This document shows, one piece after another, positions 1 to 64,000 of a stretch of DNA of 64,000 bases. Every line of letters begins with the position of its first letter. Position 1 is the first letter of the stretch. The notes below the pieces were generated by a model. The model did not search any database. It was not told the DNA's origin and was given only the letters and a program-made list of their open reading frames with translations. This stretch comes from Apiospora phragmitis (taxonomy: Eukaryota; Ascomycota; Sordariomycetes; Amphisphaeriales; Apiosporaceae): the NCBI GenBank assembly GCA_038363925.1, contig JAQQWL010000008.1:1984001-2048000 (forward strand), given 5' to 3'. A program made the position numbers and the translations under genes.

Positions 1-1
1 C

Positions 2-886
2 GAGGTCATCGACTCGCCCGACCTGCGCTGCAACAAGGGCGCCAAGCCAGGCTCCGCCCAGACCTACACCGTCAAGGCCGGCGACAAAGTCGGCTTCAAG
101 CTCTGGTTCAACGAGAACATCGAGCACCCGGGCCCCGGCTTCGTCTACATGTCCAAGGCCCCGGGCTCCGTGAGCAGCTACGATGGATCCGGTACGTTGC
201 CCTCATGAACCTTTATATACACACACCGCACGGAAGCTGACTAATATTATCAAACAGGTGACTGGTTCAAGGTCATGGAGTCCGGCTTGTGCAACGGTGG
301 CAAGGCTAACACCGACGCCAGCTGGTGCACGTGGCAGAAGGACCGCATCGAGTTTACCGTGCCCCAGACCATCCCGGCCGGCGAGTACCTCGTGCGCGTC
401 GAGCATATCGCCATCCACGAGAGCCACGTCGGCAAGGCGCAGTTCTACATGGAGTGCGCCCAGCTCAAGGTCGAGGGCCCAGGCGGCGGCATCCCCGGCC
501 CCTTGGTCAAGATCCCGGGTATGTACAAGGCCACCGACCCCGGTATCGCCTACAACAAGTGGACCAGCTCGCCCGCCCCTTACATCATGCCCGGCCCGGC
601 CGTCTGGACCGACGGTGCGACCAGCACCAAGGACGACATCGCTAGCCCCGTGTCGGATTCCGATGTGCCCGCTGCTGAGGAGTCCACGGCTGCGTGTGCT
701 GCTGCCCCTGCTGATTCTGCCCCTGCTGAGGCCCCCGCCCCCGCGCCTTCTTCCGGTTCTGGTGGTGATGTTGGTGCTAAGGCTACCATGTACGGCCAGT
801 GCGGCGGCAAGAACTGGGATGGCCCTACCGCTTGTGCGCAGGGCACCTGCACGGCTGCCAACGATTGGTACAGCCAATGCGTTTAA
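2..886 (+). CDS. AA9 lytic polysaccharide monooxygenase with C-terminal CBM1, 5' end outside window
   Basis: Secreted copper enzyme that oxidatively cleaves cellulose or related glucans. The reading frame is open from base 2. One intron (192-257, GTACGT...CAG) splices in frame to an exon ending in TAA at 886. The first exon has [14 protein letters not shown], carrying the second copper-ligand histidine of AA9. After the intron, HIAIHES and [10 protein letters not shown] carry the second-sphere histidine and the axial tyrosine (Q-x-Y-x2-C). A Ser/Pro/Ala-rich linker (about 656-770) leads to a typical CBM1 ([13 protein letters not shown] ... NDWYSQCV) with four cysteines and the aromatic binding face. 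The N-terminal signal peptide and His1 lie upstream of the window, so completeness cannot be judged. Family assignment is firm; substrate and regioselectivity are not visible. No other CAZyme follows directly downstream. Confidence 0.96.
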
Positions 887-1155
887 GGTCTCTATGACGT
901 GGATATCATGACTTCACGTTCCCGGGAGAGGTTCATCAGTCCACCCAGTGCACCAAAATCTTAGACGACGACATTTGATGACAGATATATATGTCCATAG
1001 ATTACTGTAAATACAAGCTTTTGTTTTTGAACCTGCTACTTTGATAAGCATGGAATTGTGCAACCAGAAGTTTCCTTATGTATCTTCATCTGGTTGATTA
1101 ATTCTCACAATATTCAGGCGAGGTTTCATTGCAGCGGTACACAGAAGCATTTAGA

Positions 1156-3379
1156 TCACAAAGTACACGCATAACGCGCCAGACTCTCCTTCGAGCAAGT
1201 ATACCCCGGCCAAGGCGCATCCCACGGCCGATCCTGGCGAGTCCCCACGTTGTGCCACCGCGGCACCTCGCGCCACCGGAAGAGATCCTCCATGGCCGAC
1301 GCGACCCGCACCAGCTTCGCCTCCCCGAACTGCCGGCCGTAGACGCCCAGCGCGAAGGGCGTCGCGAACCCGTCGAGCCCGACCGGCACCGAGGCGATCG
1401 GGTACCCGGCGTACGACGGCATAGGCGCGCACGCGCTGCTGTACCCGCCGGCGCGGCCGTTGGGGACGAGCAGGCCGTCCAGCTCGATCAGGATGCCGTT
1501 GTCTGTCCGGTAGACGTGGGCCTCGTCGATGGCCTCACGCGCCGTCGTCCGGCCCCAGCCGAAGGCGGCCCAGAAGGCGCGGCCCAGGGTCCCGTTCGTG
1601 GCGGCGGCGGCGTCGTAGAAGCTCTGGCCCGTTTTGGGGTCCCACCACCAGGTGCCGTTGCCCAGGGCGCCGGTGCTCGCGTTGTGGGCGGCGTTCCAGG
1701 CGGCCATGTCGGCGACTGAGTTGAGGGTGCCGTGGCGCGCGTCGGTCTCGGGGAAGATCCAGTGCCGGAGCCATTCGCCGTAGCCGGCGGCTAGGAGGGT
1801 GGCGAAGGTGATGCCGTGCTGGAAGGCGGCGGGAACGGTGCTGTGCTGGCCGGCGCCGTACTCGTTGGCGAGGGTGGCGAAGGGGCTGTTCTGGGTCGGA
1901 GTAGAGAGTGTCCTGGTCAATGTCATGCCTTTTGGAAGACCGGTGAGGAAAGTCGAGGGTTATTAAGGAGATTATGGGTTTTGCGTTACTCACGGAGATG
2001 TTGTATATTTGAGCGCCGGCTTCCTTGAGCTCTTTGATGCGCTCCTCGTAGACCTTTCGGATACCGGGGCTGTTCATGTGCTAAAACGATATACCATAAG
2101 CCCCTATCTATAGGGTGTATGTCTCACCTATAGCCGAAGGTGAGGTCTATATATAAGAAGAGGGTAAGAGACTCACAGCGTTGGTCGACCAGTAAGGGTC
2201 CCAAGGAAGGCCGAGTTTCATCCCTCGCAATGCCGTCTTGTCCGCCACGTGGGCTGCGTAACCACCAGCTCCTGCTTCCGGGTAGTTCCCTATCGCCTGG
2301 TATGTCAGATTGTCAAGCTGGTCGGGACCATGCATGATATCAAGCAGAATGGCCACGTCCCGCATCGACCGTGCCAGGGGCCCCGGCGTGTCGTGGTAGT
2401 AGCTGCCCGTCACGATACCGTGGCGGGACATGAGGCCCGGGGTCGACTTGACTGTGTACAGGCCCAGCTGTGCTGCGGGGTGGACGAGAGATCTGTTTGA
2501 TTGCGGAAAAAGCAGAAGTAAATCAGCAAAAAGAAATATTTCCATCTTTTCGTGTGTGAACCAGGTCTCACTTACCCGTAAGTCTCGGTACCAACGGCAA
2601 TGGCCGCCTGATTAATCCGCACCGCCACGACGGACCCGCTGCTGCTCCCCGCCGTCGGCTGCGTCAAGTTATACGGGTTCCGCGTCTGACCCGTCCGGCT
2701 CGAATACCCGCTGGCGTAGTTCGACAGGGCGCGATGATCCGCCGCCTCGGACATGGTGGAGTGGCCGAGCAGGACCCCGCCGGCGGCCCGGAGCTTTGAG
2801 ACCACGGTAGCCTCTCCGCTGGTGTACCGGCCGCCGAGGAGCACGAGGGTGCCCTCACTCGTGTTGTGCTTGTCGTCCGTGAAGAAGTTGTCCTTGACGA
2901 GGAAGGGGATGCCGTGCATGGGACCGCGTGTATTACCCAGGCGACGCTCGGTGTCCATCGCTTCGGCGATGCTGAGGGCGTCTGGGTTGGTTTCGCTTAT
3001 GGAGTGGATATAGCTAAAGAACGAAGGTTGGTCAGGTTTCTGGTGAATGAGCGGATCGCCAGAGTACTAGCCCGCTAGATGACTTGCATACTTGTTGGTC
3101 TGCTCGATTCGAGCAAGGTAACACTCCACCAAGTCGCGACTGGTCAACCTTCCATCGGTCATGAGTTCCTGCAGTGCTTCCACTGGGAGATCCGCGATCT
3201 CGATTCCTTTGCATTTGGGCACTGAATACAGGGGCCAGGGCACACACAGTCAGCGATACTAGAGTCACACAGGATTTCGGTCCAATGCGGCACGTACGAG
3301 GGAATGGATCGTCGCAGGTTGCTAGAGCAGCACCAGCCAAGGCGGTAAGGCCTGTAATAGCAGCAAAGAAGTGTCGCAT
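1156..3379 (-). CDS. Secreted amidase-signature (AS) family hydrolase
   Basis: Predicted amidase of the AS superfamily, which cleaves amides with a Ser-cisSer-Lys triad. I read six exons: 3379-3298, 3221-3092, 3013-2576, 2492-2177, 2080-1990 and 1928-1156. They join in one frame to 609 residues, a normal length for fungal members. The N-terminus MRHFFAAITGLTALAGAALA is a clear signal peptide. Downstream are IEIADLPVEALQEL, GIPFLVKDNF (catalytic Lys), QPTAGSSSGSVVAV (the Ser-rich core) and GTETYG before the fourth exon. The splice at 1990 uses a less usual GTAACG donor. It is the only choice I found that keeps frame into the last exon, so that junction is the weakest part of the model. It runs tail to tail with the AA9 gene. 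Substrate unknown. Confidence 0.9.
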
Positions 3380-3930
3380 GGTGATTGCCTGGCTTGAACA
3401 GATCTATACAATGCCAGAGACAAATATTCAGATCGAGACATATCATAAGGGCATTTCCAGCCATTTATCCAAATCTTCATGTCAATACTTACAATATCGT
3501 ATACCAGTGTAGATAAGCGGAAGTGGCCCGATTTCTAATCTGTATTATCAGCAGAATTGTGGACCCTTGCCGGTATATCTCCGATCCACAACCGGACCTT
3601 GACGGACGATGGCCGCGGGCCTGATCAGTTGCTACGAAGTTGTATTGCCTAATGTCTTGATTGGGGCTAAGGTTAATAAAGAGAAATATGTGATTCATTC
3701 TCATTGCGCTCTATTCCCATGTATCTAGAAGGTAGCTTTGTCTAATCCCGGCAGGCCTTCGCTCATTTCCCGCAAGCAAACATTAATATACCCAGCCCCT
3801 TGATCGGAAGCCAATGCGCCATACTCCTTTCCTCCCTCCCCAATTTCTCCAATGTACATTTCCGTCGTTAAAGTGAGACAAACACAAAATCCAATGTGTC
3901 TATTTGCCTCTCCCCTTTCCTTTCTTCCTT

Positions 3931-4254
3931 TTAAAAAGAAGGCAAGCAGGGAGGACAGGGCCCCGCGTAGTTGATGGGGTAGAAGCCCGGGGTCCAGTGC
4001 GCGCTGGCGTCGGTGTAGCGGCACCAGACGCCGCCGGCCATGCAGATGACGTGGCCGTCCAGCTTCGCGGCGCACGCGGGCGGGGTGGTCGGGCACGGCA
4101 GCTCCTCCGCGGGGGTCGTGGTGGTGCTTGCGGGGGGCTCCGCGGTCGTGCTCAGTATGACGGTGGAGGGGGCGTCTTGCCGGGCGTAGTTGTTGGGTGC
4201 CGCCAGGCCCACTGCGGCGGCGGGCAGGAGGGTGAGGAAGAATGAGGTCTTCAT
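3931..4254 (-). CDS. Small secreted protein, 107 aa
   Basis: Single-exon ORF with ATG at 4254. The first 18 residues (MKTSFFLTLLPAAAVGLA) form a convincing signal peptide. A short Thr/Pro/Ala-rich stretch follows, then a C-terminal half with six cysteines (PCPTTPPACAAKLDG, VICMAGGVWCRY, GPCPPCLPSF). The size, signal peptide and cysteines fit a secreted small Cys-containing protein. No family is recognised, and an effector role would be a guess. It lies about 550 bp upstream of the amidase start on the same strand, with no sign of co-transcription. Confidence 0.7.
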   Translation of the reverse strand: MKTSFFLTLLPAAAVGLAAPNNYARQDAPSTVILSTTAEPPASTTTTPAEELPCPTTPPACAAKLDGHVICMAGGVWCRYTDASAHWTPGFYPINYAGPCPPCLPSF

Positions 4255-7165
4255 GTTTGTTTGTTTGTTTATGATAGTGAGATATTAGGTGAGAATATGG
4301 AAATATTAGGGGAAGAAGTCAATGTTCTTGTCGGAATAGAGGACGAAAGGCAACCTGTGTGGATTCACGAAAGGGAGACGCGAGCCTGGTTTTATAGAGG
4401 CCGGACCTACCTCTGTTTGCATGCTTGCGGAGGGGAAGCAGGGAGAGCGGAACCGAAATGACGAAATTTTAGGCACAGCCCTACATGGTTCCGCAGACAA
4501 ACAACGATATTCAGTTTGTCAGCCCATTCCAATGCGACCGACTGGAGCAGGCAGAAAGTGACCGCCTAATGCAAGAGCGATACGAGATATTCGCATGGAT
4601 TATGCCGGACCTTACGACGGACGAGCCGTTGCTTTTAGCAAACAGGAGGGGGACGTGAGCTGTCAGTGGCCGGTCGCTGCCAGAACCCGTTGGAAAGTGG
4701 GCTTCGCTTAGTGGAGCATATACGAGATTCGCCCGGTGCCGGCAGCCCGGGACCCCAGCGATTGGTAGAAAGAGATCGACGGCGGTGGCTTGAGCTATAA
4801 GTGCCGTCCAATAAGTAAGCTGAGTAAGAAGAATTTGTGCGGTTGCTGAGTACGCGGTTTTTTTTCTTTCTCCCTCTGGCTGGCATACAGAAGGAAGGAA
4901 TCAGGCTGCTCGGGTCGTGCGGGCTTATGCATGCATCTCAGCTCTTTTTCAGCTTCAAATAGCCGGTGGCCAATCGCCGTGCTCAAGATAGGTGTGTAAC
5001 GTCAGGAACAAAGCTAAGGAGTACCTTGCATATCCCTTGTTTGCTAACCCTTGGTAGGGCTTACTTCTTTTATGACCAAGCCAAGCCCTCGCTTCACTTT
5101 TCCCGCGTCGAACGGGCAAGAGCTACCAGCTTAATTTTGTTTTAGAAGTGGCCGTTGAGTAGTGAATGGCAGCGCTGTTGGCAGGCAATAAGGCCTCGAG
5201 AACATGCGATTCAAGTCTATCAGAGGGAGGATATACCCATATCACCCTATTCAGACATATGCAATGATAGACTGACTAACTCGCAAGGTGGTCTTGGGGG
5301 ATTTGCGGTTACTATACATAGTCGAGCTAGTATATTATCCATCGTTTTTGAGGATCTCTTCTAAAACCTCGATTTGTGTTTCGTCCACTGATCTCATTAC
5401 CGACACGAAGCAGAACGATGTTCCCTCTGGAGCCAATATCGTGTGAGGTACAGCAAAGTTGTTCATCGAAGAAGAGTTGATGTGCGCCGTCCGTGATAGC
5501 AAGGAGTAATATTCCAAATCGTTTTCGCTCTTACACGAGAAGCGTAGCGCCGATTATTCGAGATGTAGAATCCGACACGCCCCCGAGGTGTACCATCCCC
5601 AGTCGCAGATCGCGCTGGGCCAGCAATGCTGCATCATGGGCAGCACCAAGCCAAATATGAGGGCAGAGATCCTGGAGGTCGCTAAGCCACGCTCTCTAGT
5701 TGCAGGCGTAACGATGCCATAAGCGGACCAACATAAGGCATCGACGCATTTTTGTACCATGAGTAGCGCCGTTGCCAATGGACCCTCCCTTGCCATTGAG
5801 CGCGATATCGAGGATCGTGGCGAGCAACACTCGGCGAAGGCGGTCTAGAAAGCCCAATTCCCTAGCTCCCTAATTAATTGATGAAAAAGTTCTTGTTGGC
5901 CATCTCCACGGAGTTCAGCCTCACTTTGGCGACAAGCAGGGTGGCTGGCTCCTCGGGCGGCGCTAATGGCATCCTAGTGATTCTCTTGGTACTCCGTACT
6001 ACCCGGCAGATGCAACTAAGTACCAAGCTTCTTTACACGACACATGGAAATGTCGCAGAGCGGGGATGCTGGGCCTCAAGAGTGAGAAGCACGAAGGTAA
6101 AAGACTGTCAACTGTCGTCGGCGGATGCTCCACTAATAAGTCAATCCGGTGCATCGGAGGTCTCGGTCTTTTCCCACCCCAAAACCAGCAAATCCGAATT
6201 GCGAAAGCAGGGAAGCGTCATCACCATGGTCACTGGTGGTTCAATTAATGCGGATATGGGGTTTTCTTTTGGAAAATGCCATGCTCCCATTGCAGGGGCC
6301 CTGCGCGACACCCTGAAAGGGTAAGGGAGGGATGCAAGTCTCGTTTAAAAAGGTCTCGGTTCTGCCCAACCTCCTGCCCCTCGTTTTTGAAGATCCCCCC
6401 TCTCCATGGCCGGCAGTTTACGAGACAAGTCGGGTTGGTGATGCAAGTTAGTACCGTCACTTACATCATCGCTGTGGATGCTTTGGTCCGGACCGTCGGG
6501 AAGCTAATCCCCTCCAGGCACTGGACCCGGGGATTTACCCCCGCTAACCTTGCCGAATACAGGGAAGAGCTGGAAGAGCTTGGCCAGACTCGCATTGGGG
6601 CTGCGACCATCGCATGCAACGTCCTTGATTTAGAGTCACAGTAACAGAAAAGAGTAGCCAGGAGTGTGCAAGTCGCTCCAATTAGGTCTTGCTATTCCCA
6701 GCCTCCTGCAGAGAATCGACGAGAAAAGCCGGGCAACCTGACGACTTTGGCTGAAGGACTCGTCATGTCATGCACCCTAATGCAGGAAGATGGCGTGCAT
6801 TCTCAGCGCATGCGAAAGTAGATAAATCTTGACGGAGCCCGTTCTTCAATTGAAGTTGGATTTGGCTTTCCGCTGTTGGTCGGGAATTCCAGAAAGTCAA
6901 ATCTAGGTGACTGGGTCGCCCACGAATCACGATAATACCCTAGCAACTCAATTTGCTGGTAGCGTGGAAGCAACAGCCATCCTGCGATCGCCGTCCGATA
7001 TCCTATCCTCAATTGTCAGCCAATCCCAGCGGTCCGGATTTCTCAAAAAGGAAGGCGTCGCAACCAGTGGAATCCCACATCAACGCTATCTCGGGTCTCT
7101 GCGACAAAGAGACGTAGTGCAGAGGTATACAAAGAGGGAAAGAAATAGTCAAAAAGCGGGAAACA
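4255..7165. other. Intergenic, no supported gene
   Basis: About 2.9 kb with only short ORFs on both strands, none with a recognisable domain, signal peptide or consistent splice model. The longest (5878-6324 and 6276-6644, both +) are low-complexity or overlap in different frames. The minus-strand pieces between 5335 and 5796 could be remnants of a decayed membrane protein, but I cannot support that. Confidence 0.5.
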
Positions 7166-7789
7166 ATGGCGCCTTTGATCAATCAGCTGCCGGTGCTGAC
7201 GCCAACGCGGACGCTCCCGTCGCTCCTGACTCGCGCACTGCACCCCCGGCAAGCCACGGCCACCATCATCACGACCGACGTCGACACGACCGAGCACCAC
7301 GACGTCAACCTGTCGGGCGGCGCCATCGCCGGCATCGTCATCGGCTCCATCGTCGGCTTCCTGCTGCTGCTCTGGCTGATCCGCTCGTGCCTGAACCTGG
7401 GCAAGCCAGGCATCTGGGGCAGCACCTTTGGCGCGAAAGATGACCCCCCGCCCCGGAGCACGACCCACGCCTACCCGTACCACCACGAGACGCACCGCTC
7501 GCGCTCGCGCCATCACCACCACCACCACCGTAGCCATAGCCATGGCCACAGCCCGCGCCGCAAGTCGATCGAGATCCGCCAGGTCTCGACCGTGCGCCCC
7601 GCGGCCGGCTACTACGAGACGACTCGTGTTGCTAGCCGCGGTCGGAGCCCTGCGGCGCCTCCTGCAGCATACTATCCTCCGCAAGAGGCGCGCCATGTGA
7701 GGAGGGAGTCGCGACGGGCGTCGAGGGGGGATACTACTGAGGGGTTGCGGATGATGAAATGTGATGATGATGCGACAACGTATATATAA
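7166..7789 (+). CDS. Single-pass membrane protein with His/Arg-rich tail, 207 aa
   Basis: ATG at 7166 to TAA at 7789, no intron needed. There is an N-terminal Thr-rich segment of about 50 residues. A Gly-rich transmembrane helix follows at about residues 52-74 (GGAIAGIVIGSIVGFLLLLW), then a long basic tail with an unbroken run of six histidines, His-Ser-His repeats and Arg/Ser-rich stretches. The layout resembles small fungal SKG6/Mid2-like membrane proteins, where the glycine-rich helix is followed by a cytoplasmic tail, but no named domain is visible. The first 30 residues are a weak signal peptide at best. The His cluster could bind metal ions; that is inference. Codon use favours C/G at third positions, like other real genes in this window. 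Confidence 0.72.
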   Translation: MAPLINQLPVLTPTRTLPSLLTRALHPRQATATIITTDVDTTEHHDVNLSGGAIAGIVIGSIVGFLLLLWLIRSCLNLGKPGIWGSTFGAKDDPPPRSTTHAYPYHHETHRSRSRHHHHHHRSHSHGHSPRRKSIEIRQVSTVRPAAGYYETTRVASRGRSPAAPPAAYYPPQEARHVRRESRRASRGDTTEGLRMMKCDDDATTYI

Positions 7790-8146
7790 TTACGCGGCGT
7801 TTTCAATGGGGGTAGGGACGATATAACGATAATTACTGTGGAACTTGGGTTCTTCAATACTTTTGGCGTTAATTGAAAATGATCAACATTATTACAGTTG
7901 CTAATTAGGAGTAATACTTCGAAGGGAGATTTGGATGAAGTGATAATGAGCCAGAGCCCGAAAAGACAACATGGACCGCATAACCGAGCAAGCCCAAGGT
8001 GATCAAACTACAGATTACCCTTCTCCCCAGTGATTGACCGCCAGTTGACCAGTATATGCAACAGTCAAGAAACTTGCCTTCTGGGTAGAAGATGAAGAAA
8101 AGTGTGTGTCTAGTCGGCGGAGAAACGGCACGTGAAACAGGTGCAC

Positions 8147-9022
8147 CTACCGAGCCGACGATTGATAACCAGGTAGCTCGTCATGGGGATGACGATGATA
8201 AGGGGCCCCCGCGACCAGAGATTCCCCATCAACAGACTCGGTTCCGGCCCTTCCTCCCGCCCCACTGTGGCCCCCTGCCTTCGGTTTGCTACTCCCGACT
8301 CCGCCCTCGCGACTATTGCTGCTGCTTTCCCCTGCCCCTGACGCCGCTGCCCCGCCGGCACCGGCCATTTGCGGGCCACCCAGCCCTGCTTCCGTCCCCG
8401 TCCCCGGTGCTCCAGTCCCAGCCCCAGCCTGCTGCCCTGCCGACGTCCCTGTCCCCGGCCTAGCCAGGCGACGTCCCTTCTGACCCCGCTGCTGTCGCCG
8501 CCGCATCAGAAAGATCACCAGCGCCGCCAAGAGAGCCAGAAGGACAAAGGCTGCCACGCTGATGCCCGCGATCTGGCCCCCAGTCAGGGAATGCCCGGCC
8601 CCCGCGCTATCGTTATGCTGGTCCGGCGTACCCGTGGTGGTGGTGCTGTTGTCGTTGGGAAGGGTAGACGACGGACCAGGCGTGGCCGTGGGAGAAGACG
8701 ACGGATCGACCGTCGTGTCGAGGATGCGGTACAGGCTCAGGCGCCAGTCGCTGCCGCACATCTCGCTGGCGTTGGCGGGGCACGGCTTGTTGCACTCGGC
8801 GGGCGAGCCGGCGCGCGGGAAGGCGGCGAGGTCGCCGCTGCCGCAGTAGCACTCGGTGCCGTACTCGAGGCCGAAGTACGTCGCCTGGTACTGCGGCGTG
8901 TTGCAGATGTCGTGGCAGACGAGCGCGCAGTTGGTGTCGTGGCCTTGGAAGGCGGTGTGGGCCAACGTGCGGTTGGGCGACTGGTCGACGAAGCAGCCGA
9001 GGAGGGTGAAGGGGTCTGGCAT
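8147..9022 (-). CDS. WSC-domain cell-surface receptor-like protein
   Basis: The ORF from ATG 9022 encodes 291 residues: a WSC domain (about 7-101, starting FTLLGCFVDQ and including ECYCGSGDLAAF and CPANASEMCGS), a Ser/Thr/Pro-rich linker (105-145), a transmembrane helix (about 150-173, GGQIAGISVAAFVLLALLAA), an RRR stop-transfer and a Gly/Ala-rich cytoplasmic tail. WSC domains bind wall glycans, and WSC membrane proteins act as wall-stress sensors or wall tethers. The WSC domain starts only seven residues from this ATG with no signal peptide, although it must face outside. A short upstream exon with the signal is therefore expected near 9060-9250; I could not place its splice sites. Domain calls are strong, the 5' end is not. 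Confidence 0.85.
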   Translation of the reverse strand: MPDPFTLLGCFVDQSPNRTLAHTAFQGHDTNCALVCHDICNTPQYQATYFGLEYGTECYCGSGDLAAFPRAGSPAECNKPCPANASEMCGSDWRLSLYRILDTTVDPSSSPTATPGPSSTLPNDNSTTTTGTPDQHNDSAGAGHSLTGGQIAGISVAAFVLLALLAALVIFLMRRRQQRGQKGRRLARPGTGTSAGQQAGAGTGAPGTGTEAGLGGPQMAGAGGAAASGAGESSSNSREGGVGSSKPKAGGHSGAGGRAGTESVDGESLVAGAPYHRHPHDELPGYQSSAR

Positions 9023-10221
9023 CTCGTCGGCGCGCGGTGTGATGGGGGCTCACTAGGGTGGGTATCTTTTGTTGTAGATTTGGGCAATAGGTAGCAATTA
9101 CAGTGTTAGTGAGATAATAAGCCAAGTAGGAAGTAAAAAAAAAAAGGAGAAACTGCAGAGAAACAGTGAGCGAGTGACGGATGGGAATGTCCTCCAAGAG
9201 TCGAGGGAAACGAAAAAGAAAAAACGTTGAATGATTAGAGAAGGACAGAGACAAGAGAGAGAAAGAAGAAATCCATCTCCTTTAGACGTTATTCGCGAGA
9301 AATTGCCTGCGTGACTTGGAGGTAATTGCCGAGGTGTACAGCGTTATACATGATTGCTGTTGTGTGTTACGCGTGATTTCCCCGGTGTTTCCATGCCGAA
9401 AGCGCTAGTATTGCCGCTGGTCCTCTGTTTGTCTGCTACCGACGGCGTGACGAGAGGAACCTCAGGGTCCCGAAATACGCGGCTCTTGTGAAACCCCCTA
9501 ATTTCCGTGCATGTGATCACCACGCCACGACCAAAGTTGAGGAAACGTTGGCGGTGTCAGTTGAGCGCTTGTTGGCAGCGCAACTCCTATCCTTTCGAAG
9601 CTAATTCGCGCTCGCGTTACTGAGCCTGGGCGTGATGTTACCACGCTGCCTGGTGACGACAAGACGGTAGGTGTGGTGGTAACCGATACGTACTGCGTTA
9701 GTAGGTAAGACGTACTTGGTCATTACCACTACAGGTGTTCCTCGAGAGGATTTCAAGGTCAATGTCAATAAGTCCCATCACAGTGTGTCACAACATGGCC
9801 ACGCTTCACGTAGCGATAGCCCATATCATTGGGCCAGATTTGTTGAATAAGTTGTTCTTCATGAGCGATGCACTACCACCAAGTGTTCGATAGAAGCCGC
9901 AGTATATGCTTTAATGGTTCAATATTCACTTTAGGTGGTTGAGTGGTCCTATTATTACACCATCGAGAGCAACAGTTGATACATAAAGTGCTGTTTAAAA
10001 GACTGTAAGAATAAGCATAAAACAGAGTGGCTTTCCTGTGCTATATATAAATAAAAGAAAAAGCTAACGAAATGCATAACCTCTGCTAGGGCGCTCTACC
10101 CCTGCATTTCCTGCAACATTTATAGTGTACATAAGGGGCAATCCTACCCTTAAATAGTGAATATCTATTACCCGCGTATAAAAGAGCCCTGGGCGAAGTT
10201 AGAATAATCTAATACTTCGGG
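9023..10221. other. Intergenic, possible 5' exon of the WSC gene
   Basis: About 1.2 kb without a supportable gene. The part next to 9022 probably holds the promoter and 5' exon of the WSC gene. The AT-richer stretch 9900-10200 shows nothing recognisable. Confidence 0.45.
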
Positions 10222-11510
10222 CTATTTGAAAACCTTGAAACCACCGGGGACTCTCTTCTGGAACACGCCTTGCGGGTCGACGATGCCGGCCACGGCGGCC
10301 CGCACCCGCGCGTGATCGTCGCGCGCGTCGCCGTACGTCGCCGTCAGCAGCCTCACGTCGTAGTCGGTCCGGCCCTGGCACCAGGCCGAACAACAGGTTC
10401 GTGCCGTCCGTCACCGACTGCGGCTGCAGCAGGAATTCGCCGAAGAGGCCCGCGAGCTGGATGACCTCCAGGTACACGTCGGCCGGGGCGTTGTGGAACG
10501 ACCAGTCGAGCTGGAAGGCGCTGGAGCGCGGGTGGGAGGCAAAACACGCTGTCGTTGTATCCGTACTCGAGGAGGCTGTACCGCATGAGGTCGCAAGCCA
10601 AGGTAGGGACGTCGAAACGCGTAATAATGCCGAAGTTGTTGGTCCCGCCCTTGAGCGCCAGCCAGAAGTCGGGGTGGGAGGCCCGGGTCACATAGGTGAC
10701 CTTGCCGCTGGCGAGAACAATCTAGTAGCCGTAGATGTTATCACAAGCAAAGCCATGTCGCCGAGACAGAAAGGTCTTGCCGCCTGGTAGAAAAAGGAAA
10801 AATAGAAACGGGCCAGTTTAGCGTACCTGTAAATAGGTGTCATGTGGCTGCACTCACCCGTGCTCAAAAAGCCCCCTACCCCGATACTCGGAACCCGACC
10901 GCCCATAACGGTGAGATTGTGCGGAGAGAGCTGGTGATAGGCGTCATGTAAACTGCCACCAAAGCCCAGACCGGCCATCTTGCCGTCTTCGCTTAACACT
11001 GTCTGGTTCATAAGCCGCATGTCGACGGCCAGGCCGCTGTCGATGTTGGCGGCTCCCCTCCACGCGGTGTGGCCGCCACCGGGCGTCTCGGCCCTTGTGT
11101 CCCGTCACCGTCTTGACGAAATGACCGACCTCGGCGGCCGTGGTAGGCATGGAGATGCAGTCGGGCATTAGGTCACGCTCCTGGCCGCTGTACTATGACC
11201 CCTGGGCGGAGTCGTAGCCGCTTACGCCCCGGGTGAGGACATGCCCGGGGAACTCGGAGTTAATGACCTGGCAAGTCGTCGAGTTTGCCAAGTACGTCGA
11301 GTTTGCCGAGTACGTCGAGTTTGCCGAGTACGTCGAGTTTGCCGAGTATGTCGAGTTTGCCGAGTATGTCGAGTTTGCAACGTGCGTCGAGCCTATCGAG
11401 GCGACGGCAGTCGGCAAAGCGGCTGCCAGGGCACACCAAAGGAAACGACCGGAGAATGAGTGGAGAACAAAAAACAAAAAAGGGTGTGTCGTGGCATTAG
11501 TGGTTAACAT
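10222..11510 (-). pseudogene. FAD-linked (BBE-type) oxidoreductase, multiply disrupted
   Basis: Clear remains of a secreted berberine-bridge-like FAD oxidase. The family order is kept: a leader from ATG 11510, QVINSEFPGHVL, GGGHTAWRGAANIDSG, HNLTVMGGRVPSIGVGGF (FAD-binding core), an intron, HGFACDNIYGY, WLALKGGTNNFGI and the C-terminal VFQKRVPGGFKVF ending at 10222. The reading is broken by an in-frame TAG at 11193-11195, a frame change near 11095, another TAG at 10722-10724, and further frame changes near 10545 and 10385. The intron boundaries (GTGAGT...CAG) still look functional. So many lesions make a non-functional copy the best reading. An odd N-terminal repeat is listed separately. Confidence 0.88.
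11278..11385 (-). repeat. 18-bp minisatellite encoding Asn-Ser-Thr repeats
   Basis: Six head-to-tail 18-bp units (consensus gtcgagtttgccgagtac on the + strand) with few differences between units. On the minus strand they encode repeats of ANSTYS near the N-terminus of the FAD oxidase relic. Each N-S-T is an N-glycosylation sequon, so the array would add a regularly glycosylated stretch. Confidence 0.9.
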
Positions 11511-12157
11511 GCTATCGCTGAGTCTTTTGTTTTGTATAGGTTAGATTTGAACTCATAGCCTCTTGTAATAGGTTATCGAAGCCAAATCGCCTACCGAGAG
11601 AAGCACCCGCACCCACTACACCAATCGGCCACCTGCTTATTAAAAGAGAAGGCATCAATTGAGATATCTATCCTGCTCCCTTGGTTATTGGTCGTCTCCT
11701 ACCGCTTCCCCAATCGGCGCTTGACTTGTATGATCAACATGAAGTCAGGAGGAGGTTAAGGGCCAGGGGCTGTGTACCAATCCCATGAGATATCTTAGCG
11801 CCCTTACTGCCACGCGAGAACCAAGCTTTTACCAAGGGGCTCTGCCTGGTAAAGTTCCCACAATGTTATGCAGTAAGCTTACGGCAGATTCCGGCACCAC
11901 CTTGCCAGTAGGATTGTGATGTCTTCAATCGACCTTAAACCTCCCCATTGGTCAGAACGTAGCAAGGTTTCGGAAGGAAGCTGCTCGAATCGAATCAATA
12001 GGTGCCTCGCCAACGGCGGAAGCAAGGGCGACTAGATGTGTATGTACTTAGATGTATTAGGAGCCCCACAGTACACCCCGCCTCTCTCCCCAGCTCTACA
12101 GTAAACCATTTCCACTCACTTTTCTCACATCCACGTGCCGTTTGCACACAACACGCC
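11511..12157. other. Intergenic, nothing recognised
   Basis: About 650 bp between the divergent FAD oxidase relic and the dehydrogenase. It holds only short ORFs and likely carries the promoters of both. A tRNA-like stretch around 11540-11600 was considered and rejected. Confidence 0.4.
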
Positions 12158-13008
12158 ATGGCATCGCCGACCCCCTCATATACCAAACTGACCTATTCAG
12201 CTACCTACCCCGCCATTGACCCGACTCTTCCCGCGCTCTCTACCAGTGGAAAAGTCATTCTGGTAACTGGCGCCTCGGGAGGCATTGGCCGTGCTGCCTC
12301 ACTGTCCTTCGCCGCATCTGGGCCAAAGTCCCTCGTTCTGCTCGGGAGGAAGCCGGATGCCCTGGCCGAGACCGCCAACCTCGTTCGATCACGCCATGGC
12401 GACCTCGCGGTAGAGACGCACCAAGTTGATCTCTGCGACGCGCCCGGGCTCCGGGCCGTGTTCGACTCCGTCGCCTCCAAGCTGGGCACCATCGATGTGC
12501 TGGTCCACTGCGCCGGCGTCCTGGCCCCCGTCGTGCCCCTGATGGAGGCGGACCCCGCCACCTTCATGGACAGTTACAAGACCACCGTCGTCGGCACCCT
12601 GGCCCTGGCCCAGGCCTTCGTGGGGGCGAACAACCAGAGCGCCGCGGGGGCGGCAGGGCATCACCTTCCTAAACCTGACCACGGCCGGCATCCTGTTCCC
12701 GCCCTTCCCCGGTATGGGCGCCTACGTCAGCAGCAAGATGGCGGCGGTCAAGCTCCTGCAGGTCTTCGCGACGGAGAACCCCCACCTGCGCCTGCACCAC
12801 ATTCACCCCGGCCGACTTCTTGGTCTGGATCGCTTCGCCCGAGGCCAAGTTCCTCCACAACAAGATCGTCTTCGCCTCCTGGGATGTGGAAGAACTCAAG
12901 AGCCGGGAGACGGCAATAGTCGGTGGGCCTCCGGGGACTGGTGAGCTCTGGCTGGGCTACCAAGGGTTCCCGCGTTACATCTCGGGCCAGTCTCTGGGAC
13001 GGCCATAA
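12158..13008 (+). pseudogene. Short-chain dehydrogenase/reductase, frameshifted
   Basis: NAD(P)-dependent SDR. From ATG 12158 the Rossmann fold is intact: ILVTGASGGIGRAAS (TGxxxGxG cofactor motif), DVLVHCAGVLAP (NAG-like motif) and a long helix. Near 12650 the frame changes and homology continues as GITFLNLTTAG, then GAYVSSKMA (YxxxK catalytic pair). A second frame change near 12815 leads to ADFLVWIASPEAKFLHNKI and the end at 13008. The stretch normally found between the HIHPG and ADFLVW segments is missing, which suggests an internal deletion at the second break. The usual catalytic Ser position reads Thr-Thr. No intron of workable length explains the breaks. Substrate unknown. Confidence 0.82.
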
Positions 13009-13580
13009 AAAGGAAAAGTGATCGCAAGACAGTCAAATCTGTCCAGTGATTATATCTTGAATATTTCTATGAATAGGACTGGTAGCGGATAACTGCCATA
13101 CACAAACATGATCGTAATTTGAGACCTTTCTTTGGTGCTGCCAATTTAGGTGTGTGCCTCGCCCATCCGTGCCGTAGATGGTATTAGGCTGTCGAACGCT
13201 AAAAAGGTCAGGGGCCTCTCGCTGTAGCAGAATCCACATACAGTAGATAGGGTTTTCTCTCTCTTGATGAATCCTTTTTACAACATAATGTCATCTTTTC
13301 AAGACCCTTCTTACCACTGATTGTATCTCCATGTGTGTGAGATTCCTAACTATGCACTCTGATCCAGCAATAAAAGAGGTCTCATGTTTACGAATGAAGG
13401 TATTCTACCCTTAGAAATACCTAACTATATAGCCGGCTGAGGATGCCCGTTAGACAGTCGCCAAGATGCTACGCGGAGACACGTGGAAAGGGAATATCCC
13501 CGGACGCATCATAAGACCAGGCGAGCTGTGACTTCCTGGGTGGCAGACTGCAACGTGGATCGAAGCAAGGCCACGATGGG
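13009..13580. other. Intergenic, nothing recognised
   Basis: About 570 bp between convergent genes, with no supportable ORF, repeat or RNA gene. Confidence 0.4.
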
Positions 13581-14515
13581 CTAAACCAGCTGAGTCGTAT
13601 ACACCCAACCCGTGCCGCCTCGGTCCCCTTTGTGGGGCTCCTGAGCATATCGTTCCGCAAACCGCAAGATAACCTTGGCGATCTTGGCAAGGCTCTCGAC
13701 TCCGATCTCGTCGGTGCTGACCAGCCGGTCCAAGGAAGCGGTTGTTCGTGGCGGCGTTGGTAAATTCAGCCTGTGAAAGAATCCATATCGAGATATGGGT
13801 GATGCTGGTGCTGGTGCTGGTCTTTGTCGTTGTCGATGATCGGATTCGTCCACAAGGGCTCCTTGCTGGCGCCTATCCCGTGGCCGCGAGCGAGGCGACA
13901 AGCGGTATCCATCAGCGCAAGGCAGCCGGAAGGCACGAAAAGGACGACGGCGGGATGCTCGGAGCAGGGACAGACCAGGATGGTCAGGATCTGCTGGCAC
14001 GCCTCGGTTATTTTGCAGCCGGGCTGCGAACGATGCGAGCCTGTCTTGGCCGGATCGAGTCCTTCGAGAATTAGTGCCGCCGCTCTAGCGCAGTCTCCTC
14101 CTGGAATGGTGTCGCTTTCGCCCGCCAAAGGGGCCGATGGATCCGGCTCGGGTTGCTTGCGCCCGTAGGCGTATGGTGGTACATGGGTACCAGACGTAAT
14201 GGTGTCGTCGAAGCTTATCTTACTGCCCCAGTCGAGTTCTCCTATATCGCTCGCTTGGGTGCCGTGCGCAGTCGAAGAGGCCAAGTACTCCAGATATTGC
14301 TGCTGTTGCTGTCCCGGTTCCTGGTAACTCTCCCTCCGGATTCTACGGGTACGGCCGGCGCGTCGGGCAGGGCTGTATAAGCACGGTTCGTTCAGACTGG
14401 TGCAGCGGGCACATGCTGGATTGCCCATCTCGCACCGTACCTTGGAGGCCGAACAGAGACCACAAGAGTCCTTGAGCTTCCGAGACAGCGTATGGGTAGA
14501 ATAACTAGGGTCCAT
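13581..14515 (-). CDS. Zn2Cys6 transcription factor, AflR-like
   Basis: ATG at 14515. Residues about 18-45 form a canonical binuclear zinc cluster (CGLCSASKVRC then six residues, CARC, six residues, C), followed by the basic stretch RRAGRTRRIRRES and a Gln run. The C-terminal half has the Cys-rich pattern of AflR-family secondary-metabolism regulators (CKITEACQQILTILVCPCSE). The first frame stops at 13766. The conserved tail (ASLDRLVSTDEIGVESLAKI ...) continues in another frame to a stop at 13581, across a point that looks like an acceptor (TTCACAG). Either an unusual short intron or a 1-bp indel joins them. No biosynthetic cluster is evident beside it, only a broken SDR and FAD oxidase. Confidence 0.82.
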
Positions 14516-15311
14516 TCTGGGTAGCGTTCGCTAAAGCCAAGGACGCAGAATCAATTCTGCGATCATAATATACACATTCTCTATTAGCTCTGCTTGTTCT
14601 TGCGGGCACTGCTTGATCGGAAACATGCAGTGTGTTTGCTGGCTCTGCATGTTTCTGCATATTTTCTGTCAAGTAGTATCCTTCGACGGACACGTGTTTC
14701 TTCCCAGTTGCTCTTTTGTCTTTATCTGCGATGCCAGTAACGTTCACCGTCCAGAATTCGTACAGCCCGACACAAGAGTACCAAGAGATCCCTCGTGGCG
14801 GATATCCAGGAGGTAAGTGTTGTCCTATAGTGGTCTTGAGGCATGAAAAGGGGTAGTGGGAGAAAAGTTAAGTTCACGCACTGTTTGTAGCACATCTGCC
14901 TTGACGTATGACACAATGCTAGTATGGAACATCAGAGATCACATTGACAAGGGTGACCAGCCACAGAGCAGACAAGTGATGCTTCCGTTTCGGGACGTCC
15001 CGTAGTGGCGGCTAATCGGAATCGAGGCTGATGCATTTCTACTCCCCCGCACCAATATGTACCGCGGAAGAGGTGTCGGAGTAGCGATAAGGCAATGATG
15101 GGGTAGGCTGCCTCGCTGTCTGCCTTTCAGTCAGCCCAGGATGGGAAATGGGCTGACTGATTTGCACTGCCCGCGGACGCCGCCTCAAAAGTTCTTTCTT
15201 ACCCCGCTTGCCAGGCCCGTCGTTCTCTGAGCCAACACTAGAGGCAAACCTTGCACATCGATTACAATCCAACTACACTCCCAGTCTGTTTCGTCTGGGC
15301 AAACATCGAAC
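14516..15311. other. Intergenic between divergent regulator and NLR relic
   Basis: About 800 bp with no supportable gene; presumably promoter DNA for the two flanking divergent genes. Confidence 0.4.
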
Positions 15312-16190
15312 ATGTCGGGCATCATAGCGAACATAGGCCGTATGAAATGGGAAGTCGAGCTCGGTCGAGCCCTGGACGAGTTCGAGAAAGGCCTCAGCAC
15401 GGAGAAGCGGGCTGGATTCCAGACAGTCAGGACCATGCAGCTGGCTCGCCGCCCACCATACGCGACGTCATGAATCTGAAAGCGGAGGTTGACTACAAGG
15501 CTCTGCATACGAGATGCTTCCGACCGCGGCTCACCCGTTTGCTCGAATCGGTACAGCAGTATGCGTCGATTGGGGACGTCATCTTCGGGGCCTCGCAGAA
15601 CCTTCTAGCTTGCGGGGTTTGGTCTCTTGTCCGAATCAGCCTGCTCGTAAGTGCCCATGCGAAACAAGACGAGTTGGGCGAAATACTAACAGTACCGGCG
15701 TCTAGACCATATGCAAGTATTCCGCTTACCTGGAAAAGGTTTCTGTTCTGTTCATGAAGGTCGGACAGTCAGCACCACTACTGCAAGAGATGGCATCCTT
15801 ATTTCCGCACTCGAAGCCTCTCCAAGATCTTGTTACACGGTACTTCGTCACCGTGGTTCAAATATGCCAAAAGTCGTTGAAATTCTGCCAAAAACAGTCT
15901 CTCCTGAACCAGATGAAGCTGTTCACACATGACGGGGATATCTCACACTATGAATTGGAACTGGGCCGCCATGCGAACGCTATCAAGAGCCAGGTTCAAA
16001 TTGAGCATACAAAAGTTTCCTCCAGCACGTACAACTCCGTACGTGCATTATCAACAGCATATACACGTGACAAAGACACGTAGAGCCACACCCGTCTCCT
16101 GGATCTATGTCCAGGTTACGACTACAAATCAGCCTGGAAGAGAACTAGGAAGCTGGGAAATAGTGTTTGGCTCCTTAACAATCCATATTA

Positions 16191-16230
16191 AGCTAAAGCA
16201 CCCCTCCACGGACCACCCCTTCACGGACCA
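16191..16230 (+). repeat. Left terminal inverted repeat of the transposon
   Basis: The first 32 bases match the reverse complement of 18096-18127 perfectly. After one mismatch the match continues for seven more bases. The motif cacggaccacc occurs twice within the first 45 bp. Confidence 0.9.
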
Positions 16231-18087
16231 CCGCGTTTCGCTCTATAAACGCGTTGGACCTTTAGATAATAATATGGATTTCTCTTATTACTTTTACTTC
16301 TTAACTATATATATTATTATTATTTTACTCGTTTTTTTTTAGTTATTTCTTTATATCGTTATTTAATATTTAAAGATGCGCGTAGGTTACGATACGTAAC
16401 GTAAAGCTCGGACTAGGTATTCGCGAAGCCGTCTATAGATAGGATACCGACCGATCTTACGTTATGCGGCGCCTAGCCGGTATACCGACGCGATAAGAGT
16501 TAAATAAAGACTGGCAGGTATTATTACTATTTTTTAAAACTTAATTAACGAATTAAGTTATCGGCTAGGCTAGATTAAGCTTCGCGTTAATATTTATTAA
16601 GTTTAGATATATAGTTTAATAAATATTAAACGCTTCCGGGGCGTTTTATACGCTAGGGTAACGTTAATATACTCGATTTTTAATTAAAAACGAGTTTATT
16701 AAAACTATTAAGTTTAAAATAATTAATTATAGCCGCGTTAATAAAATAATTATTATTAATATTAACGTTTTTTTCGATAAATTTAATACCTCGGAGCTAG
16801 CTAATATTCCTTTTAAACGCTTTTATAATATTAACGAAATGAGTATCGGCTAAGGCGTTAGCGGTAACCACTAAGTGGTTACCGAAGCTACTAGTTATTT
16901 AGCCTTTAAAAAAGATGTCGAGAAAAAGGAATAGATTACTACCCTAGAGTATATAAACTATAATAAGGTAGCTTTCTCGCCGCTAGTTATTTTTAAGGGG
17001 GCCAACGTTTAAAGCTAGTGGTTTCTAAACTAAGATAATTATTTTTAAAATAATTAACGGTTTAAAGCATCGCTTAAAAGGTAGATTAATAATCTTATAA
17101 TATTAGATTAAATTTAAAATATTTTTATTCCTTATATTTAATTTTATTATAATAATAAATAAATTATTTTAATTTATAACGTCTATGATTTATATATAAA
17201 TAAAGATTTTTTATAACTTTATTTTATTAATAAAATATGGCTCGTTTTTTATAAATTATATTATAATTATATCGTATAGGTTTTAAATATAAGGGTCTTC
17301 GGGTTATTAAAAAAAAGGTTAAAAATCCTTTTAAAAATATATTTAAACGCGGTTTTTAAACTTAAACTTATTAAATTAAATATATTAAAAATATACCGCT
17401 AGGCTAGGATTAATATTTTAACTCTTTCGACGATCTAAAATGTTTAAAAAATAGCTAGGATTTATCCGCGGGATCGATTAAAACCTTTATTATTAAAATA
17501 TATTATTTTAAAAAATAAAAGTATCGCTTAACTATGTCCAAAGCTACCCCCGGTAATTAATAAAGAATTAACGCCCGATTTCGTTATTAAATTAATTTTA
17601 ACGCTTATTAAAACACCTTTTAATAATTAAGTATTAAGAAATAGTAGTCGAAAACTAGTCGCTATAGACCCTATTTTTAATCTCTTTTCTTAAAAACTCT
17701 TTACTCGTAAGGCTAGTAAGGCCCTTAACGAATAAACTAATAAAATCGCGAACCTCGAAGCTTAAATTAATTATTTTTAAACTAAACTTAGTGGGAAGAC
17801 TACTAAGATACGTTAGAAGGTAAGAATCGTACCGGGATAGCGATTTGTTCGTATGGCTAATATACGACGGGCCAAGCGGAGGCTAAGGGGTAGGGTTATA
17901 TTTAAGGACGAATTTACCGACGTTGAGGTATTAAGCAGGCCGCAGAACGATACAGAGGGGAATAAAAGACGATAGAACGGAGACAGAGGACTATATTATT
18001 ATTAAGAATACCAGAAAATAGTATATCCTGACTAATTTTAGCTATAGAAATAACTTTAAATTGAAAGGGTGTGTTTGGTAGGTTTTC

Positions 18088-18127
18088 TGGTCCGCGAAGG
18101 GGTGGTCCGTGGAGGGGTGCTTTAGCT
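18088..18127 (-). repeat. Right terminal inverted repeat of the transposon
   Basis: Inverted copy of the left end, followed directly by the TA target duplication at 18128-18129. It keeps several CpA and TpG sites that are scarce in the element's interior. Confidence 0.9.
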
Positions 18128-19481
18128 TATAACATATGGATCAATAGACAGGAATCATCATCGCTCATCATCCGAGGAAAGCTTAGTTCGGGGAAATCGG
18201 TAGTTTTGGCCAACATGGTTGATGACATCAATCTGAAGCAGCCACAAACCAACACAGCCTAATTCTTCTGCTGAGAAGATGATATTCGGTCTCTAGACTG
18301 CAGAACGATTATTGGATGCATTGCACGACAAATTCTGCAGCTGCTGCATCCAGAGGGGGACCGTTCCATACAGTGGCTATTTCAACGATGATATAGACAC
18401 TAGTCAGGTCCTTATGGCTTTGAAAGGTGTCCTCAGTACAAAGGAGAGGATATTTCTCGTGCTGGACGGACTAGAGGCCTGTGGAAGATCGGTTCTATGG
18501 GAGCTTTCGCGATCGCTCACCAAACTCCAAAACGCCTTTAACGCACTCATATGCATGTCCCACAGCATTGGAGCGGGCGTTGAAGTCAGGGCACACTTGT
18601 TAGAACGACCGATATGCGTCACTTTGCAAAATGATCGACCCGATATAAATAATTTCATCAAGGCTCGATTACGATACAGAAATACTCGAGGCTCTTAAAA
18701 CGCTCCCTCCAAGTTTGCCCAATATATTTCAACGTATCTTGGATCGCTGTAGAGAGTCCGCGGCAAAGTACCAAGTTCATGTTTTACAGCTTCTAGGGGC
18801 TGCATTGCGTCCGTTATCCCTCGACGAGTTTGAAGAGGCGATCAGCGTTGTTCCAGGTAACGCAAACATCACGGATCACTATGTTTCGGACATGCATTCA
18901 GTTCCGGGTAGCTGTAAAAGCCTGGTAGTGCTCGACGAGGAGCAACCAACCCTTCACTTCATGCACCCAAGCGCCAAAAGATTCATCTTTGGCCAATTCC
19001 AAGACGGGCATACCATTCGTGGAACCGGAATACCTTTCTCAGAGCATGAAGCAGACTCTCACATGGGCCAAATTGTCATCACTTACCTGAGCTGGGAAGG
19101 CTTCAATGCTTCTGTCTCTAAGTATGTGACCACTCCGCTAGCGATAGGTCCGATGCCGGCTCGCATTATCGATTCTATCCCGAAGCGCACAAGAAGGTTG
19201 CAAATCATGGCCATAAAACTTCTAGAGGGCAACAAGCATCATACGAATATGGCAGTCGACTTGACTGTCGGCAGGAATGGAAGCCAGCCTGTTGCACAGT
19301 ACAACTTCCTCAGATACGCTCAGAACTATTGGTTACACCACACCAAATCAGCCCATGAGTCTTCACGTGAGATATTTGGATTATTCAAAACGCTAACCAT
19401 GAAGGATGGACTGAAGGAGAATGCTGTTCTCTGGAAGCAGCAGCCCACGGCATTGTCTGATTTTGGAACGAAAGACTACAG

Positions 19482-20570
19482 ATGGGCGAAAACCACTCCC
19501 ACGCAGCCCTACTTGATGTGATGAATCCAGGGGTGAATCCAATCGATTCAGCCACCGGTGAAATTATTCACTTTGGCGAAGGACTCAAAGCTTCCTTCAC
19601 AAACTTGATTATCCACACTGACAGTTTATTCACCAGCCTATATGGCCTTTCCTTAGACAACGAGTGGATGAACAACCAAACGATAGCCGGAATTCAACAA
19701 GAGTTCGTATTGGAGCTCCAGAATACCATGGAGAAACCCCCGCCCCAAATTCGCCATTGGAGTGGATTGTTCGCTTCCTACACTGCATGTTTTGGCCACG
19801 TCCTTGGCTACCTATCAGGGTTGAACATGGTACTTGTTCATCCCTCCAGGCTAGACAACTGGGATTTCCCTATGCGTTCCTTACAAAGCCATATGGTCCA
19901 ATCTTTAAAATAAATAACTGTAGCTTGGACCCGACTAAGAGTTAGTTTGTTCCAAATTATGTGTTTACCCTCCATATGGTTCAGCCATGTGGCCGGTATT
20001 TGCATCTAACATATGTGTTTCCAGGCCCTCCTCCTGGGAAGCGATGATGCTCAAACAAGTTCAGAGGTCGAAGCCAACCGTCCAATCATCGATATTTTGT
20101 CATCAAGAGCTGCTCGGATACTCAATATTGCTAGTAATATGAAGGCAAACGTGCAGTTGGCTTTGCGGCTAAATGACGAATCAGGAAGGTTCCTAGGCAG
20201 CGTGCACCTAGCTGGAATTTTTAATATTGCCGGCGCGTGGGGCGAACCCTTGATACCTCACGAGGTTTATCTGCTTGATTCGACCTTGCTAATTTTCAGC
20301 CTAGGGACGAAGCCTGTTGACAGCGTTGTAAGCGGAATCAGTACAAAACTTCAAGCCAAGTACGACATCATGCTGGGCTCTATCCACAAGATAGAGTTGA
20401 GTCGTCAGCAAGCTCCCACCGGCCCTGAGCCTATTAGAATAAACCCTACGCAAGATCCATTGTACCTAGGCAGTCTTGATGTTAGTTGGTACGATGCCAA
20501 CGAAGCAAGTCTTACCGTCACCATACAGTTTGACACCTCGAGAACTCTCAGCCTGTGGAAAAAAAGCTAG
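19482..20570 (+). pseudogene. Unrecognised coding remnant 3' of the NLR relic
   Basis: Two open stretches, 19482-19913 and 20013-20570, in the same direction as the NLR relic. The second is preceded by a convincing splice acceptor (branch ctaac, then TTTCCAG at about 20025), so they may be consecutive exons. The second has a regular alternating pattern (HLAGIFNIAGAWGEPLIPHE, IFSLGTKPVDSV) that looks like a real beta-rich domain, but I do not recognise it. They may be the C-terminal variable region of the NLR gene or a separate gene. No ankyrin, WD40 or TPR repeats are visible. Confidence 0.4.
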
Positions 20571-21252
20571 AGTGGGCAATATACGAGCTCAAACAGCTGG
20601 CTGGATGAAAGTGCTATAACGAGAAGTAAGATCATCCCCGGGATGGGTCAAGGTCATAGAGAGCTGGTGATCCGAGACCGGCTGAACTGGGTGACAAGTT
20701 AACGCCATTTTCTGGGCCACTGGGCTCGATGTCTCCACCGGCTCTAGGTCTTGGTCGTCGGCCACGATGGTCATGGACGTTGCGACCTGTTCTATAGAGA
20801 ACGGCAGGAATGGGTCTCACAGCTGGGTTAGACAGGTATGAAGACTGCGAGATTAAGTGTATGGGCCATGAAGGAAAGAGTCAATTCATGTGTACTTAAA
20901 ATAGGGAAGTTCAAAGTGCAAATGGGCGAAAGAGACTCGGATCCCTGTTATATTTTAGATAATGCATGTTTAGTACGGCTAAAGGCCGATGCTGAGACAA
21001 CGTATTGTGGAGCAAGTCAGATGTGGTTGAGCAGAGCTCAGGGGGACAAGATGGAAAGGAACAACAAAGACTGATTTCAAGGGCAGGTAGATGGGGTTGA
21101 GTTTGATGAAATACCATTTTTTTAAAGCAGTACAATGAGATAAGGGGTATCAGTTATAATCATGCACACATCGAAACTCGTCCACTGTTGTCGCAACCCT
21201 TCCAAAGTAGGGGGATGGTCTAAAATGACACCACCACAGCCCACCCCCCAGT
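20571..21252. other. Intergenic, nothing recognised
   Basis: About 680 bp between convergent coding remnants, with no supportable feature. Confidence 0.4.
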
Positions 21253-22746
21253 CTATCCCCCAAATAATCTCCTTGAGAAAAATTTGGATTTTCTCCGTCC
21301 CATATTCGGCATTTCTAGAGGTGTAGTCAGTCCTCTATTTTTTGGATCGACATGGCCGTCCTGGGCATCGTAAAGACGGCTGTATGCGCCCACCAACATG
21401 TGAGGCACATTCTCGTCGTACTCGCGGTAATCAACAATATCACTAGATGGAGACGTTATCAGCACAGATTTCAGCATTTCATACTTCTCGGGAGGGAGGG
21501 TGTTGCGACCAAAGCGGCAGGGGCCATAAGGGGGGCCAGTGTCGACATACAAATCTTCCATCCCTGCTTCCCGGGCAAGGTCATCGTCCAGGTACCGAAG
21601 GCGTCTCAGGCCAACGGGGTCATCCCCAAAGCGAATGAACTGGAAAGTGACACAGTGTCGGTCTTTCCCATGCTGTTTCAAGCGCATTATGAGGTTCCTC
21701 AGGGTGCTCTCAACGCCGCCCCCTGATTCCGAGGAAGGTTGCCAGACTGCGTCAGTCATGACGTAAATGCTGGCTCTCTTCAAGCCCTCAACTGGCACAT
21801 ACCTGTGCATTATGTCGCCCAGCTTAGACTCCATATTTGTACTGGCCCCTAGTATTCCATTGTCAAAGTGGTCCAGTACCTTTCGAGCAAGGTACTCTGC
21901 TCCTCCGAACATCCTTCTGTCCCGTACTACTTTACTCGGGTCAGAAGTGAAGACTATTTCGACACGATCGGGGTCAATTTGGCAGGCGAATGCCAAGAGC
22001 GCTTTGATGGTGAGATACAGACGAGACTTGTGCTGCGCCATTGTCTTGGAGTCGTCGACCACGAACAGCTGATCTCTATCCTTGATTTCCTGCATCACCT
22101 GTTTCATCCCTGGTATAGGATCCCTCCTCTTACTCGCAAGCCAGGCGTTGACATCCTCTACTGTGATTGAGGGAGGACGGTCCTCGTCATTCCTGGTATC
22201 GGATGTCACCGGAGATGGATTATTGTTAGCAGTCGAAGGCACCTTCAGTAAGAGGTCCGGGGTAGCAGTGTCTCCAGTGTGTGGCCTTTCTTGATTCAAG
22301 GACAGGTTTCTCGTTTGGATTGGCGGCAGGTCAGGCGGAAGTCGTGGGGAATCAGACGAACAAGCCCCAAAACGTGCACCTGGAGGCCGTAGGCTGTCTT
22401 GGTCGGTTCCCTGGTGCATTTGCCGCTGTATTTCATAGCTGAAGAAGCGGTGTAGAGACTTCGTATCGATTCTCTCGGAGTGAGGGACCAACATGAAACG
22501 CTTGATGAAGTCTTTCACATTTGGCGTGATGTTGTCCATTTTCCTGAGACGCCCCAAAGCTCTCTTGTGAGCTTCATCCACGCACTTCAACCGCTCCAAT
22601 CCGTCGTGGAAACAGTTCTCGTAGCCACTGCCCGGTAGGCCAGGGACGTGGCTGGTTTCCGTCTTCCTCTTTGCCTCGTATGCCTTGATTCCAGTGGAAC
22701 CCTCGGCAAGCCACACAATGATTTCGCTGAACACAGCGCCGAGTGA
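21253..22746 (-). pseudogene. Kinase-vWA protein truncated at the retroelement junction
   Basis: An open frame of nearly 500 codons with no ATG near its 5' end. It starts inside a protein-kinase-like C-lobe (SLGAVFSEIIVWLAEG, helix F region) and runs on through FHDGLERL and FIKRFMLVP. A Ser/Pro/Thr-rich linker (about 105-190) leads to a vWA domain (about 222-400) with the MIDAS motif VVDDSKTM. It ends in a basic tail (NMGRRKSKFFSRRLFGG). Recognisable kinase sequence stops at about 22746, exactly where the AT-rich block begins, so the N-lobe and catalytic loop were displaced. The remaining frame has no internal stop, so the break may be recent, or the piece may still be expressed from an internal ATG. 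vWA-kinase fusions sit beside NLR genes in many fungi (general knowledge). Confidence 0.78.
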
Positions 22747-22794
22747 GTTTTAAATAAATAACGCGTATGAATTATTAATAGCTTTTAAACTTAT

Positions 22795-22990
22795 TATTAA
22801 ATAAGCTTTCGTACGTACGTATAAGTAGGGGTTTAATTAGTACTGTATTACTATCTTTTATTATTTATCTTTATCTATTCTACCAGCTGCGAGGGGTATC
22901 GCATACCCCTCTTTATAAAGTAGAAAAGGGGTTCGTACGCGTAGGTACGTGGCACCGCTTTTAAGGTAATATAAACAGCCTTAGTTTTAG
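22795..22990 (-). repeat. LTR family 1, copy A (inverted)
   Basis: Reverse-complement match of the family 1 LTR: contains gcgaggggtatcgcataccc and gttcgtacgcgtaggtacgt. It lies almost at the left edge of the block. Confidence 0.8.
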
Positions 22991-23145
22991 CTGGTCTAAC
23001 ACTTATTTCGATAAATAGTCTTAATTATTTTTAATAAAAAATAACCGCGAATTAATTAATAATAACGAGGCGGTTTATAATAAATATATATAATAATATA
23101 ATAAATAAATTAAACTTTTTAATTTAATAAAATATTTATTAAAAC

Positions 23146-23338
23146 AGCTACTCCAGGGGCTTCCAGCACCTCTTAAAAAGGGCGTCACGTGCGTGCGACG
23201 CACGGATTATTAACCCCTCGTACGAGAAGGTAAACGTTAGCGGCTTCCCGTTAATTAATAAATAAAGGAAATAAATAAAATATAAATACCGTTTTAATTT
23301 TTATATAACGTATATATATATTAAAAAGCTTATTTAAT
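23146..23338 (+). repeat. 5' LTR, family 2 (pairs with 31973-32166)
   Basis: About 193 bp, near-identical in layout to 31973-32166. Both share aaaaagggcgt, gacgcacggattattaaccc and ctcgtacgagaaggtaa, then a string ending in a purine-rich tail. The two copies are in the same orientation, 8.8 kb apart. Confidence 0.82.
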
Positions 23339-26300
23339 ATTAATTAATAATTATACGAAATAATTATAAATTAATAAAAGTAAAGAAACGGTTTTATATT
23401 AATATATAAGTAAGGCGACTATATTAAATAATTTAAAAGGATTTTTAAATCTTTAAAAAAAGTAAAGCTACCTCTTTTGTATAAAGTTTAAATTTTATTT
23501 TTTTTAAAACGAATATCGAAAAAAAGAAACTAGGTTATAATACGGTCGGAAAATTAATTAAATTATATATTACTTTATACCTAAAAATAATGTTGTATAA
23601 ACTAATTAAATAATATTTTAATAATAGTATTTACCTTTAATACTTTTTAACCAGGCTAAGATCTTAATATTAAATAATTTAAAATCCCTTAGATATCCGA
23701 GCCGTCTAAAGTACTTAAAAACGAACCCGAGATTATGTATAAAGAAGCTATAGCGACCACGAGAATGAAACTCGGGGGTTTAAAAGGTAAATATTGACCT
23801 TAAGAAATAGAACGACGAGCCGGACCCGACATTACCCGAAACAACAAAGAAGGAACTAACGATATACGCTATATAATACCTTTATAATGATTACTTTTTA
23901 AAATTATAAAAAATACCTTTATAAAATAATTCGTTTACGATTTTATTAAATAAATAGAAAAGGTATTTAAAAATATTAATTATATATTTTTAAAAACTTT
24001 TTTTATATATTTAAAAAAGAACGGAATCGATACCCCTGATAATAATATAATAACCGGGAAACTAATAAAACTTACCGTATACCGACGTATTTTATTATTT
24101 AAATTAAAATAATAACGCCGACCCCCAACCGTTTAAAAAAAAAGTACCGTATAGAACCTAATAAAATAACTAACTAAAAATTATATAATAAAATAAGAAA
24201 CGCGGGAAACTTATACGGTATAACTAGCCGTACGACTAAACCCTAATTACTAGTATTCCTTTTTCTTAATTACGTATCCTAGTATACCCGGTATTAAAAC
24301 TTTTTAAAATATTATTTTTTTCCTCGCTTTTAATTAAATATTTAATATTAATATACAAACGTTTAATTTAATAAATATTATTACGTATAATATTTTATTA
24401 ATTCGAATTATTTATAATAAAAAAGTAAATAATTTTAAAATCGTTTTATTTTTTAAAATATAAGAAAAGATTAACGATTATACCGGCGTATTATATAATA
24501 TTTTTATTAATAAAGTACAATTTTTTATTAAGACCTACCGCCGATTAAATATTTTAAAAAATTAGTATTACGCGATTTTTCCGGATATCCTAGCCGGCTA
24601 TGCGGTAAACTTTTATTTAAACTATATCGACCTAAATAAAAAATAGGATTAAATATATACCGATTTCGATAAATATTTTAATAACTCGGTAACTTATATT
24701 TAATATTATACGGATTAAACGAATATTATATTTATATAATTAAAAATAGAAAACCCTAAGAAATCGTTTTTAAAAGTTTTAGAAATATTATTTAATAAGT
24801 TAACCCGCGTATAACAAGCCTTCGGAATAGAATTTTAAAGAAAAAAATACTTCTATACTTCTATTATACGAGCTTACCGAGGAGTTCCCGAATTCGAACC
24901 GGCCCTTATCCACCGGTAATTAATATACGAAGGTTTATTTTTTAACTTTTAAACCTTGCTAAGTATCGCGATAGACCGAAAAATAATAACTGGCTATTTA
25001 ATAAAAGGATTACCGCCAGAAATAGCCTTTAAAGCGTATATAATTAATAGACGCTTTATTAATAACTATACGAGAGGGAATAGGCCGTCTTATAGTAATA
25101 AACCTTTTTACGAGAGTAAACCGGTATTTTTTAATAACCGGAATTAACGAATAATAATATTGTTCTAATTTAAACTAATGTATAAAAATAAGCCGTTTTA
25201 GAGAAGAACGTGCCAAGTTTATTAGAAATAAGGATATTAGTCGATAAACTATTTATTTAAAGAGTAATCTCGGGTATAAACCTAATACTTTTAAACGTAT
25301 AAAGTTATTAAATAAAATCCCTTCGTATTAAAAAAATACGAAATATTTATATAAAATTAAAAAAACCGTAAAAAGATTTTAATAATAAAAAAAACTACGA
25401 TTATATTAATTTAGAAAATATACGATAAGGAATTATTTACTTAATAAACGTTACATTCTTTTACCGGTTTATAAAAAAGGATATCTATTCTTTAAAGCTT
25501 ATTATACGAGCGGATTAATTTAACTTAAACGGTTAGTATAGCCAGGTATATTAAAGTGAATTTTAGGATACCGGTACTATATAGCTCTCGATAATTGATA
25601 AGCTTTAAACCGAAGCTTACGTACGAAAAAACCCGGATACTTAGATTAACTAAATTTTTAGATTAACCGAGATTAAATTCGGTAATTTATTTTTAATATT
25701 ATTAATCGGTACCCTTAATATATAGAACTAGTTAAGAATAATGAAATATTATATTCTCGAAACTTAAACCTTTTTTTATTATCGTTATATAATACTAATA
25801 AATTTAAAACGTATTATAATAATATTTTTAACGTTATTATACGAGTTAATAAAAAGATACTCCCGGTTATTAAGAAATAAAGATATTCGTTTTTTAATAT
25901 TAATTATATAAAAGCGACGGTATACCTTATCGAAGTATAGCTCCGGTACCTCTACCGTTGGTTCGGACATCCCCGTATAGAGAGGCTATATAACCTTTTA
26001 AAAAATACTAGCTACGATAACGTCGAGATTTTTATCTTTAATAAAATCTAGAAATTCTGCTCTTAGTATTAGACGTACGACCCGGTATTATAGCGGTTTA
26101 AATTCTTATTTTAAAACTTGTACGATTTTAATTATAAAATCGTTATTAATATTATATATATTAATAGATAAAATATATTATACGTTATTAATATTAATAC
26201 GTTTTTTTAAATAGTTATATTTTTAAAGTTATTTAGTATATAAAATATTTAAAATATATTTTATAAATATTAAATATACGTTTATTAAAGCTTTTCGAAT

Positions 26301-26408
26301 AATATTTCGTATAACCCCGGAACTTATTTTTAAAAAGAGTTCCGGAATTATATACGAGTAATAAGAATTATATATAAATAAATATTAATCGAAGTATTAG
26401 AATAGTAG

Positions 26409-26602
26409 GAACTAAGGTTTTCTATATTATTTTAAAAAGGGGTGTTACGTACCTACGCGTACGAACTCCTTTCTTATTTCATTAAGAGGGGCATATAATA
26501 CCCCTCGTAGCTCGTATTAAAAATAGATATAAATAATAGAATAAGAACGATTAAACCCCGATTAAAACCGGAATTATTATATATACGAAAGCTTATTTAA
26601 TA
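26409..26602 (+). repeat. LTR family 1, copy B
   Basis: Starts gaactaaggttttctatatt, includes acgtacctacgcgtacgaac and ccctcgtagctcgtattaaa, and ends gaaagcttatttaat. It is followed by gag-like remnants, so it is probably the 5' LTR of the inner element. Confidence 0.82.
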
Positions 26603-29387
26603 TTAATTAATAGTTACCCGTAGCGATTATAGATTAGTAAGAGTGAAGAGACGGTTTTACGCCCTTACCGACGTAAGGGCGACCGTGCTAAGGAGCCTCG
26701 AGAATTTCCGCCCGTTAGAGATTCGGAGGAAGAGCCGAACTAAATTAACCGTATAAGGAGGAACCCTTTTCCCGAGTATATATTATAAAAAGGAGATTAA
26801 ATTCCGAATTATATACGAAATTAATTAAACTATATATAATTATATATTTAAATAATTTTATTATACGATTTATAAAATAATAATTTTTATTAAATAAAGT
26901 TAATCGCGGTCGGCGAATCGAGATTAAGCCTAGATATATTGAATTTAAATAAACCGACGATTTTAAACCTTAAACCGTTTATATATAAAGAAATATTTTA
27001 AGATATTAAATTTTTTTTAATAGTTTAGAAAAGAAACGTTAACCTCGTTTTTTAAAAACTCGAACCTTTAAACGTATTTTTCGAAAAAATAATACCTAAA
27101 CTATTTACGACGTACTTTATACGATACTTTTTAAAATATTATATATTAAAAATAAAAGGGACCTCTTTTAAAAAAACGTTTATTATAAAGTTCGACGGAT
27201 AAATCGAATACTAATTCGGTTAAATTAATTATATATTTTAAAAAAAGTTCTTTAATTATTTTAAAAAATACGGAGTTAATATATTAATGGACGGATCTTT
27301 TAAAACTAAGCTTATAAGTTTAGTATTACCGGCCGATCCTATATATTAATAAGACCGACCGGTAGAACCGACTTCGGAAACCCGAAAGGAGGATATTTTA
27401 TATTCTTCCCGAGAATAGACAGTCGAAAAACCGCCGCCTAAACGAGAGACACCCGGTCTCTATACGGAGTAATCGTTCGCGACACCACAGGGTACTTTAA
27501 AACCGACGTTTAATCCCGGAGTTTTAAATACTTTAAGCCCGACGTTTAACCCTAGATTCCTAAGTACCCAAGCGTCGCAAGACGTTATCTTTTTTCCTTC
27601 TCCGACTCCGATACCGCCGGATTAAACGGTACGATTATCTGGTCTAGTATATATTACGAAATACGATATTCCTTTAAACCGAGCTATTTATAACGGTAAA
27701 ATTGATCAAAATAAAGTCGTTACTTTTTTAAAGGTATAAAGGAAGGAAAAGAATTATACCGGTAAGCCGTACGACATTTTTTATAATAAAGTATAGATAT
27801 TTATCGGAATATACTGACGGCTAGATATATTAAAAAACCAATACTATATAGTTTTCTTAAACATTTTTTCCGGCTATACGGAGGTATTTTATCTTAATTA
27901 TATCGGACTTAAAAAGAAATAAGACGAGATATATTATTTAATAAATTTATATTTTAATATAATAATAAATTACGTATAATATTTTACGAATTAAATAATA
28001 ACCTTTTTCGTATAAATAAAAAATAAAAACGCCGAGAAATAACTTATCGAGGTTTTAGAAATCTTATTAAATAAGCTTTAGCTCGTATAACGAGCTTTCG
28101 GAAAAAGATTCGAAAAAGAGATCGCTTTTTATACCTCCATCGTAAGAGCTTATCGAGAAGTTCTAGAACTTTTATTAACCTTTATTTATTAAAAATTAAT
28201 ATATAAAGCGTTATTTTTAAACTTTTATATATTATTAAATATAATAACGAATTAAAAGATCTCGGAATAATACTTAACAGAAAAATTATATCGATACCCG
28301 GTTAAAAATATATACTTAACTAATAAACGGTTTATAAATAACTATATATAAAAAAACCGACTAATTTATAATAATAAATTACTATATAATAACCGATTAC
28401 TAAAATAAAAAAGTAGTTAATAACCCGTTAATACCTTTTAACTAAAGCTATTATACAGGAATCGGCAGTTCGAACAAGAAACTTACCGAATCTGTTATAA
28501 GTAAAGCTATTAATTAATAAACTACCTAGCCGAAAAACGAACCGATATAATAATCCAATACCTTTAAACATATAATAACATGGGATAAGATCTCTTTATT
28601 TAAAAAGAATACGGGGATTTCGTCCGAAACTAAAAAAGGAAAAGGAAGGAGTTAAAAAATAATAAAAAGGAGTATAATTATTTCGATCCGGAAAACGTAT
28701 AATAAGGTATTATTTATTTAATGAACGCCGCGTTCTATTATTAACTTATTAACGAGGATATTTACTCGACGAATATTTAATTAAATTAGGAACAACGAAC
28801 GAAAAAAGACTAATAATCGATATTATATCGTTCTAAGAATTATATAAAAAAGGGAGATCTTAGAAATCTGTTAGGTCGACGGCCGAAATAACTTTATAAA
28901 CATTTTTATTAAAAAATCTCTAAATAAAGCCCTCGAATAAATAATCTTAATAAATAGCCTTATTATATATATAAAAGCGTATATTAAGCGGCTAAACTCG
29001 TATAGCGAATAAAAAAAAAAGAGATACGATCTTTAATAAAGTATAACGTAATTCGGTATATAAAAACGCGTACTTATTATTATTATTATTTTTAAATAGT
29101 TCTTTTTAATTTATAACGGGAAAAAAAACGTATTAATATATAATATTTTTTTTTAATACCGTTACTATTATTAAATAATTAAAATAATTAATTAAAAAGA
29201 TTTACTACTTAATAAAAAAGGATATTAAAAAAGTATAATATTATTTATATAGCTTAAACAGGTACCGAATACCGGATTAATATAACCTATCCGTACGGAA
29301 ACCTTTACGGCGGGAAGACTCGTTTTAATAAAAAGAGCTAGCTAAGTTTATCGTTAAAATAAAAAGTTACTAATATTAAAATAATAA

Positions 29388-29580
29388 GAACTAAGGTTTT
29401 TTATATTATTTTAAAAAAGGTGCTACGTACCTACGCGTACGAACCCCTTTCCTATTTTATCAAAAGGGGTATACGATACCCCTCGTAGCTCGTATTAAAA
29501 ATAAATATAAATAATAGAATAAGAACGATTAAACCTCGATTAAAACCGGAACCACCGTACGTACGAGAGCCTATTCAATA
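29388..29580 (+). repeat. LTR family 1, copy C
   Basis: Same motif order as copy B, 2,979 bp downstream in the same orientation. With B it brackets a short element holding gag-like and RNase H-like remnants. Confidence 0.82.
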
Positions 29581-31972
29581 CGAAGCTTATTAAATAATAA
29601 AAAAAATTAAAAAAGTGTACACTTTATTTTACCGAGCGTATAATATTTTATAAAAAGAGTTAAATAATCGTATAAACCCGGAAACGGTCCTTTAAATAGT
29701 AATAAAAGCTTTAAACGATATTGCCGGCCCGGATAGGCTCGTTTCGACACTCCTTATTTTCGGAATATATCTCTGAATTAATACGAGTTCGCCTCCGTTA
29801 TTAGAAATCTAGGCGAGAGCGGAAGCTGTACAAAAAGCGATAAAGATATTACGGAAGATTTAGGTAGAGGTTAATATTAATCGAGCTTTAAATACCTAGA
29901 GTAAACCGTATATTTATAATATTTTTATATTTCTACTCCGTATAAAGGTTTTTATATAGCGAGAAAAAGGAGGATAGACCGGATCGTACCCGATCGCCAT
30001 AATTAAAAACCGTATAGTTTAAGTCGATATATTAAACGGCCCGAAGGAGTTTTAAGTTATTTAAATTAAATTATATTTTTAAAAACCCGAAAAACTTGTA
30101 AAAAATATGGAAGGCGAGAATAGTACTATTTCTAAAATAGAGGATGATATTATTTCCGAGGTAAAAGACGTTATTATTATAAAGTAATTTAAAACTCCCG
30201 CGTAATAAGGTTAAAGCCGACCTTGAAAATATTTATTTCCGTATAACTCTTTAACGGTATTCCTTATTTAAAAAGAATATAAAAACTACGACTTAGCCGT
30301 TAAACTCTGGAAAAATAATATAATTACGGCCTCCGAAACCCTTTTTTAAGAATTAAATACGGAAGAAATAAATAACCTCGTCGTATAAAGGGTATTCGAG
30401 TTTATTTAATTTGACCTGAAGGTTTATAATAATTATTAAATCTTTAAAACCCGGCTTATACAGAAGATTAAAAGGAAAAATATTAAACCGTATAAAAAAT
30501 CCAAGCTTATCGTTTAAAAATAAGAAAATATGGAAAAAGAGAAAATCCTTACTTAATCGCTAATAATTTAAAGAATAAATTAAAAGCTAGTGTTCGTATT
30601 AAAACCGACCCTTATTCGGAATTTTAAAGCTTATAAGGAATTACGGGATATTACTTAAATATATATTTAATTATATAATAAGTTTATTTATATAATATAC
30701 GCGAAGCTTTTAAAAGAGTTTAAATCTTAATACTTTAAAAAAACGTTTTTATAAATCGTATTATTATTATACGGCTTAATAAAATTTAAATTATATTAAT
30801 TTAAAATATATTACGAGTACTATATATAAAATTTAGGAATAACGGTTTTTATATATAACCCTTATTTATTCTTTATAAACGACGGCTTAAAAACCTTCGG
30901 GATTATTACTATATAAATTAATAATACCTTTAGTTTTATTATAAGCTCTTTTTTAAAAAAAAAAAATAAAAAGTTAATAAAAATAACGTTTTATACGAAA
31001 TTAAAAGAGACTTTAATAAAAAATATGCCCGTAAAATTTAACGGAAGTAAAATCTTATTAAAAACGCACGATATCTTTTTTTAATAAAAAGGATAAGTTA
31101 AATAACTCTAGCTTATAAATTTAAAAGCTATTAACCAAAACTAGTAATATATTTCTTAACGTACGAAAAAGGGCGTATATCGCTTTAATCTACTAGCCGG
31201 AGGTAGCGTATAACCTGTTGGTCATAACCCAGGTACAGGCCCCTAAAAACGAAGATATCGAGCACCTGAACGCCCAAATTATTTAATAAATTGAGAACTC
31301 GATATAAAAACTCCGATATATCCCTTTCGACCTTTAATATATAAAGATATATATCTTTATTAACGGCTCGTTTATAAATAATAAAAACTTAACTTCTTAA
31401 TTCGGGTACCTTATTGTATTTAATTAAAAGATCAAGCGTATAAAAAATTAATTTAAAATCTAAAATAATATTATTTATTAAAGCTTAACGAAATATAAAA
31501 AAGTTATTTAAAATATAATTACTCGTTAATAAACTATACGGGATAATTTCTAGCGTCGATAGCGGTATTATATTAAATACGACGTTTAAAAAGATTATAT
31601 AAAGTTTAAAATTTTAAAAAATTCTAATAATCTTTTATATAAATTTAAAGTTTTTATATAAATACCTGGTAAAGCTTAATATAATAAACGAAAAGCGATT
31701 AATAATTGATATTATATCGCTTCGAAAATTATACGAAAAAAAGGAAATAATAAAAATCTATTAAATAAACGAACGGGATAACCCGGCGGACGTTTTTATA
31801 AAGAAATTCTTAAATAAAGCCTTTAAATAGCTTATTTTAATAAATAAATTAATTATATAAATAGAGGCGTACGTTAAAAAGCTTCGCCTATATAACGAGT
31901 AAACGAAAAATAAAGAGCAAAAAGGAAAAAAGAGGATTTTCCCTTTAAAAAGAAAAACTGCTAGTATTAGAA

Positions 31973-32166
31973 TAGCTACTCTAAAGGCTTCTAATACCTC
32001 TTAAAAAGGGCGTTACGTACGTACGACGCACGGATTATTAACCCCTCGTACGAGAAGGTAAGCGCTGGCGGCTTCCCGTTAATTAATAGATAAAGGAGAT
32101 AAATAGAATATAAGTACCGTCTCAACCCCTACGCAGCGTATGTACGCACTAGAAAGCCTATTTAAT
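31973..32166 (+). repeat. 3' LTR, family 2
   Basis: Direct partner of 23146-23338. It lies just downstream of the RNase H remnant, as a 3' LTR should, and it retains more CpG-rich positions than its partner. Confidence 0.82.
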
Positions 32167-32357
32167 AATATTAATATTAATAATATTTAAAATACCCGCG
32201 GCTTTTTTTTATAATATTAAATTTTCTTATTATATAAATTATATTAATTAAATATAAAAAGTTATTCTTTATAATTAATCTTTTATTAATTATAGCCCGT
32301 TACTTTTTTAATATTATAATTATAGAGATCTCTTTAATACTTTTATTAAAATAATAA

Positions 32358-32555
32358 GAACTAAGGTTTTTTATATTAGTTTAAAAAAATGTTACGTACC
32401 TGCGCGTACGAACCCCTTTTTAATTTTATTAAAAAGGGTATACAATACCCCTCGTAGCTCGTATTAAAAATAGATATAAATAATAAAATATAGTAATATA
32501 ACCTCGATTAAACTCGGAACTCATTTATACGTACGTACGAAAGCTTATTTAATAG
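32358..32555 (+). repeat. LTR family 1, copy D
   Basis: Third direct copy, 2,970 bp after copy C, with no internal domain of its own downstream. It may be a solo LTR. Confidence 0.8.
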
Positions 32556-32630
32556 CTTCGTTTTTAATATAAAGCTTATATTACTTATAAAATCGATTTA
32601 ATGTTTTTATTAATTATAATTATTAAATAA

Positions 32631-32815
32631 GCTATTTATATATATGAGGGTTCTAGGCTTAATCGAGGTTATATTACTATATTTTATTATTTATATCTAT
32701 CTTTAGTACGAACTACGAGAGGTATTATATACCCCTCTTTATAAAATAGAAAAGGAGTTCGTACGCGCAGGTACGTAATACCTTTTTTAAAGTAGCATAG
32801 AAAACCTTAGTTTTT
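32631..32815 (-). repeat. LTR family 1, copy E (inverted)
   Basis: Inverted family 1 LTR facing copy D only about 75 bp away, near the right edge of the block. D and E together form an imperfect inverted repeat of roughly 190 bp per arm. Confidence 0.8.
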
Positions 32816-33086
32816 ATTATTTTAATAAAAATAGAAATAATAAATAAATAAATAACGAGGTAATATATACCGATATATAATTATAATAATAAAGTTAAAA
32901 TATAAAATAAATAACTTAATATTAAAAGATTATTATTAAATAATATATACTAGTTAATTAGTTAACTAACTATTAACTAACTAAACCACAGGCTCTTAAA
33001 TAACCGAAAACATTAACCAACCGGCTAGTCATAACTAACTAATCAACCGATGCCAGTCGGTTGGTGTGGCTGGTACATAGATAGCC

Positions 33087-35006
33087 TTGTATGAATCACT
33101 TAGCCGTGAGGACAGAGAGATCCGGCTCTTGCAGTTTTCCAGCCCTACTGGGCACAATGTCAGCTCACGGCTCGCCCTGAAGCTTGGGCATGAGTCTCTG
33201 GCCAACGAATCCACCCATTACTCCGCACTTTCATATGTATGGGGTAGTAGCACGAGTCAAGTGGAAATTGAGATAAACGGGGCCCCGTTCTTGATCACTA
33301 ACAAGCTGTATGTCGAGCTGGATCGATGCCATATGTATCAACCAAAGCGAGAACTTCGAGAAGATCTGGCAAGTCTCCCAGATGCACACGATTTATAGCC
33401 GGGCAGACCGAGTATACATGATTCTGGGCTCGGGCTCCGCCTGAACCAACCGCGCTATGGGTTTCATTTTTCGCGTTGGACCTCGAGCGGTTGCATCCGG
33501 TGCACTAGATCCATGGACGCGAGAGAGGGAAGAAAATCTGCATGAATATGTTGCCGCGCGGCCTTCCTCCCCAGTGCAAGGCAGCTGTGGGGAGTTTGAA
33601 GAGGGCTCGGAACTTGCTCGATTAATATACGACATATTGCATGAAAGATGTATCTATCCTTCGTCGCCTCCAAATGAGAAAGTCTGTTCTGGCACCGCAT
33701 TTGGATCACTCAGGAGGTGGCGCTGGCAAGACATGCCATAGTCATTTGTGGCGAGCGGAGCGTGTCACTAGACGAGCTTGAGGGCACTTAGTTGGCTGTG
33801 TTTCACTGCATTGGAAGAGGGCTTCGGAAAGTGGCCTCGAAATATGCCAAGTTTGCCTGGGGTATCCCCGGAATCCCTGATGACTCTATGGTGTTAAGTG
33901 TACGCCGTCGACGCGTTCATGGGAAAGCAGTACGACTGGCTGATCTGGTCTGGAAAGATGTAAATCCACCGTGGCGACCACATTATTCTGCGCCTGATCC
34001 TCATAATATCTTCTTCGCGCTACTTGGCATCAATTCGGATGGCGAGAAGCTTGGCCTGGCGGCGGACTACGGTAAGACCTCTGAAGAAGTGTATATTGCC
34101 ACTACAAAGGCCCTTATCCATGATGGTGACATTCACCAGTTTTCATTTCACTTGGATCGATGCGTACCAATGGAGAACAGCGAAACATCGGAGGGCCTGT
34201 ATTCATGGGTTCCTGACTGGGTATTTTTTGGAAGGCGAGGATCTAGAGTTCCCAGCAAAGATCACAAAAGACAATTCGCTGCCGCCGCTGACATTTTGCC
34301 AGCTTTCGCAGCTCACGAAAATATGAGCCCTCGCATTTTACGGCGACCCGGCTGACTTGTTGACAGTATCACTGAAGTTATGCAACCATCATATTGGTTT
34401 CATGGTAACGAATGGGGACCCCCTCACATTATTCACTCAAAGGCTTGGCTGAAACCCATCATCCAGTTCGCTGGATTGGGACCCGATTCAGATCCAGCGG
34501 AGGCTTACGTATGGCGCACAGTGATGCTAGATAGACGAGATGGCATCCATCGTCATAACAGCAAAGAACCCACGACTACGAGCGAAGATTATCTCTGATT
34601 TTTCCGGAACTTCATGCGTCAGGAGCCCATCAATACTGATAGCCTGACCTCAGAGGTGTCTGAATTCGCTCATCAAGAGGTCTATGACTATTCGATGCGG
34701 CCAGACTTGGACACCGTCGACAAGCGCTTAGTCGACATTATGCGCTTTTAGCCTCGTTGGTTAGGATTCAGCAGGCGCGGAAGGACAATTTTCAAGACCA
34801 CCAAGGCCATGTTCGGGCTGGGTCACGTTGCGATCAAGCACGGTGATGTCGTAACACTATTGTGGGGTTTTACCTTATTACGATCTCGGACCGACGATGC
34901 TACTGGCGGTGGCTACACGTTCTTAGGAGACGCATATGTATATGGAATCATGCAAGGCGAATATCTTGAGACAGAGCCAACGGAGGTTTGGTTTGATATA
35001 TTTTAG
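33087..35006 (+). pseudogene. HET-domain (heterokaryon incompatibility) gene, disrupted
   Basis: The HET-domain order is visible in shifting frames: IRLLQF and HYSALSYVWGSST, then WIDAICINQSENFEK and QMHTIYSRADRVYMILG, then RIWITQEVALARHAIVICGE, then DPHNIFFALLGINSDG with SWVPDW. The C-terminal core follows (GDVVTLLWGF ... FLGDAYVYGIMQGEY), ending at 35006. No ATG precedes the first conserved segment, and a TAG lies just upstream, so the 5' end was lost at the retroelement edge. At least three frame changes and several stops (for example the TGA after LGSGSA) follow. HET proteins trigger incompatibility cell death; this copy cannot be functional as read. Confidence 0.87.
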
Positions 35007-35423
35007 CTGTGGTAGCCAGCAGTACTAGTTACGCATGCATTGGTCGAAGGAGGACAACCAGCTCTTTGCGAAAAAGGAGCTTCTATCGCAACACTCAGAA
35101 AGGGATGGGCAACTAGTCACGTATAAACCTTTCATATTTGATTGATACTGGATTCTGGAAGATATTGGGCACTGATTCCAATACGAGCAGATTTGCCCCC
35201 TGATCGAGAACTTTGAATGGCTATTGTTTAAACAAAGGCATTACTCTATAACAAAGGCGTAAGCTGGCCATTGTAACTAGAACCATGAATATGGGTATGA
35301 AAGGGAAAGGAGACACAGGGAACTGGTATAAAGGTGGTTTGTTAACACCACCACAAGTTCCGTTTGAGAAACAACTCCATTCGCAAAAAGCACTCGACGA
35401 CTTCCGGGCCGAGCCAAAACAGC
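35007..35423. other. Intergenic, nothing recognised
   Basis: About 400 bp between the HET relic and the next gene. The frame of the next gene is open upstream to 35364, but with no ATG. Confidence 0.4.
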
Positions 35424-36767
35424 ATGTCAGGCAAGAAAAAGGTAAGAATATTGGAGCTGGAGGCGCTCCAGCGGCCCTTCTATGTAGACCCCGGCTCGAA
35501 CAAGGTCTCCGGGACGACTGGCAGACGGACCCGCAAGTCCCGGGTGTCGAAGGCTGTTTCTGCCAGCGCAAAAGCATCCGGCATCGCCACCAAGACGCGG
35601 CGGAAATGGGAGGCCGCCATCGCGAAGTTCTCCCAGCCGCAGCCCGGCTACCCCCGCTTCCTCTGCCGGGGCATCCGGCCGAACAGCGGCGGCGGGAACC
35701 AGGTGAGCGAGAAGCTGAACACGATCGAGAGCGTGGTCCCCCACGCGTTCACGAGCTCCGAGGACTACGATCTGTTCGACACCCCCAACCTGCGGCAGGT
35801 CTTCAACGCCCACCTAGCCGGCGCAACTGCAGGAAACTCGCCCTTTCCGTCGTGGACGCCCAGCATGGGCGTCGTCATGAAGTACACGACCGAGGACGGG
35901 AGCCTGGCCATGCTCGACACGACCCTGCTAGGCTACAAGGGCTCGTCCGAGTCCGAGCAGTCTCTGTCAGAACCCCCTCTGGTGTTTCATGTACCCGATC
36001 TTGTCAAGGTCGACATGGCGGCGGTAGATAATGAGTACGAATTCGACTACGAATTCCTGGTTTACAGGCCCGTCACCAAGTCCGCATACCACAGCGTCGG
36101 CATCGGCGAGATCCGAGGCGCAGGCTGGAGCTACAAACATGATTACGACAAAGTCGGCGGCGAAAACGGCGACGATGGCGACGACGACGATGGCTCTCCC
36201 TGCCCCATCCGCGAGGAGGACGTCGCCGTGGCGCGCGCCGTCGCGGAGCTCTACCGGCGTCAGGCTACCACCTACAATAGCCCCGCCGTGGCGCCCAACG
36301 CGACGGCCACCTTCCGGTCCGTGCAGTACCGCTCGAAGAAAGACCTGGACGAAGCCGACCTGCAAGTGTTGACGCGGCTCTTAGCCGCCGACCTCGAGGC
36401 GTGGCGGGCGAGCGGCGACCCGGCACCGCTGGTCAACCCCGACCAGTTCACGAAGGGCATACATGATTCGAAATTCATGGTCCTGATTTTGGTCGATATC
36501 CAACAGCAGAAGCAGCAGCAGGAGCAGCAGCAGCAGCCCTTGAAACAGCCCGGGCCTGTGACCGCGTCCAAGTCCAAGAAGCGCAAGGCAGACGACGAAG
36601 ACGATAATGCGGATGGGGAGTTCCAACCCCCGAGGCCGAAGCGCCAGCACAAAGACGGTAAAGCTGAGCCTGTTCGAGGCCGGCCTCGGACTCGTGCGGC
36701 CCCTCGAGAACTGCCAGAGCCAGATCTGATTCTGATCCCGACTTGTAGCGTAACCCCCATTCTTTGA
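35424..36767 (+). CDS. DUF7587-like nuclear protein, 447 aa, intact
   Basis: Uninterrupted ORF from ATG 35424. Residues about 60-200 resemble the fungal DUF7587 pattern: RFLCRGIRPNSGG, NTIESVVPHAF, FNAHLAG and SPFPSWTPSMGVVMKY, the usual order of SGG, PHAF, HL and SPF-SWT blocks. The C-terminal third is disordered: an acidic patch (GDDGDDDDG), a Gln-rich run (about 360-372), a nuclear-localisation-like KSKKRKADDEDD and an Arg/Pro tail. Nuclear localisation and any link to signalling are inferences. The sequence KKKGTAAGA just after the start looks like a splice donor, but no acceptor at a workable distance improves the model. It is one of the few undamaged genes in the 15-45 kb region. Confidence 0.75.
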   Translation: MSGKKKVRILELEALQRPFYVDPGSNKVSGTTGRRTRKSRVSKAVSASAKASGIATKTRRKWEAAIAKFSQPQPGYPRFLCRGIRPNSGGGNQVSEKLNTIESVVPHAFTSSEDYDLFDTPNLRQVFNAHLAGATAGNSPFPSWTPSMGVVMKYTTEDGSLAMLDTTLLGYKGSSESEQSLSEPPLVFHVPDLVKVDMAAVDNEYEFDYEFLVYRPVTKSAYHSVGIGEIRGAGWSYKHDYDKVGGENGDDGDDDDGSPCPIREEDVAVARAVAELYRRQATTYNSPAVAPNATATFRSVQYRSKKDLDEADLQVLTRLLAADLEAWRASGDPAPLVNPDQFTKGIHDSKFMVLILVDIQQQKQQQEQQQQPLKQPGPVTASKSKKRKADDEDDNADGEFQPPRPKRQHKDGKAEPVRGRPRTRAAPRELPEPDLILIPTCSVTPIL

Positions 36768-37614
36768 TTTCTTTTCTTCCTGGCTGATTGTTGATTGTAA
36801 AAGTCCTTTGCATAAGATGTTTTTTTGTTTTGTTTCACGACTTCTAGGCGCCTTTGCTTTCAGCCTTAACTTATCACTCTAAGCCACCTAGAGCAAGACA
36901 GGTAAGTTAAAAATATGAAATGTACTAATTCATTACATCTGAGCGTACTACTAGTTACTTACGTAATACCATCGCATAAAACGTGAAAAGCGTCTCCAAG
37001 CAAATGTGGCTTGTCCTGAGCGAATTGTAAGCAATGCATGGTTATTTGAATCTTAAGTAGCCCGTCTGTTGAACTATTCTAGCACGGCCGTCCGGACTAG
37101 CCTACCTCTTTGCTAGACGCAGTCGATAGAAACTCATCGACCTCTTTGTCGATGTCTTTGTTTGACGGAAACCCAGTGTGGCATTTTGCTTCCTGAACCA
37201 GCCAAGGCAGCTGCGCCAACCATCTGTGTACCCCCTTACTAAAATAGGCCATGAATATAGCATGGTTTCAGTCCGCATCGGGATTGAAAACACGGCAAAG
37301 AGCACAGAGACGTGGATGAAAGGCACGAGAGTGAGGACTGTCAGTGAGTCCCGCGAGGCGCTTGAGCAGGCGAATTTTCGGGTTGCTGAGGATGGGAAAG
37401 GAATGTTGGTCGAAATTTTGATGCAATAGCTTGGTATTCTACTTTCTCTTCTCCGGTTTCGAGCTACTGCCTTCGTATCGCCGGATACTTGGCCCCGCAT
37501 GCAAGTATTTATATACCTATAACGTCTTATCTATGGCTCTTCATTGAAACTTTTCCAAACTTTGATTTGAATGTGTAGTTCTCTGGCATGACATGGTTGT
37601 GCGAGACGGTGCCA
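36768..37614. other. Intergenic, one doubtful ORF (37102-37500, -)
   Basis: The minus-strand ORF 37102-37500 (132 aa, ATG present) has a hydrophobic stretch (LTVLTLVPFIHVSVLFAVF) and a basic C-terminus. I recognise no family, and its codon use is unlike nearby genes, so I leave it as doubtful. Confidence 0.35.
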
Positions 37615-39185
37615 TCAATATATGCCAGGCAGTATTCTCCACCGCACAATCTTCTTGTACTTCTCCCAGTCCTCGCCATACTTCTCGGCACAAGCAAGGT
37701 CGTCCCGGCGCTCTCGATGCATGAGCAGGGTTGCGAAGTACACAACATAGAAGTAGGTGAAGACCATACCGTACCCCTTGGCAGCCCCTGAACCACAGCG
37801 CGGCCGTCCAGCATGGCGATGGCACCAGGCACAGGGGGGCTGGCTTCGGCGGGGAGGATGAGGTAGCCAGCCAGCGCCGTCGGCAAGCTGAAGGGCGACG
37901 CCTGGATCCAGTCGCCCAGGTAGTTCATGTGGTGCGACATGCCCCACCAGCCGCCTGTCAGCAGTCGCGTGCCGCGCTTAGTCTGGATGTAAGGCAAGCC
38001 CCTAACACTCGGGTGGTCCGGCTGCGTGCGGAAGCGGGTCTTCTGCGAGTTCGCCGCGCGGAAGATGTAGAGCCCCAGCGCGAAGACGGCGGCGACGGCG
38101 ACGAGACCGGCGGCGCCGAGGTGGACTGGGTAGACCGACAGGTAGCGGCACTGCGTCGAGTAGAGGAAGGGCACCCAGGCGATGTCGCCGAAGACGAGCA
38201 TGAAACCGAGGCCGTCCATGGTGATGTCCATCATGCTGAGTAGGTCGCTCTCGAAGTAATGGCCCTCGAGGACGTAGTACGTCTGCGCCGCCGCGGTGAA
38301 GAGGATGCTGTCGCTCAGGAAGCCGTAGGTGCGGTACTGCTTCGCGACGAAGGCCAGGTCCAGCAGGATCCAGCCCGTGAGGCCGGGCCGCATCTCCAGC
38401 CATGTTTTGAGGTCAACCTCGACGCCGAGGATGGGCAGCGTGAGGCGCGGGTTGAGCTCCGCCCTTAAAGAAGTCGTAGATGACGTTGCCGGTCTGGCCG
38501 CCCTCGGCGAGCTCGCGCAGGTTGGGGTCGGGCTTGGCGGGGTCTATGCTGAAGCTGGCGACGTAGATGTATACGGATATGGTATAGGATAGGATTATGC
38601 TGGTGGTGAGAAGCTGAAGGTAGTTGTCCGAGATGAAAGTCCAGACAACGAAGTTGGCGCCTTGGAAGTAAGTACCGATGGCGCATGCGATAAGCTGGAC
38701 CACTGTAGAAGAAAAGGCTGCATATTTATGTCAGCATCTTTACTCGAAGTTATTCTCTTATGCCAAAGATATCGGAATGACATACCATTGAGTCTATACT
38801 TGAGTGGCCGACCTGACTGCTTCAATTTTGTCCCGAAGAGCTCTTGCGCTGGGAGGACAACGTAGAGAATTAGGCTGAGCATGTAGTAAGCTAAGAGCCA
38901 GCCGGTGACTTTCCAGCTCGTGAAACCCCATATTCCGTTCTGTGGCCAGGATATCTGTGTCTTTGAGGGTCTCCCACGTGAAGGCGCTGGGAGTAAGCAA
39001 GATCGGGACGGGACACCCGGTCTCGTCATTGCAGGTGAAGTAGAAGACATTGAGGAGGATTGGCAGGCCGCAGATAATGGCAGCGGCACCGACGCTATGC
39101 ACAGATTAGAAAACAAGCTGGTACAAGAGTAACCCCATCCAACTTACGGGCCTCCAAACTCGTACTTGGGCTTCAACGGCGCCAT
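37615..39185 (-). pseudogene. C-14 sterol reductase (ERG24 family), three frameshifts
   Basis: Ergosterol-pathway delta-14 sterol reductase homologue, a multipass ER membrane enzyme using NADPH. ATG at 39185; exon 1 is 39185-39148, and the second exon begins at 39094. Family segments follow in order: GLPILLNVFYFTC, FTWETLK, NGIWGFTSWKVTGW, LPAQELFGTKLKQSGRPLKY, an intron (about 38788-38704), YFQGANFVVWTF, LNPRLTLPILGVEVDLKTW, TGGWWGMSHHMNYLGDW and the terminal KYGEDWEKY ... WRILPGIY. Frame changes occur near 38965, 38462 and 37790. The last lies at a run of four G where the conserved frame needs five. All else is well conserved, so this is either a recent pseudogene or a working gene with sequencing indels. 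Confidence 0.88.
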
Positions 39186-39611
39186 TGCAAGGTTGTGTCA
39201 AGTTCAAGTTGCAACTCTATTCTCTGAGAGAGTGTTGGGTTGGAGTGGCTATACTGATGAAAAGACGGATTTCACCAAATCTTATATAGACAGAACTCAG
39301 ACAGGGCTGATCCATCGGGCTGGAGGATCTAGAAATCGTGCGATACGGAACTAAGATATCCGGCGGACGGTGCTCGTATTCGTATCGGGGAATGCTAAAT
39401 AGGGCATCCACTTAACACGCACGGACCTTCAGGCGCTCTGTGTATATTTCAGGGGTAAACTTGAGGATAGCGGTAGTCTGGGAGTCAAAACCCAAAGGGC
39501 GCAGTTCCATAGATGAGAATAGATGCTATTCTAGCCAAATCCAACGCCAACCTCTCGATAGAGCGGGAAAATGGATAGACCAAGGCCTCAGGCGCATGCA
39601 TGAACTGTGCC

Positions 39612-41806
39612 TTATGTCGCCCTATCCTGCAGCGTGAGAGTTTGTTCACTCAACCTTACATCCGAACCTCTCGGATTGAGGGACTCGATTGTGAATTTCT
39701 CCGTCCTACTCGATTCGCACTGGAGACAGGCCGATCGCCCCGTAGTCGTGAAAAGCATCTTGGTTTTGCCGTTGCGGAGCGTATCGACAAGATCGGCTAG
39801 CACGGAGTTAGTGGTGCGGTCGTCGAGCCAGTGGAGACCATCGACGACGCAGAGCAGTTGCATGTCGAGGATCTTGAGCACATCACCGAGCAGTCTCAGT
39901 GCTTCGGGCATCGAGTCCATGCTTCCGTTGACCAGACTCAGCCGCACCTCGGACAAATTGAGACTGGCCTCAAATTGAGGTAGAAGCAGCTCCATCGCTT
40001 GACGTGTCAGGGCGGTGATGAGAGCGGCAGTGGCCTGAACCTCTCTCGTATTATTTCCTGGACGTAGCTTCTCTCCTCTCGGAAGATGGCAGAAGCTGTT
40101 TAACAGTTCTGGTTAGTACAGAAGGAACACTGCCTCAGTGCCGGTAGTCGTCGAGGACTTACTACGAGATTAAAGGTACGTTCCCCTGGTCTGCCAAGTC
40201 GACAACCCTGGCCGCGATAGTCGCGAGTGGATTGTATTCATCTCTCATCGGTGATGCGGGTCCCTCGAGCCAAAGGATGCCAGGATCTGCTTTGGCCCAA
40301 TTCGATAGCCGGCGGACGACTTGGTCTGTCTGCATCACCGGACGCAGTTGCAACCCAGGTAAGCGGACACGCTCCCGGTCGAAAAAATCTTCGAAATGCT
40401 TCGAGTGTAGAAGAACGTCATCGGCCATGATTTCCAAGCTTGTGGAAACGGATGATGTCGATGTTGGCAAAACGGCCATGCCAGTGGTATATCCAATGGG
40501 CAAGAGAGTTCCCTGCTGCGAGGCTTCTACATTCTCATTAGTTTTCTCTTTATAGGTGGCGAAACGAAAAACAAAAACAGAACCTCACTGTGGTTGCTCG
40601 TTATGCATGGGAAAGTACTCACGCGTTGCTGCGCGCGCATTGATTACAGCTCGAAGCGCTTCGTCTCTCCAGCATTTGGTTTAGAGTACCGGCTAGGTGG
40701 TCCATCAATTGCCTCTGTGTCGGGACATCCCTTCTCCTCATAGCCTCACGCTGCTCAGCCTCTATGCGATTGGCCGACGCAATCAACTCGGCGCGCAGTC
40801 TCGCTTCGCCTTCTTGACCAGCAATCATGTTTCGCTTCATATTCTCCAGCTCAAGTCTCACAGCCCTGAGTTCGACTCGTGAGCTTTGTTCGGCCAAGCG
40901 CTGAATCCTTTTGGCTTTGTTATTGATATTGCTAATCTGATCCTCGTACTTCTTGCAGAGGTCCTCGTTGAAGGAGCCAAGGAGTCTTTGAAGCCGTTTC
41001 TTTGTCAAGTAGTCCATGAGGTCTGAAAGAAGAAGAAAGACTTCGGCGTACAAGGTTGCTACGGCCTCTTTCATCTCGGGAGTTTCGTATAGCTGAAGCT
41101 CCACTTGACACTCAGCAACATGTTCAGTAATGGTAGAAAGAGCTTCGGATAAACTCTCGATAACTCGTTCGTAGTTTGCACTGGCCTGTAGGGAGGTCAG
41201 CCCAAAACATAGTGTGGGGGCGTTTTAGAAGATATGCCGTTTCTTGTTACTTTTAATATGACATTCAAGGTCCCCGTGAAGATCGAAATATACTCATTGC
41301 CTTCCGGAAGAATCTTAAGGAGTGATTTGTGCGAGTCGATACCCCGGCACAACCTGCGGAACTGGTGTAAAGTCTTTCCGCGTCGTGTGTCTTGGCGCCG
41401 GTTCTGCCATTCGTTTTGTATTCGTTTGACGACTTCTAGGACTCCTTCGATAGTCGGTTCATAAGAACGCAGATCAAGTCTATCATCTCGTGAGCAGCCG
41501 TCATAGAAGGCAGCCCACTTCTTTTTCAAGTTTGATGATTCAATACTTAGGATCTTCTCAATCGGGTCACTGTCTACGTTAGCTATCCTTCATATTGGGC
41601 AGCGCATCTTCCTACCCATCTGCATTATCTTCGTCGCGTTTCTCAAAAAACCGTCGCCAAGGGTCTATGTCGCGGATTTGCCCCCTATCATGGGCCAAAA
41701 CCTGAGTCAGCGGATAGGCGGCATCGTCTTCTGTGATTCTCTCTTCGACATCGAAGCTGTACACTATAACGTGCCTGATTAGCGGACGGCAAACTTGAGA
41801 CTGCAA
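39612..41806 (-). CDS. DUF7708-type NLR-like protein lacking a P-loop
   Basis: Multi-exon gene of the fungal DUF7708/NACHT-like class. N-terminal part: IDPWRRFFEKRDEDN, an intron, then KKKWAAFYDGC and the DUF7708 core (FRRLCRGIDSHKSLLKILPE, YISIFTGTLNVILK). An intron splices in frame to ASANYERVIESLSEAL. A coiled coil follows (about 40960-40640, RIQRLAEQSSRVELRAVRLE). The ATPase-like part begins GILWLEGPASPMRDEYNPLA, where a Walker A would be expected but no G-x4-G-K-S/T exists. A Walker B-like LLCVVDGLHWLDD is kept. Introns at about 40620-40500 and 40160-40063 restore frame; the first junction is not fully resolved. The gene ends at 39612 without C-terminal repeats. A role as a regulatory or decoy NLR relative is inference. 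Confidence 0.75.
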
Positions 41807-42593
41807 ATCATAATTTCCTTTGAAAGCGTAAACACGGGATATCGGCGGGTTCCAAGGCTTGCAAGATAGAACAGGACATTATATCACAAAGAAGTCTTTC
41901 GCTCCTTCCAGGCCGACCTGGTATTTTGTTGTATCCCGAAACGAAGTGAGGAAAAGGGGAAAAAAGAAGAAGAAGAAGGCTTACTTCGTACGATCCTTCG
42001 AGAAGTATGAATATCGTACAAGTCACCCATCGTGTTGTTATGCCTTGTTCAATTCAGCAAGCACCATCAGCTTGGAGATACTGTGCACAAGTGAGTCTAT
42101 ATTATGGCCTTCGAATGTAGGAGGGGTAGTTGAGTACGGAACAATTCGCGGTAGTGCGCGCACGACAACTTGCTGACACAGCCCGCTCATTCTTGCCTTT
42201 TTCAACCTCGAGTATGCTACGTCAGCTCACTCAGGTGTGGCGGCTAAATGTTACCGGCATAAAGCCCCAATCAGAATAATGGATGTGTGGAAACTCTACC
42301 GCATTATCCTATCCATCAACAATCCTATGACGATGAATGCTGACATTGCAGCACGCTAAGGTAGGTTAGATTGGGGTGACACCGAGGCAGACAGTATTAA
42401 TTACATGAAATGAGGGGTCCCAGCCCCAGCTATGCATGTCATTTTGAATCAGCAAAGTCTAGGCACTTCTTTCTGAACCAACTCTCACTTGGAAGTTGGT
42501 GAAACTCAGAGGTCCAGATTCGCATTGTCTGCAACAACAGACGCAGCTGTAACACTTCATGGAGTTTGGCCCTTACACGCTGGAAGCTCAGTC

Positions 42594-45131
42594 ATGATGT
42601 CAACCATGGTGCCTTCTTCATCCGATGGCAATCAGGGGACAGCGGCAGCCCCAACGCAGTCAACTAAGCCAGCTGCCTCCCAAACAAACCAATCCACCGC
42701 AGACCACAAAGTCCGAATAGGGTACCGTACAGAGTACCGCGATGCGAGAACCGACGAAGTGATCAAAGAGGAACCCTCCGACGTGCCTCCGACGGACTCA
42801 AATACCGAACAAACCCTGGGACTAGTCTTCGACGTCGTGAAGACGTACAGGTACACCCCGAGGACGGACAACAAAAATAGCGACTGGGCTATTCACAGTG
42901 GAGCGGTACCAACATTTGCCATCAGGCTATATTCACCTGCTATAATCAATGCATTGAGAGCCGTCGTCCAATACTATCCAGGCCAGGATCTTAGCGGCGA
43001 AATCACCATCAACTCTCCCTACTGTATTCTTGTTCATCATTACGACGAGTTGCAGGAGTATGCAAGAGAGCGCCAAGATAAGCCCCCGGAGTCCTTGTGC
43101 ATAGGAGACCGCTTTGTGGCTGAGCATATGAAGGCACTAATCCAGTTTCTGGATGAAACAGCCATGAAAGGCGTCAGAGCTGAGATGGAAAGAAACGCAA
43201 GAGGTTATTACTCATTTTTCTCATGCTTGGGTGGCACACAAACCAGGCAGGACCATGATTTGCCGGTACAGGAGCCAGAGCAGATGGCTACCAGGAATCA
43301 TCAGGTCAGTTGCAGGCGGGACGTTTGCATACCCGCCCACAGAATGGAAGGTTTCCTTTTGGAGGCTGAAATACGATGGACGGTTCCTTTCGCGGGTAGG
43401 GTACGTTTCGAGTATCTCCCTCTTTGATGGAGAGTTGAGCTTCAAGGAAACCACACGGAAGATACTCGATACTGCGACATTGGAGGGCAGTGAAGATCCT
43501 GTTGTCCAAGAATTAAAAGACTGGGGCCGTAAGTACTGTCGGCTTCTACAGAAGCAGTGCATGCACCATGCTGGACGGAGTACGAAGCTCCCTTACCAAC
43601 AGGTAGGTTTCCCAGAGCGCCCGACTCGCACATGAAGACTGAAAAATCCAGATCGATGGACTAGTAATGGCAGATGCTCAACTTGCCGTATCCATTAATC
43701 CCCCAAGCGGAATAATAGATCAGAGTGACCTACGCAAAGGGGGTTGGCGCTGTCTCTGCTCCGTCTGTGAGTCAGCTCGAGTTGGTGGCGGCGAAAGCGA
43801 GTTTGCGACTGCTTTTGAGGGTTACGATGCAATCGGCTCAGCCAAATGGGAGGAAGACAAGATGACATCACATCAGTATCTCCTCTGTCCCTCTGTAGTT
43901 CGGGTATTTGTTTTTCGGACGAGGTCTTGGGGTAATGAAGGCCCTGTCCCTGGACTGTATACTAAAGTGGAAAACCTAACAGCGAGACAGAGAAAGTTCA
44001 CGTCCAAAACCTCTCAGATCCGGAATTCGACGAGACTATGGTCAACAACCTGATCATAGAAGAGAAAAGAAGCGCACACTGACATCTCTTGCGAAAAGTT
44101 TTGCACGTAGAAACAAGGCAGAGGAGACGATGCCTAGACCTATGTGGAGCGCCGACTTTGTCATGGGTAAAGGCTCAGGATTGACGTTTCTGCTCCATGG
44201 GAAGCCGGGCGTCGGGAAGACCCTCACAGCCGGTATGTTCGAGTTGAAAGTCCCTGACCCCCAAATCATCTGACTTAAGTTCCCAGAATGCATAGCGGCC
44301 TTCACGAAGCGGCCTCTGATGATTCTGACATCTAGCGATATTGGCACTGATGCTAAGGACGTGGAAAAGAACCTGACCGAGCATTTCAGGAACGCGAAAA
44401 GCTGGGGCGCCGTGCTACTCATAGATGAAGCAGATGTATTCATGGAACGGCGCTCCACGGCCGACTTGACGCGTAACAGCCTAGTCGCCGGTCAGTTGGG
44501 GCCATCCATCCACCCACTATCCATGATCGCGAATGACTAACCAGGCTTTGCAGGCTTTCTGAGAGCTCTCGAGTACTACGAGGGCATCCTGTTCCTGACC
44601 ACCAACCGAGTGGGGTCGTTCGACGACGCCTTCATCTCCCGCGTCCATGTCCAGCTGTACTACCCCGAGTTCACCGACCACCAGCGGCAGAAGGTCTGGC
44701 AAACCTTCATCGACAAGCTCGAGCGCGACCGCAAGGGCTACATGCGGCTTAACATGGCGTCCAAGGAGTACATTGAGCAGATTAACAAGAGCAACCTGAA
44801 GTGGAACGGGCGAGAGATCAGGAACGGTACGTTGGCGCGCCCCAGCTCACTCACTCACTCAGTCCGTGGCGGCAGCGGTATTACTTTGTCTGTGTGCTAA
44901 CTCTTGTCAAACTTCTCCCCAGCATTCCAAACGGCCGTCTCGTTGGCCGAGTACGATGCGGAGAAAGATGCCGAAGGGACCATCCTGGTGACCGACCAGC
45001 ACTTGCGCGCGGTGGTGGAGCTCTCGAAGGACTTCAAGGACTACTTGCAGGAGCTGCATAGTGGCGATGAGGACAAGCGAGCACAAGGGCGAGCTGAGCG
45101 CCTAGACAGCTTCAAGGCAGACAAGAACTAG
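42594..45131 (+). CDS. DUF7025-AAA ATPase, two apparent frameshifts
   Basis: Fungal AAA+ ATPase with an N-terminal DUF7025-like domain. From ATG 42594 a disordered leader precedes INALRAVVQYYPGQDLSGE and PYCILVHHYDELQEY. A frame change near 43205 leads to HAWVAHKPGRTMICRYRSQ and GGTFAYPPTEW. Introns at about 43602-43650 and 43931-43999 splice in frame. A second frame change at about 44075 precedes the AAA core: Walker A GKPGVGKT (44199-44222), Walker B VLLIDEADV (about 44413-44433), sensor LFLTTNRVGSFDDAF and arginine finger SRVHVQL. Further introns begin at 44233, 44491 and 44827. The C-terminus ends KDFKDYLQEL ... at 45131. All catalytic motifs are intact, so the two 1-bp breaks deserve checking before calling it dead. 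Confidence 0.85.
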
Positions 45132-45606
45132 GACGGGCGGATTGCCGAGGGACTGGGCGTTACGAGAGAGATATCGGCTGGGATCAGGTAAGAAAGGTTT
45201 CTTATTACGGAGTACTCTCCTCTCATACTTTCATTGCAAATCCAGACAAGCTAGCACCCATGCCTGCCTTTCCATTACTGTGCTTGCCTTTTTCGCCTAT
45301 ATTATTACATGTCTATATATATGTACATTTGGGACCGGTCCCATCATCATCCAACGGAAAAATTTCGGGTTTGCCAATAACTGAATTGGACAGTATTTGT
45401 TGGGTATCTTAAAATGGAGACAACTGATGTTGTCACGTGATGGTGCGCACCTACTCATCTTCTTTCTCTTTTGCGATGGCGGCTACCCGATGCCGTCATT
45501 GCCTAGTCCCGCTACGTAGGTCATCTTCATTGCTGCTTCCCCCCGTCAAGATGTCAAGCCACCACAGAATCCACCTCCTCTCCCCCACACTTTATTTCTT
45601 CCTCTC

Positions 45607-46358
45607 TCAGCCGCTGCCCTTATGCTGGAACGCACAGGGCCCGTAGCCGCCCGTGTCCCCCTTCTTGCCGCCCTTCTTCTCGATCGAGACCTGGGGGTAC
45701 CCTTTCGGGCAGGTGTCGTCCTTGCTGCCGCCGGGGTAGTCGTACATTATGTTGCACATGCCGCCGATGTAGCCCCAGCCGTTGCAGTGCTGGTCCGCGC
45801 TGTCGGCGAGCGCGAAGCACTGCTTGCAGCAGTCGGCGGCGTCGTCGGCCGTCGGGTAGGCGATCTGGAGCGGGGCGCCGGGCACGTAGACGGCGACGTT
45901 GCTGACGCTGTCGGCGAAGGTGGAAGGGTCGCAGTCGCCGCCCGTGGGCTTCGGCTTGTCCGTGGACGTCGGCGAGGCCGTGGCGGTGCCGGTCTGGGTA
46001 GCAGTCGCAGTAGGGGAAGAGGAGTCGCTGCAATCTCAATGTCAGTAAAAGAAAAGATCGATGAGAAAGCCATGGGAAGAAAGTGAGCGGAGCGTTAAGT
46101 CGAGGGTTTTGCTTGCTCGGAGTTATCACCATGATTGCCCGCCAAGGTCCGCGGGAGCAGCACACCCAGCAGCGTGAAGGTGATGATGCAGCAGACGATG
46201 AGGATGCCGATGATGACGTAGAAGCGGCGGTACTGGGTGACGTGGGCGCGGGCGCGGGCGTACCACACGTTCTTGACGGCGCGGAAGCCCGAGGGCTGCG
46301 CCTGCGAGGCGCCGCCTAGCTCGTAGAAGCTGTCTGTGGTTTGCCAGTTGGGCGCCAT
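45607..46358 (-). CDS. Type II membrane protein with Cys-rich PAN/Apple-like ectodomain
   Basis: Two exons, 46358-46130 and 46034-45607, give 218 residues. The donor is GTGATA; the acceptor ...TTGAG at 46035 gives correct phase, whereas the nearby CAG would not. The N-terminal 45 residues are cytosolic and lack a signal peptide. A strong transmembrane helix follows (RFYVIIGILIVCCIITFTLL), then a Ser/Thr/Pro linker and a C-terminal domain with paired cysteines (AADCCKQCFA, QHCNGWGY, MCNIMYDYPGG, CPKGYPQVS, YGPCAFQHK). The pattern resembles fungal PAN/Apple-like extracellular modules, which bind carbohydrate or protein; this is family resemblance only. Orientation (C-terminus outside) fits the cysteines. 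Confidence 0.74.
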
Positions 46359-47440
46359 TCTGGGAGAGGCCGGGGCGAGCTTTTGTGATTTTCAATTTTG
46401 GGCGTATTCATTCATTCGTCGATCGGGAAAAAAGTCAAGATCGATCGATCGCACCTCAGAAAACAAAATTGTTGTTTTTCTTCGAGGATATGGCGGTGGG
46501 TGGTTTGGTTACCTCCAGGCGACCAGGCGGCGAGAGGTGAGGTGAGTTTCCCCTCCTGTCCTGGGAGGATGAATGAATGATGTCCCACGTTACGATGGCG
46601 GTTGCGGGCTTACTTCGGGTCGCGCAACTGCAGCGCGGGCGGCAGAAAAAGGTAACAAACAAAAAAAAGAGTAGAAGAAGAGACAGTATGACGGAATTTG
46701 AGGTGCGTGACGGTTGCTGACTTTGTCTGCAAGGTAACAATCATCAAGTCTTGGGTTGGTTGGGCTTTGGTGTTTTCCCAATATCCGGAGTGGATGATGT
46801 GTGAGAGTGGGTGTGGATAGGGGCGTACATAAGTACCGCCCACCCGCCGCTCCAATGTAATTGTGAAGATGGGCATCAACTTTGTTCAGCTGATGTGCAA
46901 AGCGTTTGCTACTGACTCTCCCAATGCACTCAATGGCACTTTCAAAGGCCGCCGACTTGGGAAGGATCGCTTAATTAGTCCCCACGCGGTTTTGTCATGG
47001 ATGGATCCAGGGTCTGGGTCTTGTTGGATTTCGTATTTCGGTAGCTCCCCCATTCTTTCTGTCATTCAGTGCACTAACGTCAACCCTGTCGACTGCAAAC
47101 GAACGAACTCACCTTTTCAATCATCTTTCTTCCGACTTCACTTTAATTTCACAACCTTTTCAACATTCCTATTCGGTTTCCTTGGCATCAGAGTCATTCA
47201 AACTCCATGCTATGGTCGTCAATCAAGCGGTTGGGCGAGTCCCCAGTAGCTGCATGTCTGCATCGTCGCAATGGCAATGACGGGAATTAGCAAGTCGTCC
47301 ATACGCAACACAAGTCAAAAATGATACTGATGCAGTACGCCATCTCGCTCAATCAGAAGGGTCTCACCAATTTACTCCTCATCCACTCGTTAAATTCCCG
47401 AACTCCAAAACGGCCGCAAAGGTCAAGACTTTCCTCCCAA
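46359..47440. other. Intergenic, nothing recognised
   Basis: About 1.1 kb. The ORF 46863-47249 (+) starts at GTG and has no recognisable content. Confidence 0.4.
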
Positions 47441-48451
47441 CTAACGAAAAGTCATCCGCGCACCAGTGAACATGCTCAGAACCACCATCGCCAGCGGACG
47501 CACGACAAGGGCGCCACCAGTCGGCGGCGTGACCGATGCGGCCGTATTCGGGGTGTCAGTCGGCACGTCGGAAGCCTTGTGGATGAGCGGGACGGCGGCC
47601 ACGGTGGTCATGACGGCCATGTTGGCGATCTCCGAGGGATTGTACACGCTGGACAGCGCATAGGTGCTGTAGGGCTCGAAGGTGCTGCCCGGCCCATCTT
47701 CCGTGACGTCCGACCAGAACCGGGTGGTGACGGTGGAGCTGATGACGATAGTCACAGGCTGGACATGCATCCCCCAAAGAGGCCCCCCATCGATGGAAAG
47801 CCAGGGACGCGACCGACGAGAAGCAAGCACTGCCTGGTCTGTTCACGTAGCCGCTGAGGAAAAGAAGACTGGTCAGCTTGAGAGTTTCTCTTTTCAAGCA
47901 TGCTGTTGTTTCTGTTGGGGGTACAGTGAAGAGAATATTTAAATTCTGGCTCACCTGGGGCAGCAGAAAGCGAAGGTCTCCTCAGGCGCCATGATCTGGC
48001 GATACAACTCCAGCAGCGGTCCTGGGCCGACGTACTCCGGGGTGTTCACCTCCTCCCATATGTCGCCCGCCATCGACCCTGTCCCGTTCCACACTCCCGG
48101 TGTCCCCGCCACACCGGGTGCAGGTGTTGCGCGGGCCATGATACCGGCCGTGGTCCATCCCGAGGGGCATGGCACACCCGGGGGAGAAAATAGCTGGCAA
48201 TGCCGACATTTGGCACGATGTTGCTATGCAGGGCATTCACTTTGCTGGCGCTGGGGAAGCAGCCAGTAATCCGCAGTAGAGGTAGTGGTGGCGCATTCTA
48301 CCATTTTGCCGACGGGTAGCTAAGATTCGCCGCTGAGATAGATTGCCTGCCCGTCGGTGGCTGTGGCGCATGAAGAAGCGGCGGTGAAAGTGGTCGTAAG
48401 TGGGCCATAGTTCACGGCCGTGTAGCTGAAGTATTCCGTTGCAGTGGGCAT
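47441..48451 (-). pseudogene. Cell-surface (GPI-like) protein, frame disrupted
   Basis: Coding fragments of a fungal secreted surface protein in several frames: from ATG 48451, TATEYFSYTAVNYGPLTTTF and CATATDGQAIY, an in-frame stop at 48320, VECATTTSTADYWLLPQ, then CAMPSGWTTAGIMARATPA, APEETFAFCCP, an intron (GTGAGC...CAG, about 47963-47855), YVNRPGSACFSSVASL and, in a third frame, VTIVISSTVTTRFW ... EIANMAVMTT. The C-terminus (GGALVVRPLAMVVLSMFTG) has the hydrophobic tail typical of GPI-anchored proteins. I know this Cys/Thr-rich pattern from fungal surface proteins but cannot name the family. The frame breaks suggest decay. Confidence 0.55.
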
Positions 48452-50618
48452 GGTGAGGACCGGGGATCGTTGCGATCCACTGGAGCTGTAGCCACCTGGC
48501 GATCGCAATCTTTCATCTGAGCCATTATGGTGAAAAAGGGCGAGCGTCGGGTCTTCTTAAGTACTTGCTGAAATTGGCAACAACTATTCGAGTCGGTCGA
48601 TCAAATTTCCGGCATGGTTTGATATTTTTGGCAATATCCTAGGCGCTATCTCGCTTACGGCAACTTGGCGAGTCCTTTTCTGTTCAAAGGGCCTTCTCCC
48701 TTGACTTCTGCCTTGACTCCCAATTTGGGGATGGTCCCCACGGGCTCGGCTCCGTAAGCGGAGCCACGACCGGGGTCCCAGCCGGATCCCGGCAATCTGG
48801 ATCACCTATGTTCTTTCCTCCTTTCGGTTCAATACAAAGATGAGTCATCCGGTAAGCAGAAACCATAAGGCCTTGGTTGCAGAACAAGCACGATGTGAGC
48901 GAGAAGTCGGACGGGTATCGTGATCCGCAGATGCAGCTAACCACGATCAATCCACATGCTATTTACATCGGGGCGCGCGTCAAAGCTTCGTAGTATCATG
49001 CCCTGAAATCCAGTACTGACCCTAGACATGCACTCTGTGTCCTAAAACAAGCGAGTGAGCAAATCTTTCCCTTGCCAGTTTCCTAGGCCTTGTTATCAGA
49101 AAGCCGGATATGCTCTAGCGACATGTTATACTCTTGGTGCTGCGGAAACGGCAGATCTGTTGACTCTTCTTGTACCATCTTGTCAATTCTCGATAGGGCT
49201 GGGCCCGCGCCGCATCATGTCGTCAAACGTCAAAATGAGTTGGAGTGAGGAGCAGTTAGAATGACGCACCAGGGATACCCATATCCTGCATACAGCGCCC
49301 GCCATGCTGAGGAAGACAGCGCTGAGGCTTGAGGGGCATCGTCTGCTGGACCAGAGAGCGGCTATCCTAATCGATGTTGAGGTTCAAGGTTCGGCGTCCA
49401 AGCGCGACAACCTCAGCTAGCACGAAGAGAATCTTCGAGACAAGTTGTGTTATTTCAAGCAGCAAAGTACTTGCCGCCGCCTGTTGCAGCGATGGATTCT
49501 CTGATGTCTAGCGACGCGTATCTGGTGCCACGGTAAGCAATGATCCTCATTGGATTGATCAGTCGCAACTCGAATCAGTGACGGAACAATAGAAGACCAA
49601 CCATGAGATGGCAGGAATGGAAGTAGGCAAAGTTTTGGGTATGCTCTCTTGGAAGGTGGGATCTCACGTGTTCCAAAAATTTACGGGCTAATTACCCCTA
49701 TCTGGCCTACCTTGCAGAAAACCTTCAATAGAGGTACCATATCAAGAACTCAAACATTCCGCATAACGCAAAATGATATGACATAGCTTTAGATTAACTT
49801 GCTCTCTCATCCGAGATCCGTTAAAACTAAATAGGGTAGTACACTTTCTCACTGTCTACGCTAGTATATGTGTTGTTGCGAGTTGCCGATGTGCCCTTTT
49901 GGAGAAGTTCAATTGCTATGCTGCACTTCCGCATGGCCTCTTTAGATAACATGTCAACTGCCAGCATTATAAGCTGTAAGTTTTCCTTGAACTAGAGGAG
50001 TCCCGTATGTTAATATTTCCTATTATGAACTTTGGCATGTGCTTTGGACTCAGCCCCGGTTGCTCAAGTTGCTTGCCATGGCATTTTGGCTTTGGTAAGG
50101 TAAGTTACTTTTAATTTCCTAGCATCTAGGTGTAGAGACACGGGGCTGTGGAGAGCGGCACCTAAGCTGAGAGGATAGCCCCCAAAGATACGATGACAGC
50201 AAGCCCTCACTGCCTAAGTTGTGCCGACCGGTAGAAGTGGGCAGGCATTATGCTGATGCATTCCCAGTTGGGTCCGTTCTATGTCGCTCTCCCAGAAATG
50301 TAAGGGTTGGAATTTTGGCTGAAGTCACAGTACTTTAGTAGAGTATGTCAAGATAAATCACTTAGGTTAAAATAATATCAAAGAGACTTGCGTTTCATTA
50401 CATACGGTGTTAATTTGATAAATCGATATCTCATATATTCCTCCAGCTCCTATTAAGATTACTAGGGTGAATGTTACGTGGAATTTGGTTAGATATAGCA
50501 TTACCTTCAACAACACGCACGCGGTAAGTTTCAATGGCGAACTACTACTTACCTACCTCGCCGACTTACCTCGCCGAATGGCATAAATAGCACTCGGTCC
50601 AGATTGCTACTTATGCCC
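48452..50618. other. Intergenic, nothing recognised
   Basis: About 2.2 kb with only short ORFs and no recognisable domain, RNA gene or repeat. The stretch 49600-50600 is moderately AT-rich but not RIP-like. Confidence 0.45.
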
Positions 50619-51791
50619 TCAATAATCCACAGGGAAGCCGGATAGCTTTGCGACCTGGCCTATGCCCAATGGTGGGCAGTCTGCGGGACAACCGGTCTGC
50701 TTGTGCCAGCTTCCCTGGTACTTCTTCATGTTATCGTGGATGGCCTCGATATCGATATCCTTACCCACATGGTACCAGGTGGTGAAGTGCACCCAGTGGC
50801 ACATGCCGGACGCCGCCGTATCGCATTCCTGCCAAGCAAACTCGAAGTCCATGCTGCAGTTGTGACAGCCGTGGACTCGACTGATCATAAGCTCCCTGTA
50901 GGGGCTCGTTAGCATCTGAGTTTTATTGCCATGGCGGTTGCCGTCGGCGTCGTCCCACACATGGCGAATGAAGCTAGCACCCATGTCGAACACACCCTGG
51001 TTGAGCTTCCCAAGATGAAACGTCCGGTAGGTGCACGTGCCTGCGCAGCACTCTCTGTCTCGATCGGGCCAGTCCTCCTCAGACGTTATCAGCTCGGACT
51101 GACGCCATCGGGCAAACAAACCTTGGCCGGGCACCCAGTTCATCTTCCATTGAGTTCGTCCCATCGGGATCACTTCACCTTCACCTTCACCGACTACACC
51201 GATCCGCTCTTCGAAATGGTCCAACCCGGCCGCCTCTAGGAGAGGGGCCGTGTGCCGTCGTCGCTGGGACCAGACGGCAAACGCATAGACAATGAGCGGG
51301 TGCCATTTCTCGGGGCGATTGTCTAGCCCGTAGAGGATTGGGAAGCTGTAGTCATCGAATCCTCTATGAACCAGGGACGCACACGGAAATCCTTTTGCAG
51401 CTGTGTCCAGACACCGCAAGGGCGAATGGATGATGGAGCACCAGGGGCAGGCAACGTGGCCGGTCGCTTTGGCGGCCTCCTCTGCTTGCTTGACATAGTG
51501 GAATGGCAAACGACCGTCGGGGCCTATCATCTTGGGCAGAGGCAACGGCGGCTCCAGCCACACAAACCCGTCCATGACAGGGAGCACGTAGTCGTACATG
51601 GCCTGGCTGGAAGATGCGAGCTTGGACTGCTCATCCATGGTCAGGTGGTTGACCATTTCATCGAAGAGTTCTCTTGGTAGTTTCAACAAGCGGTCAAAAG
51701 TTGAGTTCTCTTTAATAGGTTCCTGTAGTACAGAACGGATCTGATCGGCCGCATCATGCAACTCTATAGGCTGTCCGTTGGCGTCCTCCAT
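50619..51791 (-). CDS. F-box-like protein, 390 aa
   Basis: Single ORF from ATG 51791 (MEDANGQPIE) to 50619. Residues about 38-75 match the F-box pattern (LLKLPRELFDEMVNHLTMDE ... ASSSQAMYDYV), which binds Skp1 in SCF ubiquitin ligases. The rest is a Cys/His-containing fungal domain: CPWCSIIHSPLRC, CCAGTCTYRTFHLG, VHGCHNCSMDFEFAWQECD and CHWVHFTTWYHVG. The cysteine spacing suggests a structural metal site, but no named domain is recognised. The frame is intact, unlike many neighbours. Its target is unknown. Confidence 0.78.
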   Translation of the reverse strand: MEDANGQPIELHDAADQIRSVLQEPIKENSTFDRLLKLPRELFDEMVNHLTMDEQSKLASSSQAMYDYVLPVMDGFVWLEPPLPLPKMIGPDGRLPFHYVKQAEEAAKATGHVACPWCSIIHSPLRCLDTAAKGFPCASLVHRGFDDYSFPILYGLDNRPEKWHPLIVYAFAVWSQRRRHTAPLLEAAGLDHFEERIGVVGEGEGEVIPMGRTQWKMNWVPGQGLFARWRQSELITSEEDWPDRDRECCAGTCTYRTFHLGKLNQGVFDMGASFIRHVWDDADGNRHGNKTQMLTSPYRELMISRVHGCHNCSMDFEFAWQECDTAASGMCHWVHFTTWYHVGKDIDIEAIHDNMKKYQGSWHKQTGCPADCPPLGIGQVAKLSGFPVDY

Positions 51792-53612
51792 GACGAATTG
51801 TCTCTTGTTCTGCAACGAAGAAGCTGTTCTTAAGTCAAAGGATGATAGAAGTGGCTCCGATGAGTTTCTTGAAGTATAGACTTCAGGAATACTATCTCTT
51901 ATCCAAAAGCGTTAGTGCCGTTCTCTTTATACCCTCCCCCGGATTTCTTCCCAGAACACAACACCTTTGTCTGGATCCCCACCAAGCTTTTACTGAATGA
52001 GTTACGTCACAAAGTCATTGCTAGGCAACAAAGGGGTTGTTAGGGAATCCGAGTCCAGCATGCCGCCATCCTTCAGGGTATAGCCTACTGATATGGATTT
52101 GACCAATAAGTAGTTTAGTAGCGATGAATAATGAATGGAAATAATTTAATAAACTTTGATTTCTCCTCATCTCAGGTGATGATTACTTGGTTAATTAACC
52201 ACAGTAGTAACCTCTGTCCTTCAAACGGCGAACAAGCATTTCTTCCCTCCGTATCCCACACACGTATGACTCTAAGCTGGGAAATCTTGCTTAAAATCAA
52301 CGCGTTGTAGGCACATACGTGCATGTTTGCTTGCTTATCTGTATTTCCTATCCAGGACCCAATCATAAAGGGCTTGTGCTCTTTTCTCCGTATATAGATG
52401 CCAACTTCTGGCCAAGTTCAGCATTCCAAGTGGTCTCTAGCTGTAAGTCGCTCACTTGCTTACACGTTACTGGCTTGATTTATCCTTTCTGTGTTCTGTA
52501 TCAAACGTGGTGAAATCGACCTCTGGTGCAGATTTTTTGGCTCAGTTAATATGTGTATACCTACCCTGTTTCTTATAAGTCTTTCGTCTTTCGTCTCTGG
52601 CTGCTGGCTCGGTAGTCTGGACCGATTCTGAAAAGTAACATGGCATGCTGTCGACGGGATTATGGTCCAGAGTCCGAACGGGCAGTGAAGTGGCCCTTGT
52701 GTGGGTGCTGTCAAGGCACCAACGACTAGAAAAGATGTTTGGAATCCGAACGAGACCATGGAGGCTTGGGTAGACTGCCCTGCATGTCTCAACGCCCTCT
52801 TTTTGTCAATCGGAAAAGTCCAGGTCCATATGATCATATCCATCCCTCGCATTTATGCGGCTCCCGTCCTTGGTCCAACATTCGTTCCCTTTACCTTGAT
52901 AATCTATACGATGTCGGCAGGGCAAGGTGTAACGTTCAACCCTGAATTGCTCTCCTAATTACACGATTTCCCCCGCAGCAGCCGGAGGTTGACATATATG
53001 GTGCCAATGGGCCGGTTCGATTCAGCTCGGAGACATTTTCTATCGTATTAGACTGTGATAAAAGATTTCATCTGCTTATTAATAACAAGAATATCTAAAC
53101 TAATCTTATAGGATTATGGAACTTACTTATAACCTCTCTATATCACACTCTATTGGAATTTAATAATTACGTTTCCGTTGCAGATCTGTTGGGAGAGCTG
53201 ATACCACCTCGAAATTGAACGGTGGCCGAAAAGTCAAGACAATGTGACTCTCCATTATTGTTATCGACTGTCATCTCAATAACCTATTGTTCCTGTTGTA
53301 TGCACTTCTCAATGCGCCATTTGTTCTATTGTATCAACGTCTCAATGTGCCTTTATCCCATAATGCTCTATAAAAACCCTTGACACGCGAAACTGTTACG
53401 GTTACCTGGTCATAACAAAGTCCTTGTCAATTCCAACCCCTTCTGTACGCAGAACCTCGGACGACAATACACATACACCCTGGCAGTATTCAGCAAGCAT
53501 TTGGTTTCGTGAGGCTCGCACATTGTCCCAGTAGGAAAGGGTAACCTTCGCCTTTTTATCTATCCTGGTCCGCCTCGTTCTTGGACAAGGTATCCCTCAC
53601 AATTCCTACGAC
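51792..53612. other. Intergenic, nothing recognised
   Basis: About 1.8 kb. Short ORFs around 52460-52960 overlap on both strands and look spurious. The 3' end presumably includes the promoter of the first HEPN-like copy. Confidence 0.4.
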
Positions 53613-54912
53613 ATGGCTCCCCAAAGTAATCTCGACCTCGCCAACGCCGAGATTGAACGAGTAATGAAGGTGAACGCTCAGCTAATGCTACAACTTGCCG
53701 CTTTTCACGAATAAGTCCACCGAAGAAATAAACATAGCACATCGCCTTCAAGGTTCCAGAACAGCTAGCAGCACTCCTAGCGGCAGACCAAGCAATGTTT
53801 CGAGGAAAAGTAGCTCCCTTGCTTCAAAAAAAAAACAGCTACATTCCCTCTAAAATCATATCTTCGCCCTACAACTGCTTGGGCCAACCGTACGAGCCTA
53901 CCAGAGCAAGAGGTGGAAGAGAAGTCTCCGGCGCAGCTGCGTACATCTAATTGCAACTACGTGCGCTCGATATGCAGCCTACGTTGTCGTCGCTCAACCG
54001 CCTGCCATATTACTACTTCGACGACTATGATGATCAGAGCACCGACAGCAGCGACAACCTCGAGGAGGGCTGGGAATGGGATCGTTCTGACGAACCTGCT
54101 CCCGCCCTCCCGGAGTCACCCCTGAGCAGATAAAAGAGCTGTGGGCGCCTGACGACAGTCAAAAACCTCCTGTCGAGGAGCCACTACCACCGCACCTACT
54201 AGAGCGTAGCCGACTTGGTGATACGGAGTTCGACAACGAAGCCTCGACGTACGTACGTCAACCAGAGTTCGCCGTGGCCCTGCGCCTCCTGAACGAGGCA
54301 CTCGATCTCGCCAAGGGAGCCTTCTACGACTACTGCCGACAGCACCAGCCCAACATCTGGCGCACCCGGTTCCCCGGCGAGCCCCACGAGGTGCTCCTGG
54401 AACATCCCGAGATCGAGGACCACATCCGCCAGTTGCACAACGCCGCCGTGACCGGCCTGGAGTACCTACACATCAACTCCGCGCTGCGCCGTGTCAAGCA
54501 TATGCGGAACACGGTCTGCCACTTCCGGCCGGGCTGGGTCAAGGAATACGACCGCTTGATACGCTACGCCCAGGGCGTTGCGGTCGCGGTCGAGGACGAG
54601 CCGAGGGCGTTCAGGCTTCGGGCCATGCGGGACGAGTTACGAGCCGCGGCGGCGGAGACGCTGGAGATCGAACAGCTGGGGTTCGCGTCCATCAGCCCTT
54701 GCCCCCGCCAATGGAAACCCCATCACGAGTTGTTCCTCGGGGATCTGGTCGCCAACGAATATGCACCGGAGTACGAGCCTTGACCAGCTGTTCTCCTTGC
54801 TGTCGAGGCGTGGGTATGGCAACGACGAAGACTCGGTCTAAACCACCCACCCTTGGAAGGCGAAGTAGATTTAAAGGGGCTCTTCGACGAATCATCTGAC
54901 AGTTCTCTATAG
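53613..54912 (+). pseudogene. HEPN-like tandem family, copy 1
   Basis: First of three diverged paralogues. ATG 53613 begins a short helical leader (LANAEIERVMKVNAQLML) that stops at 53713. An acidic disordered part (about 53951-54105, SDNLEEGWEWDRSDEPAPAL) follows, and after a frame change near 54108 the conserved domain (about 54120-54780). That domain contains AKGAFYDYCRQH, RTRFPGEPHEVLLEHPEIED, then RNTVCHF (54505-54522 for R to H) and EYDRLIRYAQGVAVAV. A TGA at 54781-54783 interrupts, but the same frame stays open to TAG 54910-54912, and its first part (AVLLAVEAWVWQ) matches copy 3 (AVGLAVRAWRWQ), so the stop looks premature. The family is not one I recognise. The R-N-x3-H motif between helices resembles HEPN ribonucleases; function is inference. 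Confidence 0.7.
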
Positions 54913-55576
54913 TATAGATGTGTACAGCACTTTACTTATATTAATCGTTCTTACGTATAGAACTAAACTCCAAGTGCCTTGTTTACTTTTACAAGTCTCA
55001 CATCTTGCCGTCGTTTAGAAAGGCGGTAAACCACACGATCACATCAGGCCTCGTACAGAAGTCATTCGAGTCTGAGCAATCGAACAAACAAACCCATTAT
55101 CTATCAATACTAGAGCCAATAGGTTGAAAATGCGTGTCTTCTCAAACTTTGTGATTCGGTACTGAGCTTCTCAGTACACTTGTAACCCACTATTTGGGCT
55201 GGCCCAGCTTATGTCTTTGCTAATAACGAAACAACATGTGCCCTAATTGTGACAATAGTACTATTGTCGAGTGATGGATAAGCAAAAGTATCTGTTTACT
55301 CCACTACTGCAGGATACTCGGCCTGCTAAGGTTACTTCCTTATTTCGTCGAAACAACTCGGATACACCAACCGTCTTCATTCTTTTTTATAAACGCATAT
55401 TCATGTTTCGTCTTAACCAGTTAACCTGAAACATAAGCATCACAAGAACACTTCAGTTTTGCTAAGGATTCCCATTTTCTTCTCATCACCCTCTCCCGCG
55501 CAAACAAGATGGTTTGCTACATTTCTTCAGCTGCCCACCAACTGGGACCCACACATGATACGAAGAACACAGCTAT
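54913..55576. other. Spacer between copies 1 and 2
   Basis: About 660 bp with no supportable gene. The ORF starting at ATG 55509 reads in a frame without similarity to the family, so the 5' exon of copy 2 is not clearly placed. Confidence 0.4.
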
Positions 55577-56542
55577 ATGCTCGACACCGCATCCTCTATT
55601 GAGAAGAGACTGCCAAAGATACTGTCGAAGAAACGGCGTGAACCAAGCGAGGAAAGCTCCACCCCTGAGGCCTATTCCCCGCCACCAATAGATTGAAGGG
55701 ACCCTCACCAGAGGCCTGTCGTTTACGGCGCTCCAGAGGGTACGCCTGCCCCCATAGTAGAGAACCAAACCTTGGAGGAGATAACGCGGTTGGAAGTCCC
55801 CATCTGGAAGAACCAAGCGTCAAAGTTCGTAAAGATCCCGTCCGCCTTCGGCTGGTATCTTGTGACCCAAGCGCATGACATTGCCAGAGGGGCCTTTCGC
55901 GGCTTCTGCGAGACGCATGTATCCGCGCTTTACCGAAGCGAGTTCCCCGGCGGCGACCACGAAGTGCACCTCGAATACACCGAGATCGAGTATTTCCTCC
56001 AATGGCCTATTGCCCCCAAAGGTAGTTTTTACTCCGACGACTACGTGGCTAGTGCTCTGAAGAAGACAAGATGTCTTCGAAATGCATGTAGCCATTTCCA
56101 GGGCCAGAACTTGAACGCCTCTGACTTCGATAGGTACGTTAAGTACGCACAAACCCTCGCCGTGGCGGTGGACGATGCGCCGAGAGCGGCCAGAGCCCGG
56201 GCGTTACGCGAAGAGCTGGGGCAGGTGGCAGCCGAGACATACGATGAGATTGAGTCTCTAGGCTGCTGCTCAATTCTATATGTCCAACGTGAGTGGGAGA
56301 TCCACCACGGACTATACCTAGAAAGAGTCTCTCGCTCAAGTGAAGATTCTTGGATTAAGGATGAAGAATACGCACTCTGGCCTTTAATTACACTGGCTGC
56401 TGAGGCACATAGGTTGCAGCAGGAAAGCATTAGCGACGATTAATCCGTCGTGGATGAAAACGAAGATACTTCATATGACGAGTAACAGACTTCATACGAG
56501 GAAGAAGAAGCGTCGGGGGAAGCAGGCGGCTATTCAGGATAA
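55577..56542 (+). pseudogene. HEPN-like tandem family, copy 2
   Basis: Frame from ATG 55577: a basic leader (SSIEKRLPKILSKKRREPSE), a Pro-rich linker, a TGA at 55694-55696, then an open frame (GAPEGTPAPIVENQTLEEIT) into the conserved domain: AFGWYLVTQAHDIARGAFRG, FPGGDHEVHLEYTEIEYF, RNACSHF (R to H at 56078-56095) and DFDRYVKYAQTLAVAV, then RALREELGQVAAETYDEIE. A TAA at 56441-56443 ends the main ORF, but the frame continues with an acidic tail (SVVDENEDTSYDE), a second TAA (56483) and more acidic residues to TAA 56540-56542. The three premature stops would each revert to Arg or Gln by one T-to-C change, as RIP would predict. The leader coiled coil of copy 3 is not seen here. Confidence 0.7.
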
Positions 56543-57261
56543 GGAATAAGTTTGGATAATAATATCAACACCGGCAATGATTCCCTCAATCAAGTAGGCA
56601 GGTCAGCGTGCCATGAAGTCTACAGCTCCGAGCACCTCATCGAGCGCGAAGGAGGCGACTCGACAGTTTAAGAGAAATCATGAATAAGAAGGGGAGCAAA
56701 ATTGTGTTGCCAGAAGCTCCGTAGCATGCTCGCCCGTGGTTAGGGGAGCGCGTATTCACGGTGATCTAGAGGCGGGCAGCCTTATTCAAAAATATCTGCG
56801 CACCTTTCTCCCACTGCTGTTCAGAAATGGCCCGCCGGCCACAAGCGCTCTCTCGGCTGATGCGCGAGTACAAATTTCGCCTTTGCTGAGTTCGCTGTGA
56901 CTCGGCAGCGGGTCTCCGTACGAGTGTTGGCCGCCTTCTGTGTCGCTTTTGCTGCGCTTTACATGAGCCAAAGGAGCTTCAGTAACCTATAGGAAATGTG
57001 ACAAGAGCGTGATGGTCAAGTCATAGATTTTGTGCATACCACTATAAGAAAAACTCCCGCCCCAAAGCTGCTAACAGCATTTTTACTAAGTTAATTCCTA
57101 CACAAGACCTTTTTCCTTCTGTTCATCCCAACAGCTTTTTTGGTTTCATCGTAAACATTTCCACGCTATCCACAAACACAACATAAATACAGTGGTATGC
57201 AACCCAGCGTATTCCTCCCGCCTTTCGATCAACGAAAGACCTACTTCATCTTATCGCCAAG
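56543..57261. other. Spacer between copies 2 and 3
   Basis: About 720 bp without a supportable gene. Confidence 0.4.
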
Positions 57262-58523
57262 ATGTCGCCTCACCATGTGGCACGTGGGAAGGAAAACGAG
57301 CGCCTCTTGAAAGAGGTTGCGAAGCTCAAGCTCGAGAACAGCATTCTCAGACGCCAATCTAGACCAAGCGCATCGCGTAGCTTCTCTCAACCGAAGAAAA
57401 CCCCAGAAGCCGCAGTGAAATCGTACCTCCGGCCCACTGTCGCCTCCTCGAGACGGGAAACGACCTGGGAGGACGAGCCACCCCCTACTAAGCTCGGCAT
57501 AACATATGCCCCTACCCACTACTACATGCGACACACTGTGTCATGTCATAAAGCGGGATTAGACCCGAAAATGTTTGTCGTCTCGGCTGTCTAACTTCTA
57601 TCCTGGGGCTCAGAGGAGGCAACGGTGATTAACGACCGTCAGAGCGAAATCGGAGTGTTCGGAATCTTCGGATGATAAGCCGGAAGAGGAGCCAAAACCT
57701 GCTCCTGTGTCAGCCCGGAAAGTTGAGATGCTGAAAGAACAGACGCGGCTTCTGGATTACAGCTGGAAGAACGCCGCAGCATCTCACGTGGTAATCCCCT
57801 CTACTATTGCCCACCGACTTCTGTCCAAAGCGATCTTGGAAGCCAAGGGAGCTTTCCCTGACTTCTGCAAAAGCCGCCTACCACGACTGTGGAGATACGG
57901 GTTCCCCGGTGGACCGCAGGAAGTATGTTTCGAGTACGTCTGGAACGAGCGCTATTGTGCATTCTTCAACGTATCGGGCGTGCCAATTTGGAGCATCCTG
58001 GATGGAAGTCAGACTTCTGCGAAACGAGCTCTGTCACTTCTCAGTCGGCTTGAGCGCCGCCGACTACGACAGGAAGATCAAACACGCGCAGGCGGTCGCC
58101 GTGGAGCTTCTTGACGCCCCGAGAGCTATCAGGCTCCGGGCTCTACGCGATGATTTGAGAGTTGCCGCCTCGGAGGCTCTTGAGAGAATCGAAACCTTGG
58201 GCTGCGCGTCAATCGTCCACGTTGCACACTACTGGGAACCCGAGCACGAAGTCTTCTTTCGGGGATTTTACAACTACATGCCCAGAGATCTCCATCTCAC
58301 AATCGATGGGATCCAGTTCTCGCCTGCCGTAGGGCTGGCCGTGCGGGCCTGGAGATGGCAGAAGGCAGTGTATTGAAGCGACTACGAGTTTCTCGTAGAT
58401 AACGAGGGCGTCAACTCAGAAGACAACTCAGAGGAAAACTCAGAAGACAACGAGGAGGACCACGGGGAGGACCACGGGGAGGACAGCGAGGAGGACAGCG
58501 AGGAAGATAACTCGTTGAATTAA
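57262..58523 (+). pseudogene. HEPN-like tandem family, copy 3
   Basis: Best-preserved N-terminus: ATG 57262 starts a charged coiled coil (ENERLLKEVAKLKLENSILR) and a basic/Pro-rich linker. That frame stops at 57594. An acidic stretch (ECSESSDDKPEEEPKPAP) begins the next open segment, leading to SWKNAAASHVVIPSTIAHR, AKGAFPDFCKSRL and FPGGPQEVCFEY. A frame change near 57995 precedes VRLLRNELCHF (R to H at 58020-58037), DYDRKIKHAQAVAVELLDAP and LRALRDDLRVAASEALERIE. TGA at 58374-58376 interrupts. The frame then continues for 48 codons of acidic repeats (EDHGEDHGEDSEEDSEED) to TAA 58521-58523. Same domain and tail design as copies 1 and 2. Confidence 0.72.
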
Positions 58524-58857
58524 GAATGAAGTTCAAACCAGCCAGAGTAATCAGACCTGCCCAGTGGATACGAAGAAAATAGATCGACTGTTAGGGAAAA
58601 GGAGTGGAAAACAACTTGGTTCCTTAAAAAAAGAGTGAACAAGAAGAAAAGTGAAGCCATGTTGCCGCTAGTTTTAATGATATGCATGCGCGCGACTCGG
58701 TCACCAGCTCTGCCACTGTCGACTTCAACTTGAGGTTCAGAAGCCACCGCTGTAATAGTAGCATCGTAGTCTTCGGCATTATTGTTATAAGGTGACGCCC
58801 CCTCTCGCTGGTTTCCCCCTCACTGACCCCTTTGAAAACGTAAAACTAGCTTTATAA

Positions 58858-59214
58858 TTATTTAACGAAATCATCCTCCTTCTCCTTCTTCTCCTCCTCT
58901 CTGTCTTCGCCGTCCGAGATGACGTCCCAGATGTCGCTGCGGTTGAAGACGTACGCGAGGCCGATCGAGATTATATTGCCCCAGCTCGTAATGGTCTGGC
59001 CCATGTAGTTGATAAAGGAGTCCTGCTTTTCGGCCGTCCAGTTCGAGCCGTCCGTGCTCAATAAGTCTTTGGCGATGGTGGTATTCTGGCCGATTAAGTT
59101 CATGGTTGTGTCTTTGATGTTGTCGAAGGCTCTGCTCCCTGCAGCCTGTTTGGCGACGAAGTAGGGCTGACTCTTTAGGAACGAGTTGAAAAAGGGCCCG
59201 GCAGCCGAAAGCAA
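58858..59214 (-). CDS. Unrecognised protein, C-terminal exon
   Basis: Open frame ending at 58858 with no ATG at its 5' limit (the frame begins at a TTG), so an upstream exon is expected near 59215-59300. Visible features: NIKDTTMNLIGQNTTIAKDL, NWTAEKQDSFINYMGQTITS and WGNIISIGLAYVFNRSDIWD, helical segments with regular hydrophobic spacing. The C-terminal tail is acidic and Lys-rich (SDGEDREEEKKEKEDD). Codon use looks coding. I do not recognise the family. Confidence 0.5.
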   Translation of the reverse strand: MLSAAGPFFNSFLKSQPYFVAKQAAGSRAFDNIKDTTMNLIGQNTTIAKDLLSTDGSNWTAEKQDSFINYMGQTITSWGNIISIGLAYVFNRSDIWDVISDGEDREEEKKEKEDDFVK

Positions 59215-59540
59215 AGGGGTCAGTGTGGGGGGGAGTCAGCGAGAGGGGGTGTCGCCTTATTGTACCAAGCCCGATGGAAAGCCAGACTAGTGACTCGCAT
59301 TACCCTAAGTGACTGCCTGGCCTGCCACCCCCCCTCCCCCCCAGTTTCCCGTCGACTGTTTGAGAAACCTGGACGTCATTTTTCGAATCTAATATGTTCT
59401 CGCTCCATGAAGATCGAGGAGACCAGAAGCACTACCTCATAAAAAGGAGCTTCAGCAACTAAATACACACCCCTTACACCCCCAAGCTGTGACTAGCTTG
59501 AGTACATGTCCACTGGCACCAAAGATCGCCGAAGACCCTT

Positions 59541-61658
59541 TTATTCCCCCGAACAATCGCTGACATCGAAGGCCGACGCCGGAGCCAACTGTGCAGCCTC
59601 GGTGCCATTCCCGAACAAGACCACCGTCTCTCCATCAATACTATGCTTTGGCCATGCCATTCCGTTGCTCGTGGAGGGGTCCTTGGAAGGATCCGTGGCA
59701 AAAGCAACCCACATGTCTAGACGAAGAATGGTACGTCAGCGAAGTAGCTCTAGACCGAGATTGACTGCTTGATCGGTGCCCGCCACAACGAATAGAGAGA
59801 TAGGATCAAAGAGAGAAAATATGGTTACGGACCCTCCATCGCGTAGCTTGTCTGCCATTCCAGCTCGGTCGAGTTTCCGCGGAACTGGTAGTGCGTCCCG
59901 AAGATGAGGGGTAGATCCGCTATGAACAGCAGATAGATTAGTCCTTCTTCTTGGTTTGATCCAAACTCGTGGAACCGAAACTCGAGACTCACAGCTGTGC
60001 ATGGCTCCAAGCCAGTACCGAGGGGTGATGTTGGAGAAGTTGCCGGCGAACAAGTAACGGTACGTCGTGTGGCCGTAGTCGAGACGATCTCTGTTCATCA
60101 CATTAGCACACAGAGGTTTTTACTGTTTGGGTCTACCGGGGAAAGACCAACTTGAGCTCCTTTCGTAAGCTACAGTCGAAGGGCCCTACTGGGTTGTCGG
60201 ACGGCATTGGGGGTGGTGTGGTCTGAGTCTTGTTGAAACCACCAAACGCAGCCCCCTCGTTGGAGGTAGTGCCCGTGATCAAAGGCTGTATGGCTCATCG
60301 TGTCGGGTCAGTAAAGGTCTCCAAAATCAAAAAATCCTTTCTCTGCTGATTAAACGAACCACTTTGGCCACCAATCCGCGCTCAAGCCTCTCGGTGTAGT
60401 TGGAGAAGACGGTAGTGTTATCAACCACTGCGCCGAACATGGGCACCTCCTCGCGGCCCGACTGCAGCAGAGACTGGAGGCGTCGGGCTGGAACTTCCTG
60501 CATGCAGGCGAGTTCTTCTTCGGCTTCAAGACCTCCACAGCCGGCGAGCTCCGCGAGTTGCGAGAACGTGTTGATAGTGCTGTCGTCATCCGAGGAGGGG
60601 CTAACCCCCACGGTTCCGGAGTTGGCGATGGCACCGGTGATGATGGGGTCCTCGCCATTGGCGTACACGTAGGAAGTGACCAGTCCAGCACCTTGTTGTA
60701 GTAGTAATTAGCTAGCGATAGTCAACGAGCTTCCGGGGTTCTAGGGCTTAATTACCTGCACTTTGGCCCCATAAGACCATGCGTTCAGGATCGCCTCCAA
60801 AGGCCTCGATGTTATCCCTGGCCCACTCCACCCTTCGTCGGTCGTCAGCTAAAGGGGATTCGGTTCTTTCGTCCAATCTTGTACTCACACCAGCCGCGCG
60901 TCAAGAAGCCCTGCATTCTCCATGGCACCCTTGGCACCAGGGAACCCGAAGACGTTGAGTCGATAGCTACCCAACACCATCTAGAATCAGCATACGCATA
61001 CCTTCAACAACCATCGTGTCACTGGGCACAGCTTTCACCCACTTGAACGTAACCACAATATGCGTCTGCATCCTCTGGACCCACTGGTCCGGCACCTGAT
61101 AAGGCGCATGCCCCCGCCCTCCTGGAACCCCCCACCACAGACCCAGATGATGACAGGCACCTTCTTCTTCTCCTTCTCCTTCTTCTTCTCCTTCTTCTTC
61201 TCCTTCTTCTTCTCCTTCTTCTTCTCCTTCTTCTTCTCCTTCTTCTTCTCCTCCTCCTCCTCCTCCACGACGGGCCTGCTGCCGCGCGGGGCCCAGACGT
61301 TGAGGAACAGGCAGTCCTCTCCCTGGGGCTCCTGGTTCTGGAACTCGGGCACGAGCTCCCACCAGAGCCCCGAGTGGTCGCCCCCCTGTTGGAGGCAGAC
61401 GGTCGGGTACTCGCGCGCATAGCGGTGCAGGCCGTCGTCCGCGGCGGCCAGCGGCGGCAGGAACCGTCGATTACCCACGGGCGCCTGGCCGAACCGAATC
61501 CCCCGCCACTGATTAACGTCTGGGGCGCCGCCGGGACTGGAGGAGTCGACGAAGCCGGTGTAGCGCCCGCTCGTGGTGTTGACGGTCAGCTCGGCGTCGT
61601 GCTTCTGCACCGTCGCGCCGAGGAGGCCGACGGTGAGGAGGGCTGTGGGGAGCTGCAT
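59541..61658 (-). CDS. Type-B carboxylesterase/lipase, secreted, with frame problems
   Basis: Alpha/beta-hydrolase of the carboxylesterase type-B family. ATG 61658 begins a signal peptide (MQLPTALLTVGLLGATV). Then WRGIRFGQAPVGNRRF, EDCLFLNVWAPRGSRPV, the oxyanion-loop region VIIWVCGGGF (Cys where His-Gly-Gly-Gly is usual), a frame change at a G run near 61115, and HIVVTF. An intron from 61042 to 60967 follows, then YRLNVFGFPGAKG, DNIEAFGGDPERM and the nucleophile elbow GQSAG (about 60770). Later exons carry SYVYANGEDPIITG, AAFGGFNKTQTTPP, FGTHYQFRGN and WVAFATDPSKDPS, ending at 59541. One more junction (60889 to about 60850) does not keep phase. A long Lys/Glu insert is described separately. 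Substrate unknown. Confidence 0.82.
61161..61266 (-). repeat. CTT/CTC microsatellite encoding a Glu/Lys insert
   Basis: About 106 bp of cttcttcttctc-type 12-bp units. On the minus, coding strand it encodes EEEEEEKKKEKKK and further KKKE repeats in the carboxylesterase, placed between the NVWAPRG segment and the VIIWVCGGG strand. Confidence 0.9.
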
Positions 61659-62477
61659 GTTGCGCGCGCGTGCGGAAATGGGTATATGAAGGAGGAGCCA
61701 GAGATACGGTTTCTCAGCAAAGTAGTGTAAAAAAGCTGGAGGGAGGTGGTAACGTTGGCCCTTTAACAAGGGCTGACAGACAGTGCCAAGTACCATATCC
61801 GTCGACCTCCCATCTACACAATCATTGAAGAGGGGTTCGTTCCATTATCGCCGTATACGTGCCCTCTATGACGCTGTGCAGTAGCATGCTACTCTATCCA
61901 GCAAGAGGCACTTCCGCGAATTGGAGTATGTTCCCCGCGATCTCCCAATTCCAGTCCCGGTCAAGCGAGATTTCGTATGCGGAGTGTCGATTGGCAACGT
62001 AGATCCTTGCCCGCTCGGCAACGACGATATTAGCCAGTACAGGGTCACCGGTTGCCGTACTTACCCAGCCCATACTCGATCTTGGCATCACAACGTCGAC
62101 AAATCTCTCGACCAATAAAGGCCCGTCCAACCTGCAGTGACACATTGTATGGACTTCGAAACTGACTGTGGGCAAGCAAGTGCCGTGAGACTGAAAGCAG
62201 ACCATGGGTATTTATTATTGACACTATACGACGACTCCCGGAGAATGTCAGACATTGCGGCCTTGCCGTCTGCCGGAAAATCAAACTCAGCGCATACATA
62301 TCATCGGCTGCATCTTTAGAAAAGATGACTGTCCGATGCTGCGGCCCCAAAATTGTACACATGTTGCACGCGTCTGCATACTCATCCACAACCACCGTCC
62401 TCTACCTGCTCCCAGTATTGTACTCCAATTTACTGACATAGCCCCAATGACGAAGCTAACTCTTCGATAGAATAATA
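61659..62477. other. Intergenic, one doubtful coding stretch
   Basis: About 820 bp. On the minus strand, 61894-62395 has two overlapping ORFs whose composition looks partly coding (DPVLANIVVAERARIYVANR, EIAGNILQFAEVPLAG), but without a recognisable domain or clear start. Confidence 0.35.
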
Positions 62478-63698
62478 TCAGTCATGAATATGGCTAATCC
62501 ATAAGTCAATCTGCGCATTGCCTTTCTCGGCTGGGATATTTGGACAGGTATTCGAAAATTGTGCCTCCACACGTACGACATCACCGGGCTTATACTTATT
62601 CTGGCAGTGCCACCAGGCACTTGTCAGTGCGTTAATGACGTCAAGGGCCGAGATCCTGCCGCGCGGTCAGTAATGGTTCTATAGCTCTGCAGAGAACCCG
62701 AGCCTCTACTTACTGAGCACCGTCCGTACTGCCATCAGGGCGTGCCAGAGAGACACTGCATGTGCTGCTGCGAAGCAACTCGTTGTACATGCCTGCAGGG
62801 CCCCAGTCGCTTACGTTCCAATACCCTGGCGTGGAAAGGAGAACCCCCTGCAGACGTTCGCAGTCGCTCCATAGTGGCGATTCGTCGTGGGTTAGGCAGT
62901 TGGATGTTCCCTGGCTGCACAACGCTTCATGGGTGGGTGTACCATTCCAGTCATCGGTGAATAGTTTGAGTGGCTTGGCGGCCTCTGAGCGCTTCGTGAT
63001 ACCCTTGTTACGTGAAGATTTGATCGGGGGCATGGGGGGCGGGGCAGGGGTGCCTACTTGGTCGATAATGGCGATGATGATTTCTCCATCATCCATGCCC
63101 GGCCTTGTGTCCGGGCAGTCAGCTGTCCACATTGCACTCACCAGATGTTCACCATTGGGGCCATTGGTACTGCAAACCTGGCTGGAATCCTCAATGAAAG
63201 TACAGGTTTCCAGGGTCCCGATTCTGTTGCACGGTTAATAATGGCTCTACTTGTAAAGAGGTACCAGGATTCTTACCGAGTAGGATCCGTCCAGTTAGTG
63301 TCGTTACGCGCCACAAAGATCTGACATGTGTTCCACCAGCCCAGCAAGTCATATAAGCCTTGACCGTCCCATTGGGTTATATCCCAATAACCAGGTGTCT
63401 CATCAAGGATGTTGATCAACCCCACGCTGAATGTCATCGCGAAATCGCGGGGCAATGAGTCGGAGACTGTTGATGGGGTGTCTTCTTCCGGGGGCATTGA
63501 AACATCCTCGCTATGTGTAGCAAGGAGTTCAGATGGTGGTGCAGCGGCCGCCTTGTCATCCGGAACGAAACTTTCATGGAAGTAGACGGTGGTGACGGTA
63601 CCGTCGCTGCGGGTTACATTGTACTCGACGAAGCCTGGCTTGATCGGCGCAGCGAGGCCAAAGAGGCAGAAGAGAGAAATGATTACGGGGAGAAGCAT
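62478..63698 (-). CDS. Secreted protein with two Hce2/Ecp2-like halves, 369 aa
   Basis: Three exons, 63698-63277, 63223-62714 and 62655-62478, join in one frame (GTAAGA...CAG and GTAAGT...CAG). ATG 63698 starts a strong signal peptide (MLLPVIISLFCLFGLAAP). Two similar modules follow: DETPGYWDITQWDGQGLYDL with TLETCTFIEDSS, and LLSTPGYWNVSDWGPAGMYN with STCSVSLARPDG. Each has the TPGYW block and the Cys pattern of fungal Hce2-type effector-like secreted proteins. Between them is a Pro-rich linker (APPPMPPIKSSRNK) and DCERLQ. The third exon supplies the end of the second module (CQNKYKPGDVVRVEAQFSN). Hce2 family members include virulence-associated and ordinary secreted proteins; which applies here cannot be told. 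Not disrupted. Confidence 0.8.
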
Positions 63699-64000
63699 GA
63701 TGGGCCAGTCAGGAGATGGTCGGGTGTCCTGCAAGTCGCCTAGGAGTGTTTAGTGAAGGGCGACCTGTCTTGCAAATGCGTACGGGGTCGGTGGGAGACT
63801 GAGCAGAGAGAATTGCTTCAGTGGGTGTTGGTTGTCAGGTGAGGTCTGGCAGGAGAATGTGTGATGGGAAGACAATATCAACACTCAAGTCCAGAATTCA
63901 AAGAGTGCATTTATTACTTCTGCGGCCATGTGAATACAAGCAGGGACGCAGAGCATGTCTGTCGCAAGTGATGCGTGTTGAGGCAAATGTGATCTTACTC
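63699..64000. other. Upstream region of the Hce2-like gene
   Basis: About 300 bp without a gene; likely promoter and 5' UTR of the minus-strand gene ending the window. Confidence 0.4.

Follow-up and report, generated by a model that had tools for sequence, protein, structure and literature searches.

The window analysed here, a 64,000-nucleotide stretch of the genome of Apiospora phragmitis, carries three head-to-tail gene copies on the plus strand which, as read from the sequence and its open reading frames (ORFs), have one common helical domain with an R-N-x3-H motif. The explanation that we favour, with moderate confidence, is that they belong to a genus-restricted, probably dimeric family of HEPN-like RNases, arranged as a tandem of three and partly pseudogenised here. 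A more extended version of this explanation, in which a fungus-specific HEPN RNase dimerises by its own coil, diversifies in tandem, is gained and lost among Apiospora species and serves an antiviral or nonself RNA-degrading response, is considered rather unlikely as a whole.

The preliminary description of this DNA had placed the three copies on the same strand with their common blocks in a given order, and both points are borne out by sequence and ORFs (Table 1). Their motifs are spaced 1,573 bp (copies 1-2) and 1,942 bp (copies 2-3) apart. When the copy 2 domain was compared with the genome, it matched copy 1 at E 1.7e-30 and copy 3, in two halves, at 1.2e-18 and 7.2e-5, all far beyond chance; with this query no further copy was found at E <= 0.001 in the 52.67 Mb, 19-contig genome. 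P0003, a protein of A. marii, returned the same four stretches from the genome and no other at E <= 1. The three copies are taken to be old because about half of the aligned nucleotides differ among them and synonymous sites are saturated (pS 0.68-0.78 in an attempted dN/dS estimate).

Table 1. Features of the array and of its surroundings in the window.
Feature	Position	Strand	Remarks
Copy 1, start of leader (MAPQSNLDLANAEIERV...)	53613..53714	+	coil-like, then in-frame stop; frame differs from that of the domain
Copy 1, domain ORF, 230 aa	54091..54783	+	RNTVCH inside (54505-54522, read directly from the sequence); TGA at 54781
Copy 2, leader remnant	55509..55696	+	MVCYISSAAHQLG as in relatives, coiled coil missing; TGA at 55694
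Copy 2, domain ORF, 248 aa	55697..56443	+	RNACSH inside (56078-56095, read directly from the sequence); encodes most of P0001, a predicted protein
Copy 3, leader	57262..57594	+	leucine-rich coil (KENERLLKEVAKLKLENSIL) and KSYLRPTVASS block
Copy 3, domain, first part	57629..57994	+	ORF, matched by copy 2 domain
Copy 3, domain, second part, other frame	58002..58376	+	RNELCH inside (58020-58037, read directly from the sequence); identical to the 124-aa predicted protein P0004
Acidic stretch behind copy 3 stop (SDYEFLVDNEGVNSEDNSEEN...)	58377..58523	+	frame reading
WSC	8150-9049	-	Pfam
Short-chain dehydrogenase	12002-12916	+	Pfam
Zn_clus	13769-14530	-	Pfam
ERG4/ERG24	37.5-39.1 kb	-	Pfam
AAA_16, below cut-off	39615-40112	-	Pfam; adjoins DUF7708
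DUF7708	40622-41224	-	Pfam
DUF7025 and AAA_lid_13 (fungal)	43168-44897	+	Pfam
Carboxylesterase	60.3-61.8 kb	-	Pfam
Hce2 (putative necrosis-inducing effector)	62713-63234	-	Pfam, E 7.5e-6

Protein searches of limited sensitivity revealed four relatives encoded outside the window, every one of them in Apiospora: A. hydei P0002 and P0005, A. marii P0003 (444 aa) and A. arundinis P0006 (434 aa). P0001 and P0004, which are predicted from the window itself, were also returned. The search that found P0002 missed P0003 (probably by length), P0005 and P0006, and other searches missed P0002. True relatives are thus missed, so the restriction to the genus Apiospora, seen so far, holds as far as these protein searches reach. 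A. hydei probably has a tandem array too, since the locus tags of P0002 and P0005 are consecutive (PG997_010176 and _010177). When bacterial genome contigs were searched with P0003, 15 stretches fitted a pattern and none was confirmed as a relative. P0006, a homologue of the array family, is called '26S proteasome subunit RPN7' at its source; this name is probably wrong, and no RPN7/PCI match was obtained with Pfam at E <= 5.

In a tree of eight rows, copy 1 groups with the second domain of P0005 (support 96/97, starred; 47% identical), copy 2 with P0002 (99/99, starred; 56% identical) and copy 3 with P0006 (91/86, not starred; 44% identical), while P0003 is placed near the partial first domain of P0005, to which it is 63% identical over that part. 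These pairings with relatives from other species at 44-56% identity suggest that the paralogue lineages are probably older than these species and that the family is fast-evolving.

Full-length relatives are predicted to open with a coiled coil, which is followed by a low-complexity region and, at the C-terminus, by a helical domain of about 170 residues. P0003, P0006 and P0002 start with MV(C/H)YI...HQL(G/R)LEK, followed by a leucine-rich stretch. In the AlphaFold model of P0003, whose numbering is used for all residues, the N-terminus has a helix at 8-47 (block pLDDT 80-92 from residue 11), the middle region is of low confidence, and the domain (about 211-378; block pLDDT 69-95) is all helical, with helices at 211-219, 230-234, 239-264, 266-272, 284-291, 301-322, 331-347 and 351-377. 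The corresponding helices are present in the predicted structure of P0001 (copy 2). Helix 301-322 has R318 and N319 in its final turns, and H323 comes directly after it.

Homologues were expected to keep R, N and H without exception, and in the alignment these residues are present in all seven domains scored (the first domain of P0005 starts behind the motif and was left out of motif scoring). They had been described as the only invariant polar residues of the central loop; across the domain, R221, E283, D350, R353, R358, R361 and E376 are likewise 7/7, together with P352, A354 and others. With regard to HEPN traits, Rx4-6H is present in 7/7 domains with a spacing of 4, and the polar residue right after R (mostly N, D or H) is N in 7/7. 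The upstream acidic residue, typically Ex3[KR] in many but not all families, may correspond to E283, which is 7/7 but has no K/R at +4 in P0003. The four-helix fold of two alpha-hairpins that marks the superfamily may be represented among the predicted helices.

HEPN membership, proposed from the motif, is plausible but unproven: motif invariance, helical topology and alignment at the motif favour it, but neither a HEPN model nor a significant fold match was obtained. The anticipated helical bundle finds agreement in the all-helical prediction, in which the motif sits close to the end of one helix and is followed by another, as fits HEPN topology, but Foldseek gave no match at E <= 0.001. Pfam (four window pieces, four relatives), NCBIfam (three window pieces), and PADLOC and PHROGs (eight family rows) returned no HEPN family and weak matches only, several of which fall on coil. 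Two of the candidates were rejected: for copy 1, NCBIfam DS11_antiphage (E 0.098; 11.7 bits against a cut-off of 260), and for copy 2, Lipase3_N, which scored E 0.0049, stayed under its cut-off and did not recur in the relatives. PDB sequences gave a single match to copy 2, at E 0.56. The viral fold library gave no match at E <= 0.001. Fourth in the structural list, within noise, was a Roquin chain that includes a HEPN domain; no other HEPN chain was recognised among the structural matches listed, a result still compatible with a HEPN fold.

The strongest alternative is that the family, helical, with a coiled coil and specific to the genus, has no relation to HEPN; RNx3H would then be a structural or binding feature, and the protein would act as a scaffold or nucleic-acid binder and not as an enzyme. 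This is a real possibility, though less likely than the favoured reading. It agrees with the absence of a significant family or fold match in the libraries and fold searches run, with the best structural matches being assorted helical proteins (e.g. THATCH and talin domains), and with the block DxPRAxxxRxxR, which is invariant as strictly as the motif. On the other hand, the location of the motif at a helix-helix junction argues against it, and so do parts of the profile comparison. The profiles of motif-bearing families comprised 23 rows for RiboL-PSP, 18 for Abi_2, 3 for Apea, 6 for MAE_28990 and 15 for DUF4145, which we take to belong to HEPN; PF05168 (16 rows), MtlR (27 rows, of 80 loci) and the control PF05635 (21 rows) were also used. 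Seventeen loci with short flanks, locus L087 and ten partial or stop-bearing loci (one PF18735, four PF05168, three PF05635 and two PF07751) were left out. Abi_2 and MtlR are listed as HEPN in a passage of PMC3710099.

The HH probability for motif-bearing HEPN families was at most 6%. However, the profiles of all five aligned best at the motif, four of them in register, contrary to what an unrelated protein would suggest. When columns were shuffled with the motif retained, the real score was reached in 2/60 cases for RiboL-PSP, 15/60 for Abi_2, 0/60 for Apea, 6/60 for MAE_28990 and 2/60 for DUF4145, and in 30/60 for PF05168, 7/60 for MtlR and 0/60 for the control PF05635. With block shuffles it was reached in 0, 30, 1, 21 and 38 of 130 cases for the same five families in that order, and in 3/130 for the summed score, in which some loci are counted twice. 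All seven MAE_28990 places are also RiboL-PSP places, and therefore the five families are not independent tests. RiboL-PSP and Apea thus surpass the motif-kept shuffles in both tests, which also speaks against an unrelated protein. When R, N and H were masked, the best alignment left the motif in four of the five families and was out of register in Apea, so the HEPN likeness rests on the motif.

Judged from its reading frames, the array looks partly pseudogenised in this genome, a point that the preliminary description missed. No single frame spans the copy 3 domain, which is distributed over two ORFs (57629-58114 and 57795-58376). The frame changes at about 57,990-58,002, just upstream of the motif helix, and a stretch is missing with respect to P0006. 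The charged leaders reported earlier exist, but in other frames or ahead of stops; the acidic tails of copies 2 and 3 are also present, but follow a stop codon. These two stops fall near the point at which P0003 ends and were not counted as lesions. In copy 2 the first leader residues are kept and the coil is gone, and ID*RDPHQRP is read where P0002 has IDWRDPNQRP. The copy 1 leader lies in frames other than that of its domain, and behind the TGA the same frame still reads PAVLLAVEAWVWQ, like PAVWLAVEAWR of P0005. Copies 1 and 2 retain open frames across the domain, their stops or deletions being outside the domain core.

That all copies are intact intron-containing genes without decay, which would be compatible with the other explanations, is improbable. 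An intron pattern scan detected intron-like signals in the copy 1 leader (53890-53977) and at the copy 3 leader-domain junction (57573-57642), and introns may explain the leader-domain breaks of these two copies. A donor-like GTACGT, outside the accepted pattern of the scan, is found at 57934, upstream of the copy 3 break, so splicing there is possible. Besides, the initial M of the deposited model P0001 is not encoded by the adjoining codon (CAG), so the source model must splice. Nevertheless, the scan gave no full intron signal at the copy 3 domain break or in the copy 2 leader, copy 2 has no coil, the copy 1 TGA falls within homologous tail sequence, and P0004 spans half a domain only, the second half of that of copy 3. 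Thresholds often used for RIP are 0.89 (TpA/ApT) and 1.03 ((CA+TG)/(AC+GT)). These indices are 1.00/0.97 for copy 1, 0.91/1.09 for copy 2 and 0.75/1.04 for copy 3, the background being 0.71/1.21 (38-50 kb) and 0.83/1.12 (50-64 kb); copy 1 is near the thresholds and may have undergone light RIP.

Under the favoured HEPN-like RNase reading, the domain would most likely be a divergent HEPN-type fold with R-N-x3-H at the junction of two helices. By analogy with characterised HEPN enzymes, the coil would pair two chains, whose two RNx3H sites together would form a metal-independent endoribonuclease; the predicted coil is only suggestive of dimerisation. RNA would be cleaved by H with R as helper, as a passage of PMC3710099 describes for KEN, PrrC and RloC. 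Rapid divergence and tandem paralogy, which section 9 of PMC3710099 links to defence, suggest by analogy an involvement in conflict, be it an antiviral, a nonself or a stress response. That the domain is HEPN-like but catalytically inactive and binds RNA in the manner of Roquin or Swt1, with R, N and H retained to contact it, is improbable: inactive versions are described in passages of PMC3710099 (sections 6 and 9) and, for Roquin, PMC4614863, and the sole HEPN-containing chain recognised among the structural matches listed is that of Roquin, but the full RNx3H is invariant in 7/7 domains, and PMC3710099, in the part concerned, expects inactivity where the motif is lost.

The surroundings were surveyed with Pfam (E <= 0.01) on 30 ORF pieces, a part of the ORFs of the window. 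Of the neighbours proposed earlier, the AAA-type was supported whereas NACHT, HET, kinase and vWA models remained unmatched in these pieces; a DUF7708 gene was supported as well. The region 43168-44897 (+) is a probable fungal AAA+ ATPase gene, and 39615-41224 (-), with DUF7708 and the sub-cut-off AAA_16, is possibly an NLR-like gene. No link between the neighbour genes surveyed in these pieces and the array was found. The window also contains an AT-rich island (22000-34000; GC 0.24-0.38) in which (CA+TG)/(AC+GT) is 0.15 over 24-32 kb, a composition that RIP-mutated repeats would be expected to show.

Should the domain prove to be an active HEPN nuclease, a lineage-specific RNase family would be added to filamentous fungi. 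No such fungal family was found among the papers listed on HEPN with fungi or ascomycetes, as judged by titles and the beginnings of abstracts, and HEPN passages from part of this literature do not describe the array family. The family can be tested directly with the full-length proteins predicted in A. marii and A. arundinis. Even without nuclease activity, it would still be an example of a genus-restricted, fast-diverging tandem family which is decaying in one lineage.

Compared with known systems, RiboL-PSP (PF18735), Abi_2 (PF07751), Apea (PF18739) and MAE_28990 (PF18737) have R-N-x3-H in register with the array domain, and in RiboL-PSP and MAE_28990 the next stretch after the motif is also alignable. 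The array family differs from the motif-bearing HEPN families in giving no significant sequence or profile score with them, in being seen so far in Apiospora only and in its coiled-coil leader. The likeness to the HEPN domain of Roquin (RC3H1/2) is within noise; according to a portion of PMC4614863, that domain is assembled around the ROQ domain from the first and the last helices, and it contacts RNA. Lineage-specific eukaryotic HEPN expansions, such as those of Daphnia, monocot KEN and others, are reported in a passage of PMC3710099 (section 9). Unlike these expansions, the array family is a small tandem in a fungal genus and belongs to no recognised HEPN family; like them, it consists of diverged paralogues of one lineage in which the motif is retained.
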